Of a stretch of 64,000 bases of DNA, positions 1 through 64,000 are shown piece by piece (the stretch's first letter is position 1; each line of letters begins with the position of its first letter). Below the pieces are notes generated by a model. The model saw nothing but the letters and a program-made list of their open reading frames with translations, was not told the origin of the DNA and made no database searches. The stretch spans positions 67,831 through 131,830 of the forward strand of contig MU270082.1 in NCBI GenBank assembly GCA_021432635.1, in the 5' to 3' direction. Position numbers and translations under genes: made by a program. The DNA is from Thozetella sp. PMI_491. Lineage: Eukaryota; Ascomycota; Sordariomycetes; Chaetosphaeriales; Chaetosphaeriaceae.

Positions 1-3000
1 CTGAGTCCGGTGAGAAGCTGCGGAATGAACGTGATCCAGTACCAGACCCCGAGCTCGCCCTTGAAGTCGTCGAATCCGGCTGCGATGCTACCGCTGGCAT
101 CGTCCAAGCTTAAAAGCCAGAGCATGCGGGAAATCAGCTTGCGCTGCTTGTGGTTCTTGTAGCTCGAGCAAGCCTGTAGGTAGCATGTCACAGCCTGCTT
201 CGCTGAGGCAAAGTCCTTAGGGTCCTCCTTGAACTTCCGGTCATTGAAGTAGCCCCACTCCGCCCAGGCCTTCGCTGCTCCAATGTCGAAGTAGAGCGCA
301 GTGCCGAACGCATCGTTGGCCTCGTCCTTGGACTTGAGCTTGTCTAGGAACATACCCTTGAGGGTGTAGAACTCGGCCTTCTGGGTGGTGCTGAAGTAGT
401 TGAGGTTGGTGTTGTTGATCACATCCAGACCGCTGGTCAGCTCTTCCGGATTCTGGTAGTGACACTTGGCTTGCTCCCGTAGCTTTAAAAATGCTTCTTG
501 AATCTCGATGTTGGGGAGGGTGTATATGCGACTGAGCTGGTTGATGCAGACGTCCGGTAAGCTGTGCTTTCTCGCGACCTTCGCGAACCGGTTGATGATC
601 CACGCGGTCTCGTGGTACCCGCGGTAAGCAAATGAGGCGCCCGAGGCATTCTGATTCCCCTGAGGGAGCAGCTGCAGGTAGGTTCCGTTGATAAGACCAA
701 AAATGTGCTGTCTCCAAGTGACGAGATCCTGCCAAGCGACGATATCGTCCCATCGATTGGGAAGACGCTCTCTCCACGCCCCTAGCAGCATCTTGAGCTC
801 ACCCGACTTGACGTCGAGGTTGGCGTGAGTGGTGCTCGCAAGGCTGCTGCAGATGACGCTCGCGTCATGAAGCTCGACCAGCTGCTGGAAGTTCTGGAGA
901 AGTGGAATGTGGGCTGCTGTGAGCCGCTTGGGAAGTTGATGCCACTTTCTTATCGAGAGCTGAATAGACTCGTCCACGACACGGTTGAAGTCTTGGATGG
1001 TCTCCTGCTTGTTGTGAAGCTTAAGCAGCGACATGAATGCCTGGAAGAATGAGCGCCTTGGCGTGGGTGCGTCCATGACACCCTTGATGAGAGTGTCCAG
1101 CTGGTCCCGGTTCTCCTGGGTCTGCCACATGTCGGTATTACGCCATGCGCACTCCAACAGGAGGTCTTGGAAGTTCTCGTGCTTGGCAAAGTCCTGAAGA
1201 ATCTCCCACTGCTGGAGTTTCTCCGCGCAAATGACCCAGTGGTCTTCCCAGAGAATGTACTCGGCCTGCGAGAATGGAATGACGCCCGTTCGTGCCTTGA
1301 TCTGGGCGGCTTCATACATCTTCTGGGCCTTATCCCACATGCCGTTTTGTTCAAACGACAAGGCCGCATTGGTCTCCACGAACTGCGAGCGGCGGCGCCA
1401 CGTTCCGTAGAACAAGTCATCCTCGCCCAGGGACGAGTATAGGTCAATCAAGGCGTCCAAGTTGCTCTCTCGGACGATAGCAGTGTCAACCTCAGGCCTG
1501 ATGGCCGCATTCTCGAGCTGGACCAAAGCGGTGTACCAGGCATCAAAGGTCTTAGCTTCAAACTTCATGACGTGCGGGGGGATCTTGCACTCGGGCCAAG
1601 ATCTGGCCGCACCAGCAAGCAGGGATTGCACGACATTCGGGCGCTTGTCAATCTGCCTGGCATGATAATCCTTGGTGAGGAGAGTGACCATTCCGCGTTC
1701 GAGCTCGGATCGTTCCTCTCGGACTGTCGCAGCCCAGTACATCGGGAAGAGGATTACCCATAGTTCGTGGGCAACATTGGAGTCCACATGCTGCAGCTGG
1801 GTGAGTGGTTCAATGATGTCGCGGACCTTGACGTCGCCAAGCTCGCCCACAAAACGCCGATGGTTCGCCATGAGGGTGTCGAACTTGTCGTCCGCCATTG
1901 CGGCCGGTTCTCGGGTGTCCTTGGCGTACGTTCCAAACACCTGCGAGGCTGGAAGTGTGCGGAAGTCGGTGTGGTGCAGCTGGATCGAGCTGTTCATCTC
2001 CACGGCGCCGAGGAGAAGCTGCGAGGCCTGGGCGAGCCAGTACGAGTCTGCCAATGTGTCCCAATTCTGAGAACTGATGACATATGAAAGGCGCACGCTC
2101 GCTGTCTTGGACAAGCTCTTGTCAAAGATGGCCATGAATCTATTGCGCATGTCCACATCCTGTGCTCTGGTTCCGATCAAGAAGGCGTGTTCCATCCGCA
2201 CGGTCAGCTCGGTGCGGGTGATCTTGGGGTCTTCGTAGATGCGAATCACGAGGTCAAGGAACTTCATCAACATGGTGGGATCCTGTCGGTGCTCAAACGA
2301 GAGCATCTTATGGAGAACAGCGGTCTTCTCCTTGAGAGTCGGCCAGGTTCCCTCGGATCTGAACACCCAGCCTTCCACCATGTCCAGTATCTTCTCACAA
2401 AGCGCGATGTGGAGGGACTTCTCGACCAGCGTGGCAAGAACGCTCAAGAATGGTCGCCGATTGTCGCCAAGAATCTCCATCCGCAATGCAGTGACCTCGA
2501 TAGCCTTTAGAATCAAGCTGGTCTGGATCTCGAGCTCGTGGTCTTTCATAATTGGCGTGGCTTCCTGGTCCTGCCCCTGGCGCTGGCCAGGTACCTGCTG
2601 AGCCAATGCGGCGTAGTGAGCAACATGGTCCCTGGCAAGTTTTGCCTGGAGAGACTTCATAATGGCAGGGATATGTTGGTCTAGTGCTGCGGGCTTCCGG
2701 CGGCCGAGAGACCAGAGAGCGTTGATCCCAGAGCCATAGTTGGCAGCAGCCATGCTCTCGGTGGCGATACCCGACAGGAATGCAACAACCTCCGAGGTTG
2801 GAGCCTCGGGCTCTCCCTCTGCATCCGCATCCTCCATGGGTATGTCTTCTGGGACAGCATCAAGAATGCGCTTCACTGTTGGCCGGATATCGCGATCCTC
2901 GCCGAGCTCTTTGTCAGCTGTATGGAGACAGTCCTGGATCTCAGGATGCTCAGACTTCAGGGACTTCTCCAGGATCTTCTGGATCTGGGACATGTTCTTA

Positions 3001-6000
3001 AGAATCCATTCGTCGCTCTTGAAGTTGATGATGACGCGAACAACCTGGAGGGTGTTGATGATGTTGGTAATGAACTTATCGTCATTCTTCTCCTTCTCCG
3101 GGTCGCCTGCAAGAGTGGCCGTTGTCTTATCGCTTGCCAAGACGACATCGGTGACATTCGGGAAGAGATCAACGTCGAGATCTCCCCAGTATTGTGGCTG
3201 GAGGAGGTTGTAAAGCAGGGTCATCGCCTTCTTGATCAGATCTGTTGACTGCATTGGTGGCCCGGGGCTTGGAGTTACGACTGTGTCTCGGGACTTTGAC
3301 GGAACAGGGTATCGTTCGTTTAGTTGGGCAATGAACTCCACGAGATATTTCACCATCTTCTGTCGCCCTATGGGTGGGATCAAGAATTCCGCTCTCTCCG
3401 GCAAGGGCTGCTTCGGTGCTGATGGGGATGAACCCGCTGCAGATACCTCCTCGAGCTTGCGCTTCTTGGTGTTCGGGGATTCGGAAGGTGCACGTAACGG
3501 CTCGGACCGTTTACCTTCGACTCGGCGCTGCTCCCACTGCCAAATCAACCACATCATATTGAGAGCCAGTTTCTTGCTCTCGTTGGAAGGGTTTGGAGGC
3601 GGAGCAACCTTGCGAAGACAAGTTATGATGAGCATCGCGAATTTATCCCGGGATTCATAGAACAAGTCCGGATGCTTTACCAAGAAGTGGAAGATGCTGG
3701 TCATCTGCTGGACATTTTGACTCTCTTCAGCTAGCACCCGTCGCGGTGGTACCGCCCAAACCGCGTTCCTATCTCCGGAATTGACGTTGCAGCGCTTCGG
3801 CAGGACCGGTGCCATCAGCTCGAGGGCCTGCGTGACCAGAGCCCGGCCTTCGTTCTGGCTGGTCCTGAGCAGGGAGAAGTAGATCTGCGTGACAATCTTG
3901 GCTGGGGTTTCGTAGTGGGCAATGAAGTATCCGATAACCACGTACGCGGCATGCTTGTTTATCACGTCTTCCAGGCGGATGTACGTCCAGCCGAACTTAA
4001 TGAAATCTTTTCGCGCATCTTGTAGATTGGCGTAGTGGTATTTGACAAGCATAGCCGAAAGCTGCAGGACCTCCATCCGAGTGTGATCGATTCGAGGCTG
4101 CAGCAGATCATCGTGCGCGTCTGACAGGTTTGCCTTCCAGATCTTGGTATTGATGGAGTCTATAACCGCTTTGTCCAGCAGCCGGGTGCTCCTCGCTTCT
4201 CCCTGGTTCCAATTCCGCATGACGTCCATGGCGACAATAGGGTTGACGAGGTTGTGGAGGAGATACCATTTAGCCCGCTGGCTAGCGCCCTTGCCAGCGT
4301 AGACCTCGAGGCATCGGAGGATTACAGTTCGCCAAAATTCCACCGAGTCGTTGCAGATGATGTTCTTATAGATGTAGGAGAGCAGAGTCTGAGTGTCCCG
4401 GAAGTCATCTGCTGTGATGGATTCGATCAGGCCAAAGAGACTGTCAAGGTCTTTAGGATGTTGCTCGAGGGTCTTGGCAAGGAGAGCCATCAGCTGGTCG
4501 CCAGCCTGATCTGCGGCTAGTCGCAGGTTTGCGGGAAGTTCGTTGGTCCGGAGGCTGCGCTCGAGGTCCTTGCCAATTTGCTTTAGCCAATCCACGTGCT
4601 CCTTGTTCTCCATCCATGTCGATGTGTTGGGAAACTGCGAGAGGGCATGGAGGATATTCAACGTGTTCACGATCGCGACGATTCGGGTCTCTTTACCCTC
4701 GGCAATGACTGCGTTGCACGCCTTCACGAGGGCTTCTACGTTGGAGGCGCCATGATCCCGGAGGCGCTGGCTGTCCGGGTCCGAGAGAACCTGAGTAAGG
4801 AAACGACCGTACTTGAGCTCTCCAATCTTCCCCAAGAGGAAGCTCCAGATGTCAGGAGGGTATTTGTTGAGATACTTGTAGAGCGGCGTCCGGAATGGGC
4901 TATGGTGGGTTCGTCGTAGCTTTTCCTCGAGATCAAGGACGTTGTCGATGACTTGTTCCTTGAATTGCTTGGCAGCTTCGGGGAGAAGGTGGAAGATGTT
5001 AAAGACCGCGGCGATAACCTTCATTTGGTTGTTCTGTTCGAAGAAGGTAAACGAGAGCTGCTGGAGGGTAGCCGGCTCTGCGATCACCTTCACATGGTCC
5101 AGCAGCCTGGCACCAATCTCCACTTTGAAGTAGGTTGTCAAGAGGCGGAGGAGGCGGGCCAGGTTTTCCAAGCCATGGACAGAGAGCCTCTTGGCATCCT
5201 GTAGGCTGGCAAGGACTGGTCTCAGTCCGGACTGCAAGAGGTCCTTAGGAAGCTTGCTAGTCTGAGAAAGGACCGCTTTGAGGGCCGAGTTCGCTGCCTC
5301 GATAGTAGGTTGAGACTCCGAGTAGAGACACTTGAAGAAGACAGTCACAATCTTGGACCGCGTCGGGTTTCCTTGCCCGGCCATGAAGTCTTCAAAGCTC
5401 ATGGCGGTGCTGAGTATTTTGATGCATGAAACCCGGAGGTTGACGATGTAATTGTGGGTTCGAAACTCATGGGTCTTACCAGCTAGAGATTCGTCGGTTG
5501 CGTCCGCCAATGCGAGGGATTCCATCAGCATCCTGTTCAAGTTGTCGTCGATGACGACGAAGTCGGGCTTGAGAGTCATGTAGTACGTGACAGCCTCGAT
5601 CGAGCCAATCTGAGTTGGGAACGGAAGCGCTCGCAACGGTTTGCTGTAGATCTGGGGGAGCAGCGACTTCTTGTGAGGCTCGAGCAGCTCCCAGATCTCG
5701 GCCCCCGCGGCTTTGGCCATCAATCCGATGGATCGCTTGGCCGTCTCGCGGGCGTGCTTATTCATATGAGCCAGCTCTGCGTTGAACATGCTGCAGAGAT
5801 GCATCAAACGGCCGGGCTTTGGCTGGGGCTGCCCGGCTTGGGGCGGCTGGGCCGGAGTCGGAGGTGGCAAGCAGTCTTCCTTCTTGATATTCTTTGTGAT
5901 TCGTGTCAAGAGGGTCTCGAGGGTCGTCTGTGCCAAGCTCCGCGTCTTCTCTGACAGGTCTTGAGGCATGTCTTTGACGACATACATCAGCGCACGAGCA

Positions 6001-9000
6001 AACTCGGTCTGTCGCTCGGCAACCCAGGCATCCCCTAGATCCACATCTGTGAGTAGGACCTTGATCCCGAGTACTCCGCCAGCCTTGGTATACCACTCTT
6101 CTTCATAGCACCCGTGCTGGAAGACCGCGGCCAGTTCCTTGAAGAACTTTAGGCGAGCGACATGCTCCGGTGACCCAAAGATCGTCGCAGCGGTGTCAAA
6201 AATTTCTCGGATCGCTTGCTCTGCGCCTTCTCTAACTTCGGGTTGCTCAGAGGCAAGAGATTCAAGGAGCGCATCGGCCAGGACACGTGTGTCCAAGTAT
6301 AGCGGTCCCTCGCCTGCCGTGGCATCGAATTTGGCACCTCGCCGCTTTAGATCGACCAATGCCATTGCCACCTCGATGATGGTGAAGTGCCGGGCAAGTC
6401 CCAGAACAAACGAGTCTGCTTCCTCCTTAAACTCCGGCATGGACAGGGCGTACATCATAGCCTTGATGAGGCGCTTCAGGACACCTTCCTCGTCTTCTCT
6501 CTTGGCTATCGACCGCTCGCGATCGGATACCATGAACATGGAGAGATCGATACTCGTATTCTGCGCGAGCAGATCCTGGGCCTGTAGGCGCACGAGACGA
6601 GGGAGATCCTCTGGTAGATTATCAAAACCTATTCGGAGTTTGAGTTGCGCCTTGATCAGCTGCAATGCCTGTCGCTTGTAGTAGGCATCATGCTGCCTCG
6701 CCGAGCCGGGGCGAGGGGGCTTGGGCATCTCAGTCAACTTTTGAATGGCCAAGTCGATGCCCAAGTGTGCCGGGAACGCTCTGTCCTTCTTCGAGCCGAT
6801 CAGGCGGACATCAAAGCTCGACTTGTCGTCCACGTATTGCTCGAAGCTGACGGGAACAGTGTCGGTCATGAACTTCCGGTTGCGACCGCCGAGTTTGCCG
6901 AGGATTCGCATCGTCGTGTGGGCGTGGAAGTGGCTGTAAGGATGCGGCTTCAAATGGTCAAAGAGAGCAGTCATAAGCTCATCTATCACAGGCGCCATGA
7001 TAGGGTCGAGATAGTCCGCCGTCAGGTTGTCAACGCACAGCTCGAGCGTGCGAAGTCCCTGGCCCACTAGATCTGAATTCGCTCGCAAGGCGACGACCAA
7101 AGGTCGCATCAAAAAACTCAGGTGCGGCAGTAGGTTGCTCAACCTCGCAGGGACTGTGAGGCACAACTCGACGTATAGATCTCGCTCAGTAGGCTTTCGG
7201 GCAGCTAGCAGGAGGTTGTTGAGCACGTCCAGCAACATCTCCAGAAGCGGGAGGATTTGGTTGTAGAGCTGCTCGAACTTTCCTCCGCCAATGCTGCGGA
7301 ACAGGGATCGGAGCAGAAGGAAGTAGTTCATAGGCTCCTCTGCCTTGGTCGACAGCTCGATCGACTTGGTCACGATGTCAATCACATGTGGGAGCAGAAC
7401 CTGCTCGTTATGGCTTGCGAACAGGGTGACCGCCATGAACGCTAGCTTGAACAGCCGTAGGAGGATAGACGACTTCTTGACGTCTGCCGAACCGACGTCT
7501 TCAATCTTCTCCATCAGGAACCGCAAAAGCATGCCACAAAAACTAGGCGACGTTGCCTCACTCGCGAGGAAGAACTGGGGTATATGAAGAAGCGCGGTGT
7601 GCTCGTGAATCATGTCGTAAAGTCGTGGGATCTCTTGCTGGAAGATCTCGTGGAAGGTGGCCGGGTCAATACAATGAAAGACGGTGCCAAAGGTCTCCAA
7701 GAGGTCTTTCTCCTCCTTGCTGCTCGAGACCATGTAAAAATTGGCCATGTATTCGACCGGCGAGGTATATTGCGACTCGGTCGCTGGTTTCTCGGTTTCA
7801 TAGTACCGGAAGACATATGCGCCTTCGCGGAACAGCTTGACGATGACCTGGACCTCCTCGGCGGTGAACCCGTACGAGACATCCTGCCAGTGACCTGGGG
7901 GAGTGACCGACTCGGCAAGGGGCGGCATCGGGGGGTTGCAGGACTTGAGTTGGTAAAATGTGTTCTTGAGCCCGTTCATGAGGTTCTTGAAGAGGAACTT
8001 GTTGTCCACAACGGGATCAGCGCCGCGGTCTCGGGGGTTAGACGTTTTAATCGGCATCGCCTTGAAGATGTCTGTTTCATCCCACTCTGGAGCATGCTCC
8101 TTGTCTGCGAGGTAGGTTTCAGGCGTGCCATCTGCGGCCTGCTTCGCGTACAGCTTGGAAAGCTTGACGGCATTGGGATATTGCCGGTTCATGGACGCAA
8201 ACTTGTCCCCAATAGCATTGAGGATCATGATCAGATAGTGCCGGGCGTCGACCTTGTTAGGCATCTTGGCGATACATTCGGCCATGTTCAGCAAAAGCTT
8301 CGCACTCATAGTCTGGAAGCTGGTGCCCGGGAAGTCGTCCAACAGGTTCTTGGTGTAGACCTCGACAGTCCTCCGGATCTGCGGTGGTGTGAGAGAGTCG
8401 CGGACGTGGTGGATCAGGTCGGCAAGCATGCTATACGCCAGCGGTCGCATGGTCTCATACACGGTGAGACCATCGCCAATCAAGGTCCTCTCCTCCAACA
8501 GTTCGTCGATCTTGGGCAGGAAGATCTTCCGGAAGTTAAAGTTGATGATATGACGAATGGCGACAAGCAACTCCTTCCTCGCTGACGACTTCTCCCGCGG
8601 GCAGTCCTTCAGGAGGCGTACGACAATGTCTGGGAGCGATGGCAAGAAGTCGGTGAGTTGCTGGGAGTACTGCCTAAGTAGATAGGCTAAGAAGCTCATC
8701 GTCTTGACCTGGGCAGTGATAAAGTCACCGAAACCCGCCCGGTTCTTGATGCTGGGGCTCACTCCTGTAAATATCGTTTTCTTCGCGGCTGCCTCCTTGT
8801 GTGCTTGCTCTTGCGCTTTGACCTGGCACATCAAGACCGACTTAATCAAAGGCACAAACAGCTTGACATTGTGCTGTACCGTAGACCGGTAGACCTGGAA
8901 GATCGACACGACAATGATGGGACATTCTGACAGAACCTTGAAGGACTGCATGCCACCCAATAGCGGCCGGCCGGGCTGCTGGCTCGTGTCGGTACCAAAC

Positions 9001-9715
9001 TCAGGAGCTCCTGGCGCGACAGGAGAGGCGGGGCGGGGGGATTGCTGATGAGACATGAAGGTCGTCTGCGTGCTCCCCGGTGTTGAGGGCGCACCAGTCG
9101 CCCCAGACCCTGCGTTGTTATCCAGTTGTTCCCGGACCACTCTTTCCATCATCTCGAACAGCTCCTGGATCAGGGTCAAGAAATCTTGGACTTTCGGCGC
9201 GAGGACCTTATGCTGGTGCCGCATGATATCCGAAATGATCTTGACGCACAGGACCGCATTTTCCTCGTTGTCATTGCGGACTAAGCTCATGAGCAGGTCG
9301 ACGACCTCGGCAGCATAGGGCTCGAAGGGCTCAGGAGGGCTGGCCGAAGTCGGTAATCGGTGAAGGATCTCGAGGACGCAATTCCGGAGCTTCTGGAGAT
9401 TCGCTTGGTCTGGAGTGTTGATCTGGAAGACACTGGACCCTCGGAGGATGTTGATGAACGGTGGCATCAACCGCTTGAGGAAGATGGGGTATGCTGCTCC
9501 TGTGACATAGTGGTCAAGGCTGTCGCGTAGGGTTGTGGCAGCTTCGACCTTGAGACGAAGTTCTGGCAAAGAACATATACGTTAGATCATCAGAAGAAAT
9601 CCACGGAGCACCATGCACTGAAGGCAAGGCGATGGAATTGGGGGGCGCTGGAAGCTTTACCTGTCTCGGGCACGCTGAGCTTGCGCACCACATCCTCGAT
9701 CGGGTTGCTCCCCAT
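1..9715 (-). CDS. tra1: Tra1, SAGA/NuA4 scaffold pseudokinase (3' end outside window)
   Basis: Tra1/TRRAP recruits the SAGA and NuA4 acetyltransferase complexes to activators in the nucleus. It is a PI3K-like protein without kinase activity. The start at 9715 gives [17 protein letters not shown]; one intron (9563-9660, CTAAC branch) follows codon 18. The frame found just after this intron is the same frame read at the left edge, and the parts I translated are open, so about 3205 codons are present. N-terminal HEAT repeats are recognisable ([19 protein letters not shown], a Ser/Pro-rich linker near 9000-9060, then [17 protein letters not shown]). The left-edge peptide [14 protein letters not shown] matches the end of the FAT domain. 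The PI3K-like and FATC domains, about 550-650 residues, should lie beyond the edge. I did not check every codon by eye. Confidence 0.96.
9563..9660 (-). other. tra1 intron 1
   Basis: Donor GTAAAG at 9660, branch site CTAAC, acceptor TTTGCCAG ending at 9563. Removing it joins GTG CCC GAG ACA G to AA CTT CGT, giving [20 protein letters not shown], which fits the conserved Tra1 N-terminus. Confidence 0.9.
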
Positions 9716-10871
9716 CGTCGCAAGACTCACCTCGCTTTTGCAAGGTCAGCGATTATGTTTGCATGTGGGTGATCAAAATGATGATTGAGCGGCAGAGCGA
9801 ACTATGTGATGGTGGAAAGTTAGCTGTGCGAGCGAGGCGAGAAGGCGTTGGGGAGAGCGCCGCGAACAGCTTCCCCTCCACGCGACACCTTCAGCAAACG
9901 GATGCGCCCGCGACAATCCAGCAAGCTCACCTGTGCTGCCCATCAAAGGGCAAGATAAATTAGAGGCACGATTTGGGTATATTGCCGTAATGCATCAAAG
10001 GAGTTCGTGGAGAAAGGGAAGAAAAGGGATCGGCGGGGTGCTTGCGCAGGCTGCCAAAACTGCTTCAAGAGCAGTTGCCTTCGGCTGGTTCGCGGAACGC
10101 CAGAATCAAAAAAATCCCACCTGGAAGTCGCGAAGCTGGGGGAACGAGTCGCCAAAACCAAATCGCGCTAGGCGGCGGATTTACGATAATGCGGCACTAG
10201 CGTCCGCTTCTGGCCAGTGAAATGGCGGCGGGCGCCGGGATGTAGCCTCGTCCCGGTATGCGGCGTGCACCAACTAGGTGGTTATCTAATCTAATCTTAT
10301 CACTTACAAGGATCGGTAGGCTAGGCGATTTGCTGCGACTCATAAAGAAGTCGCCCAAAGCGAATCACTATATGTAGTCAAGGCGACCAAAACTCAGCAA
10401 GCTCATTGGTATTCCGGACAATAATCGAGCGCCAAATCAGTCGTGCAGGGGTGCCCAGACGCTCGCCCTTGTGTAGTCGGAATGGCGTATCATTGACCAA
10501 CTAGTTTGATCCAAGGCAGTCTAGAATCACAAGATGGAGAGAAGCAAGTGCGAGTATGTATATAAGTGACAACAAAACTTTTTTTTGTTTTGGAGTTTTG
10601 TATGGTCTCCAGACCGAGTCTGTCATAATATCTGACAAGTAGCTCTGACAAGAGCGCCTCTCACCTCTTTGGGTGCAAGAGAAGATAAAAAGTGGGTATG
10701 TACAGAATAGAAGAAGTACAAACACGAAGGTCTGTTGTATGTCCACAGACGCCCCAAAAGATGCAAACCAAACCCATAAATGTAGGTATCCAAGAAGTTA
10801 ATGCCCTATCCTTCCGCCCTATCCATCCGTGGTTCCCCATTGTCGTCGCAGCGCGCTCCACGAAGCTCAGC
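9716..10871. other. Intergenic: tra1 promoter/leader and AA11 3' region
   Basis: No ORF here looks like a protein. The tra1-proximal part is GC-moderate; 10260-10800 is more AT-rich, with T/A runs near 10578 that fit a 3' UTR and polyadenylation region for the minus-strand AA11 gene. No tRNA, 5S rRNA or transposon feature was recognised. Confidence 0.6.
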
Positions 10872-12095
10872 TTAACCGCGGAAGCGGACCGCAAGACGGC
10901 GCTTCTTGCCTGAAGCGTTGACAATGTTGATGGCAGTCGACTGGCCAACAGTGCAGCTGGTTCCGGCAGATAGTTGCATGACCGCAGACCAAATACCGCT
11001 GGCGCAGCGCTGGAAGGAAGTCCCGCCAATGCAGTTCCACTCACCCTCGTTCGAGCAAGCGGAGCCAGCAGCCTGGGCGCCGGCAGTCGTGGTTCCGCTA
11101 CCGCTGCCGCTGCCGCTGCCGCTGCCGCTGCCAGTGCCAGTGCCGGTGGAGGCGGTAGGAGTAGCCTGGGCAGCCGCAGTGGTGGTCACAGGGGACTGAG
11201 CAGCAGGCTTGCTAGCGACAGCGGAGCTGGCAGCCGGCGCAGCAGACTGGGTGATGAAAACACCACCGGGCAGAGAGTCATCGGAGCTCTTAGCGGCAGC
11301 CGAGGTCGCAGGAGAGGCGGCGGCAGCACTGGTAGCGCTGCCAGAGCCAGAGCCAGATCCCGAACCAGACCCAGAAGACCCAGAAGACCCAGAAGACCCA
11401 GGAGTGCCACAGCCAGCGCCGGTGGGGTACTTCAGAACAGTCATGTTGAAGCGGTCGACGGAGGGACCCGGGTTGGGGTACATGTAGTCGAAGTTCTCCT
11501 CTGTAGCACAGGTGGCACCACCGTTGGCGTTGATGTTGGCAACCAGCATGTCGGGAAGACTATCATAGTTGGACTGGCTGCCCGAGGTGCCGGTCAGCTC
11601 GATGGGAGCACAGTTCATGTAGAACTCGCGGTTGCCAATGCGGTTGAGCCACGACCAGGCGAGCGTCGCCTTACCAGTCGGGATGTTGCTGGGGATGGGG
11701 AAAGTGTAAGTGAAGGGGTCGGCAGCAGTGGCATCGCTGCCAATGTTGCCGGCGGTGTTCTTCACTGGGCAGCCACCCTCAATCGAGTGGATGACCTTCC
11801 AGGTGCTGCTCTTGCTAGGAGCCGTGTCGTAGGTGATGGAGATCTGGCAAGAACCACCTCCGTGCGTAGCACCTCCGGTGAAAGAAAGGGGCTGCGAGGA
11901 GCCCAGGGCCATCGACGTGGCGTCACCGGCATAAGGGCCGCCGGTCGACTTGCAGGGGAAGTCGCTACCATCGGCCGCGAGAGGGCCGTTGTTGATGTCC
12001 GGCGTGGTGAAGCGCTTGGGCTCGTTCAGAAGCATGTGAGCGTTGGCCATAGCGGCAAGACCGCAGGCGGCAACAAAAGTCTTGGTCGAATACAT
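10872..12095 (-). CDS. Secreted AA11 lytic polysaccharide monooxygenase with X278 module
   Basis: Copper-dependent LPMO predicted to cleave chitin oxidatively outside the cell. Intronless, 407 aa. Residues 1-19 are a signal peptide ending ANA, so the mature protein starts with His20, the first ligand of the copper histidine brace. The second ligand is His78 in GATHGGG, and the axial Tyr159 lies in REFYMNC. In mature numbering these are 1, 59 and 140, matching the AA11 family layout. The catalytic domain ends near residue 235. A long Ser/Gly/Ala/Pro linker follows, including two GS dipeptide repeats. The C-terminal module (about 345-385: CSNEGEWNCIGG, FQRCASGIWS, SAGTSC) fits X278, a chitin-associated module of AA11 and GH18 proteins. 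A short basic tail (KKRRLAVRFRG) ends it. AA11 rather than AA9 is inferred from the N-terminus and X278. Confidence 0.93.
   Translation of the reverse strand: MYSTKTFVAACGLAAMANAHMLLNEPKRFTTPDINNGPLAADGSDFPCKSTGGPYAGDATSMALGSSQPLSFTGGATHGGGSCQISITYDTAPSKSSTWKVIHSIEGGCPVKNTAGNIGSDATAADPFTYTFPIPSNIPTGKATLAWSWLNRIGNREFYMNCAPIELTGTSGSQSNYDSLPDMLVANINANGGATCATEENFDYMYPNPGPSVDRFNMTVLKYPTGAGCGTPGSSGSSGSSGSGSGSGSGSGSATSAAAASPATSAAAKSSDDSLPGGVFITQSAAPAASSAVASKPAAQSPVTTTAAAQATPTASTGTGTGSGSGSGSGSGSGTTTAGAQAAGSACSNEGEWNCIGGTSFQRCASGIWSAVMQLSAGTSCTVGQSTAINIVNASGKKRRLAVRFRG
11092..11148 (-). repeat. Hexanucleotide repeat encoding a (GS)n linker
   Basis: Tandem CCGCTG units on the plus strand encode alternating Gly-Ser in the AA11 linker, just before the X278 module. 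Length variation between isolates is likely. Confidence 0.85.
11338..11401 (-). repeat. Second Ser/Gly repeat tract in AA11 linker
   Basis: Repeats of CCAGA and AGACCC units encode SGSSGSSGSG-type sequence directly after the catalytic domain (after GCGTPG). Together with the tract at 11092-11148 it brackets the linker. Confidence 0.8.
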
Positions 12096-15000
12096 CTTGG
12101 TTGGGAAAATGGTACGAGTAGAAATCGTTCCAGACGAGCTATACTCGGATGCTTGTTATCTTTTGAGTCGTGAGACACGGCGTGTTTGGTAGAGCAAGAT
12201 CTTTCTCTCCCGCTGTTGCAGGAGGCGGCGTCAGTACATGGTGCGCGAAAGAGGGGTGGAGGGCGGCGGCGGGCCGCCACGGGTACACTCGAGAATCATC
12301 TTCTCGTTGTGGAAGCGGGGTGTGCCATGCGCATTCTCTAAGAAGGTCGGGAGGATGACATACGTTGAAAGGTAGAGCCAATAGTGGTAAGTACTTGGCT
12401 GAGGTTGGAACGAGTAGAACTCGGGTCGTTTAAGCTGTAGAAGCCGTCTTGTGTCTTTGAAAAGAAGGAAGTGCACCAGGCGGTTGAGAAAGACAAGAAA
12501 CAAAGCAGGCCTAGCCTTCAAGGAGTGAATGAGGCAACTCAAGTGGTAGAAAGGACCGTGGGTGAGGATAGAAACGAATGTCGGGGTGAGGACTTGGCGA
12601 CCATCTTATATCCAAGGTGGACGGAAGGAGAGAGGCATCCTAAAAGGAGAAGGAGGACGAGGTGGCACAGGAGAGGACGGGGAGCCGCTGCAGGTACTTC
12701 GGCGGGTCCAATACTGATTGGACTGGGCAGGGTAGGAGATGGGCTAGAGCCTCCACGGAATAGGTTGACAAGCCCACCTGGACTGGTCGATCCGCGCAGA
12801 CGTCGGCACCTCCCCCAGGTGGCTCTCTGGAACCTGGCCAGTAGGGCTCAGCCATCGTGAGCAGCCTGCTCCCCTCCGAAGCATGTGGGGCGGGAGGGAG
12901 GATGAACCAGCCCATGCAGGAGACAATGATAGGCCAGCTTGGCTTTCGCTCGCTTGTTTCGATGTGGGACAGAGCTAGCAAAACATTTTCCTTCGGTGTG
13001 AGTGGGATTGGTCGTCCTCGGTTTGCGCTGTGGTGGACGTCTAGAGCTGGCTTGGGACAGGATCTCCTGCCGCGTTACCCCTGACTAAGGCAGGCGGGCA
13101 CAGAGCTGCAGCCTCCAAGCTGGGGGGTAAGGGAAGAGAGCGGCGTTGCAGGGATGTTCCCGAGCGCAAAGACATCAGATTCAGGGGGGAAGCCCGACGA
13201 ACAGCACACGAAGGCGACATGCGGCCCCGCGTACTACCGCTGGGGGCCCGAGTGTCGTCTCTTGCCATCCTATTTTGCCCTTTTCTAGTCTATTTGAAGC
13301 AGCACAAGTCGACAAATCTGTGTGTCTGGGCTCGGGTATTCCCCCTCGAACGAGATGGCCAGAGGCGCAAGAGAGGCACGACAATATCCTAAGTGCAGCA
13401 GGAGCCAAAAAAAGGACCTCGACAAAGCGATGTCGTGCTGACGTAGGGAGGCCACGCCGGCAGGCCGCCAATCGCGTCCTTAAGCCATGGAGCTGGTAAA
13501 TTCGAGGTGGCCGCGGCCGCCTTTTCTTGTCACCACGCCGGTAGAGCTGCGGCGTATGCACTCAGGGGGCCCCTCAGTTATTGGCTAAAGACAAAAGGGG
13601 AAGTCCGGGAGAACAGGTGAGCAGGGGTCTTCGAGTGGGTCAGATCCCCTGAAAAAAAAGTAGCGACAGGGGTGAGAAGCGATCGTCCCGGGTTTAGAGA
13701 GGGCTCCCACCAGGGAACGGACGGCACAGGGAGGGGGAGTATGTAGGGGGCAAAAAGGAAAGAGTGGGAAAAAAAACGAGAGACATCCTTGGAGTCCCAG
13801 TTTCCATACCAGCCACCCAATCATTCCCACCTCGCACGCTGAGCGGCGGGAAGCCTGTGGATTCCCCGCGGCCCGCACGACTCTAGCACTGCAGTAGTAG
13901 CAGAGGCCAAGGTCAGAACTAGGCGCCGGGGAAGTACGGGATGCACTTCTCCTGCTTCTGGCGGTCGGAAAAAAACAACTCTAAAAAAACCAAACCACCA
14001 TGGGCGAACAGCCGGCGCCTGTCGCAAGTGTCGCAAGTGCCAATAGCAGATGCGGCTGGGCCGCTAGGTCAGCTCTCCCTCGTGTGTCCATCACGAGTGC
14101 CTCGGTCTTTCTGGTCGCTTTGGTGTGCCTAGCCGCTCCACGGCTTGCATGGCTAAGGGACAAGGCGAACGAGTGAACCAGACTTGCCAGAATACCCCAC
14201 AGGTCGGGTTGACGGCGAGGTGTGCCCTCAGCCACTCACGATGGCAATCGCGCATTTTGGGTAGGCAAGCCCCCGTCCACCCCCGTTCAACCCCGTTCCA
14301 TCGCAGGGGGTGACCACGGCACAGAGCACGTTGAGTGGCAGCGGGCTGGGGGCCGATCGGTCCAGTGCTGGGGCCAGCCGAATGGACGGTGCCCCTGGGA
14401 TGGTGAAACGGACCGCACGCGGCGCTCGGTTTCAGCCCGCAGTTTATCCAATCAGCGCCTCCCGCCTACGAGAGAAGGGGAGCTGGTCTTAGCCAGTCAT
14501 GGCCGTAAACCAGCTCTCCCCGCGGATGACTTCGTCGGCGTCGGCGAACCCTTAGGTCGTCTCTTTTGCACGCTCTCTAGGCCACCACTTCATTGGATTG
14601 ACCAAAGATTCAGATCTGACGAGAAGGATAGGAATCATTCGTCCCCCTTTTTTCCAGCGCTTCCTACAGTCGCATCGAAGCAACCAGGTGATCAGTACGC
14701 GCGGTGGAGAGCCCAGTCCTGGAAGACCACCTGTCAAGCTGCGGCCAGACCTGTAGCCGGCTGGCCGCCTTGGCCTCCTCCACGCCCAACCCACCCCCCT
14801 GTCCTCGCCGTTCGGCCGGCTGGGAGCAACGTAAACCGTTTGCCAGTTCGCAGATCAGAAGGGCTCAGTCGACGAACGTTCCCTCTCATCGGCTGCTTGG
14901 TTAACGGAAAGCCAACCCCAGTGGTCAAGAGCATGAAGATGCGGAAATGCAAGTGGAGTGCAGTGCCAAAGCTGGGACGGGCTTTCGAATGAAAGGACCG

Positions 15001-15950
15001 AGGCGCAGTTGCTTCTTCTTCGTCTCGCAGGGGTGATCGTCACTAGGAAGATGCTATCCATCCCAAGCTTTTCGCGTGGCCAGTGAAGAGGTGTGGCTGT
15101 ATTCGGTACAAATAGCACGCTTGAAATGCCCAGCAAGCCCCTGGTTCCTTGTACCTTGACTCCAAAAAGGCCGTGTTGTACCCATGATGCGCATGAAAGG
15201 CTCTCCGAGTCGCTTGGCAAAGCCACAAGAGAACAACGACGCTGCCCGGCTAGGATGCTGGATTTGGCAAGCTGCCCGTGTACCAATGCGGTCACGAGCG
15301 CTCTCGAGCTCGTGAGAGAGAGCGAAAAGGACTTGCCGTGTGGCGTAGGCTTCTTCCTTTGCCCTCGACCCATCTGGCGCCGCACAGGTGCCTCGCCACA
15401 ATATGCTTGCAATATTGCTAGATGAGCCGAAGGAACCTAGCAGGCCGCATCAGACCAAGGCATACCTAGTCCTATACGAGAGGGAGCTGCCAGCCAGGTA
15501 AACCTGTGCGATGCATGAACAGGACTTCGGACGACAACGTGCGCCTAGAAAGCTTCGCTTTCGGTGGCGAATCAGACGTCCAAATCTGGGAAACATTTCG
15601 GTGAAACAAACGTATCTACCCGCTGGGAGCCATCCTAGCCGCTCCCCCATCGGTGTCGCCATCAAGGCAGACTACTTCGTAAGCCGAGGTCGATTCGTAC
15701 CAGAACACGTAATGACAACCCCGAGCGGTTGGTGGCGAAGATCGCGCTGCTCTAGAGCGCTTCTCGTAATCGTAATATTATCGCATGCTTCTACCTCTTT
15801 CTACCGAGCACCGAGAGCAACTGGTGGCTGCCTCGTTTCTATTCAGGAGACCCGCACTCCCCCCCTCTTCATCTGTTCCACACCGGGAGGATCTCAGCCA
15901 GTCGGCCCGTCCACCGCAGGCTGCCTTCTTGCAACTTATTTCCCAGGCAC
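12096..15950. other. Long intergenic region, no supported gene
   Basis: ORFs here (up to 256 codons at 14222-14992, plus strand) are low in hydrophobic core pattern, rich in Arg/Pro/Gly, and match no family I know. They look like chance ORFs in GC-rich DNA. The 12.1-12.7 kb part is probably the AA11 leader and promoter. Short A and T runs occur near 13650 and 13980. Confidence 0.6.
12605..12612 (-). promoter_or_regulatory. Possible TATA element for AA11 gene
   Basis: GATATAAG on the minus strand, about 510 bp upstream of the AA11 ATG. It would imply a leader of roughly 480 nt. Based on sequence match only. Confidence 0.25.
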
Positions 15951-16717
15951 CTATTCTGCGGCGACGCTTGCAGGGTGGTTGGGATCGCAATCTGGGGTCC
16001 GGAGGAAAAAGATCAGCCCAGTAATCGCAACAGGAACAGCCCACTCGCACGCATCCGTGCAGGGCGATCCGAGACCAGACTTACCCTCGAAGACGTAGCC
16101 GGCCCGTGTCCAGCGCTGTAGCTTCTCGCGGCGGAACTCTTCCAAGTCCCACTCCTTGCTCTCTAGCTCATTCTTGTTCAGGTAGACGTAGACCTCGGCG
16201 GTCCTCTCCTCGCCCTCGACGTTGCCAACGCCCTTGGCGTCTCCTACCTTTGTGAGCAGCTTGACCTTGACCTTCCTCCGCTCGTACTGGCTGCCCTCGA
16301 AGAAATCAAGCTTCTCCATATTGGCCTTTGTCAAGCCGGTCGTGTACGTGCCAAACACCTCGTGCTCCGGGTCTTCTGTGATCCCTGGATAGTCGGCAGA
16401 CTCGACCCGCCGCCGACAGTAGCCATGGAGAATTGCCGGATGGAAAGCGTGCAGCTTCGCAATTTCGGGCGCCACCTCCTTGCTGTTGTAGCAGACCGAA
16501 TAGAAGACCTCGGGCACCATCTATCCAACAGGTTAACACCCGCAGTGTAGGTCCAGTGGTCCAGTCATATCAGTACCAGAGTGCCTGCAGTTCCAGTGTT
16601 AGCCAGGGTTGTCTCGCAGATAGTATGCTGTTCAGTTTCCCATGGGGTACGATTACCATAAAAAAAGGCGCAATGAACATTCTCATCCCCCATGATTCGA
16701 CCGTCCTTTGAACCCAT
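15951..16717 (-). CDS. AIG2-like / gamma-glutamylcyclotransferase-like protein, 4 exons with a microexon
   Basis: Small cytosolic protein of the AIG2/GGCT fold, whose members act on gamma-glutamyl amides; the substrate here is unknown. Exons: 16657-16717, 16577-16584 (8 nt), 16085-16520, 15951-15991. The total is 546 nt, 181 aa. Splicing rebuilds the family signature as AFFY-G-TL-MVPEVFYSVCY; the single Gly codon spans intron 1, and TL comes from the microexon. Downstream are HPAILHGYCRR, YPGI and an acidic region with KLDFFEGSQYERRKVKV, where the family's acidic residue sits. Intron 3 (15992-16084) joins YVFE to DCDPNHPASVAAE and stop. Introns 1 and 3 are multiples of three without stops, so retained forms stay open. 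An in-frame Met at 16861 could extend the N-terminus, but that stretch shows no family similarity. Confidence 0.85.
16577..16584 (-). other. 8-nt microexon of the AIG2-like gene
   Basis: GCACTCTG lies between an acceptor (CTAACACTGGAACTGCAG) and a donor (GTACTG). It supplies the last two bases of Gly plus Thr-Leu of the FYGTL signature. Flanking introns are 72 nt (16585-16656) and 56 nt (16521-16576). Confidence 0.8.
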
Positions 16718-19380
16718 GGTGACCGCCGCCCAAGTGGTTGCTTCCGTGCGCGTAGATGTCGAGAAGCCCAGCGGCAAACACAGCTTGACAGCCTGCGGTC
16801 TTACTAGGTTGCCTATCGTGCCCAAGTAGAGGTTATGTGCATACTGCGATACCGGCGCCAATGCAGATTGCAGTTTAAGGCGTCGTTAGAATCGTCGTTG
16901 CTGAGAGGTCGGCTTTAGTCTTACTAAGTTTTGGTCCTTCCAAATGTGGAGACGCCTGATAAGGATATAGTCATCGAGCCCATCAACCCAAAGAGCTTCC
17001 ACTGGCCCAATCAGCCCGAAGACAACGGGAAACGGCCCAGTTACTGATATGTAAGCGTCTATAGTACCCGAATATCTGTTCATCCAAAGCGTTTCATACC
17101 CGCCTCTTTGGATCCGATCTTATCAGGAGCCGTATCCAGTCTCCTCCTTGTGATCCCCCCGCCCCCCCGGGCTAGGCCAATGTAGTCCCGGCACCTAATT
17201 CAACAAAGAGCACAGTCCTTTCACCGGTTCGGATGGATGCAGAGCATATAAATGTACTGTAGGAGGAACCTCTTTTCCGTGTATTCTGCAGGCTTGCACA
17301 TAATATAAACAGGAGCAACTTACCCTGCCTCGCACCTTGTCTGTTATTGCATTTGGTTCATACCGTTTGCATACCCCGGGCTGGTGCACGCAGCCGCCAT
17401 CTAAATAGTCCCGGACCCAATGTTCCCCGCTATCATGCGTTACCTAGTAGAAGTTGGAGGATGAATCCATATGGATGGGCATTAGTGATCCAGATTAGTG
17501 GCGGCAGACTTACACGATGGCAGTCGATATTTCACCTGTTGTCTGGCCAATGTTGTGCACTGCTGCCAACAGGTCAAGATGGTGCGCTTGGTGGGCTGGC
17601 TTTGCATCGCTGGCCTTGTCCATGAATGTATCAACCGAGGTATGTGTTCGTGAGCTATCGGATTCGGCGACAACGGACTCCGGACGTTCCCTTAGGCCAG
17701 ATCTCGAAATTCCATATCTTGCTCATATGCTTCCCTGGCCGCCGCCAGCCAAAGTTTTACGGCGAGGCTGCCCCAATAACCACTCTGGTATATGCCTGGA
17801 AGGCAAGGTTCTGAAGATGGTGCAGGGGTCATTGCACTCCGACAGTTTTCCTTCTAGTCCTAGAATTTATCTCACATTGCCTTTGTAGCAGATCGTTATG
17901 ACGAGGAAGTAGGATGCTGAGAAGGCGAAAGCAACGCGCCCGGCCCGTTTATATGTCACGACAGACACAGCTCCTTCTTGAAGTGCGAGTAAGCCGGAAG
18001 GTTAATAATTGCCGATGTGCAAGTAGCTAGAAGGTCGATCACAAGATGAGCCTGTGGTTTGTGACGTTCGGTGTCTGATAAAGGCAATCCAGGACTACAG
18101 CCGGCACAGGAACGATAGGGGTCGTGATGGACGGCGGCCCACCAAACAACATCGGATACTGCTAAGCTGTTCTATCCGCGGAACTGAGAAGACCTCGAGG
18201 GCAGTTCGTGTGGGCAGGAAGATCGTGGCGGCCATGCTTCGCGTTGTGGTTGTTGTGGTGGTGCGAGGAGGGAGGGTTAAAGTTGGAAGGGAGAGGAGGC
18301 AGGAACCTATTTAAATAAAAGACATATCCGGAAGCACCGCACAACATCACCAACAACCAACATGACAAAATGATATTACCCTAATGTTACATCCCCCCCC
18401 TCCGCGACGAGCGGCTAACTGCATGCTAAACAGTGCGAAGATACAAACAAAATAAGCGCCCGGCTATGGGAGACTTATTTCGGCCGATCTCGTCAAGCGC
18501 TCTTCTATTCTGGACCATACCCTGATCCCTGGCCTGCCAGTAAAGGGTGTTTGCACAGTCGTCAATCCTGTGTAAGCTATCTGATGGAATCGAGGCAAGA
18601 TGGCGCGCCATTACTAGGCAAGGTACCTTGAGCATCATGGCAAGGCTACTCTTTGATACCACTTGAACTTCTTACATATATAAGAAGCTCCGTAGTCTGC
18701 TCAATTCGTCGTTTACAATATCTTGATCTCATTCAGAACGATTGCTGTTGTTAATTAAGGCGCTCTTGCGGCTATTGCCGCATTGATGGGGCCGAGCGCT
18801 TCGTGGCCCCCAGCCTGTAATTAGTTCTAAGCGCCGGGTCGACATAGGACTGCACTCATGATTGGCTGGGCTGCCACGATACAATCATTATGCTACAGGG
18901 GGGTTAGCGAGGGGGGGGATTCCCCAAGATGATAGCGCTGCGAACGTTCAACGAAGCCTCATGGTATGGGCCGTCAAGAGAATCAAGTCTTCTTGAACGA
19001 CCGTCACCCGCAACAAATAGACTGGTGAAGAAATTGAACCTATCGTGCTGGTCGCAAAATTGGCGTTGCGACTTCGACGTCTTCTCCTGCTATCGACAAG
19101 CCTATAGCGTATTGGTTGCTTAAAGGCCCGTTTCCAGGTCTGTTGGTTTCAAGAAACTCTGCAGACCCTTGACGGCTAGCTCCCCCCCCAATCATAAGCC
19201 GGTCGTTGTATGAAGCTGAGGGGATTTCGCCGCCCTTTCACAGTGTCCGACAATCCCGTCCCTTGTCGATCATGTCAGGCCCGGGCCGCTTAGCGTGGTC
19301 ACTGTTCTTGGCGAGCGCCTGTGAGTCCTATATAGAATGGCTCCCAAGCAGACACTTTTCATGCTTCTGTCCTCGCTAGG
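16718..19380. other. Divergent intergenic region
   Basis: Separates the minus-strand AIG2-like gene from the plus-strand DUF3176 gene. Several AT-richer stretches (16900-17300, 18300-18450). ORFs such as 17517-17888 show no recognisable family. C-runs at 17157-17168 and 18391-18398. No RNA gene recognised. Confidence 0.55.
19329..19334 (+). promoter_or_regulatory. TATA-like element upstream of DUF3176 gene
   Basis: TATATA, 47-52 bp before the ATG at 19381. If used, the leader is about 20 nt, or about 195 nt if translation starts at the later Met at 19555. Confidence 0.4.
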
Positions 19381-21399
19381 ATGAGCTCCGGACACATTGC
19401 CGGTGCCTCCCATGAGACGCTCTTATCGCTCCTTTGTGTTTTCTCGCTTCTTTCTCCTGTCTGCTGGGCAAACACCATCATAATAATCGAGTGCTGGGGA
19501 GCCGAGCAGAGCAACCTCGAGTGCCCACCGCTCTCTTCACCCGGCGGTGGCAGAATGGAGCACCATCAGAATTGGCCCATGGGAAACATCCATGGCGGCT
19601 ATCCGTCACGGCCAGTCTCCCCTTTGTCAGACGTCGTCGAGAGCGCACCACCTTTGCCAAGCCCTGCCGGGGGGGCCGTGAAGGAGGCGCAGGTGGCCCA
19701 GGAAACCCAGTTCGCCAAACCCAACCCTCGGTCGAGAATCAGGAGTTGGTCAGACTGGTGGTGGAAGGAGATACTAGCCGTTATATCGAGTTTCGCTTTC
19801 CAGGGTGCGGCTGTTGTCATCCTGCTATTGATGGCAGAGAAACCATATGAGCTTTGGGGGTTCTTCGTCAGTCTTAACGCTACAATTGCCATCTTCACCA
19901 CAGCTGCCAAAGCGACTTTGCTGCTGTCTGTTACAGCCTGCATCAGTCAGTGGAAGTGGCTACACTTTAGGGGTCGCACCGCGCCACTTCGCGACTTCGA
20001 TGTTTATGACGAAGCTAGCCGTGGCTCGCTCGGCTCCTTTTTCCTCCTCTTCCACTTCCGCTGGGGAATACCGGCTATCGGGGCAATCATTACGATACTA
20101 GCACTTGGTATCGACGCCTTTGCCCAGCAGGTGGTCCTTCTGGAGGGCAGAGAGGTCTTCAGCACTTCACCAAATGTATCGGCCAGCTTTGCGTTCTCAC
20201 GAAACTACAGCAGTGATATCGTAGCTGGCCCATTTGCTGGTGGCTCTCCAATCAGTATGAATGACCACACATGATATATTTAATCCACATTGCTAACATG
20301 TTCCTAACTAGAAGCAACTACGGATGCTGCTATGCATGGCGCCATATTGCGTGGCCTATACAATCTGGAAGCAGCCCAGCCGTTCAACTGCTCCTCTAGA
20401 TGCCGTTGGGATGGCCCCTACATCTCTCTGGGGTTTCAATCCTCATGCCACAATGTGACTCTCGAGACTATGCAGACCAAGATCTGTGCCAACACCACCG
20501 AGTCGCCAAACTTGTTTAAGTGTTCCATGTACACACCTGCCGGGGTGGTCATTAAAACGGTCTGGCAAGCTACTGAGTTACAGTCAATAGTCGTCGTTAA
20601 CTCTTCTACCACGCCGCCCATCCCCATCGGCGCCGGCGCTCTATACTACGAAGGGTCGAAGGGAGTAGCATCCAATTTAACCAACATTGCTATTTTCCGA
20701 GCCCCGAGCAACTATGCCCTTTCCGATCCGCAGATAACGGAAGGAATCATCGGCGAGGAAGTTGTCGAGTGTGAAATCAGCCTGGCTGGGTACAAGTACT
20801 CAGAGATCGAGGCAGTCGGAACCTCACTTCGTATGCCACCGCCAGAAGCCAGAACGCTCGGTTATGGTTCTCCTGACCAAAACTTTTCTACATTGCTATA
20901 CACGGATGAGGAATTTGGCAAATTTTTTATCGCTCCCAAAGATATTACAAACGTACATCAGTTCTTCATTTCATCTCAATTCGTCGGAGATATGCAGGAC
21001 GGAAACGCGATGAGTACGGCCGATGGCACAGGAGGCGCCTTTATCAATGGCAGCATATCCGACAAAATCAACAACATGGCAACCAGTATGACGGATTATA
21101 TTCGGAATAACAAGAACGGGGAACTTGGATTTGGGCTGACGGAGGAGACCGTGGTGTTTGTGCGAGTTGAGTGGGAATGGCTAGTTTTGCCCCTGGTGGT
21201 TGAGGTGGGCGCTGCTATTCTCTTAATCATCACCATGAGGCAGAGCAGGAGGGCGTTGGGGGTCGGCCTATGGAAATCCTCTAATACGGCCCTTTTATAC
21301 CACTATGTCGAGGGACCTGAAGGGCTCCTGAAGAACGAGATCAATAGTCCCGAGCATCTTCAGGAGCTCAGGGTCCACGTGCGGGCTAAGCTGGCATGA
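19381..21399 (+). CDS. DUF3176 multi-pass membrane protein
   Basis: Fungal membrane protein of unknown function, common in Pezizomycotina. Two exons, 19381-20254 and 20312-21399 (intron 57 nt, GTATGA donor, two CTAAC sites near the acceptor), give 653 aa. The DUF3176 signature runs from WWWKEILAV (about 127) through ATIAIFTTAAKATLL and ISQWKWLHF to DEASRGSLGS and ITILALGIDAFAQQ. Predicted membrane segments: about 131-151, 166-189, 229-250, and 580-602 near the C-terminus. The loop between the third and fourth has many N-x-S/T sites and paired Cys, so it is probably extracellular or lumenal. The start is uncertain: residues 1-58 include a hydrophobic stretch but no family similarity, and Met59 (19555) is a good alternative. 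Confidence 0.85.
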
Positions 21400-21737
21400 C
21401 CCCAGCCTGCGCAGGATATGCCTTGTACACATACCAAAGCTTGGAAGCTATATTAAAGAATAAAAAATATTACCAGCACATAAGAGCATGTCACGCTCCA
21501 TGCTTCAAGCCGTTCCCCGCGTTGACAACATTGGAGGCACCTATATATTGGGGGTTTGAGGCTCTGGCTCCACTTTTCTAGCCAACTTCCTTCCACTTCA
21601 ATTCCAATCGAAGCCTGTTTCGATCTCCCGAGCAGTTAGGAACTCTCCAACGCTTGTCTAATACAGCATGACATTAGTAAGGCCCAGCCCAAATCCCGCC
21701 GAAAGTATACGGTAGTATATCACCTTCAACTTTCACC
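21400..21737. other. Intergenic: DUF3176 3' end and yih1 promoter
   Basis: About 340 bp between two plus-strand genes. AT-rich start (AATAAAAAAT near 21460 could serve polyadenylation). No gene or clear promoter element seen. Confidence 0.6.
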
Positions 21738-22571
21738 ATGTCTGAGGAGCTAGCCGACGAAATCGAGGCTATTAACTCGATCTACGGCGAAGGGACGTTA
21801 GAAAGGTCGAGCCAAGACTCGGGAGACATTTACATTCTCAGCCTCCCGGGAGATGCCGTATCGCTGCGCCTTCAGCTCTCTTCTGGATACCCGGAGGAAC
21901 CGCCGATAGTCTTAGGGACACATAGCTCAGGAGAGCATGGCAAGCGCGGCGCGGCGTCTCGGGACCTGACGCTGTTTCGGCAGGCAGTCGGGGAGGTCTT
22001 CGAGCCTGGGCAGGTCTGCCTCTTCGATGCGATCGAGAAGCTCAAGGAGTACCTGGAAGCACAGGGGAAAGAGAGCGAAATAGAGGCAGCGCACGAGCCC
22101 GAAGAGACTACGCACATCGCTCAGGATCACGGGCCGTCGCTCGAGGACCTCCCGGAACCGCCGTGGATCCTGTCCGATCCGGTCACGGAGCTCAAGTCAA
22201 CTTTCGTTGCTCGCTGTGCCGCCGTCTCCTCCCCCACCCAGGCGTCGCAGTTTGTGCAGCACTTGCTGGCCGCAGACAAGAGGGTGCGGACGGCGACGCA
22301 CAACATCACAGCTTGGAGGATACGGGGCCCGAACGGGACCTCGTTCCAAGACTGCAACGACGACGGCGAGACAGCCGCGGGCGGGCGGCTCCTCCACCTC
22401 ATGCAGCTTATGGATCTGTGGGACACGATGGTGGTAGTCACGAGGTGGTACGGTGGCCAAAAGCTCGGCCCGCGCCGGTTTGCCCTTATTAATGCAGCCG
22501 CAAGGGATGCATTCGTCAAGGCTGGCCTGGTTGACGACTCAGGGGCGAAGAAGAAGAGCCACGGCAAGTGA
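21738..22571 (+). CDS. yih1: Yih1/IMPACT homologue (RWD + UPF0029)
   Basis: Cytoplasmic inhibitor of general amino-acid control: in yeast and mammals the protein binds Gcn1 and actin and limits Gcn2 activation. Intronless, 277 aa, with the start in a good context (TTCACCATGTC). The N-terminal RWD domain (about 1-115) has the family opening LADEIEAINSIYG and the YPEEPP motif. The C-terminal Impact/UPF0029 domain (about 160-262) has SFQDCNDDGE, MQLMDLWDTMVVVTRWYGG and KLGPRRFALINAAAR, all diagnostic. A short Lys-rich tail ends it. It converges with the ACT-domain gene, stop codons 388 bp apart. Confidence 0.95.
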   Translation: MSEELADEIEAINSIYGEGTLERSSQDSGDIYILSLPGDAVSLRLQLSSGYPEEPPIVLGTHSSGEHGKRGAASRDLTLFRQAVGEVFEPGQVCLFDAIEKLKEYLEAQGKESEIEAAHEPEETTHIAQDHGPSLEDLPEPPWILSDPVTELKSTFVARCAAVSSPTQASQFVQHLLAADKRVRTATHNITAWRIRGPNGTSFQDCNDDGETAAGGRLLHLMQLMDLWDTMVVVTRWYGGQKLGPRRFALINAAARDAFVKAGLVDDSGAKKKSHGK

Positions 22572-22959
22572 GGCGAACCTAAAGGCGCTGAGCTAAGTCA
22601 CGCAAGGCTCCGAGATCCGCCTCGAAGCGTCAGAGGAGATGGAGTATAGACTACAACCATGAATTTTTTTACTCTAGGGTCGGCCCTGAGTTGGATATCT
22701 TGTTAAACGAATGTCGGCCACCTACATCTGAACGCCCCCCCCTCCCCCCCGGGCCGAGCTTTGTGAACATGCTGGGAATCGTTACTCTCCCTCTTCGGCT
22801 AGCCGACACGATGCAAGCTAACGAGCCACCTCCTTCCACGAACCACCCTCACCATATGCCCCCTAAAACAAGGGGAGAAAACCCAGGATGAGAAGAGACT
22901 TTTTGGTATCCCCTATACCCCACCATTTTGTCTTATATAACCGACGACTGGAAATGCAA
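22572..22959. other. Convergent intergenic region (3' UTRs)
   Basis: Between the stop codons of yih1 (+) and the ACT-domain gene (-). Contains a C-rich run at 22736-22750. Nothing else recognised. Confidence 0.6.
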
Positions 22960-24419
22960 TCACTCCTTCACTAACAACGGCCTGAGTATTCCGAGCGCTC
23001 GAACGGACTGTTCAGAGGACAATATGACGGCGCCTGCGCGGGCTGTCGATAGATATGATAGCTCCGAGCTCTCCTGTATATCCATGTCCTGCACCAGCTT
23101 CCCGGCGACTCCCGACACGATACCCGTCGCTTCCAAGGGCAAATTGACCAGGTCGAGGAAGATTGGGACCAGATTCCCCTCGGTCGGGCCGACCAACGAG
23201 TTCCCGAAGATGGGCACGAGCGACTTGTCCAGGAGAAGTGACGGCTCGTCGTCCTGGGCCAGCGTGACCGAGAGGAACTTTGGGCGCGACACCAGCGCCG
23301 TGATAAGACTGGTATACAGTTTCGTGTCGATCGTATCCACCCAACTCCTCTGGCTGGCGCCAGTGTTGGCACGCGCCAACGACGGCCGCTGCGAATAGCC
23401 CTCGTACGAGGAGTTCTTCCCACCGGAGCACTGGACGAGGACTAGACCTTCCTCGATGTAGGGCACCACATTTCGCTTTTTCAGCAGTTCAAAGGTCCGG
23501 TTCTGCAGCTCAAGAATGTTGGAGGGCGGCGGAGTAGACGGCTTGTCGCTGCCGTGGCTGGGACCCCTGTTATGAGTCATGGCCACGGGCGACTTGAAGG
23601 CCGATTCGTGCTCGGAGAAGATGAAGCCCCGGGAGAGGAGCGCCTGGACAACGCTCTGCCTGTCCTTGGTGGGGACTAGGATGAAGTCGGAGTAGTAAGT
23701 GGTGATGAAGAAGATGGGGACATTGGCGAGCGCGAGAGGAGACGTCAGGTCGACAACTCTGGAGCCAGCGTCCATACCGGCGCTGATGACAGAGAAGACG
23801 ACATACGTATCCTTGGAGATCGAGACGGACTTGCCGGCCTCCTTAGTAAGCTTCTTGATGGCGGGCTCGAAGACATTCTTGGCCCAGGAGCTGTGGCAGA
23901 CAACCGAGCACTCGATCGGGGTGATGCTGATATTTAGAAACCCATGCTGGTGGTCCAAGGCTAGACCCTCGAACGCCCCCGTGAGCGAGTCTGGCTGCTG
24001 GCTTGGCGGGAGGAGGACTTGGAGGATTGGCTGGAGCAGACAGGCGTATAGGTCGAGGGGTATGTGTATCAAGCTTAGAGTACCATCCTGTCGAGCATGA
24101 GTCAGTCTTGGTCGGTTTCACGGTTTCCGTGGCTGGTTGGATGGCTGCTGTTGGGTGTCTGCCTTGGTCTGGCGCCGCCGGCCGCGACCAGTCCCGGCCG
24201 ATTGGGTCGGACCGTAGACAGATGCGACTGGGCGGCCCCGGCCGGGTGCTGGACGTGTATTGGCCATGTCTCTGACCGGGAAACTTGGGCATCGACAGGC
24301 TTCTAGGCCCAACGTCCTCGTGCAAATAGCCGTCGCGCAGAGTGGAAGAGGGAGCGCGAGACGGGAAAAAAAGGGGCGGGAGGAGGCGAACTTACAAGAA
24401 ATGAGATTTGTGCGTTCAT
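22960..24419 (-). CDS. GATS/CASTOR-like ACT-domain protein
   Basis: Fungal member of the ACT-domain family that includes animal CASTOR1/2 (arginine sensors acting on GATOR2 and TORC1). Ligand and role in fungi are not known to me. Two exons: 24396-24419 (MNAQISFL) and 22960-24087, with a 308-nt intron (GTAAGT donor, CTGAC branch, GACAG acceptor). The product is 383 aa. Splicing gives FLDGTLSLIHIPLDLY, the usual start of the family. Diagnostic blocks are ITPIECSVVC, DTYVVFSVISAGMDAGSRVVDL and SPLALANVPIFFITTYYSDFILVP, the second being the core of an ACT module. A poorly conserved Ser/Pro-rich region follows, then a second alpha/beta segment near the C-terminus (KFLSVTLAQDDEPSLLLD). The arginine-binding residues of CASTOR1 cannot be judged without an alignment. 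Confidence 0.85.
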
Positions 24420-27400
24420 GATCCTTTTGATATGGCTCGGTGCGAGCAGGTGCTCCAGGAGCAGCCACTCATCCGTAGCTCCCCGCGTTCCAGCTGTATA
24501 AATGATGGGGGCCGCGAAGCTTGGAGGAAGGTTGTCCTCTTTCCCGATTCAACTTTCCGCGGCGGGAGGGTTCAGAGGACTGGCAATTCCGCGACAATGG
24601 GATGGAGCCGGGGCGGGAGAGACCCGAGGAAATTGCCCAACAGAGGAGCGAGCTATGATAATATACGCCTCGGTCGATGCCGTGGAGGGGGAAGGGATTA
24701 GGCGGGAAGCTTGTGCGGTGGACCCCTAAACGGTCTCCGGAAGCGGCTTCAAGTCTAAGCTAACACGAGGCGAGTGGGAAGCACCATGATATGCCAAACG
24801 CTGGCGCGAGGGGCCCCGTCAATGGTGAAAAGTGTCGTGCGCCAAGAGTAAACAAGGGGGGTGCTTGGAGGAGCGGCGGGCGCAACTTTCCTAATAGATT
24901 GTGTCTCTGGCGTGCTGCTTAATGCTGGTCGCTTCCCAGCGCTCCCTCATATGGCGAGACCTAGGCCGCGGATATCCCTCCTCCCAAGCTCTTCTTGTTC
25001 GCCCTAGCCGAGAAGCAAGGGACCGACGAGTCTGCGGAGCCCACCGACTCGGTACAGAGACGGAACAGGGACAATAAAGAGCACAGGATCAGGGCAAGAA
25101 TTGTCCCCCTGACAACTGAGATGGCTGCACGCCAACCGAATAGGTTCCGCTGTCCTCAAGTTGGGCTTCTCCGGTCAGCCAATGCGCTCACCGTTGGCCT
25201 GCAAGCTGGGGGAATACGACAGCTCGCTTTTATAACATCCGCCATACGCTATTGCCTCGTCTGCCCGGGATGGAGTTGGATGCTTGGTCGGCCGACCTCT
25301 AAGCTCTTTGGTCGGTCTGCCTAGTACGCGGGGCATTCCCCTCCATAGAGGGGAACAAGAAAAGGACGCAGCTAGCCGGGAGGGTTTGAGAGGAGGGCAG
25401 GCGCCTCTAAGGGAGAGGAGGGGGTGTGATAGCGGACCTCACCCTCCCTGGCATGCCCCCTAGGCCGTCGAGAGCTAGGCGTTATTCGGTACCACATGCA
25501 GCTTGCGTGCAGGTGGTGGGGACAGAACGTGGGGGCTTGAGAAGGGACCGGGAAGCCCCCCTGAAGGTGCGCGCACGGCGCCCCAGATTGCCGTCGGAGG
25601 GGTTCTGGAGCAAGCCACCTAGCACGGCGCCTCGGGCGCTCGTCGTGCTCGGCAGAGCTGGCCACGACATAGCCGGCGTTGAACTGTGCCTCCTGATGCT
25701 TCCAGCTCGCCGCGCCTCTCCAATCACCGTCGCCGGCAGTGCCATGTGAAATCGAGCGGGGCGCCGCGCTGTGTGATGTGCATAATTCGGCATGCCATGC
25801 GCTGAGCGTCGAGAGTCTGGTTCAGGTGCCGCCGACGACATCATGACCCCGCCGCCCTCCACCAACTCTGTAGGTTTCTATGTGCCTGCCCCGCATCAGT
25901 TTTGTTGGTGCGTTGTACTTTTTCTCCCCTCCCTGCTCGCCGTCTCTCGCCGCCGCCGCCCATCTCTTAAGCGTGACGCTGGGGCCCAGGGGCGATCCCT
26001 GACGGCTCGCTGCAGCAGACATCTCGCCGAGAGCATGAGGCGCTAGCTAGATAGGAAGAAGAGGGGGGGAGAAGCCACAGATACACCGGACCCGTAGTCA
26101 GCTTAGTCGTTCCTCGCGCGCCCACGAGGGGCTTGATGACCTCGGACTAGATGCGATGTGTGACGTAGAAACACCATGACCCGCGTGTATTTTGCGACCT
26201 GTCGCCGCCCACGAGGGCCCGATATCTGACCCAACGTCGCGCTGCAGTCCAACCCGCGCAGCTGAGCACCACGAGCACCAACAAACCCGGCCCTACCCAC
26301 GCACCACCACCACGTATAGCGGGGGCCGCGTTATACGAGTAAATAGACCCCCTATATGGCAAAGGCGAAAACCATGGACAGGATTCTCCACTGCCGCGCC
26401 GGCCCCCCACAGCACGCGGGTCCTGCCTCTTTCAATTCCGTCGAGACGACCAAAAAGGACTCCCGGCGGCGAGCCGACGGCCTGACTCGTGTGAGGTTCG
26501 CCTCGGCCTCCCTTATCTGGGCGCCCCGGGCGACCGACAGGTCCTTCTTCCCTTCTGCACTATGCTGCCAGGCTGGCAAGCAGAGGCGCCATAGCGGATG
26601 TGGAGGGGTCTAGTGGTAGCTCAGAGACACAGCGACCCCTCCTCCCCATTTCGGCGGCTTGCTGCCCCAGCAGATGGGTGATAGGAGAGGTGCCTCTCGG
26701 ATGGCCCGCCATATGGGGCCCGATACCAGTAATTTCATCTCCTAAGTCAAAGGTGTAATCCGTGTAACGCACAGCTGGCCGACCGACCCCTCCCATCCTA
26801 CCGATAACGACCTCAACTAGCCGGCCTCGGTGGGGTGCCAACTCAACCGGTGAAAACAACGTCACCAGGAGCTCACCAGCGTCGAGGACGATTTGTGAGA
26901 CCCCCAGACCTTTTGATCTTGTGACTAGAGTCCTGCAGGTAGCTAATGCTCGTCGGCGACGCCACCGTCGTAGGGAAGCTCTGTTGCAGAGCATACCCCC
27001 GTCTAAGCTCACTGCATCCTGCAGGTTCAAGCTCGTTGCCATGAATGGCGAGGGGCAGCTTTGGTGGGCAGGCAAGGATGTTGAGGATAGGGTTTCTTTG
27101 CTCCAGGGCTTTCTGCAAGTTCCCTGTCGTCAAGGCAGGTAATAGGTAGCTTCCCTGCCAACGTTCTAGCCGCTAGTGATGCACTCCATCGCGCATTGGT
27201 TTCGATTTCCCATCTTTCCTTTCTTTTTTCCCACCATCCCGACTCGACGGGTTGTTTCCGGAGCAAAGCCCGGTAGGACCGGGGAGATGCCGTTACCTTG
27301 CGTCTGGCAAGAAGCAATGCCCGAGAGCCAAGGGGGCCGCCCAGGACGAATCACTCCGGGTCGCGCCACGCGGTCTTGGGCAAGCACAAATGTGAGACCT

Positions 27401-28012
27401 GCTCTAGCTGTCCAGGCCCGCGCTCTAAGGAAAATGAAACAACCCCCCTCTCCCCACTAACTGATCCCGTCTATCCCACCACAAAGAGAGCCAAGTGCGG
27501 TTGGAGATTCCCAGAAAAGGAAGTCATGAGCCTGAGATCTTTGGGCCTACAAGCTTCTTCCGGTAAGCCGTGAGATACGCCCAGCCCATGCTACATAGGT
27601 TCATGCATGACATCAACCGGCCTCACTACCCCGATTTGGCGGGCAAAAATGCCAGGTGCGTGTGGGGAGAGCCCAGGGTGGCGGACCTGAGTGTTTTGTT
27701 GGATAACCGCCCATGCCGAAGGCTCGGCGTGGTGTCGAATCTTTGGAATCTACCCTAACTACATACCGGCATATTCTAACGGGAGTTCCTAGCTGGAGGG
27801 TCTTGTCGAGAGCCTTGTTTAAATTTAGCAACCGAGCCATGTGCACAGGTCCAAGGACCTTTTGAGCAGCCTATTTGTTTGCGGCGCAAAACTGGGCGCC
27901 CTCGGGCTTGGAGCCAAGGAGTCCCGGTGAGCTTTGATGGGCTCTCGACATGTTCGTCGAGATGCCACGCGGTCAGTGATACAACCTCACTCGGGCTCTG
28001 CTGGACGGTCCG
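24420..28012. other. Long intergenic region, no supported gene
   Basis: About 3.6 kb, with the promoter of the ACT-domain gene at its left end and 3' sequence of the methyltransferase at its right. The longest ORF (171 codons, 26560-27075, minus) matches nothing I recognise. A stretch at 26610-26635 vaguely resembles a tRNA A-box, but no B-box or acceptor stem follows. I see no transposon ends. Confidence 0.55.
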
Positions 28013-29803
28013 CTAGCTCTTGATGCCCACAACGACAAGATTGCGCGGGCTCTCCCGGAAGTCGAACACCGTCTCCACCCAGCAGTCGCGGACGATATCG
28101 GAGTGCTCCTTGAGAAACAGCCACCGGTCTGTCACGATAAGCGATTCAGTGACGCATGCGCTGAAGGCCATCAGGCTCCAGATAATGCATAGCTCTCGCC
28201 TCCGATGCCGGTATGCCTCCTCGTACCGCGCGATGTCCTCGTCTGTGATGTCGCCCATTTTTTCCTGGATTACTTCGGAGTATTCTCCGTAGTACTCGGT
28301 CGTGGTCAGCTTCTTCACGGCGCCCCGAACGTAGGCGTTGAGCGACGCGTAGCACTTCTTCCCCAGCGAGCCAAGGATGACGGGATTTGTGCTGGTGTTG
28401 AACGGAGTGTCAGCGACCCCGTCCGTTGCCTTCAACCCGTCCGGCGTGTAGTAGACCCTCGATATGACCCCTCGGTCAAAGAAGATTCTCTGGAGAACCG
28501 CTCGGTAGAAGTGGCGTGTGAAGAAATCCTCGCTGTCGATGGTCCAATTTTGAGGCGCCTGGCAGGCCATCATCCTGGCCGTGATATTGAGGCGGACGCC
28601 CCTGTCGTCGTATGTGGACAGCCGCTCACTCATGGGGAAGCCCTGGGGGTCTCGCTTCTCAGACTCTTTCAGGATGCGGCCGTTGATGGCCTGCAGAGTT
28701 GGGCGAAGAAAGGGGCCTTTGTACGTAGGAGGACCTAGCTTCTCCGTCATGAGATTGTAGCAGCAGCCGACTATGGCGACGGCGCTGATGCACGGGTTAA
28801 GGACCATGGACCGTATACCGTAGTGGGAGAGATTGCCACAGGAGTGGATGGAAATGGCCATCATTCGGAGGTCTTCCTTCCCGTCCTTCCCGTCTACCTC
28901 TTGTATCTGGGATACCACGTCCGCAAGGTCTGCGTGCTCCAGCCTGCCGACCACATACTCGATCGAGCCTCGTCCATCCACCACCGGGTACGTAGCTTTG
29001 AGCTCTCTTCGGGTACGAAGGTCGATCGAGGCCACCTCTAGGTCTGTCATTCCTAGGTTCTTTGCCGCATTCTTCAGGGCCTCCTCGTCGTTACGCAACG
29101 ACGCATCCACGCTTTCGAGCGCACGCTGGTACACCTTCTTGTTGCGTGCTTTAGTTTCGGACTCGGCAACCGCAACCCCCGAGAGCAGATCAAGTGCCTT
29201 TGCGCCTAGCATGTTGGCTTCCCTGCCCTCCACGGCAACGATTCGCTTGTTGTATGGAGGACTGGCTAGCACGCGCCCGAGATAGTTTTGTCCGCTCCCA
29301 AAGTCTATCATGTGAGTCAACGCCTTGCCTGAGGTACTGGCAACCTCGTCCGCGAGCTCGTCGACGTAACCCGCGAAGTGGACCACTTCATGCTTCTTCT
29401 TTGGCTTCATCCCAAGAGCAACAGTTCTGGGGAGGACTGCAAGTTTGGGTCTCCGCGGCGTAAAGGATCGACCAAGGGAAAGCCGTCGTATGTCCTTGAC
29501 ATACTGAACGAGGGTCTCAGGGGGCTGCCCCGGCCAGGTCGCAGGAGCCGGCGCATCCATGTCATCTCTCATGAGGAAGTCCAGGAGGGCCATGGACTCC
29601 ATTTGAAGGAGAAAAGGCTGCCATTCTTCCGGCAACGAGACGGAGAACAGCCCGGGTTCCGTGGTGAAGAAATCTAGCACATGCACGCCGCCACAGAGCA
29701 GCTGATAAATATTGGAGTCGGTAACAAACTGGAGCAGGTCTGCCACGTAGTCCTCCGCCGACTGGTACTCGGACGAGTAAGGGAGCGCTTTCTCGGGCCG
29801 CAT
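28013..29803 (-). CDS. METTL25-family methyltransferase
   Basis: Putative SAM-dependent methyltransferase related to METTL25/METTL25B (RRNAD1); substrate unknown. Intronless, 596 aa from the ATG at 29803; the reading frame continues upstream only through a TTG. The N-terminal helical part (1-130) includes LPEEWQPFL, typical of the family. The SAM-binding motif I is MIDFGSGQNYLGRVLA (about 165-180). HSCGNLSHYGIRSM (about 320) and the hallmark GCCYNLMTEK (about 346-355) follow, then a C-terminal helical region. HSCGNL and GCCYN are the best family markers. It diverges from sws2 over a 318-bp shared promoter. Confidence 0.9.
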   Translation of the reverse strand: MRPEKALPYSSEYQSAEDYVADLLQFVTDSNIYQLLCGGVHVLDFFTTEPGLFSVSLPEEWQPFLLQMESMALLDFLMRDDMDAPAPATWPGQPPETLVQYVKDIRRLSLGRSFTPRRPKLAVLPRTVALGMKPKKKHEVVHFAGYVDELADEVASTSGKALTHMIDFGSGQNYLGRVLASPPYNKRIVAVEGREANMLGAKALDLLSGVAVAESETKARNKKVYQRALESVDASLRNDEEALKNAAKNLGMTDLEVASIDLRTRRELKATYPVVDGRGSIEYVVGRLEHADLADVVSQIQEVDGKDGKEDLRMMAISIHSCGNLSHYGIRSMVLNPCISAVAIVGCCYNLMTEKLGPPTYKGPFLRPTLQAINGRILKESEKRDPQGFPMSERLSTYDDRGVRLNITARMMACQAPQNWTIDSEDFFTRHFYRAVLQRIFFDRGVISRVYYTPDGLKATDGVADTPFNTSTNPVILGSLGKKCYASLNAYVRGAVKKLTTTEYYGEYSEVIQEKMGDITDEDIARYEEAYRHRRRELCIIWSLMAFSACVTESLIVTDRWLFLKEHSDIVRDCWVETVFDFRESPRNLVVVGIKS

Positions 29804-30121
29804 CGCGAATTCGAGAGAAAAAGGCAATATTCTAGAATTTAAAACTTACTGACTCACCTGGGGAAATCTAGCAGAGGATGTGCGTAAGATTATATCGCGG
29901 TGTGTTTTTGACACGGTCCGTATGACGTGCGTTATTCTAGCCAATCAGAGAGCGCAATTCTCCCTTCCGAACTTTTCCCCCCTGCTTGTGAATTTGAGCT
30001 TCCTGCTCCATCGCCGCGAATTGTCGAGAAGGCCTTGAAGACGCCAGTTGCTCGGCCCGCCGTCGCGTTTTGGACACCGACATGCGATTGACTGAGAGGT
30101 AATCAAACGAACGTATTCATC
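29804..30121. promoter_or_regulatory. Bidirectional promoter, METTL25-like gene / sws2
   Basis: 318 bp between two divergent ATGs. Visible elements: CCAATCA at 29941-29947 (CCAAT box), TGACGTGC near 29923 (CRE-like) and TGACTCA at 29850-29856 (Gcn4/CPC1-type core), the last only about 50 bp from the methyltransferase ATG. Functions are inferred from sequence match alone. Confidence 0.55.
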
Positions 30122-30600
30122 ATGGTAGGCGGCACCCCTCTGTTACATTGCTAAGCCTGGTGAATCGCTGACGATCGTGTCCAGGTTTTGATTCTCGGAG
30201 CCAGCTTCCACGAGCTGAAGCTCGTCAAGGTAGGACTAACTTTGGCTCCCACTTCAAACGGATTTTCTCTGACTATTTCCCCGTTTAGAAAGCGCTGGAG
30301 ACCTTCTACGGCCTCGGGCCCCAGATATCCGATCGCATTCTCGCCAAATACAGCATCCACCCGCGCGCGAAGCTCGGATCCTTGAGCCAGAAGACGATCA
30401 CGGCCCTGTCGGCAGAGCTTTCCACCATGACGATCGAGAATGATGCGAGGAAGATGGTACAGGACAACATCAAGAGGTTGCGAGACATGGGCACCTACCG
30501 CGGAAGGAGACATGCCATGGGCTTGCCGGTGCGCGGCCAGAACACCAGGACACAAATCAACACGGCCAGGAGGCTCAACGAGATCGAGCGGAGGGCCTAA
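30122..30600 (+). CDS. sws2: Mitochondrial ribosomal protein uS13m (Sws2)
   Basis: Small-subunit protein of the mitochondrial ribosome, S13 family, at the subunit interface near the head. Three coding exons: 30122-30124 (the ATG only), 30185-30229 and 30289-30600, with introns of 60 and 59 nt. The product is 119 aa. The order is MVLILGASFHELKLVKKALE, YGLGPQISDRILAKY (helix-hairpin-helix), LSTMTIENDARK and the S13 signature LRDMGTYRGRRHAMGLPVRGQNTR. The last matches bacterial S13 'YRGxRHxxGLPVRGQRTxTNAR'. No cleavable presequence is evident, as in other fungal Sws2 proteins. Confidence 0.94.
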
Positions 30601-30897
30601 AGCCGTGGAGCGGCAAGCATAGAGCTTAGAACCAGGATAAGGACTAGACAAGGAGCCTAGGGGCTTGCGCCGCCATGTCCATATCTATGTTGAACATATG
30701 TACGATACGGCTTACTACCCGCCAAAGATTTACGCATCCCGGTTCTCTATCTGCGTGCTTGCCGTCGCCTACACCTTGGCCAGTATGAGCCGTACAGGTT
30801 CCATCACTGCCCAGGGATGAATGCCTCAATGTTCTGAGCGGCATACTTGGGAAGATAGTTTTCGTACACCGGTTCCCCGGCCCTTGTAGCTGCGCAG

Positions 30898-32448
30898 CTA
30901 CTGCGTCCACGTCTTGCTAGACACGGAGGAGGTTTCCGCCGACGACCTTGGCGACTCATCCACGAGGTCAGGGTACTTGGAGACGTCGTCGAGGCCCTCT
31001 ATCGTTGAGGGGATGCCGTCGAAGTTGCTCCATAGACCTACATGCTCGAAGCCGAGTAGGTTTCCGAGGTGAATGATATGCGTAGACACATGAGCTAAGG
31101 TCGAGCTTGGCGGGTAGGAGTCGGGAATTCCGTCCGGGCTGTCTGATGTGACGCACGATATGAATGATGGCGTAAAAGTTGACCATGGCCAACGAGTTGC
31201 GCTTCTTAACCAGCTGGAGCACGTGGTCCGGGACGTTGCGCGGGTGGGGGGTAGATGCTGTATGCGCTCAAGTGCGAGTAGACGACCGACGCCTTGTTGC
31301 CCTCCCAGCCTTCCTTGTCGCCCAGCACGTCCACCGTCGTGTCCACGCTTGTATGCGATAGGTCGACGATGACACCCAGGCGGCTCATCTCATTGATGAG
31401 GCGGCGGCCCTCGGGGCTGACACCACGCCAGACAGGCGGTGCTTTACGCACCGAGCCCTCTCATAAGGTTGCACCACCATGGTTGCAGAGCTTGATTTAA
31501 AGCTGCTAGTAACATCTGCCCCCAGAATCCTCTGCATCCATACTCGCAGAACTCTTCGCCTTTACATCATAGTAGAACGCCCTGTCCCACGAACACCTTG
31601 CAGTGCAGCAATGGTTGACGCGATGTAGAACTCTAGATCCGGGATCGGCTCCCACGCTTTTCAGTTGCGAGTGAGGATCGCATACCGGACATCCAGAGCG
31701 TAGAACTAACGCAGGCTAGACATTCGGTTGCCAATCTAATAGAGACCTTCAATACCGAGGGGGGAGATCAGCTGTCCCTTTCTGAACGCATCTAAAGCAC
31801 TGCTACTGTCCAGATTCGGCGACAGATCATGAGGGTACTTTTGCTTAAGCCAGGCCACCAGATCGATTTGTTTAATCGTTGTCTGGACGGCGTTGTAGGA
31901 ACTCTCTTCAGCAAGAGGCTGGTCCCTGCCGGAACACCATTGAGTGGTGAGGAGACTAACCCTCTGCATAGTTTGTACCTATATAGTCTTATCCGTCCTC
32001 CGGGCACGATACATAGACGCTCCAGAACGCTCCGCCGTTCTGGCCGGCTCTCAGCCGAGGCAGATCGATGTGGCCAGAAAGCCCCCCTTGCTCGAAGCCC
32101 TTAGAGAATCCGTGTTCGTAAATGTGGTTGTTGTACAGGGCGCGCACCACGATGGGCAAGTCATTGTGGCCGTCTGCCGTGTAATTAGCACAAACCCGGC
32201 GGAGTTTCCACAGCTAGGGACGTGTCTACCAATCAGGGGCGTGTGGGTGAGGATCTGCTTAACCCGGTCCTCGGTGGGCCGCGGGTCGATGACCTCGCCG
32301 AGTCTGTGGAGGCACCTGCGCGCAGGCGGGTGCAGGGAGAGGCCAAGAAGCAGACAAGAGGCAATCGCAAGGATGGCGAGCCTTAGGCCAGTGGCCGGCG
32401 ACGGCAACGGGCAGGATTTTCGTACTCGCTGCCCTCCAGCATACCCAT
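30898..32448 (-). pseudogene. Decayed membrane dipeptidase (peptidase family M19)
   Basis: A zinc dipeptidase gene of the M19 family, anchored by an N-terminal membrane segment, now broken. Starting from an ATG at 32448, a cytosolic Arg-rich stretch and the hydrophobic segment LRLAILAIASCLLLGL are separated by a frameshift. A normal intron (about 32163-32230) leads to DGHNDLPIVVRALYNNHIYEHG, where the first zinc ligands (H-x-D) persist. Stops then interrupt the frame at 31989-31991 (TAA), 31736-31738 (TAG) and 31706-31708 (TAG), the last two where CAG Gln codons are expected. Further downstream SPEGRRLINEMSRLGVIVDLSH is intact. Frameshifts follow near 31240 and 31170. In the last block the family's GSDFDG is WSNFDG, losing the key Asp. 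It is not expected to be functional. Confidence 0.88.
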
Positions 32449-34111
32449 TTCTCCAGCCTCCCCCATACTGGGGTGGAGGAAGGGCCAGGCTTCCGGCTTA
32501 TTATTAGAAGGCATCAAGCTGAATGAGGCGCCGTAATGGGTGAGGGGCGGCCGACGCGGACAAGGATGATGGTAATGGTTGTTAGCTAAGCCAAGGCTGC
32601 AATGCGCATTGGCAGAGAGTCAGCTCCCAAACGAGGAGAGAATCTCGAGCGCCCGGGACGAAGCTTAGGCGGGAGCTTGCACGTACACGAGGGGTTTATA
32701 CGAGAGGAGGTCGGGCAACAGGCTGGGAGGGATGGCGATATCTGTCACCCCGGTATCGAGCTTTTTTGGGCTTGCGTCCGCCCGACAGCAACTACAGAGT
32801 CAGTCGGCCGGGGATTGACAAGCCCAGAGCGCGCCTGAGCAACCCCTGGCCGGGATGCCAGGAAAAAAGCCAGGGGCGCGACCCCGCCAGATACGGTCTG
32901 GGCGCGCCACTACTTGGGCAAGGCAGGTCAAGGAGGTACGTAGTAGGCTAGTTAGGGCCAGAATAATACCATAGTAATTCCTGGACATTGTAAAGAAGTG
33001 CCTGGGAGGAAGCAATGATTGATGACATATTCGGGACATAGGTAGCCACTGTCTCAGGTGGGCAGCTAAGGCAAAGCTTAAGGTATTATATCCCACCTTC
33101 GTGACTTCGGGCCTGGCGAACAGCTCAAAGGGCTGCCAACACGCGACCCAGATTGGGGCCGTTTGGGGAGAGAGAGCATGGACAAGTTTTTCGCTAAGCC
33201 CTTGTGGAATAGAGCTGACTCAGGGGACCCATACGGATTGCTTAGTGCTGTGTTCGCTGTCATTAGAACATTTTTGGGATGACAGTACCGCTGTCTCTCG
33301 AGCTGGATAGCGGTCCCTTGCCTGTCTTGCGGGATAGACATCACTATCTTGGGCGGATTCATGCCGCGGGAGTCGCCTGGTCGCCTCATCTCATCAGCAA
33401 GAAACGAGGATCGCCACTTGCAGGCTAGATAGGTTAGGGGTTTCAGACGACGCACAAATCGTTGCGGGTTATTGGCAGGCCCCCTGTCTCCCGCCTGGTC
33501 TGGAGAGTGCTTTCCCCATCACAGCAAGACCTCTCTCTCTTTGCCTGCCCTTCCCGTGCGCAGGGGTTCAGGAGGGAAGGGGGGGGTCCCGGTGGCCTCT
33601 CAGCGGACCAATGGGGACGAGGCGGCGTGCGAGGTAAGACCCAACTCTTCAGGTGAGCTTGATCAAAAGTTGACTGGCACCTGGCACTGATCGGCGGCTC
33701 TCTCACTTCTTTTTCTTTTTCTCTCGTCTTCACAACGTCATCTATCCACGCACGCATCCGCAGACCTCTCTCCCGCGATTCAATCCCCTCGACTCGGCGC
33801 CACGACGTCGACCTCGGAACCTCCCAAGCAAGGTCCCGGATCCCATCGCCGAAGGTGCGTCTGTGCTCTGCCACCCTGGCAACCTCGCCCCAACCGACCT
33901 TCGACACTAGGGCTAAAGACAGCTTACTTCTGAACAGCCTCATCCTTCCTGCCCGCCTCGCGACGTCCTGTCCCTTCCGGCGCATGTCTCCCCCCACAAC
34001 GCCGTTTCCCGGTTGACCCTTTTCTTCTTCTTCGCAAACCATTGAATTGTCCCGGCCCGAGACCCACGGCATCAGAACTTTAAGCACCCGACGATCGGCG
34101 GTGTCATCATC
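32449..34111. other. Intergenic region and rgd2-like gene promoter/leader
   Basis: No convincing gene. The stretch 33695-34040 is pyrimidine-rich (repeated CTTTTTC and CCTCTC), typical of sequence just upstream of transcription starts in filamentous fungi. It probably includes the leader of the RhoGAP gene. An ORF on the minus strand at 33443-34204 reads through this leader and looks spurious. Confidence 0.55.
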
Positions 34112-36886
34112 ATGCCGGGATTCGCAGACTCCTTCTGGACGGCGGACTACGCTGCAGGTAAGATTGCCTGGAACATCAACGGCAGCTGGAGACAGGAAGC
34201 TCACGCTGTGGAATAGGCCTCGGGGTCCTGTTCGGCAAGCTCCAGCAAGGCGTGGTCGAGAATCGTCAGATCCTCGTCGTTGCGCGAATGCGCGCCGAGG
34301 CTGAGGAGGTTTACGGCTTGCGGCTGGCGGAAATCGCCCCTACGGTCGACAAAGTAACTGGCGGCTTCACTCGCGATGATGGCGCAAGCGTGCGAAAGGT
34401 ACAGTGTTGCAATCTGGGCGCGCTTCCTCCCCGAATCGCACCTGGCTAACTCTTGGCCTAGGCATATGAGGGTGTTCGGACAGAGATGGAGGAGGCCTCG
34501 AAAAACCACAAGAAAATCGCGCAAAACATTAGGGATTTGGTCGTGAGCCCCTTTTCCCGTTGGTGCGAAGCCCACGAGTCTCGGATACAAGATTCCCAGG
34601 ACGAGCTGCAAGGCAGGATCAAGGCACACGACAAACAGCTAGAAGCAGTCAAGAAGCTGCGGAGCACCTACTTCAACAAGTGCCGTCTGGTCGAAGACAT
34701 CGAGGAGGAGAACAAGCTCGCCTTCCAGGCGCCCGAAACGAGCCCGAAAGCGAAGCCCCCGCCGATTCCCGAGATCAAGGTTCAAGAAGAGCCGGAGGAG
34801 GAGGATGAGCCTTACGAGATTGGCGATGAAACCTACACCCCCGACCAGGTCAAGAAAATCGTTGCTCACATGCTGAACACCATCAAGATGGGGGATACCA
34901 AGGTTCCGATCTTGGGGACCTACATGAACACGTCGGCAGGGTCTGACATTGTCGACTACCTCCAGCGGAACATGGGGACAACAAGCGTTAGCTACGCTGA
35001 GAGGATTGGCCAGGATCTCATCACCCATGGCTTCCTGCGACTGATCGGGAACGTCGGCAACACGTTTGCCAACAGCTCCAAGATGTTTTACCAATGGCGG
35101 CCGAAGGCTTTCCAGATGTCAGGGGTGCCGGAGAAGAAGGCCCAGCTCGGGAGAACCTTCTCGCTCCCGAGCACTAGCGGCGAATCCACCGACTCACCCG
35201 TGGTTGGCACTGTCACCGAATACCTGGCTAACTGGAACGTGCTCAACACGTCGCGGCCGGGCGAGACCCCGGCCGACCGCCTGCGCAGGGAAGCCAGGGA
35301 ATCGGACGACCGATACAAATCGGGGGTTCAGAAGCTGGATGAGATGCGCTGTGAGCTGGAGGAGGCCATCCTGGTACACCTCAAGTTCCTAGAGCGCTGC
35401 GAGCTCGACCGTCTCAAGGCTATCAAGACGGTTGTACTAGACTTTTCGGGAACCATCAGCAACGTGATCCCCAGCCTCCAGGCGACCGTTGACAGCATGA
35501 TGCTCTTCCAGGAGACCGTCCAACCCCTCGGAGATCTTCGCTACCTCCTGGAGAACTATCGGACTGGCAACTTTGCCCCGAGAGTGGTTGTCTACGAAAA
35601 TTACTACAACAAAGTGGATGAGCAGACATTTGGTGTGGATCTCGAGGCGCGGGCAAGGGCCGACAAGAAGCGCGTCCCCATCATCGTCACCACTCTGCTG
35701 ACGTATCTGGACCATCACTACCCTGACTTGGAGGGAGACGAGGCCCGGCGTGGAGTCTGGCTGCACGAAGTGCCTTTGCAGCAGACCCACAAGCTGCGCA
35801 CCAAGATTAACAACGGAAAGGAATTCTCGCTGGAGACGTTTTCCGACTTTGACATCCCCACGGTGGCCAGTCTGCTGAAGCTCTACCTGCTCGAGCTCCC
35901 TGGTACGTTACTCCAATGTTTTGTACTCTTTCCCCCCAGGACCTAGCTTACTGATGTGCATAGACTCGCTTGTCTCCTCCCACGTGTACGAGATCATCCG
36001 GACTATCTACGCCCAGCCGACGGCAGAGACCGCCGACTCTGAGGCTCGCGTTCCTATCCTGCAGCAGACCCTCTCCCAGCTCCGTCTTACTAACATTGCG
36101 ACGCTCGATGCCTGCATGAACCACTTCACGCGCCTTATCGAACTGACGTCAGCGGACGAGGAATATGTTTCGAAGCTGGCCACCTCACTCGCGCCCTGTG
36201 TCCTGCGGCCTCGCACCGAGACCTCGCTCACCATGGAGGAGAAGCATGCCTACCGCCTCATCCGAGACTTGTTCGCGCATAAGGACGCCATCTTTAGTGA
36301 GCTGAAGCGCATGTCAACTCTCAACCACAGCACGTCGGTCACCGGACCGCCCAACCGACCTCGGGCCATCTCGACCGACGAGAGCAACCGCAAGGCCAAC
36401 ATGGAAGAGCGTAACCGCGCCCTGCTCGAGAAGGCCACGGGTAGCCGCAGCCGGGCCACCTCCCCGGCCCCAAGCCCTCGTGGCCACCGGCGTGAGAGGA
36501 GCACGGGCGGCCCGGAGACACGTTTCCCGATCTCGACTGGCATCACCAGCCCAACTCAGACCGACAGGCAGCACCGCCAGAGCATGGGCCCGGTCCTGCC
36601 TAAGCGGACGAGCCTGGAGGTTCCGGGTGAAGTCAGCCTCGGTCTGGGTCTGAGCCACCCCGACGACGGCAACTTCCTCAACGGCTACAACCCTCAGGTG
36701 GCAGTGGCCCCCGCACCGGAGCCGGCCGTCGCTGCGGTGAAGGCAGAGGGAGAAGCCTCGATTGAGAAGCGCAACAGCCTCGGACGGAGCGGAGCGCGGT
36801 TTGTGGGCGGCCGCCGTGTCCCACCCGCAGGCCAAGATCCGACTCAGGGCGTAACGCTCTCGGACGGGCCCTCTATGTCCGACTAA
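34112..36886 (+). CDS. rgd2: Rgd2-type Rho GTPase-activating protein (F-BAR, DEP, RhoGAP)
   Basis: Predicted GAP for Rho/Cdc42-type GTPases at curved plasma membrane (tip growth, septation). Four exons: 34112-34157, 34217-34398, 34462-35902, 35964-36886; 863 aa. The first F-BAR half (about 5-195) starts SFWTADYAAGLGVLFGKL. A DEP domain follows at about 205-290 (LGTYMNTSAGSDIVDYLQRN, GFLRLIG, FYQWRP). A second coiled segment (about 358-430: EAILVHLKFLERCELDRLKAI) looks like the rest of the F-BAR, so DEP appears inserted in it. RhoGAP spans about 466-660 (FGVDLEARA, LLKLYLLELP, LATSLAPCVLRP). The usual arginine-finger motif (G-x-x-R-x-S-G) is not seen; its place holds RRGVWLHEVPL. The tail is disordered, Ser/Pro/Arg-rich and probably phosphorylated. 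The symbol follows yeast Rgd2 by architecture. Confidence 0.9.
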
Positions 36887-37517
36887 AATACCCAGGAGAG
36901 ACGGATGGCCCAGGCTGGCAAGCGGCGATCACGAGGAGATGGCTATAGTATTGTGTAATTCATTGTACCCTACCTCACAGTCGGGGTTCGGATGCGTGCC
37001 CATCGCGGCCCAGGCGCGGGTCACTGCTGTATAGTCTACGAAGCATGAGACCGCGGAGAGAGATTGAGATGCAAGCAGCGGGGATGGATTTTGGACGGCA
37101 GAAGCTGGAGGAGATAAATGCGTCACGATGCAAGCTGGTTTGTCCTTTGTTCTGGTTTGGGGGGGGGAGGGGGGAGGGCGCCTTCGAGATGAACTCCATG
37201 TATAACGACCTTGATCAAGATAATGGACAATGTCTTCAATGCAAACTGTTATACCCATCTAGCCTCCCTACCTTTCCAGGAAGGCGTCGTGAGGCTATGC
37301 TGGGACCACATGAGAAGACAATTTGCTCAACGCCCTCCTCGGCGTGACCTTCGTGTTTGCTTTGGGCTCGCCGCTGTGGGTCTAATGATACTAGAGAGAC
37401 CTGGCCTCCTGCCTAGCCGGCTCCTTGTGTTGTGATTACAATGTCAGTTCTAACAGCCAAACGAAGCATGTTGTTGGCGGCTAGGCCCACTTTTACCGCC
37501 CTGGATTTGCGGGCATT

Positions 37518-37524
37518 TGACTCA
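37518..37524 (+). promoter_or_regulatory. Gcn4/CPC1-type site upstream of rvt
   Basis: TGACTCA, the exact consensus for the bZIP regulator of amino-acid starvation (Gcn4 in yeast, CPC1 in Neurospora), 404 bp before the rvt ATG. About eight such sites are expected by chance in 64 kb, so the match alone is weak. Confidence 0.35.
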
Positions 37525-37623
37525 GACCGTCCCGGTCCGACCTCCGTGCCTCCCTAGTGCCTTCCCCTGTATCGTCGCTCGCCGGTCAGTCACGCCTTAC
37601 GGTGCGCTTCTACACCGAGGGTA

Positions 37624-37692
37624 ATGGCGCGCGAAGCTTTTCTCTCAAAAAAGCTCACCATGCTTTGGGTGTTGACTAGGATGTTGGCGTAA
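37624..37692 (+). other. Possible upstream ORF of rvt (22 codons)
   Basis: ATG to TAA with two further in-frame ATGs, ending 235 bp before the rvt start. From 37693 to 37927 there is no other ATG. It matters only if the rvt transcript starts upstream of 37624, which the sequence does not show. Confidence 0.3.
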
Positions 37693-37927
37693 CATAAAAA
37701 GGCTCGTTAGGGCCAGGCACAACGGGTGTTGTTTGTTTGTTCGTTCGTCATCCTCACATCCATCTCCGCATCGCCAGTCCAGCCTAGCAGCACTTCCTCC
37801 TCCCGGTGGTTAGTCTAGTAATTAATTCGGTATTCTCTACTTGGACCACGGCCCTCTCGCTGCCTTGCGCTCCTCTCGCCACAGCACTTTGACAACCACG
37901 CTGGTAGTTTGTCTAATATACCACGGG

Positions 37928-40510
37928 ATGGCGTCCTCCGAAATTCTCTCCCAGACTCTCTCGTCCATCACAGGCATCAAGCTGGAACAGCTCCGGCAGC
38001 AAAAGACGCAATATGAGCTGAAGAAGCGCGCCCTGCTAGAGGACCTGGCGACGGAAACCGACCCGCGGAAGCGGGTCAAGGCTTTCCTCGAAGGCATGGA
38101 GAAACTGCCGACGATGAAGGCGAACCCTCTCATCTCGGGCTTCAACCTGAAGCGGTTCGTAGAGCAGGCCGAGTACGACCCGCTAGTTTCTGACCACTTT
38201 ATGCAAGACTATGAGGCCACGCTGCGCAACAGCCTCGAGGTGCAGAGCAACAAGTATGACTTCGCCTCGCTCTACGGCCGCCTGGTTAACGAGTGGATTG
38301 CGGCGGGCAAGACGGACGACGCAGCGTCGGATGGAGGCTTTATCCCCGTCGGCCGAGAGGAAATGCAGGAGCAGCGAGCAACGTGGGAGGAGTACGTCTT
38401 CAAACCCAAGGAGACGGACGGGGCCTCGATCCGCGACTATCTGGACCGCATCTTCACCAAAGATTCCAAGGATGTCAAGCGAAGCCTGGAGCCCCTCCTG
38501 AAGTCCGTGAAGGACCTGCAGGAAGGATGGGACAAGGAGACGCACTTTAACGAAGCCGTGCTCACCAGCTGCATCAATGGCATGCTCCGGAGTGATCTGC
38601 TGAACGACCAAAAGCGCGCCACAGTCCGGGATTTCCTTGGAAACAAGATTGTGCTCTCCGAGATTGCTGATGTACTCAACATGCGCATGGCGACTCGCTC
38701 ATCGTGGCGCTGGAACTCTCCCCTAGTGATCGAGCAACGCCGGAACCTGAACGGCCGCTACCGCTTCTACCCGGACGAGGACATACTGGACTCCATGTTC
38801 ATCCACTACATTGGCCAGCGCTGGGCTGTCCATTTCCGGTCGCAGCTCATGCAGTTTGCCTGGAGGGAAGGTGTGTGGAAACGCGACACTCCCGCCATCA
38901 CCAAAGAGGATGCCCGCCGCCGACGCTTCTTCCTCGGCGAGAACGGCAGGGATCTTTCCGGGGACATGTCGGTCAGGCATCACCGCGACCAGTATTTCAA
39001 GAGTGACATCCTGCTGGACCAGCTCCCCTCTTCGATGCACGAGGTTCGCGGTGGCTACGGAGACAACGGAACCGATGAGGCTGAAGACTCGCGAAAGTCG
39101 CATCTCGAAGTGACGCAGGATCTTCTGCGCCGGATTCAGACCGAGGTACTCATGCAGACCAAGCTCGGACGCGACATCACCGTGATCCGGTCAGACTTTA
39201 AGTGGTTTGGCCCATCTATACCCCACAGCTCACTGTATGCGGTGCTCGAGTTCTTCGGGGTGTCCGCCGAGTGGATCGACTTCTTCCGCCGCGTCCTCGA
39301 GGCGCCGCTCCGCTTCGCGCAGGACCCTATCGACGCGGAGCCACAGCTGCGCCGGCGCGGCACGCCACTCTCCACCCCGCTGGCCGACTTCCTGGGCGAA
39401 GTGCTGCTCTTCTGTGTCGACTTCGCTGTCAACCAGCGCGCCGACGGTGTCAAGCTGTATCGCCTGCACGATGACATGTGGGTATACGGCAGCGTCGATG
39501 CTTGTACCAAGGCGTGGGCGGCGATGGCCGAGTTCACGGAGCTTGTGGGCCTTGAGTTTAACAAGGGGAAGACGGGTGCGGCTTGGATCCAGAGCGGTGG
39601 CGGCGCGGGAAAGCTGCCGGGGAAACTACCCAAGGGGGACGTCACATGGGGTTTCCTGAAGCTGGACCCCGCGACGGGCAGGTTCCTGATCGACCAGGCC
39701 GAGGTGGACAAGCACATTGAGGAGCTCCGGCTGCAGCTGGACGCATGCAAGAGCGTCTTCGACTGGACGCAGGCGTGGAATATCTACGGCGCCCGCTTCT
39801 TTGCCAACAACTTTGGCCACCCAGCGCACTGTTATGGATTCCGGCACGTCGAGTCCATGCTGCAGACCTTCCAGCGGATTCAGCAGCGCCTCTTCCCGGA
39901 AAGCCCTGGCGGCGCGAGCGAGCATCTGAAGCGTATGATTGCGGAGCGGTTCGGCGTCTCCGACATCCCCGACGGCTACCTGTTTTATCCGCTGCAGCTC
40001 GGAGGCCTGGGTCTTCAGAACCCGTTCGTACAACTGTACCTGATATCCCGGCAGTTCGAATCTGAGCCGGCCAAGGCGATAGCCGAGTACCTTGAGCACG
40101 AGGAGGACAGCTACCGCAAGGCTAAGGAGCGGTTCGAAAAGCAGGAGCATGACGCACGCAACCGGGGCGGCTCGGGCGCCGAGTTCAGCGACCTGCTAGG
40201 TGAGCGGTTCATGGGCTTTGACGAGTTCGTTCGCTACCGCGAAAGCCTCTCCCGGAAGCTCGGCGACGCCTACCTGGCGCTACAGGGGAAGCCCGATCCG
40301 CTGGACGTGGAGTTCCGGGGCGAGGTCAAGGCGGCGCTGCAGGACGAGTATGAGTGGTACGACATGACCAGCTACGACAAGTGGATCGTCCAGCTGTTTT
40401 CCAAAGACATGATTACGCGGTTCGGTGGCCTGAACATTGTGGACAAGGGGCTGCTGCCGACGGGGCTGATGGCCATGCTACGCCAGAGCCGGTTCCAGTG
40501 GCAGGGTTGA
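37928..40510 (+). CDS. rvt: RVT: cellular reverse-transcriptase-related polymerase
   Basis: Member of the rvt class: single-copy RT-like genes of fungi, other eukaryotes and some bacteria that are not parts of mobile elements. The Neurospora crassa protein is multimeric and polymerises NTPs and dNTPs in vitro with Mn2+; its cellular role is unsettled. Intronless, 860 aa; the open frame reaches further upstream only through a TTG, so ATG 37928 is chosen. An N-terminal coiled coil (about 13-45, KLEQLRQQKTQYELKKRAL) precedes a long conserved region. RT motif A is SDFKWFGPSIPHSSL with Asp423. Motif B is RGTPLSTPLADFL (477-489). Motif C is RLHDDMW with Asp515-Asp516, His replacing the usual Tyr. 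Motif D is GLEFNKGKTG (about 541-550). A thumb and C-terminal extension of about 300 residues follows. No integrase, endonuclease, RNase H, gag or terminal repeats are seen. Confidence 0.93.
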   Translation: MASSEILSQTLSSITGIKLEQLRQQKTQYELKKRALLEDLATETDPRKRVKAFLEGMEKLPTMKANPLISGFNLKRFVEQAEYDPLVSDHFMQDYEATLRNSLEVQSNKYDFASLYGRLVNEWIAAGKTDDAASDGGFIPVGREEMQEQRATWEEYVFKPKETDGASIRDYLDRIFTKDSKDVKRSLEPLLKSVKDLQEGWDKETHFNEAVLTSCINGMLRSDLLNDQKRATVRDFLGNKIVLSEIADVLNMRMATRSSWRWNSPLVIEQRRNLNGRYRFYPDEDILDSMFIHYIGQRWAVHFRSQLMQFAWREGVWKRDTPAITKEDARRRRFFLGENGRDLSGDMSVRHHRDQYFKSDILLDQLPSSMHEVRGGYGDNGTDEAEDSRKSHLEVTQDLLRRIQTEVLMQTKLGRDITVIRSDFKWFGPSIPHSSLYAVLEFFGVSAEWIDFFRRVLEAPLRFAQDPIDAEPQLRRRGTPLSTPLADFLGEVLLFCVDFAVNQRADGVKLYRLHDDMWVYGSVDACTKAWAAMAEFTELVGLEFNKGKTGAAWIQSGGGAGKLPGKLPKGDVTWGFLKLDPATGRFLIDQAEVDKHIEELRLQLDACKSVFDWTQAWNIYGARFFANNFGHPAHCYGFRHVESMLQTFQRIQQRLFPESPGGASEHLKRMIAERFGVSDIPDGYLFYPLQLGGLGLQNPFVQLYLISRQFESEPAKAIAEYLEHEEDSYRKAKERFEKQEHDARNRGGSGAEFSDLLGERFMGFDEFVRYRESLSRKLGDAYLALQGKPDPLDVEFRGEVKAALQDEYEWYDMTSYDKWIVQLFSKDMITRFGGLNIVDKGLLPTGLMAMLRQSRFQWQG

Positions 40511-43170
40511 GAGATGGCACGCTGGAGGTGCCTAGCCAGACGTAGCAGATAGTACATACTGAATTAGATTGATACCCCCTTTGGCGACCTCACGAGGCAT
40601 CGCGAGAAATGAGACGCTTGAACTTGAATGCCTCTAGCTTCCCCAACGGCCTGCGGGTTAGCCTACGACTATTGCCGTACCAACCAGCGCCGTGGCGCCA
40701 GCATAACATGGGGACTAAGTGCTGACCGACATCCAGTAGTGTTAATTTAGAGTTGTTATCAGGTGGGACATTAAGATTAAGCAACGTTGGGGTAAAATTA
40801 GAGGCTCTGCTCCCACTGTGTCTAGGGGGGCATCTTGTATCAAGAGGTACGTATACCACTGGCGCGTGATGATGGGATTCGTCAACCATTCGCATGGAGT
40901 CTCTTATGCGTACATAGCCCTCCGGCCCATGCCATGGTTGATACGCATGTATAATGCGGTATAGCCCATTGGTTGGCCGGGCGTATATCATGTGCAAATT
41001 GACCACAGCTAATGAGCTTGGAGCGCTTGCGGGGCTCGATTTTTGTCGTCAATTTACCTAGCGCCTATCGCCTAGTCAGGGGTTTTTTTTTGCTTCTGCG
41101 TGCTGCTGGCGTCTCCTGGCTTGCCTGGGCAATCCAGCTGCACTAATTAACCAGAGAGGTCCGGGCCGGGGCGGGGTGCCCTGTGGGAAGAGAAAACGAG
41201 AGCGACAGCGACCGGCTGCGTCTCCCTGGGCGAAAATCCTACCTATATCCCGGGTTTTGCCAGTGATAGTAGCTGTAGCCTCCTCTCGGACGGGCCGGCA
41301 CCGAACAACGGCCGGCGCCGAGTCAAAGGGTGGCGGAGGGGGGCAAAGTGATTTGCACTCGATGCGCCGCGATCCACTGCGCGGCGAACCATTCCGGTGC
41401 GTTCGGTTTTGTGCTATTTTTATCGGGGGACCCCTTCTGCCGTGTACAATGATATGTACTATGTATTTAAGCTAGGTTCTCGCAGGGATCAAGCCACGGC
41501 CACGACAAGGCAGGGGGGCTTTAAGCATATCTACTACGGAATATACTATGTATGATGGGCATCCGGAAAAAAAAAGATTGATTTGCATTTTTGGGGGGGC
41601 GTGGTACCTCGTGACTCTGCATCGAAGGGCGCTTTCGACAGCATAAAGAAGGAAGCAAAGGGGATTCCGAGGCGAGGGAGGAGGCCTCGAAGCGAGCGAG
41701 AGAGAGAGAAAGCACAGGCAGCATATTGGTTTTCTGCCTGCGGGCTCTTGGTTCTGCCTCAGCCTTGGCCCGACTCGTCAGCTCCTCCACACAAGACGCA
41801 CTAGTTTCGTGGCTGGCTGCTCGGGAATTTCGCAGACAGGAGCGCTGCGTAGGCTCGCTTGCGACGAATTCTGCCCGTTTGACCAAATGCTTCGATTGCT
41901 CCCCCGCCAAGGGGCACGGTCGAGGAGCGAGCTCGTAGAAGAGACGGTGGTCGAAGAGACGCTGTGAGAGAAGTTGAGTTGGTGGTCCTCGTGGGACGTC
42001 CCGACTCACTCTAGGGGGGGGTAACGATCACTTGGCGGGTTTCGACAAGCGACAAGCGGCGCGGCTCTCCCATCAGGCCCGGGCGAGCTACTGGTACATT
42101 GGGTAGATACGAGTTTACTGTCGACGCGCACATTCCTTCTGCATCTCTGTGCGCAGACGCAATGGCTCCCGTTCTCCCCATGGCTCGGCAGCGACCGACG
42201 TCAGGAAAGAGGCCGTGGCCGCCGCAAGTTTGGCTATCTTGCCCGTCGCGGTTTTCTCACAGGAGGGATTCTTGGAGAGTGGGGGGAGGGGGGAGTTTGG
42301 CTTCCGACTGTCAGATGGTCAGACTGCGCAGGTTCCGACTGCATTGCCGGATGCGTCGATGACGTCCAACTATTGCCTCCCACGCTGCGGCGGCGCCTGC
42401 AGGGCCTGCAGCGTTGCTCTGGGAGACGCGGCGGGTCTTCCAGGTAGCCACCCAAACTTCAGGCTCGCCCGGGGGGGGAAGAGAGGGGGCCACAGCAAGG
42501 GACAGCGGGAGAAGGGTCGTCGACGGAGCCTGGAAATCCACTGGACGGCAGCCCTACCAAGCGGGCCCCAGAGTCAGCCGCTTGCCGGATCTGGGCGCTC
42601 TGGTTGGCTGAGAGCCTAACCATCAGCCGTGGCGCAGACCACTTGCCGGGCCGTGGCTTTGGCGTCAAGCACTCGTCTTGTCGCAGCACAGCCGGGACCC
42701 CCAGCGGGGCGGACAGTCGCCTGGGTGCCGGACCTTTCTCGCCCGCCCAAAAGGAGCAGTGAACGGCAAGTCGGGGGGGCCCTCTGGTGTTGTTTGCGCC
42801 GCAAATCCACCCCCCAGACGGCTTTTTCACTCCTCGTCCGTGGACGAGGATTTAGGAATCTCACCTTGGGACATACGCGTCCTCTCCTTCTCTCTCTCTC
42901 TCTCTCCCCCCCTTCTTGACTTCATCTTCCATCAACCCCTCCCCAGTGCGTGGTTCTCTTGCGGTTTTTTTTGTCTCAAGAAACCCACCCGCCAACCCTG
43001 ATTCATTTATCCCCGACTCAAGACTTCGGCCGACGCGACTCAAAGAGCTCCTTCCCCGGCGAGTCGAGGCGCCGAAACCTGTGCCGGATCGAAGCCCCAA
43101 TCCTTCTTCGATCTTCCACAGCTGTATCGCGGGAACAAAGAGGACGGGCTACAACCACCGCACCAAAACC
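40511..43170. other. Intergenic region and MARVEL gene promoter/leader
   Basis: 40560-41060 is AT-richer and follows the rvt stop. Elsewhere there are poly-purine/pyrimidine runs and homopolymers (41081-41089 T run; A-run 41566-41577; G-run 41591-41598). ORFs are short and unrecognised. The last 290 bp is probably the 5' leader of the MARVEL gene. Confidence 0.55.
42880..42917 (+). promoter_or_regulatory. CT tract at the MARVEL gene core promoter
   Basis: An uninterrupted pyrimidine run (CTCT repeats then C8) about 255 bp before the ATG at 43171. Such tracts commonly lie just upstream of transcription starts in filamentous fungi. Confidence 0.45.
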
Positions 43171-44282
43171 ATGTGGGAAGAAATTGAATTCAACCCGGAG
43201 AGGGTCCCCCTTTTCAAGCTCATCCTGCACTTGTCGCAGGTGGTGCTGAGCTTCGTCTGCTGGTGCTTGGAGATCGCCGTGTTCCGAGCTGATGGCGCCG
43301 CCGTCAACGGCAACAATGGCTGGACATTCGCAGTGGTAGGTCATCCTCCGCGCCTTGGGTTGCCTAGAGACGAGAGCAACAGACTAATTGGGCCTTTTTG
43401 CATGCAGTGCTTCCTCTCCATACCGGCCTGGATCTACCTGATCATGACCCCCCGATTCCCGCGGACCCGCAAGTTCGCTCAGCCGCATGCCATGGTGGTC
43501 ATCGATGCCCTCTTCACCGTCCTCTGGCTCTCGGCCTTTGCGACACAGGCTGCCTACAACACCGCCAACTCGTGCGGAACAGCTTGCGCTCTGAGCAAGA
43601 CCATCGTGGCCTTTGGCTTCTTTGTTTTGTACGTCACAACCCCAATACACACCCCTAGCACCTTCTTCTCCCCTTACCTGTTTCGCACCCTGGCCCAAAT
43701 TCCGGGGAGCAACAGAAACAGAGACCACCCCTCCAAAAAGCAATGGAGCTTCCCCGCTAACAAAAGTTGATTAGCCTCTTGTTTGCGGGCACCACGTTCT
43801 TGAGTATCTATTCGCTCAAGTATTACGAGTGGAACAACCGCCTGCCGGGCTACGACCGGGGTAGCGCTGAGGTCCAGAACATTGACCCGGACAAGGCGGC
43901 CTTCTCCATGGCGCCGCACGACGAGGAGGCGTACGCCCCCGTGAGCGGGCAAGACCACGAGGAGCACGACACGTCTTACGGCGGCGCCGGCTTGGACCCC
44001 TACGCAGGGCCATCCGGCAGCCAGGTCAGCGACCCGTACGCGACGGTGCACTCGACCAACAGCCAGGCTAGCTACGGCGCCAACAGCCAGGCCAGCTACG
44101 GCGCTAACAACCAAGAAAACCCGTTCCGTCAGGACAACCCCTTTGACGGCGAGCCCGAATACCATGGATCGCATTACGGGTCGCAGGTCGGCGGCTATGC
44201 GCAGCCGACTGCGCAGGACGACTACGATGATCACAGGCCGGCCCAGTTCCCCGCCGCGAACTACGACCGAACCGTCAGGTAA
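43171..44282 (+). CDS. MARVEL-domain membrane protein with NPF motifs
   Basis: Four-helix membrane protein of the MARVEL type, a fold used in membrane apposition and vesicle traffic; exact role unknown. Three exons: 43171-43335, 43408-43628, 43775-44282; 297 aa. The ATG has a strong context (CCAAAACCATG). Membrane segments: PLFKLILHLSQVVLSFVCWCLEI; TFAVCFLSIPAWIYLIM; AMVVIDALFTVLWLSAFATQAAY; and, across intron 2, IVAFGFFVFLLFAGTTFLSIYSL. The cytosolic tail (about 155 residues) is Gln/Ser/Tyr/Gly-rich, with a tandem NSQASYGA repeat followed by two NPF motifs (ENPFRQDNPFD), the ligand for EH domains in endocytosis. Intron 2 was placed at GTACGT/TTAG because it restores the last helix. Confidence 0.87.
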
Positions 44283-44897
44283 AGACGGAGGCCAAGGGAC
44301 CGGGGGGCCGGGGGGCCGGGGCGCATCTCGGGCTGCTTTTGGGAAAGATTGGACCTAGAGGGCGTGGGCTGCAATCCACAGATGCGCTTGCACCTGGGCT
44401 GGTGTTAGGCCGGGTTGTCTTGATAGGGTTAGAGCTTGGGTGCACAGAACTCGTTTTTGCTTGGGACTCTGGGTGTTTGGGTCGGCGCACATGACGTTGG
44501 TATCGATAGGAGATACCTTGAAAATTGTTTGAATGAACCCAAGATATCCACAAGTCGCATTCCGATCTTCAATTCTATCGCGTGATAAAAACAGCCGTGC
44601 CAGTTGGTGAAATTCAGACCCCAAACGCCAAGTATGTTTTGGGATTATCTTCCCCTCCTCCGCTCCATCTTTGGAAGACACTTTCGACGATGTTGCCGAG
44701 AAACGCCAGGCCCCTTTCCGTATCGGCTGGTGTGCTGGGTCGGTGGGTTCTTTCCGGATTAGACATGGTGCCGGCCGGTGGTCGCAGGCCGTTTCTTCGT
44801 GCCCGCTCGGGACCTCTCCGCCCCTCACGGTGGCCGAGTGCCAAGGCGATGCCGAGACAGCTTGAGCCGCATCCCCAGAGGCGCGATTTTCCATCTC
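44283..44897. other. Convergent intergenic region
   Basis: 3' ends of the MARVEL gene (+) and nop16 (-). A CCGGGG repeat at 44299-44319 lies just after the MARVEL stop. Nothing else recognised. Confidence 0.6.
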
Positions 44898-45641
44898 TCA
44901 GCGCAAACCTGCCTTCTTCAGCCTCCGTGCGATGTCGGCTTTGGTCTGCTGCATGGGATTGAGCTTGATGTCCCTCGCCATGGCCGTCGTGTCGTCGCCA
45001 TGCTTCGCCACCAGCCGCTCCAGCCACTCGACCTCTCCGCTGCTCTGGTGGCGCTGTGCCGGCTCTGTCGGGCGGTTCGCCTCCTCCTCCAGCTGCCGGA
45101 TCACCTCGCCATCCACTGCATCCGGGTCTTCGATGCCGCCCCACTCCTCGGCGTCTTCCTCGTCCCCCTTCGCCTCCCCGCCCTCCTCGTCGCTGTCAAA
45201 CTGGTTCAGGGAGTCTTTGAGGGGATTGTTGTCCGTCCCGGGGCGCACGATACGGACGATCTTGCCGTCGGCGTCACGCTCAATCTTGGCCTCGCCTACG
45301 ACGGCTGCGGTGCCCGGCTTGACCCGAAATGGATCCGGGGCCTTCTTCTTCTGCCCAGGGCGTTTCTCAACGCCGCCAGCGGTGGTGCCGAGCTTCGCTA
45401 CAAGCCCGAGACGGCTGTAGTTCTGGGCCAGCGTTTTTGTCTTGTCCCTATGGCGAGAGGGCGCATGTCAGTCCTTTTGCCTAGGAAGCGGGAGAGGCGG
45501 CCGGTGGGGTGGAGGGGAGGAGACGCACCAGTTCTTCGCCACGATGTCATTGCCCATGGGATTGAGGATCTTGGCCTTGACACGCGGCCTCACGGTTGGT
45601 CGCGACGACCTTCTCTTTCGCTTTTGAAGTTCCCTACCCAT
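44898..45641 (-). CDS. nop16: Nop16, 60S ribosome biogenesis factor
   Basis: Nucleolar protein in 66S pre-ribosomal particles, needed for 60S subunit assembly. Two exons: 45529-45641 and 44898-45447, with an 81-nt intron (GTGCGT donor, TAG acceptor) splitting a Trp codon; 220 aa. The start MGRELQKRKRRSSRPTVR is the family's basic N-terminus, followed by KILNPMGNDIVAKNW-DKTKTLAQNYSRLGL, the most conserved block. A middle acidic stretch (FDSDEEGGEAKGDEEDAEEW) and a C-terminal EWLERLVAKHGDD, DIKLNPMQQT, DIARRLKKAG complete the family pattern. It converges with the MARVEL gene. Confidence 0.94.
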
Positions 45642-47611
45642 TGTGCCGCGCAGCCCTGTGAGGTGTCGTCCAGTTGTGGTGGGAAGAGCCTTGACGGTTC
45701 AATGGCGGCAGACCGAATCGAAATTTCTAGTGGAGCTTGTACTGATAAGACGGCCATAATTTCTTATCGCAAAGCACGTGGGGGATCCGCTATGGTTATC
45801 AGTTTTTATCAGCGGTGAGCAGAAGGTAAAGGTCTTGGCGCCAAGGTGAGCACGCGAGCTGGCCTCCGCAAATTACAGGTCGAATTGGGTGTGGATAAGG
45901 GTAGCGACGGGGACGGGCACCGCACCCGAGACCTCCCCCTTCCCCGGAGAAGGAGGGGGTCCGTAAAATTCTCCCAACTCGTTTGCTTCCCCCAGTCCCC
46001 CCCTCCCCGGAATGTCTCTCGTGTACTTGATCTCGTATGTATTGTCCTTCCCCCCCCCCCCCATTTCCCCCATTATCTGCACTAATGAGATCAAGCCGAT
46101 GGAAGCCAGCCACTTAGATCGCACGTTGCAGCGAGGGTGATGCTCAGGCGGGGGTTCCCACTCTGTCCAATCCATAACAAGCTGCCTTACTTGGCCTAGC
46201 CTTGGAGGGCTATCATAAAGGAGAGGAAGGTTGTTTGTGCAAGTACACTACTACTTGTCCTTGTGCCTGCATGGCAGCGTACTTCGTATGCAACCGGGCC
46301 ACCCAGGCTTGAGCCGGACCGGACCGGCGGTGATGGATCGCGGATGCCTTCGGGACGAATCCCTCTGCAAAAATGACGACTCTCAGGGCTCCCCTCTGCC
46401 TGGCGCTCCGTAGCATGTGGCGCTGAAGACTGGCTGGCTGGCTGCCGAGGAACTAATCAGGATCGAGGGGCTGGGGCAGTGTGCTGGAAAAGGAATACTT
46501 CAGCTCCGACGCCCAGCGCGTCCGCCCTGCAGTCCAGGGTTGCAGGCCTAGCGGTCTAGCGGCTAGGCGACTGAGAAGGATGGATCGTGGTCCGAAATGA
46601 GAGGCGTTCCGCTTGGAAGGCGGACAGCGGTGGAGACCTCGGGCCACGACCCTTGATGGGACTTTCCAAGCGTCGGCTTCAGTCTGCCAAGACCTGGTAG
46701 CGAGGTAATGAGAATGCGACTTTGAGCGAGTTGGGCGAGTTGGGCGCTTCGAGGACTGCCGAATCGATCGTGACTGCCGACGCGCCGAGACGGTCAAAGC
46801 TGAGGGACTGGCGAGTGGCTTGGAATTTGCAGGGCTAGCTCCGGGGGCTCTGTACCGTAAGGGCAGCTAGGAGCTGGCAAGGCTTCAGATAAGTCTGCCC
46901 TGTCGTGTTCAGATCTGAGCATGTACCCTGGAGTATACTTGTCTTGCCCTTCTAGAAATGTATAATGTACCACGTTATACCTGTCAAGCCCGGAGACCAC
47001 CATATCGAGCAGGGCCGGAGGCGTCGGCACAGGGGGAGGATCACGACACGAGAATATTGACATGGGAGAGAGAAAGAAAGAGAGAGAGAGTACACGGTAG
47101 TTGGTATTCTTCGGAACTCCTGGCTCGATGCTTGCTCGATGGCACATGTGATGCTGGCTATGATTATCCCAAGTAGCACCTACTGACGGTCAGGTTTTTG
47201 CTCAATCCCAGCCCACAAGCCTGAACCCGTCATAACCCTCGTTTACTACCCTTATGTTATATATATATGATACATTGCATTGTTTGTTTGTCCTGTCCCC
47301 CGTCATAGATATTGGTGTCGTGAGAGGAATGAAAGATAGGTGGTAGGTAGTTGTGAACACTCTTGGACAGATCCAAAGAGCAGTTTCCAGTTCCAGCCAG
47401 GCCCTTATAGATCCCCAGCCAAAAACCAGATCCCAGAATAAGCAATGCCGCCCCGCCTTCCCCTTTCGCGTGAAAAAGATGGTTCGCCTCAGTTACGCCC
47501 CCCTACTTCTCCGTCCCCTGCTCCAGTCGTCTCTTCGTCTCCGTGAAACCCCCCATCTGCATGCATGTGTGGGTGTGGTGTGCCACCCCGGTCACCGACA
47601 GCTCCTGATCA
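45642..47611. other. Intergenic: nop16 promoter and transcription-factor 3' region
   Basis: No gene recognised. Contains a 13-C run at 46050-46062, a GA/AG stretch near 47069-47092 and a TATATATATA run near 47262-47268. ORFs are short and look like chance. Confidence 0.55.
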
Positions 47612-50284
47612 TCAAAACATTATCCACTCCACATCCACACCAGGCCCGCCGATGCACTTGGTCCAGTTGAACGGACCTCGGCGCATGAGACTACCGCCAA
47701 GCATCTTGGGCTGGTCCTCCTTCCAGTCGCCGGCCCAGAGGCGCTCCAGCACGTCCAGGGCGGCCAGGTTGTTCATGTAGCCGCTGCGAGCCATGATATC
47801 TCGGCACTTGCTGCGCACAATGTTTTGCTGCAGTTCGTTGACGCACTCACTGCCGGCGACGAAAAGCGGCCAGAGCAAGAACTTCTCGGCATGGCTGCCG
47901 GCCTCAAGCGACGTCGCGTAGTATACGACCTGGCTGACCAAGTTGCGGAAGTTGGTGTGCGCCGATGGGACATTGGGGCTCGCCAGGCGCTCTGTATAGA
48001 GCAAGGCCGCGTAGCGGAACGCCTCGCTCAAGGACCCGAGATCGCGCATCTGCGACGAGGTCGGGGCAGTCGGCATGTTGGGAAGCGAGGCCGCCGTGCG
48101 GCTCGCATCGTACTCCCAGCTCTGGAGGGCGATGCGCGCCTCCTTCCATTCCCGCCAGAAAGTACTCCGGTGGTCGTCGTAGGCACCTCCTGGGGATTGA
48201 AGGGTTGCGGGGCTCATCATGTCATCCTCGTTCATGGCGGTGCCGAAGCTAGAGTCGAACCGGTTGCCAGGGCTCGTTACCGCTGGCGAGAAGATGTGTG
48301 TGTCGAATCCGAGGGGATCCGACGGCGAGGGCTGGAAGGTGTTGCCCAAGGAGGAGAGCGGCGTGTCCGAGCGCTTGATACCGCCCGCGGACTGCGCTGG
48401 ACTGCCTAGAAGGTTCTGCACCGGCCGGTGCTGCGAGAGCAGGTTGAGGCGGCCGAGCTTGCTGATCGTCTTGAAAAGCTCCCGGTCGCAGCCTACCAAG
48501 TTCTCGGCACCAGGCGGAAGAAGCTGCGCGTCGGGGAGGACGCCGTAAAAGGCCGTGTTTAGCTGTGCCTCCCGGTCGTTGATGCTGGCGCTGACGGCGT
48601 CAAAGTAGGTGAAGAGGCACTCCATCCATGCCGAATCCCTGGAGGCGGGAAAGAGGGAGTTGCGCCTCATACCGAGGATCTTCTTCACTCCGGCAAATTG
48701 CGTCTGGAACTTGGCCACCCCTGACTCAGCCATGCGGTAGTGGCAGAGCAAGAGGATGGTCGCCAGGGCCGAATCGTGCATCGCCTTGTCGTTGTCGTTG
48801 AGCTGCTCATTCAGCAGCTGAACAGCCAGGTTTCTGTGCTGATACTCCTCCGTCAGCGACTGGTCCTCCGGCTGAGCATCGTTAGACTCCGAGATGGCAT
48901 CTATCCGTTTCTCTCCAATATCTCTTCCGTGCTGTCCACGGCTCAACTTCCGCTTCATCCGCAGGTTGCAAGCCGAGAGGGCGCAGATAGCGTGCTGCAG
49001 GCCCCTGCTGCTCGAAGAAAGCCGCAGGATATGCTCTCGGAATGGGTTGTTGGGCGTGTCGATGAAAACCATGGTAGGGCAAAGGGTGTTCTCATAGTAG
49101 TCCATGAAGAAGGGCATCCGGGAGATCAGATCCGGGTTGACCTGGATAGATGGTGACGGCGGCGGGCGTGGAATTGACAGCGGCCAAGGCGAGTGGGCGT
49201 GTTCCTGCAAGCTCTGGGCCTGAACTTCCTCTTCGGTCGTAGGGGGAGCCCAGAATGGGCCTTGAGACTGGGCGCTGGTGCTGTAGGCATCCAGCTCAGG
49301 AGCCGCGGAAACCGACATCTTTCGGATCAGGCTGTTCGCCGACTGGAAATCAGGGTGCTCAAGCTTCGTGAGCGCATCGCAGTCCATCATCTTGGGGCCC
49401 ATTTGGGCATCAAAGTGGGGATCCACGTGTGACTGCAGGCTCGAGGAGTGAAGGCTCGACGCCTGGTCAGACGGCGAATAGACCAGACCGGGGCAGGTCG
49501 TCGGGACCCTCTGCGACTCGATCATGATAGCTGGGCTCTGCGGGACCGGGACGGGGGAGCTGTGGCCTGGATACGAGGTCTCGTAGAGGACCGTGGGGCT
49601 GTGAATGAAGTGCATGTCTTCTCTCCGGAAAGACTGGTCCAGAGGCGACATGTAGTTCACCTCGGTGATGGATTCCATCATTGGCGGAAGCATCTCGTTC
49701 GAAGGCGGCACCGAGACGTGCAGGTGCCGGTTTGAGAACCTAGGAAGGTTCTCGGTCGTCACCACGGGGGGGTACTGGATGTGCGTCCATCCATGGGAAG
49801 GAGGGATCGCCGAGGCGGTTTCCGGCGATGGAATGTGCGGCATCTCGTAGAAAGGCGTGGGAGGAACGGAAGAACCTGGAGAGAGCGGGAGCTCCTCCGG
49901 ACGGCGGCCCTCGGACTTCTCGTCGTGCTCGGGCCATTGGGTGGACGAGGCGGTGGAGCCGGTGCGCAGACGTGTCGGCGCCGGCGACGGCATGTCCTTC
50001 TTGACGGGGTTGACTGGCGGCGCCTTTGCGATGGGCAGCGACAAGCCGCGCAGCTTGCCACGGCTCGCCACACCGACGCCCCATGTCAATTGCGTCTTGT
50101 ATCCAGAGCACTCGTTTCCGATCTCCAGGCACTGGGAGCAGTACGGCCGCCTCCTATCGCACTTGACATTCCGCTTGGCGCAGGTAAAACAGTCGTCGGC
50201 GGCTCCTCCAGCGGGCGCCCTCCTCCTGCGCTTCCTAGCCGAGGCGACCTCCTTGGCCGCAGGCGGTGGGTTTGGCGGCGACAT
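47612..50284 (-). CDS. Zn2Cys6 transcription factor
   Basis: Nuclear DNA-binding regulator with an N-terminal binuclear zinc cluster; target genes unknown. Intronless, 890 aa. ATG 50284 is used because the frame upstream offers only a GTG. A basic stretch (RKRRRR, 17-22) precedes a canonical cluster with Cys at 32, 35, 42, 49, 52 and 59 (C-X2-C-X6-C-X6-C-X2-C-X6-C). The sequence just after it, SGYKTQLTWGVGVASRGKLRG, looks like a conserved extension shared by a subfamily I cannot name. A long disordered Pro/Ser/His-rich middle follows. The C-terminal half (from about 395, PFFMDYYENTLCPTMVFID) fits the fungal-specific transcription factor domain type 2. It is preceded by an unusually long gene-free region. 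Confidence 0.93.
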   Translation of the reverse strand: MSPPNPPPAAKEVASARKRRRRAPAGGAADDCFTCAKRNVKCDRRRPYCSQCLEIGNECSGYKTQLTWGVGVASRGKLRGLSLPIAKAPPVNPVKKDMPSPAPTRLRTGSTASSTQWPEHDEKSEGRRPEELPLSPGSSVPPTPFYEMPHIPSPETASAIPPSHGWTHIQYPPVVTTENLPRFSNRHLHVSVPPSNEMLPPMMESITEVNYMSPLDQSFRREDMHFIHSPTVLYETSYPGHSSPVPVPQSPAIMIESQRVPTTCPGLVYSPSDQASSLHSSSLQSHVDPHFDAQMGPKMMDCDALTKLEHPDFQSANSLIRKMSVSAAPELDAYSTSAQSQGPFWAPPTTEEEVQAQSLQEHAHSPWPLSIPRPPPSPSIQVNPDLISRMPFFMDYYENTLCPTMVFIDTPNNPFREHILRLSSSSRGLQHAICALSACNLRMKRKLSRGQHGRDIGEKRIDAISESNDAQPEDQSLTEEYQHRNLAVQLLNEQLNDNDKAMHDSALATILLLCHYRMAESGVAKFQTQFAGVKKILGMRRNSLFPASRDSAWMECLFTYFDAVSASINDREAQLNTAFYGVLPDAQLLPPGAENLVGCDRELFKTISKLGRLNLLSQHRPVQNLLGSPAQSAGGIKRSDTPLSSLGNTFQPSPSDPLGFDTHIFSPAVTSPGNRFDSSFGTAMNEDDMMSPATLQSPGGAYDDHRSTFWREWKEARIALQSWEYDASRTAASLPNMPTAPTSSQMRDLGSLSEAFRYAALLYTERLASPNVPSAHTNFRNLVSQVVYYATSLEAGSHAEKFLLWPLFVAGSECVNELQQNIVRSKCRDIMARSGYMNNLAALDVLERLWAGDWKEDQPKMLGGSLMRRGPFNWTKCIGGPGVDVEWIMF

Positions 50285-53200
50285 GGTTCGGTGATGTTGC
50301 ACTCTGTTTTAAGCCCGAATGGTCATATAGAAAAGGCAGGCGTAGGTAGGCGGCTTCTCAGCTTCTCGAACAGTTGGGGCGGGCTGATCAGACGGCTCGA
50401 GCCTATATCCAAGACACGGTCTGGCCGTCAATGGGAACGGCTGACTGGTGTGGGTAAATCGAGGATAATATGCAGAGGGCTCAGGGTCCATATAGTGGTC
50501 GGCAAGGCGACCTGGGAATGGGAACAGGATGGGGATTGGGGGGGGCACGAGGGTAGACGGCCTGTTTTTAATAAACCAGCCTACCAGATGATCTGCCCGC
50601 AGACCAGCAGTAGCGGGTATCGGGGCGGGCGGATACCCTTCAGATCAGTACAAAGAGGTACAAGAGGAACTCGACCGGGGGGGCGGAGTTAGAGGCGAAC
50701 GGAAGACGAATGGGAGGCGAGCACACCGGCCGGGGGGAGGGGGGGGTTCGTCGCCAGGCGGAGTGGAGGCCCTGGAGGAAGGGGGGGGGAGTGACTGGGG
50801 CCTGGTCGAGGGGTGGGAGTGGGACTGAAGTGCAGCCGAAGGGGAAGAGGTCTGGTAAGCTAGCACAGACGCCAATGGGTACGTACCTGACCCAGGTCGA
50901 GGTTGGAAGAGACGATGGGGTCCTAGATCATGAGGGGAGATGGGATGCGATTCTATGAGCTAGGAATAGATTGTTCAATTCGTCCTCACGACCACCCCAG
51001 CGATAGCCAGAAATTACGCGCAGGGCATCGCGAGAAGACCCCCAGAGATGGTGCGGTGCATACATCACGCACACAAAACGAAGCCAATCTATGGTCCCAG
51101 GTATGTAATTTTACACGTTGTGAATTTACGCGGAGACGGGACGAGAAAAGAAAGGACGACAGGAAGGACCAAGGAACTTGGGTTGACGGGCGTTTTCGTT
51201 CAAGCTTCCCGCCTGCGAGACAGCGCAAGAGGCGTCGGGGCGGGGAGGGCGGCCAGCCAGCGGCAGGACTGCTCACCACACCATCAGCACGCCAGAGGCG
51301 TTTTTTCTTGGCCCGAGGCCATGAATTAGAGGACCAAACCGGGGGGGCCTACAAAGGGGAAAGCTTGCAGTTGCAGGAGGTGCAGGGGCCACAAGGCCGG
51401 CGTGAGCCAGTGCAAGACCAGTACATGCCCTGCAGGGCACTTTGGCCCTTTGCATGGGCTGGCACGCAGCCCACGCGAGCGAGACACACGCTAGAGAGGA
51501 CAAGATTGGGGGGGCAGATAGAGGCACAGGGATTGAGGTAATAGAGCGAGGAGATATCATGGTACAGTGGCAGAGACAGACAAACGTAGAAACAGAGACC
51601 AAGAGAGCAGATAAGCCAGTAATCGCGATCGGGGAGACCACGAGAGACGGCACAGAAAGTGTGAAAGAGCGAGGTCGCGAAAGACCGAAAAACAGACTAG
51701 GGGAAGGCATGGCAACGGAGAGGGATAGAGCGAGGGGGAGAGGGGAGAGAGAGAGAGAGAGAGAGGGCGCGAGAGAGCGGAGGAGAGTGCTGTCGGCGAG
51801 GTTGGGTACCTGCTAAACAGGGGGGCAGAGAGGGGAGGCCTAGCGTACCAACGTTTGTGCAGTCCAGTAGCTTTGGTTGGAGGAGACAGCACTCGCAGGA
51901 CAGGCAGAGGAGCAGGCAGACTGGCTGGGTCCTGGGCTGGCAGGCGGGCTGGACCCATTCGGGAAGGATGGGGGATGGGATGCACGCACCTCATCTCTGC
52001 TACTTAGTTACAGTACATCCCCCCCCCTTCACCCTCTCGCTGACTGGCGGGCTGGGCTTGCAGCTTCGGGTTTGTTCCTGCGACAGAACCCAGCACCGAG
52101 CTTAATTGTCTAGCTATCAGCCTAGGGGACGAGGGCCAGCGCTGACAGCGAGGGTCCTCACAACCAAAACACGCATGAAAAGGAGAGCTTAACACGAAGC
52201 AGATTGTCGACCGCCCTCGTCGTCGCATGTGCCGTGCACTTGTGCCACCCTTTCTTCCCTCTCTCTCCTTTCTCTCTGACTAGCAACGTAGCTTGGGATC
52301 GCTACCGGGCCAGTCGCTGGAACGATGGACGGTAGCACAAGGACATCGCGTTCCCCTCACTTCGGAACATAGGGACCCCGGAGAAGGAGAGGCGTAGGCG
52401 AGAGCTGGGTTCCGAGACTCGAGCCGCGGGCGGTAGGAGACAAAGAAGACGGGCAAGGGCAAGCTAGTGGGGGACAGGGGGGGGTGCGAGGGGGAACGCT
52501 TCATGGCCCACCCCCTGCTACCCCCCGTCGCTGCAATGTCCTCGAGGTGCGTGCAACGGTGTCGCGTTTTTTTAGAGTTATCTACTATCACGCAAGCATG
52601 CCAGCTCAGAGCGAGCATGGCTGGCCGGGGTTTCCATCTCGTAACCTGCTCACCCCGGGTTGGCGCCGCCGCAGCGCACCACACACGGAGGTACGGTACA
52701 GTGCAGAGTACCTCGCGCGCGCTGTCTGGACTGACTGACTGACTGGCAGAATCCTGTGGAGATAGCTTATCGCACCTACCCTGACCTTGCCCACCGCCGC
52801 ACGGGACCCAGCTTTCGTGTGATCCGTGACCAAGGAAGAAAGAGGGAGGGTAATTAAGCCTCGAGGCTCCCCCCCCCTTTCGTCTAACCGTCAGCGGCGC
52901 CTACGGGACCCAGCACTTCATGACCGCCTTGACGACGTTGACAGCGTCGATCGGAGCACTGAAGGATGCACGTGGCACCCCTCATGATGATGAACTATGG
53001 CCTTTGCTGTTATTTCGGTCACTTCTTTGTGCTGCGAAGCTTTCTCGCCCGTCGGCGAATACCGTGGATGCCATCGTAGCGCACGCACCCGCCACAGGTC
53101 AGCGTGGGGGTCCTTCCCAACCCGACTCGGTCGCCCGCGTCAGTTAATATATTCTCGCCGTTGGACCGCGGATACGTGGGCTCTAGGGCTCGGGGCGGAG

Positions 53201-56200
53201 CATGTGCCAGTCCGCCTCAGCGCCGCTCACAGTAGTACGGGGGGATGCCCTTTCATTTCGATCTCTTGTCTAGTCCAATGTCCAGGATGCCAATAGAGCA
53301 ACGCGATCGAGGAGGCATGATACACGCAGATGATGAAGATGATAAAAATAACAGTCTACAGCTAGCTGCAAGCCAAGTTGTATTGGACTTTGCCGCATGT
53401 TGCTCTCCGTGTCGTGATATTGGTCGCTGCCTTGATGCGCCGGTGCCCTGAGCATGGGCTGGGCTGATGAAGATGGCCACTGGCCGGCACCAATCACACA
53501 CGCCGCGCACTCACATCCGTCGAACGAGCGACATTGCGAGCTGCTGTCAGTCAGCCCTGTCGAGGCTCGTGGACCAGAGTGAGGCCTCGCCGTGCGACAG
53601 CTCCGTTTTTTTCTCATCATCCTCGGATCAATGAAAGAGAAAGTGGACAGAGAGGGTCTACAGCTCCGACTAAGGCGTTGTTGGCATTGCAATGGCTGAT
53701 GGCTTCTCGATCGTCGCTTGTACCGTCCATCGGTCTCGGTCCACTCAAATCGAGGTGGGCAGCATCCGCAGTAGGGCGGCGGAGAGAGGGGACATGCGGA
53801 ACCACCGGGGGGCTTCGCACTCGCCACTGGTGCCCCGTCGACACTCAAGCCAAAAAAAAGAGGGTTTCGCTCACCCCGACCACCGACCGAGGAACTCTCC
53901 CGGCCCCTCGGTAGAACTGGTTACAAGGTGAGAGATGCCACGATAAGCTCGGCGATGGTGACATCATGCGCCTCATCCCTCACGAAACTGCCATCTCGTA
54001 CTGCGAGTATTTGGCCCCGAACGATCCCTGCGATCGTCTCAAGAGCCGAGGGAATCGCCCGGAGGCGACTCTGGCAGTGGGACGTTGCTGGGGAGCGGCC
54101 CCGTTCAGGGACGCTGTGGGCCCCGTTTACCGGTCGTATTTCTTCCCTCAAATGCTCGTTGCTCACGAGACTGGCTACCGAAACCATCGAACCCGCCCCT
54201 CCATCTTCGTACTATCGAATTTTGGGCCGGTAAGCCAGAGCGTCTGCTTCGGGCCTTTGCTGGAACCGGAGACCGGCCTTGCCCTGTGGCAGATGCTCCA
54301 GAAGTGCCAGCTCACCCCGGCAGTTATCTGTCAATAGAGCTCCTTGTTCTTCATCGTTTCGGTGAGAAGCAGGAGTTGTTCGAACCCTTTTCGCACGCCC
54401 AGGGGCTGGTCGCCCCCTTGGCATTCACTGAATCGTCGGCCGGGCTGGGGGGTTGCCTCTCCACTCCAGTAGCGGGCAGCTAGGCCTAGCGGTTGTTGGT
54501 TGCTACTATGTATGCTGCTAACGAAGTAATTACTACGTCCGGAGCACGGCACGAGCGAGTTATCCCCTCTTCCCGGTTTCCCTCCACCGCCTTCTTGGCC
54601 ACTTCCCCAGGCGGCTCATTTCACGAACCTGCTACCGCTCTCGCTCGGGGTCAGTTAGGGTCGCGGCACTTGAGAAACTATTACCAATGGAATCCTTCAG
54701 CGGGGAAATTTCACGACCTGAACCCCAGATCATGTGTACGTACTGTACATACGCTACACTTTGTTCGGTCAGGTAACACAGGGGTGGAACTTGTACTATG
54801 AAGCGGCCGGCGGAGCTTTTGACTGGCGGCCGCTGCCAAATGCCCTCACGCCTCGGAACGGGTTCCTTCGTAAAAAAGTATCGCGGTGTATCTTAGCCTC
54901 GAGAAACAAAGGGAGAAGGCGCTGTACCCTAGGCTTTGGGACCTTGAGCCGAAGGGCGCCGCCATCCAAGATAGCGGCCGGTGCCGACGGAGGCAGACGC
55001 CACTTCGGGGGCTGCTAGCCTTGCTAGTGTCGTCCGTCATGAGCCCACGTTTGGTTTGGGGAGAGAGGAGCCCCATCTGCCAGTGTCAAGTGGCGCGCCC
55101 GCGAAGGAAAAATAACAAGATGTAATTATCCCAGCAGGCGCGCCAAGGAAGTCCACAGCCCAGAATCGGGAGAGTCTCTGTAAGACGCCCCCCCCACGAA
55201 CACATGTGATGCGAGACATCGAAACAATGCCGGCACCATGAGAGATCTGCATTTTGTGGCTGAAGGAAGCCGGCAGTATGGCCTGAATTCCTCACCGAGA
55301 AGCGGGAACATTTCCGTGGGCATTGGCGCCACAGAGCTTAGCCCGTGTTGCAGCCCGTTGGTATTAAGTCCGGTCGCCTTCCCCCCTCCTCCCCCCCTAC
55401 CCCCCCAAAACGCGCCATCAGAGGCTGGCATTGCCTTATCACTAAACACTCGTGTTCGACGCCGCGCTCCACTGTCGCAACGGGAGGGCTACCGAGATTT
55501 TGTTTCATGCCTCCGACCGAGCTGCCATCGGCGCGTCAAAGTCTATACTCCCTAGCAGCGCTTGCCTCCGGCCCTACCGATCTATAGCGCCCTCCTTTTA
55601 TGATGTCCAAATGAAATTGCCCATAGATGGCGTCTGTTAAGACGCCCAAAGTCCCCTGAACCTAGTAGCAAATGAGCTCCCTGCTGCCGCTGCGCGGTTG
55701 TGTCCTGTGTCAGGCCAGCCGCACGCTCCCAGCAACAACCCTGTCCGCGTAGGCGAACTCTAAATCCTCCCCTCGCTCTAGGATGAAAAAAAACCGATGT
55801 GCCTCGGCTGGCTTGTGTCAGTCCATTCGGTGCAGAGCAGCGCAATCTATCATAGCCGGCGGCCGGTCGGCGCCGTTGGCCTAGTTGAATGCACTAGAGC
55901 AAGTAGCCTCAGCACGGGGTTTCCTCTGCCCTCTGCCAACGCCAAACCACGGCTGGTCGCGTTGCCCAAACGTTGCTTCTTTCTGCGCCCGGGCGCAGCC
56001 CACCCAGCGCAGCGATCGCCGTCGCGTGCGGGCGGTTCTCGGTCATCTCGCCCTCCAGCCAATTATGCGGCGGACAACATGCACTCCATCGCATCGCCGC
56101 GCTAGAAGGCCCGAAGAATCTGTGGAAGCCTAAGAGCGTGCGGTAGGACGGAGGGGGTGTCTTTGCGAGCTTCCGGGGGCCACTACCCGCCTGGCTCCGC

Positions 56201-59200
56201 CCTCCCCGGGTGTTGCTATTCGCTCTCCCTCACCCGTCCGCCGATGCACATCAGACCTTCCCGTCAGCGGCAGCGTGATTGGACGGTGGTGCCTTCAGCT
56301 CGTCTGCCACCCCCGAACGGGCGGCCGGCCTAGCCACGACCGTATTCCGTCGCTCATTGGCCGGGCCGCCGGCCGTCCTAGCTTCTTCTTCTTGGGTGCG
56401 TCCAAGCCCGGCGGGGGATCGACGAGATCGTGGCTAAGGGGGACAGTCGTTGAGCTCGGGGCCCCCGCCCAGTTCTCCTCTCCTTGTCTCCCAGCCCGTC
56501 TCCCTCCTTTCGCTGATTAAAGGGGCATTGAAGTGAAGAGAACACCCTTCATCACTAGGGTGCAAGGGGAGTGACACAGTAGAGCAGCGCTTCTCGGTAC
56601 ATTCGGGCCCGATGAAGAGCATGGCACGGAATATTACAGCGAGAAGGGCTTCGCCGTCGCTCCCTAGACACCGGACGATCCGGCTGCAGAGGGAGACCCT
56701 TCAGCGGCGATGGGCACTAGGGAAGGCATGGAAGAGCATCTAGGCTTCATGAGGTGGGGATTCCTGTGGGACTGCCGCAGCAGAAGAACAAAGGAATCGA
56801 GAGGGGGTTCCACTCACCAGCAGCTTACTTGCATGGTCTAGGCTCAGGCTCCGAAAGATCACCAGTCTCTGAGCACATGGTTGTGGACTCTCTACTCTGT
56901 ACTGCGCCATGGCCACTTCTTGCGGAACGACGGGACGTGAGCTCCTAGGCGCAGGATTGTGTCGCGATAGACCAGGTTGCTTTTCCCTCATTCCAAGGGT
57001 GCAGATTCCAAAATTGGGCTTTTGGTCGACGAGCTAGCTGAGCAAGGAGAGACAAGAGTGGGAAACTCGATTCACGGTGAGTCGATTCTTATCAGGACCC
57101 CTGATTGGCTGGCTAACTACGAGGAGATGCACGATGGAACGTTGCTATCAACGCTGCGTGCCCCAACCTGGCATGCCTCTGAACCTGGGAGATCGCCGGT
57201 CCGCTGGCGGCTGGCTCGATAAGCTTAATCGCTGGCCAACAAATTTGCTGGGACAAACTTGCCCCTTCCCCTTCCCCACATTTCGTTCTTTCTGGGTTGG
57301 TTCTGCCCAAGCATGCTTGCATTCCCCCTGCTCTTTCTGTGGCAGGCAAGCGCAGGATGGCCTCCCCTGTTGCGACTTCGTGGAGCCTCTCTTCGCGGCT
57401 ACCGACAGCGAGAATCCCGGGCCTCGCTTCTCCTCTCCTTTCGTCCTCCCACGAGGATTGTGCACGAGGATTGAGGGGTAAGGTGAGTTCAAACGCGCAG
57501 CGGGCCGTCCAGGATTCCCGCGAGCCTTCCGATGGCGGCACGCAGTCAGGCGCTGAGCCGGAGCTGGTCTCCGGACCTGCACCCACCGTCGGCTCTCGGA
57601 CAGCCCCGGGCCGCGGCCGACCCTTCACCCGTCGCAACACCAGCCTACGCCATCTTTTCGCAATAGCGGCATGGCATACGTACTCTGTATGCGCAACACG
57701 CAACACGGCCGCGTTCGCTGATCCGCGGCAGGGCGAAACATTTGTCCCCAGAGCCAATTTCTCGAAGCTATGATACTGCAGCTGCAGGGTCTGGCGAGGG
57801 AGCCATGGGAGCCGTGGGACACTGGGAAGCGGGAGAGCCTCTGCTGCACCACGATCCTTCGCTCCTCGCTCCTCGCTCTAGCATGGGTTGTGTCTATCCA
57901 CCTTCGCATCTTCACACTACTGGTACTAGCAGCAGGCCGGGTCGCCAGGCCCCTGGACACACCCTCACCGCCATGGCCTTCGAGATCCACGCAACCCAGG
58001 TAGCCTAAGGAACCCTCCTCCCGTCAACAACCTAACCCCGAGTTGAGGTCAACTTTACCGCTTTTGAGGCTCTAGAATAAATGTCCCCATGCAGCCGTGT
58101 TGCTATGAATAGCATCCTTCCACGCCCTTGGGGCGGGACAGCAGGGCCCCCCAAACGGGTTGAGCTGTATTCATCTTCCTTCCAGAACCGTGCAAGCAAG
58201 ACACGGGAACTCCAAGAAGTCTTGGGAGAGCCCCGCCGCTTCGTTGCACTGTCCGGCCAAAGCCTGGTCGTACTCTGGGGAGGCAGGGCGGGCTGGTTAA
58301 TCTATTCTATATTGCGGTGCGCACGCTGGATATTGTCGTCACACAACCGCGTCTTGGGGCCTGTTGCGCTGGGCACGTTGCAAGATGTCGCGAGCAAACA
58401 ACCATCTTTGTGGCAGGAAGGGAACGTGACTCTGGAATGCGCAACCATTGTCTTCCTCTCGACGGGTGTCGAGAAAACCCGGGGCAGAGGTCAATATACA
58501 CGACCATCGATCACAGGACCCTGACCTCACGCGAGCTTTCTAGAAGAAATCCATACTGGAGAGATGCTATTTCGAGCACGCGGGCCCCATGGCGGGAGAC
58601 GCCTGTTGGCGAATTGATGCTTATTCCTCGCTTCTGGCGGCCACATGCATTCGTCTATGCAATCTATTATATGATGCCGACACCACCCACGAGGCGCACC
58701 CTCGCTGTACCTCGGCGCGGTGACATCACAGGGCACACCTTCCACCTTATCTCCAAAGGATCTTCCAATCCGCGGCAGCGCCGCGCGATCACGGGGAGCC
58801 TGCGCGCGCGCGTTACGACCGTTCCCAGTGCTCTGGCGTGGGTGGTTTGACGTGGACCCAATAACATACACCGCCATCAGATATCACAGCTAACGCCTTC
58901 GCGAAGGGACGTCTGACTGCGCCGGTCCGCACTGTCAGGGCCCAGGCATGAGATGCTAAGGACCGTGCAGAAGAGCGTGAAGTGCTCTCGGGCAAGCACC
59001 GCCCTCGCCGAGCTCCTTAGGCAGTCGGGTCAGGCATCGGGGGTCAATATGGAAAGCGCTCGCGATTTGTCACTCCCCAACCCCCCAGGTGCCACGACGC
59101 CGGTGCCTCCCAGGGCTTCGGGTGGCGTCCGCTTCGACGCGGGAAGGCTCGTTGCACGACCCGCCTCGGGCCTTTTGGGTGGGCAGTCGTGTGAGGCACT

Positions 59201-60975
59201 TTATATTGCGGCTCAGCACACGGGTCTCCCGCAGGACGCTGTGCTTGCTGCTTGTGTAGCAGGGTCTGACGGCATGAACGAAGCCAAGGCGCTTTTCTCC
59301 CATGCGCGCGGACCTCGCGGCGTGGTCGCTGCTTGGGCACTCATCCTGCGTGTCGAGAGGCACGCGTTGCTGTGACCGCCAGGTGACATTGGACGTGAGA
59401 TGTGGTTGTTGGATGGCTGTTGATGAACTTTGGACCATTCGTGACTGTAGAGCCTCCACATCTGCGATCTGAGATGTAGATACTTCAAGCTACTTCGCTT
59501 TCCCGTGGAGGAACATTGAGTGAAATCGAACAAGTGAGGGAAAAAGTCCTTCCCGTTGACGCACGTGCATGATGCTATTCTGAGCATCAACACGCGCCAG
59601 CCAGGTAGCGTCATCTAAGCTTCATAGGACCGAACATGGGCGTGGCGCTTGATCTCGGGCATCGCCCATGACAACAACAACAAGGGGGTGGGCTGCCTTG
59701 CCCTCGTTGTGCGCAGCCGGCCTCATTTCTGGGCAATAATCGACTGTATTATGGAAGCACTGACGCCCTGTCGCCGGTACCTTCTTCCCCATTCACCTTA
59801 GCCCTGTCCAGCATTGACGAAAACTAGAATCCGCAAGGATCGTTAAGATCAAGCTATAGCTACCAGCTCAAGATTGCCGCCGACATGACGCCCCAAGGGG
59901 GTAAGCACGAAGCCCCGAGTGGACGATCGTCTCTGAAGCAGACCTCATACAACGTTGACAGTGCCTGCGATCCGCCCCCCTTGTCAAGGTCTTATTCGCG
60001 ATCCTAGCCTTCGCTTCGCCGTAGAAAGCGAGCTTGGGCAGGCCCTGGACATCTCGCTTTTGCGCTCGCAGAAGCGAGCATAGCATGCAGCGACAGTTCA
60101 CCGGACAGGAGGCCCGGCTCCGAAGAGATCGGCGCTGCCTTGCACCCCGGAGCTGTGAATGCTCCAGAGCCCAATGAAACGGGCGGGAGCCGCTGTTCGC
60201 GGCCTCCACACCCCCCTTCTCCCACGCACCACCGTCCGCACCCCTGATGCCGCACCGTTGTTTGCTTCTGGATAAAGATCGGTCGCGGGCGGAGCATCAT
60301 GACGGTGGGTGACGGGGATCGCGCATCCGAAGGTACACTCTTGTACCCGGCGCAGGAGACGCAAGGTATCTGGGATCGCAGGGTGTTCGCAGAGCCCCGG
60401 ACGGGCCAGGCCAGCCGGGAAGCGAAGCGATAGGGGTCACGGGAGCCTAGACGGCCTTGGGAGCGTGAGAGTGGTGGTATTGTCTTCAGGGATCTGCGCG
60501 GGGGACTGCGGGAGCCAGGTCGTTCTAGCCGATCAAAAGTCCCCCCTCTTCTCGGTTCGGGGTTCTACGATAGCCAGCATGTGTTCCTTATCGACTGCGA
60601 TGGTGAGGGCATCATGACGCACTGCCTAGGACGATGTGGCTAAAATCGACCTATTCGCTGCGAGTATGGCCAAACTAGACGGGATGCGAATATTTGAGAA
60701 CAACTTGAGTGGACAAGTTCTTGGTCGATGCATCCACAGGGTTCCGACGATTCCTCTACGGACATCGATCTTTGGTAAGAGCTCCAAAGATGAGGCATGG
60801 TAGTGGCAATTTGTTCTCGTGGCTAACGAACCAGGCAGCTTCCCCTCCCTCGTGGAGCAGCCTTCCTCATGGCTGAACGTCTTTCATGACAGGTATTAAT
60901 GGGCACCTCCGCACCTCACTCTCAAAGCTTAAGCTGTTTGCCACCCGCCCTATCGGTTTGCCTCCCCAGTCTTTC
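50285..60975. other. Gene-free region of about 10.7 kb
   Basis: No ORF here matches a family I know, and none shows plausible exon joins. The first 2 kb upstream of the transcription factor is purine-rich on this strand (pyrimidine-rich for the gene), with G runs at 50534-50541 and 50736-50747. It could be its promoter and a long leader. From 52.8 to 60.9 kb the sequence is unremarkable GC-rich DNA with short ORFs (up to 214 codons at 57113-57757, minus) that are compositionally Arg/Pro/Ser-biased. I recognise no tRNA, rRNA, transposon termini or terminal repeats. Confidence 0.55.
51735..51778. repeat. GA microsatellite
   Basis: Runs of GAGA with G-rich flanks; a CT tract when read in the direction of the transcription factor gene, about 1.5 kb upstream of its ATG. 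Confidence 0.8.
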
Positions 60976-61924
60976 CTATTCCTTCTTTTCCAACTCCTCC
61001 AAGATGGGCTTCTCCAGCTGTTCCGGCTTGGTGGTGGAAGCCCAGCGACCCTTAACCTTGCCGTCACGGCCGATGAGGAACTTCTCAAAATTCCACTTGA
61101 TGCGCTTCAAGCCCATGAGGCCGGCCTTCTCCTCTTTAAGCCACTTGTACAGGGGATCGGCGCCGTCGCCGTTAACCTCAATCTTGTGGAGGACGGGGAA
61201 CGTCACGCCATAGTTGAGCCTGCAGAACTCCTGAATCTCGGCGTCGGAGCTATCTAGTGTTAGCACATGCGTTGGAAGCCCAAAGGGTAGCAAAACTTGT
61301 CGCGCAGCCCAAAGCCCGATGTTCCGCGGGAGTCCGGGAACAGCAGCACTTTTTTCTACCTCCTCGACTATTTGCGATGGCGTAAATGAACACGAGAGAG
61401 GTATCTTACCCAGGATCTGTTAGGAGGATCACGTGTTAGTTACGGGTATGCGCGCGGAAGCTCGAGCTTCGGTGTGTGAAGGAACACCCCGCCATGGTGG
61501 CACATACCTTGGCCTCCAAACTGGTTGCACGGGAAACCGAGGATAACGAAGTCATCGCCGTGCTTCTCCTTCAGGTCCTTGTAGAGCTTCTCGAGGCCGT
61601 CAAACTGAGGGGTGAAGCCGCACTTGGACGCGGTGTTGACAACAAGGACGACCTTGCCCTTGTAGTCGGCGAGATCCTTCTCGTTGCCAGCCTCTGCATG
61701 ACGAGTTAGCTCGTGAGTCTGTGGTCCGCAGTCGGGATAGCTTCAGGGAAGCTAGTCTCTGGGCGATAGGCGCAATAACTCGAGACCGCTAGCTCCAGGG
61801 GGGATCTAGCATCGGAGCAGTGTCTTGAGAGCGTGCGCTAGGGTGGCCACACGGAGCACAACGTAGCAGATGGAGACGTACTATCGAGGGGCTTGAAGTC
61901 GTAAAAGCTCGTAGCAGAAGCCAT
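60976..61924 (-). CDS. hyr1: Thiol glutathione peroxidase (Gpx3/Hyr1 type), 4 exons with a microexon
   Basis: Atypical 2-Cys peroxidase reducing H2O2 and lipid hydroperoxides through thioredoxin; in yeast it also relays oxidant signals to Yap1. Exons: 61882-61924, 61508-61693, 61410-61416 (7 nt), 60976-61249; 169 aa, the usual length. Peroxidatic Cys39 lies in [20 protein letters not shown] (68-76) follows, then DPG from the microexon. The resolving Cys88 is in [27 protein letters not shown] carries the Trp-Asn of the catalytic tetrad. Branch points (CTAAC) precede all three acceptors. An upstream in-frame ATG at 62104 could add a presequence (see separate entry). Divergent from the Tda3-like gene. 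Confidence 0.93.
61410..61416 (-). other. 7-nt microexon of the glutathione peroxidase gene
   Basis: ATCCTGG sits between the acceptor CCTCCTAACAG and the donor GTAAGA. It completes Asp and supplies Pro and most of Gly in the family sequence GGQDPGSD. Flanking introns are 91 nt (61417-61507) and 160 nt (61250-61409). Confidence 0.85.
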
Positions 61925-62104
61925 GGTCGCAAAGGGTCTGGTGGAGATGGTGAGGGGAGGGTGGTGACGGAATGCCGGGTCGGAGCTTCGCGGTGCTTGA
62001 GGCGGCGCTCTGGGTCCAAATACTCGAATGTGTGCTGCTCGGGCGTTTACGGCGCGGTGTCTCTTGGAAATATGGTGATAGCGGAGGCTTCGTCGAGGTA
62101 TCAT
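61925..62104 (-). other. Possible mitochondrial presequence of the peroxidase (alternative start)
   Basis: From ATG 62104 the frame runs openly into the peroxidase ATG at 61924, adding 60 residues that start MIPRRSLRYHHISKRH and end ISTRPFAT. It is rich in Arg/Ser/Ala/His with almost no acidic residues, as in mitochondrial targeting peptides. Use of this start is not shown by the sequence. Confidence 0.5.
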
Positions 62105-62645
62105 TCGGAGAGAGAAGGGCAGCGGCGCGGACCAGGTGGAAGAAGAGGGCAAAATGCAGTGGGGCGATGGGAGGCAGATGAACTTCGTCCGAGTTGGACC
62201 GTGAAACGTTCGTTGCATGTGCGCTCTAGGAAGCCGATTGGCCGCTCTCCGTATGCCTACGATGAAAACTGCGGACGGCGGGCACTGAGCCTCGGCAAGC
62301 ACCTCTTCCGGTGCATTTGCAAGCTCTGACGGGATGGGTCGCTGGGGCAGTCAGAGATGCACGACCCCACTGAAACAAGACTTTTTCTTCGATAGTGGTT
62401 GCCCCTCCAAGCCCCTCCTGCCCCTCCAGATCAGGGAGGCGTGGTCGGATCGGGCGGATCGGACCTCTCTTTTTGCCCGCTGTCCGCATCCCCTTCGCCC
62501 CAGCACTCATTCCAGAGGGGACAGCGGAGGAATTCAGAATGAACAACCCACGGGCGTGGCCCGAGCTAAACTATCATGTCGCCTATGCCGCCGAGGATGC
62601 GCCCAGCAGACCGGGATACGGTACGGGTACTACTTGTCGGTCTCG

Positions 62646-62666
62646 CCCCCCCCCCCCCCCCCCCCC

Positions 62667-62758
<92 letters not shown>
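62646..62758. repeat. C22-TTT-A88 homopolymer tract
   Basis: 22 C (62646-62667), TTT, then 88 consecutive A (62671-62758). I see no target-site duplication or retroposed coding sequence next to it. Exact lengths are unreliable because such runs are prone to sequencing and assembly error. Confidence 0.9.
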
Positions 62759-62762
<4 letters not shown>

Positions 62763-62777
62763 GCGAGGTTACCTCGC
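62763..62777. repeat. Short perfect inverted repeat after the A-tract
   Basis: GCGAGGT-T-ACCTCGC, two 7-bp arms around one base, starting 5 bp after the A-run. Confidence 0.7.
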
Positions 62778-62820
62778 AGGTTCTGCGCTTTTTCCTAGCT
62801 ATGCCGTCAAGCAAGGTAGA

Positions 62821-62885
62821 TACCGTACCTACCTACCGCACCAACCGTGCCTACCGTGCCTACCGTCCCTATCGTACCTACCGGA
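62821..62885. repeat. Short minisatellite (CCTACCGTR-like units)
   Basis: About seven imperfect units of 8-10 bp (TACCGTACC, TACCGCACC, TACCGTGCC, TATCGTACC). Confidence 0.75.
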
Positions 62886-63274
62886 CTGAGCTATCGCGCC
62901 ATGGCAGCGGCTGTACCGAAACAATCTGTCCGCGGGGCGTTCGTCAGAATTGGCGCCCCACTCCACTCGTCACCCACAGAAGGGAGCTTGGGCCAACAGA
63001 ACTGACGAGCATGGTGGGGTACTCTGCCATTTCCCCTGTCGCCAACTCCCCGTCGCCCGCCCCACGAAGGGTCAGGCAATTGACGACGTAGACACGGGCG
63101 TAAATCTCTGTGTGAAGGGCTGTGTGCTAGCTTTCCCGCGCCCCATCCCCTCCCTCTCTGCTTCGACGACCGTAAGCGTATACTCATTGACCGACCGCTG
63201 AAGGCTTCTTCGCCTCAGGCGCTGCAACCAACGCGAACGCGCATTTTAAGTACCTGGTTGACACGACAGCGGTC

Positions 63275-64000
63275 ATGGCAGCAGAGAAACGCAACATCGT
63301 CATCGTCGGTGAGATGCCCCACAGCGCCATTTCTCCAGAGGCACGTTGGACCACAGTTCGGCCCGCATGGCCCATCTGTCTCAAAGAACCGGGAAGCAAG
63401 GGGAGGCGCCGAACGTTACCAGACTCCCCAGACTCCTCAGACTTCCTGGCAACCCCCAAACTTTAAGTCCGGCAGCTGACCTCATCCATCGGCAGGCGGC
63501 GGCGTCATTGGGTGCACAACCGCATACTATCTCACTCGGCACCCCAATTTCGACCCGGAGCTTCACAAGATCACCCTCCTCGAGGCGACCGCCATCGCGG
63601 CAGGTGCTTCCGGGAAGGCGGGTGGCCTCCTCGGCCTCTGGGCCAGGCCCGCCTGCATCGTCCCTCTGTCCTATAAGCTGCACGGCGACCTAGCAAGGGA
63701 GCACGGGGGTGCAGAACGATGGGGCTACCGGCGCCTCGAATGTGGCTCCTTGGAAGCAGTAGTCACGGAGCAGGACCTGAACCTGCGGAAGCTAAAGGCC
63801 GCTGCCGGGACGGAGCCCGCCGCTAAGGTTGCTCAACCCCCCGCCCAGGACGGGAAGGAGGACGCCAAGTACCAGATCGAGTGGGAAAGGCTTCCCAAGC
63901 AGGATGAGAGGGCGGCTGCCCTCCTCAAGAAGTCAGTGGTGCCGCAGGACCTAGACTACATCCAGGCGGACCTGGTCCGCTCGTATGCCGAGATGGGAGA
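63275..64000 (+). CDS. Tda3-like FAD-dependent oxidoreductase (DAO family), 3' end outside window
   Basis: Flavoprotein of the D-amino-acid oxidase/glycine oxidase fold. Yeast Tda3 is a putative FAD oxidoreductase linked to endosome-to-Golgi traffic; the substrate is unknown. Exon 1 is 63275-63308 (MAAEKRNIVIV plus one base). A 187-nt intron (63309-63495, GTGAGA donor, CTGAC branch, GGCAG acceptor) follows, and exon 2 stays open to the window edge. Splicing builds the dinucleotide-binding motif VIVGGGVIGCTTAYYLTRHP (GxGxxG at 12-17). ITLLEATAIAAGASGKAGGLL and the region LSYKLHGDLAREHGGAERWGYRR continue the family pattern. About 180 residues are visible, probably less than half of the protein. 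Confidence 0.9.

Follow-up and report, generated by a model that had tools for sequence, protein, structure and literature searches.

The rvt Locus and Its Genomic Setting

The window considered here, a 64-kb stretch of the Thozetella sp. PMI_491 genome, consists of ordinary fungal genes around a gene for a reverse transcriptase (RT)-like protein (Table 1). From its anatomy, and from the known features of the class, we take this gene to be an RVT as Gladyshev and Arkhipova used the term. As had been described in a preliminary description of the locus, its open reading frame is intact and intronless (860 codons from the ATG at 37928 to the TGA at 40508–40510, without internal stops), and RT motifs A to D are present in order together with the catalytic residues Asp423, Asp515, and Asp516. 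Judged by its length, the four ordered motifs, and a match to the bacterial UG37 model at E = 1.1e-64, the frame is not a product of chance, and the complete Asp triad suggests that this copy is catalytic. The long stretch before motif A, the intact triad, the non-mobile character, and the lack of detected accessory domains are features in common with the RVT of Neurospora crassa. The linker that precedes motif A possibly corresponds to the "loop 2a" mentioned in an excerpt of the literature (PMC5718144).

In composition (GC3 0.80; TpA/ApT 0.58), the gene resembles three other window frames (GC3 0.71–0.79; TpA/ApT 0.44–0.71), and thus offers no hint of RIP-type damage or a recent foreign origin. 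Its neighbors were obtained from a Pfam scan of long window frames, which covered 10 frames plus 5 further ones, the latter without any Pfam match. Neither of the sequences that flank rvt, 1038 bp on the upstream side and 1990 bp on the downstream side, has a second copy in the 72.3-Mb genome, in a search that ignores simple repeats and very common words; with the DEP–RhoGAP gene and the MARVEL match nearby, these single-copy flanks confirm that rvt sits among ordinary genes. The claimed absence of terminal repeats was also upheld, as no LTR-like repeat was found between 35900 and 43000, the only repeats detected there being a G-rich direct pair of 24 nt (83%; 37162 and 42281) and an inverted pair of 35 nt (74%; 41678/42892). 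Elsewhere in the window, a run of 88 A without mismatches (62671–62758) could be a retroposed tail or a feature of the assembly.

Table 1. Features of the rvt locus and of its surroundings (window positions unless a locus prefix is given).
Feature	Position	Strand	Remarks
Tra1 exon	3-9581		Pfam scan of window frames
Gene with DEP and two RhoGAP halves	34462-36883		DEP over Pfam cut-off; RhoGAP below curated cut-offs
TGACTCA	37518..37524	.	-410 from the rvt ATG
TATA-like ATAAAAA, putative	37694..37700	+	234 bp ahead of the rvt start codon, with no other ATG up to 37928
rvt gene, 860 aa, intronless	37928..40510, stop codon included	+	UG37 match, residues 12-720, E = 1.1e-64
N-terminal region, residues 1-390	37928..39097	+	UG37 as the only match, E = 4.4e-21, residues 12-305 = model 7-273
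Layout of N-terminal region			Residues 4-41 predicted as a long helix, then mainly helical into fingers; low-confidence model
Linker before motif A, residues 361-390	39008..39097	+	Alignment; approximate site of the long C2/C9 inserts
RT motif A, SDFKWFGPSIPH	39182..39247	+	Asp423 = GAC 39194-39196
RT motif B, RRRGTPLS...	39350..39427	+	Alignment
RT motif C, YRLHDDMWVY	39458..39487	+	LHDD; Asp515-516 = 39470-39475; DD in 4/4 paralogues
RT motif D, GLEFNKGKTG	39542..39583	+	Alignment
C-terminal region, residues 621-860	39788..40507	+	UG37 match over residues 637-720, E = 1.8e-9
MARVEL match, weak	42856-43767		Below Pfam curated cut-off
Zn-cluster transcription factor	47615-50308		Pfam scan of window frames
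STAND and ankyrin-repeat genes	L013:3784-6246 and L013:8545-9855 = C21 ~4.4-10.5 kb	-, -	Upstream of C21 rvt

A Family of Four rvt Genes

The rvt class is described as single-copy in the excerpted text of a meeting report (PMC10680173), and the window gene had been presented in the same way. This does not apply to Thozetella sp. PMI_491, whose genome carries four divergent, full-length, intronless rvt genes on four contigs: C68 (the window), C21, C2, and C9, by which the genes are named below. The window protein gave six matches at four places of the 72.3-Mb genome; searches with the C9 and C21 proteins (E ≤ 10) and a UG37 profile scan (E ≤ 0.001) led to these places again and to no additional rvt fragment, the protein searches scoring the best candidates alone. 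The three other genes are also open throughout (903 aa in C21, 1037 aa in C2, and 965 aa in C9). Identity over aligned positions is 33–38% between lineages and 56% between C2 and C9, which pair with 100/100 support in a four-row tree whose root is arbitrary. The preliminary description had named multiple dispersed copies as an argument against its reading; such copies do exist, but their identities of 33–56%, their intact frames, and, in the window copy, where this was checked, the absence of LTR-like repeats give them the look of an old gene family and not of a mobile element. Variation in rvt copy number possibly has precedents, since, in excerpts, an RT that may be rvt-like is amplified in subtelomeric arrays of a blast fungus (PMC8381367), and three paralogues of a so-called rvt-domain RT, its gene described as being of the HNH-endonuclease type, occur in a cyanobacterium (PMC3610870).

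The four proteins differ in the catalytic site. At the position of Asp423, C21 has Asp (GAT), C2 has Val (GTC), and C9 has Thr (ACT); the alignment is free of gaps from there to an invariant His433, and in its four rows neither C2 nor C9 has a carboxylate at this position. The Asp pair of motif C is kept in all four, with RDD for HDD in C9. From two-metal-ion chemistry, a protein that has lost the motif A Asp should be unable to polymerize, and C2 and C9 look catalytically dead on this account. Ahead of motif A, both also carry long insertions, which are rich in Gln in C2 and charged, with basic runs, in C9.

Regarding the surroundings of the paralogues, a fungal STAND gene (Goodbye and NPHP3_N) and an ankyrin-repeat gene lie upstream of the C21 copy; genes of these two kinds often have ties to self/non-self recognition in fungi. 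The C21 gene is 14.4 kb from the end of its contig. A telomere link was considered for it and rejected, as four tandem TTAGGG units occur once in the genome, on contig C150 only, and bases 600–1199 of C21 contain no telomere repeat. An ERG4/ERG24 sterol reductase gene (L008:323–1692, +) lies upstream of the C2 gene, at a distance of about 2 kb. The TGACTCA upstream of the window gene is the motif bound by GCN4/CPC-1-type factors. Seven such sites are found in the 64-kb window, which corresponds to a chance of about 5% in any 500 bp; the 1500 bp ahead of C21 and of C9 contain none, and C2 has one at -1493. Given this background, control by amino-acid starvation through a GCN4/CPC-1-type site was a weak lead and was not convincing.

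Kinship to Bacterial UG37

In comparisons with the PADLOC models, RT_UG37 (PDLC03776, class DRT) aligned from position 7 to 676 of its 778 positions with residues 12–720 of the window protein, and it matched all four paralogues. The match is not confined to the polymerase domain: UG37 was the sole PADLOC match both for residues 1–390 and for the last 240 residues of the window protein when these were searched alone (Table 1). The N-termini of the other three paralogues also matched it (6.6e-18, 6e-16, and 1.1e-11), that of C2 having a JAB match at 0.032 as well, which was taken as chance. For the RT core, UG37 (1.5e-29) was followed, among 14 models, by UG17 (1.3e-9), which was also the second PADLOC match of the complete protein (1e-8); matches to the Abi-P2 model were weak, with 0.042 for the window protein and 0.0058 for the best of the four paralogues. 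As controls, UG37 was absent from the best 25 of 42 models for the telomerase frame of this genome and from the best 25 of 33 models for its LINE RT, and the match of a Rhodococcus UG17 RT to UG37 (3.7e-8) was confined to the RT domain. Telomerase RT is likewise cellular and non-mobile, but is here a separate gene, with exons at L012:1977–4814 (+) on contig C55 and matches to Telomerase_RBD and RVT_1.

The match through the N-terminus, together with these controls, means that the kinship of the window protein to bacterial UG37 extends over most of its length, beyond the RT motifs, and from such profile comparisons its UG37 membership is well supported. UG37 is bacterial and the window gene eukaryotic, and the last 140 residues of the window protein are unmatched, although in C2 the end of the model (730–768) does match, at 2.3e-5. 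The cellular role, which had been given as unknown, can thereby be narrowed through homology to a bacterial family of the phage-defence type (PADLOC class DRT). With Pfam, NCBIfam, and PHROGs, the four rvt proteins gave only chance-level matches up to E = 1 (best 0.032, 0.015, and 0.021, respectively).

Relatives outside fungi were sought in several collections. Two contig scans of bacterial genomes (2 and 36 pattern hits) and three scans of viral contigs (22, 0, and 4 pattern hits) contained no relative, nor did tblastn find one in phages or, with the C9 and C21 proteins, in plasmids. With the window protein, 108 of 72,556 plasmid records matched at E ≤ 0.01. Among the 20 matches listed, one was a Rhodococcus RT of the UG17/DRT10 type, not UG37, and the other 19 covered the stretch 419–556 (11 group II intron ltrA, 1 RT domain protein, and 7 unannotated). 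At E ≤ 10, there were 640 records, and many among the 60 listed fell in a lipoprotein/TonB region with E around 1, which was taken as chance. The Rhodococcus plasmid gene (L010:4611–5975) bears no annotation beyond RT domain protein; its match to the UG17/DRT10 model has E = 1.7e-115, and a gene of the Abi family lies close to it.

Neither an identification of RVT with UG37 nor a mention of Asp-less fungal rvt paralogues was met in the literature covered, a scope outside which lie the founding rvt paper of 2011 and the UG/Abi survey of Mestre (2022); a search on UG37 reverse transcriptase returned no title concerning UG reverse transcriptases. The rvt class itself had been described before; the present analysis contributes the controlled match to UG37 and a family of four genes in which an Asp-less pair looks constrained, without a claim to priority.

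Proposed Mechanism and Alternative Readings

The RVT of N. crassa reportedly prefers NTPs. In excerpted text, rvt is said to polymerize without a template and to require its catalytic residues for stress relief (PMC10680173), and excerpts of meeting reports describe its activity as non-templated or as that of a terminal transferase. For bacterial rvt products, multimerization and protein priming are known from a title (Yushenova and Arkhipova, 2018, cited in PMC12632851 and PMC12483538), and an excerpt groups these products with tyrosine-primed cases (PMC12632851). Similarly, Abi RTs are described in part of one source as protein-primed, template-free, and trimeric or hexameric (PMC9508834). 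This literature points to a multimeric, self-primed, template-independent polymerase that acts in a stress response. AbiK, Abi-P2, and class 3 DRT1, protein-primed, template-free, and multimeric in the excerpts, are thus candidates for enzymes that work like RVT, although the window protein has no nitrilase and its match to the Abi-P2 model is weak.

The reading that we favor, with modest confidence, is that RVT is a cellular counterpart of UG37: a multimeric, protein-primed, template-independent stress polymerase, with the Asp-less paralogues as possible partner subunits. In this mechanism, failure of translation or of the amino-acid supply would induce rvt, and RVT would assemble as a multimer, in which a Tyr (or Ser) of RVT itself would prime non-templated nucleotide polymerization, with NTPs preferred. 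Y116, Y171, and Y729 are invariant in the alignment of the four paralogues and could be the priming residues. The product, either a free polymer or a protein-bound adduct, would aid survival of the cell, and C2 and C9, without polymerization of their own, would assist the active copies as partners with a structural or regulatory function. A precedent comes from a figure legend, which reports that an inactive DRT3b mutant still enhanced DRT3a synthesis (PMC13174585).

A more specific version, which we hold to be unlikely as a whole, makes fungal RVT a eukaryotic branch of the defence-associated bacterial RT superfamily (UG37), developed into a machine of several subunits: active C68/C21 and dedicated inactive C2/C9 would form hetero-oligomers, and the RNA or DNA that these make, untemplated and linked to protein, would be an effector in stress or immunity; C21 lies near a STAND (NLR-like) gene.

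It is similarly doubtful that RVT is RNA-templated and copies a partner non-coding RNA, as DRT2, DRT9, and DRT10 do, the template being a fungal RNA. A four-row profile searched against PDB sequences (E ≤ 0.01) had DRT9 as its sole match (5.4e-5), and the second PADLOC match, UG17, equals DRT10 in the excerpt of PMC12632851. However, the DRT9 match is confined to motifs B–D, which RTs have in common, and the meeting reports excerpted above speak of non-templated or terminal transferase activity. DRT9 and DRT10 have RT motifs in common with RVT and match it weakly at the profile level, but they use a partner non-coding RNA, as far as the excerpts describe them, and the N-terminal region of RVT is absent from them. 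Fold comparison also placed DRT9 first with Foldseek (E 3.1e-4), nearly tied with LINE-1 (5.1e-4), but VIA-align reversed this order, with LINE-1/R2 ahead of DRT9; Abi-P2 and DRT2 held Foldseek ranks 15–17 and were absent among the 50 VIA-align rows listed. The models predicted from four rows (pLDDT 49.7 for A1, used in both rankings, and 48.0 for A2, the core) are too poor to decide fold kinship.

A domesticated non-LTR RT of the LINE/R2 type, acting in target priming or RNA repair, is distinctly improbable. The VIA-align ranking comes from a low-confidence model, and the window protein shows neither of the two marks of non-LTR membership, a Pfam RVT_1 match (E ≤ 1) and an endonuclease domain, whereas the LINE RT of this genome matches RVT_1 at 4.3e-30; moreover, the N-terminal region matches UG37 alone. 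RVT_1 matches occur in at least 36 places of the genome, none of them at the four rvt loci. Stop codons, mostly TAA, interrupt 34 of these 36 places, which suggests strong RIP in the Thozetella genome; the two stop-free places are a LINE-type RT on contig C28 and the telomerase on C55.

Very unlikely, too, is the possibility that C2 and C9 are decaying genes and not functional inactive partners. The lost motif A Asp, and the RDD of C9, would fit decay, but the frames remain open over 1037 and 965 codons, and mutual identity is 56%. Between the two genes, pN is 0.288 and pS 0.730, with silent sites near saturation, so that pN/pS is 0.39 (bootstrap 95% 0.36–0.43), against 1.03 for shuffled codons; other paralogue pairs, also near-saturated at silent sites, have values of 0.62–0.71 (shuffled 1.03–1.14). 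In the palm, C2 and C9 are 42–45% identical to the window copy and the catalytic-looking C21 is 35% identical to it. Loss of the Asp is most simply placed before the split of C2 and C9, which also speaks against decay. The two genes look open and constrained relative to each other, and the pattern looks like that of a preserved pseudo-enzyme, as seen with nearly saturated silent sites among paralogues of one genome alone.

Finally, the four genes are almost certainly not copies of a mobile element, despite their spread over four contigs, considering their identities of 33–56%, single-copy flanks without LTR-like repeats (window copy checked), the absence of Pfam integrase and RNase H from all four proteins, and four intact frames in a genome where 34 of 36 RVT_1 matches bear stops such as RIP-type mutation leaves. 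The initial view of a non-mobile RT-like gene of the rvt kind is thus borne out by single-copy flanks and by the lack of detected mobile-element parts; as claimed, no integrase, RNase H, or endonuclease was detected in the window protein, which is without any Pfam family at E ≤ 1, a threshold at which HMMER filters drop most matches above about 0.1.

Significance for RVT Biology

Apart from telomerase, RVT is one of very few cellular RT-like proteins of eukaryotes, and the question of what it does dates back to 2011. By extending through the non-RT N-terminus, the UG37 match connects it with a superfamily in which mechanisms were recently solved for several members, among them protein priming, untemplated or repetitive synthesis, and abortive infection, and this tie suggests direct experiments on RVT. 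In particular, active and inactive-looking paralogues within one fungus would be a natural test of RVT hetero-oligomers.
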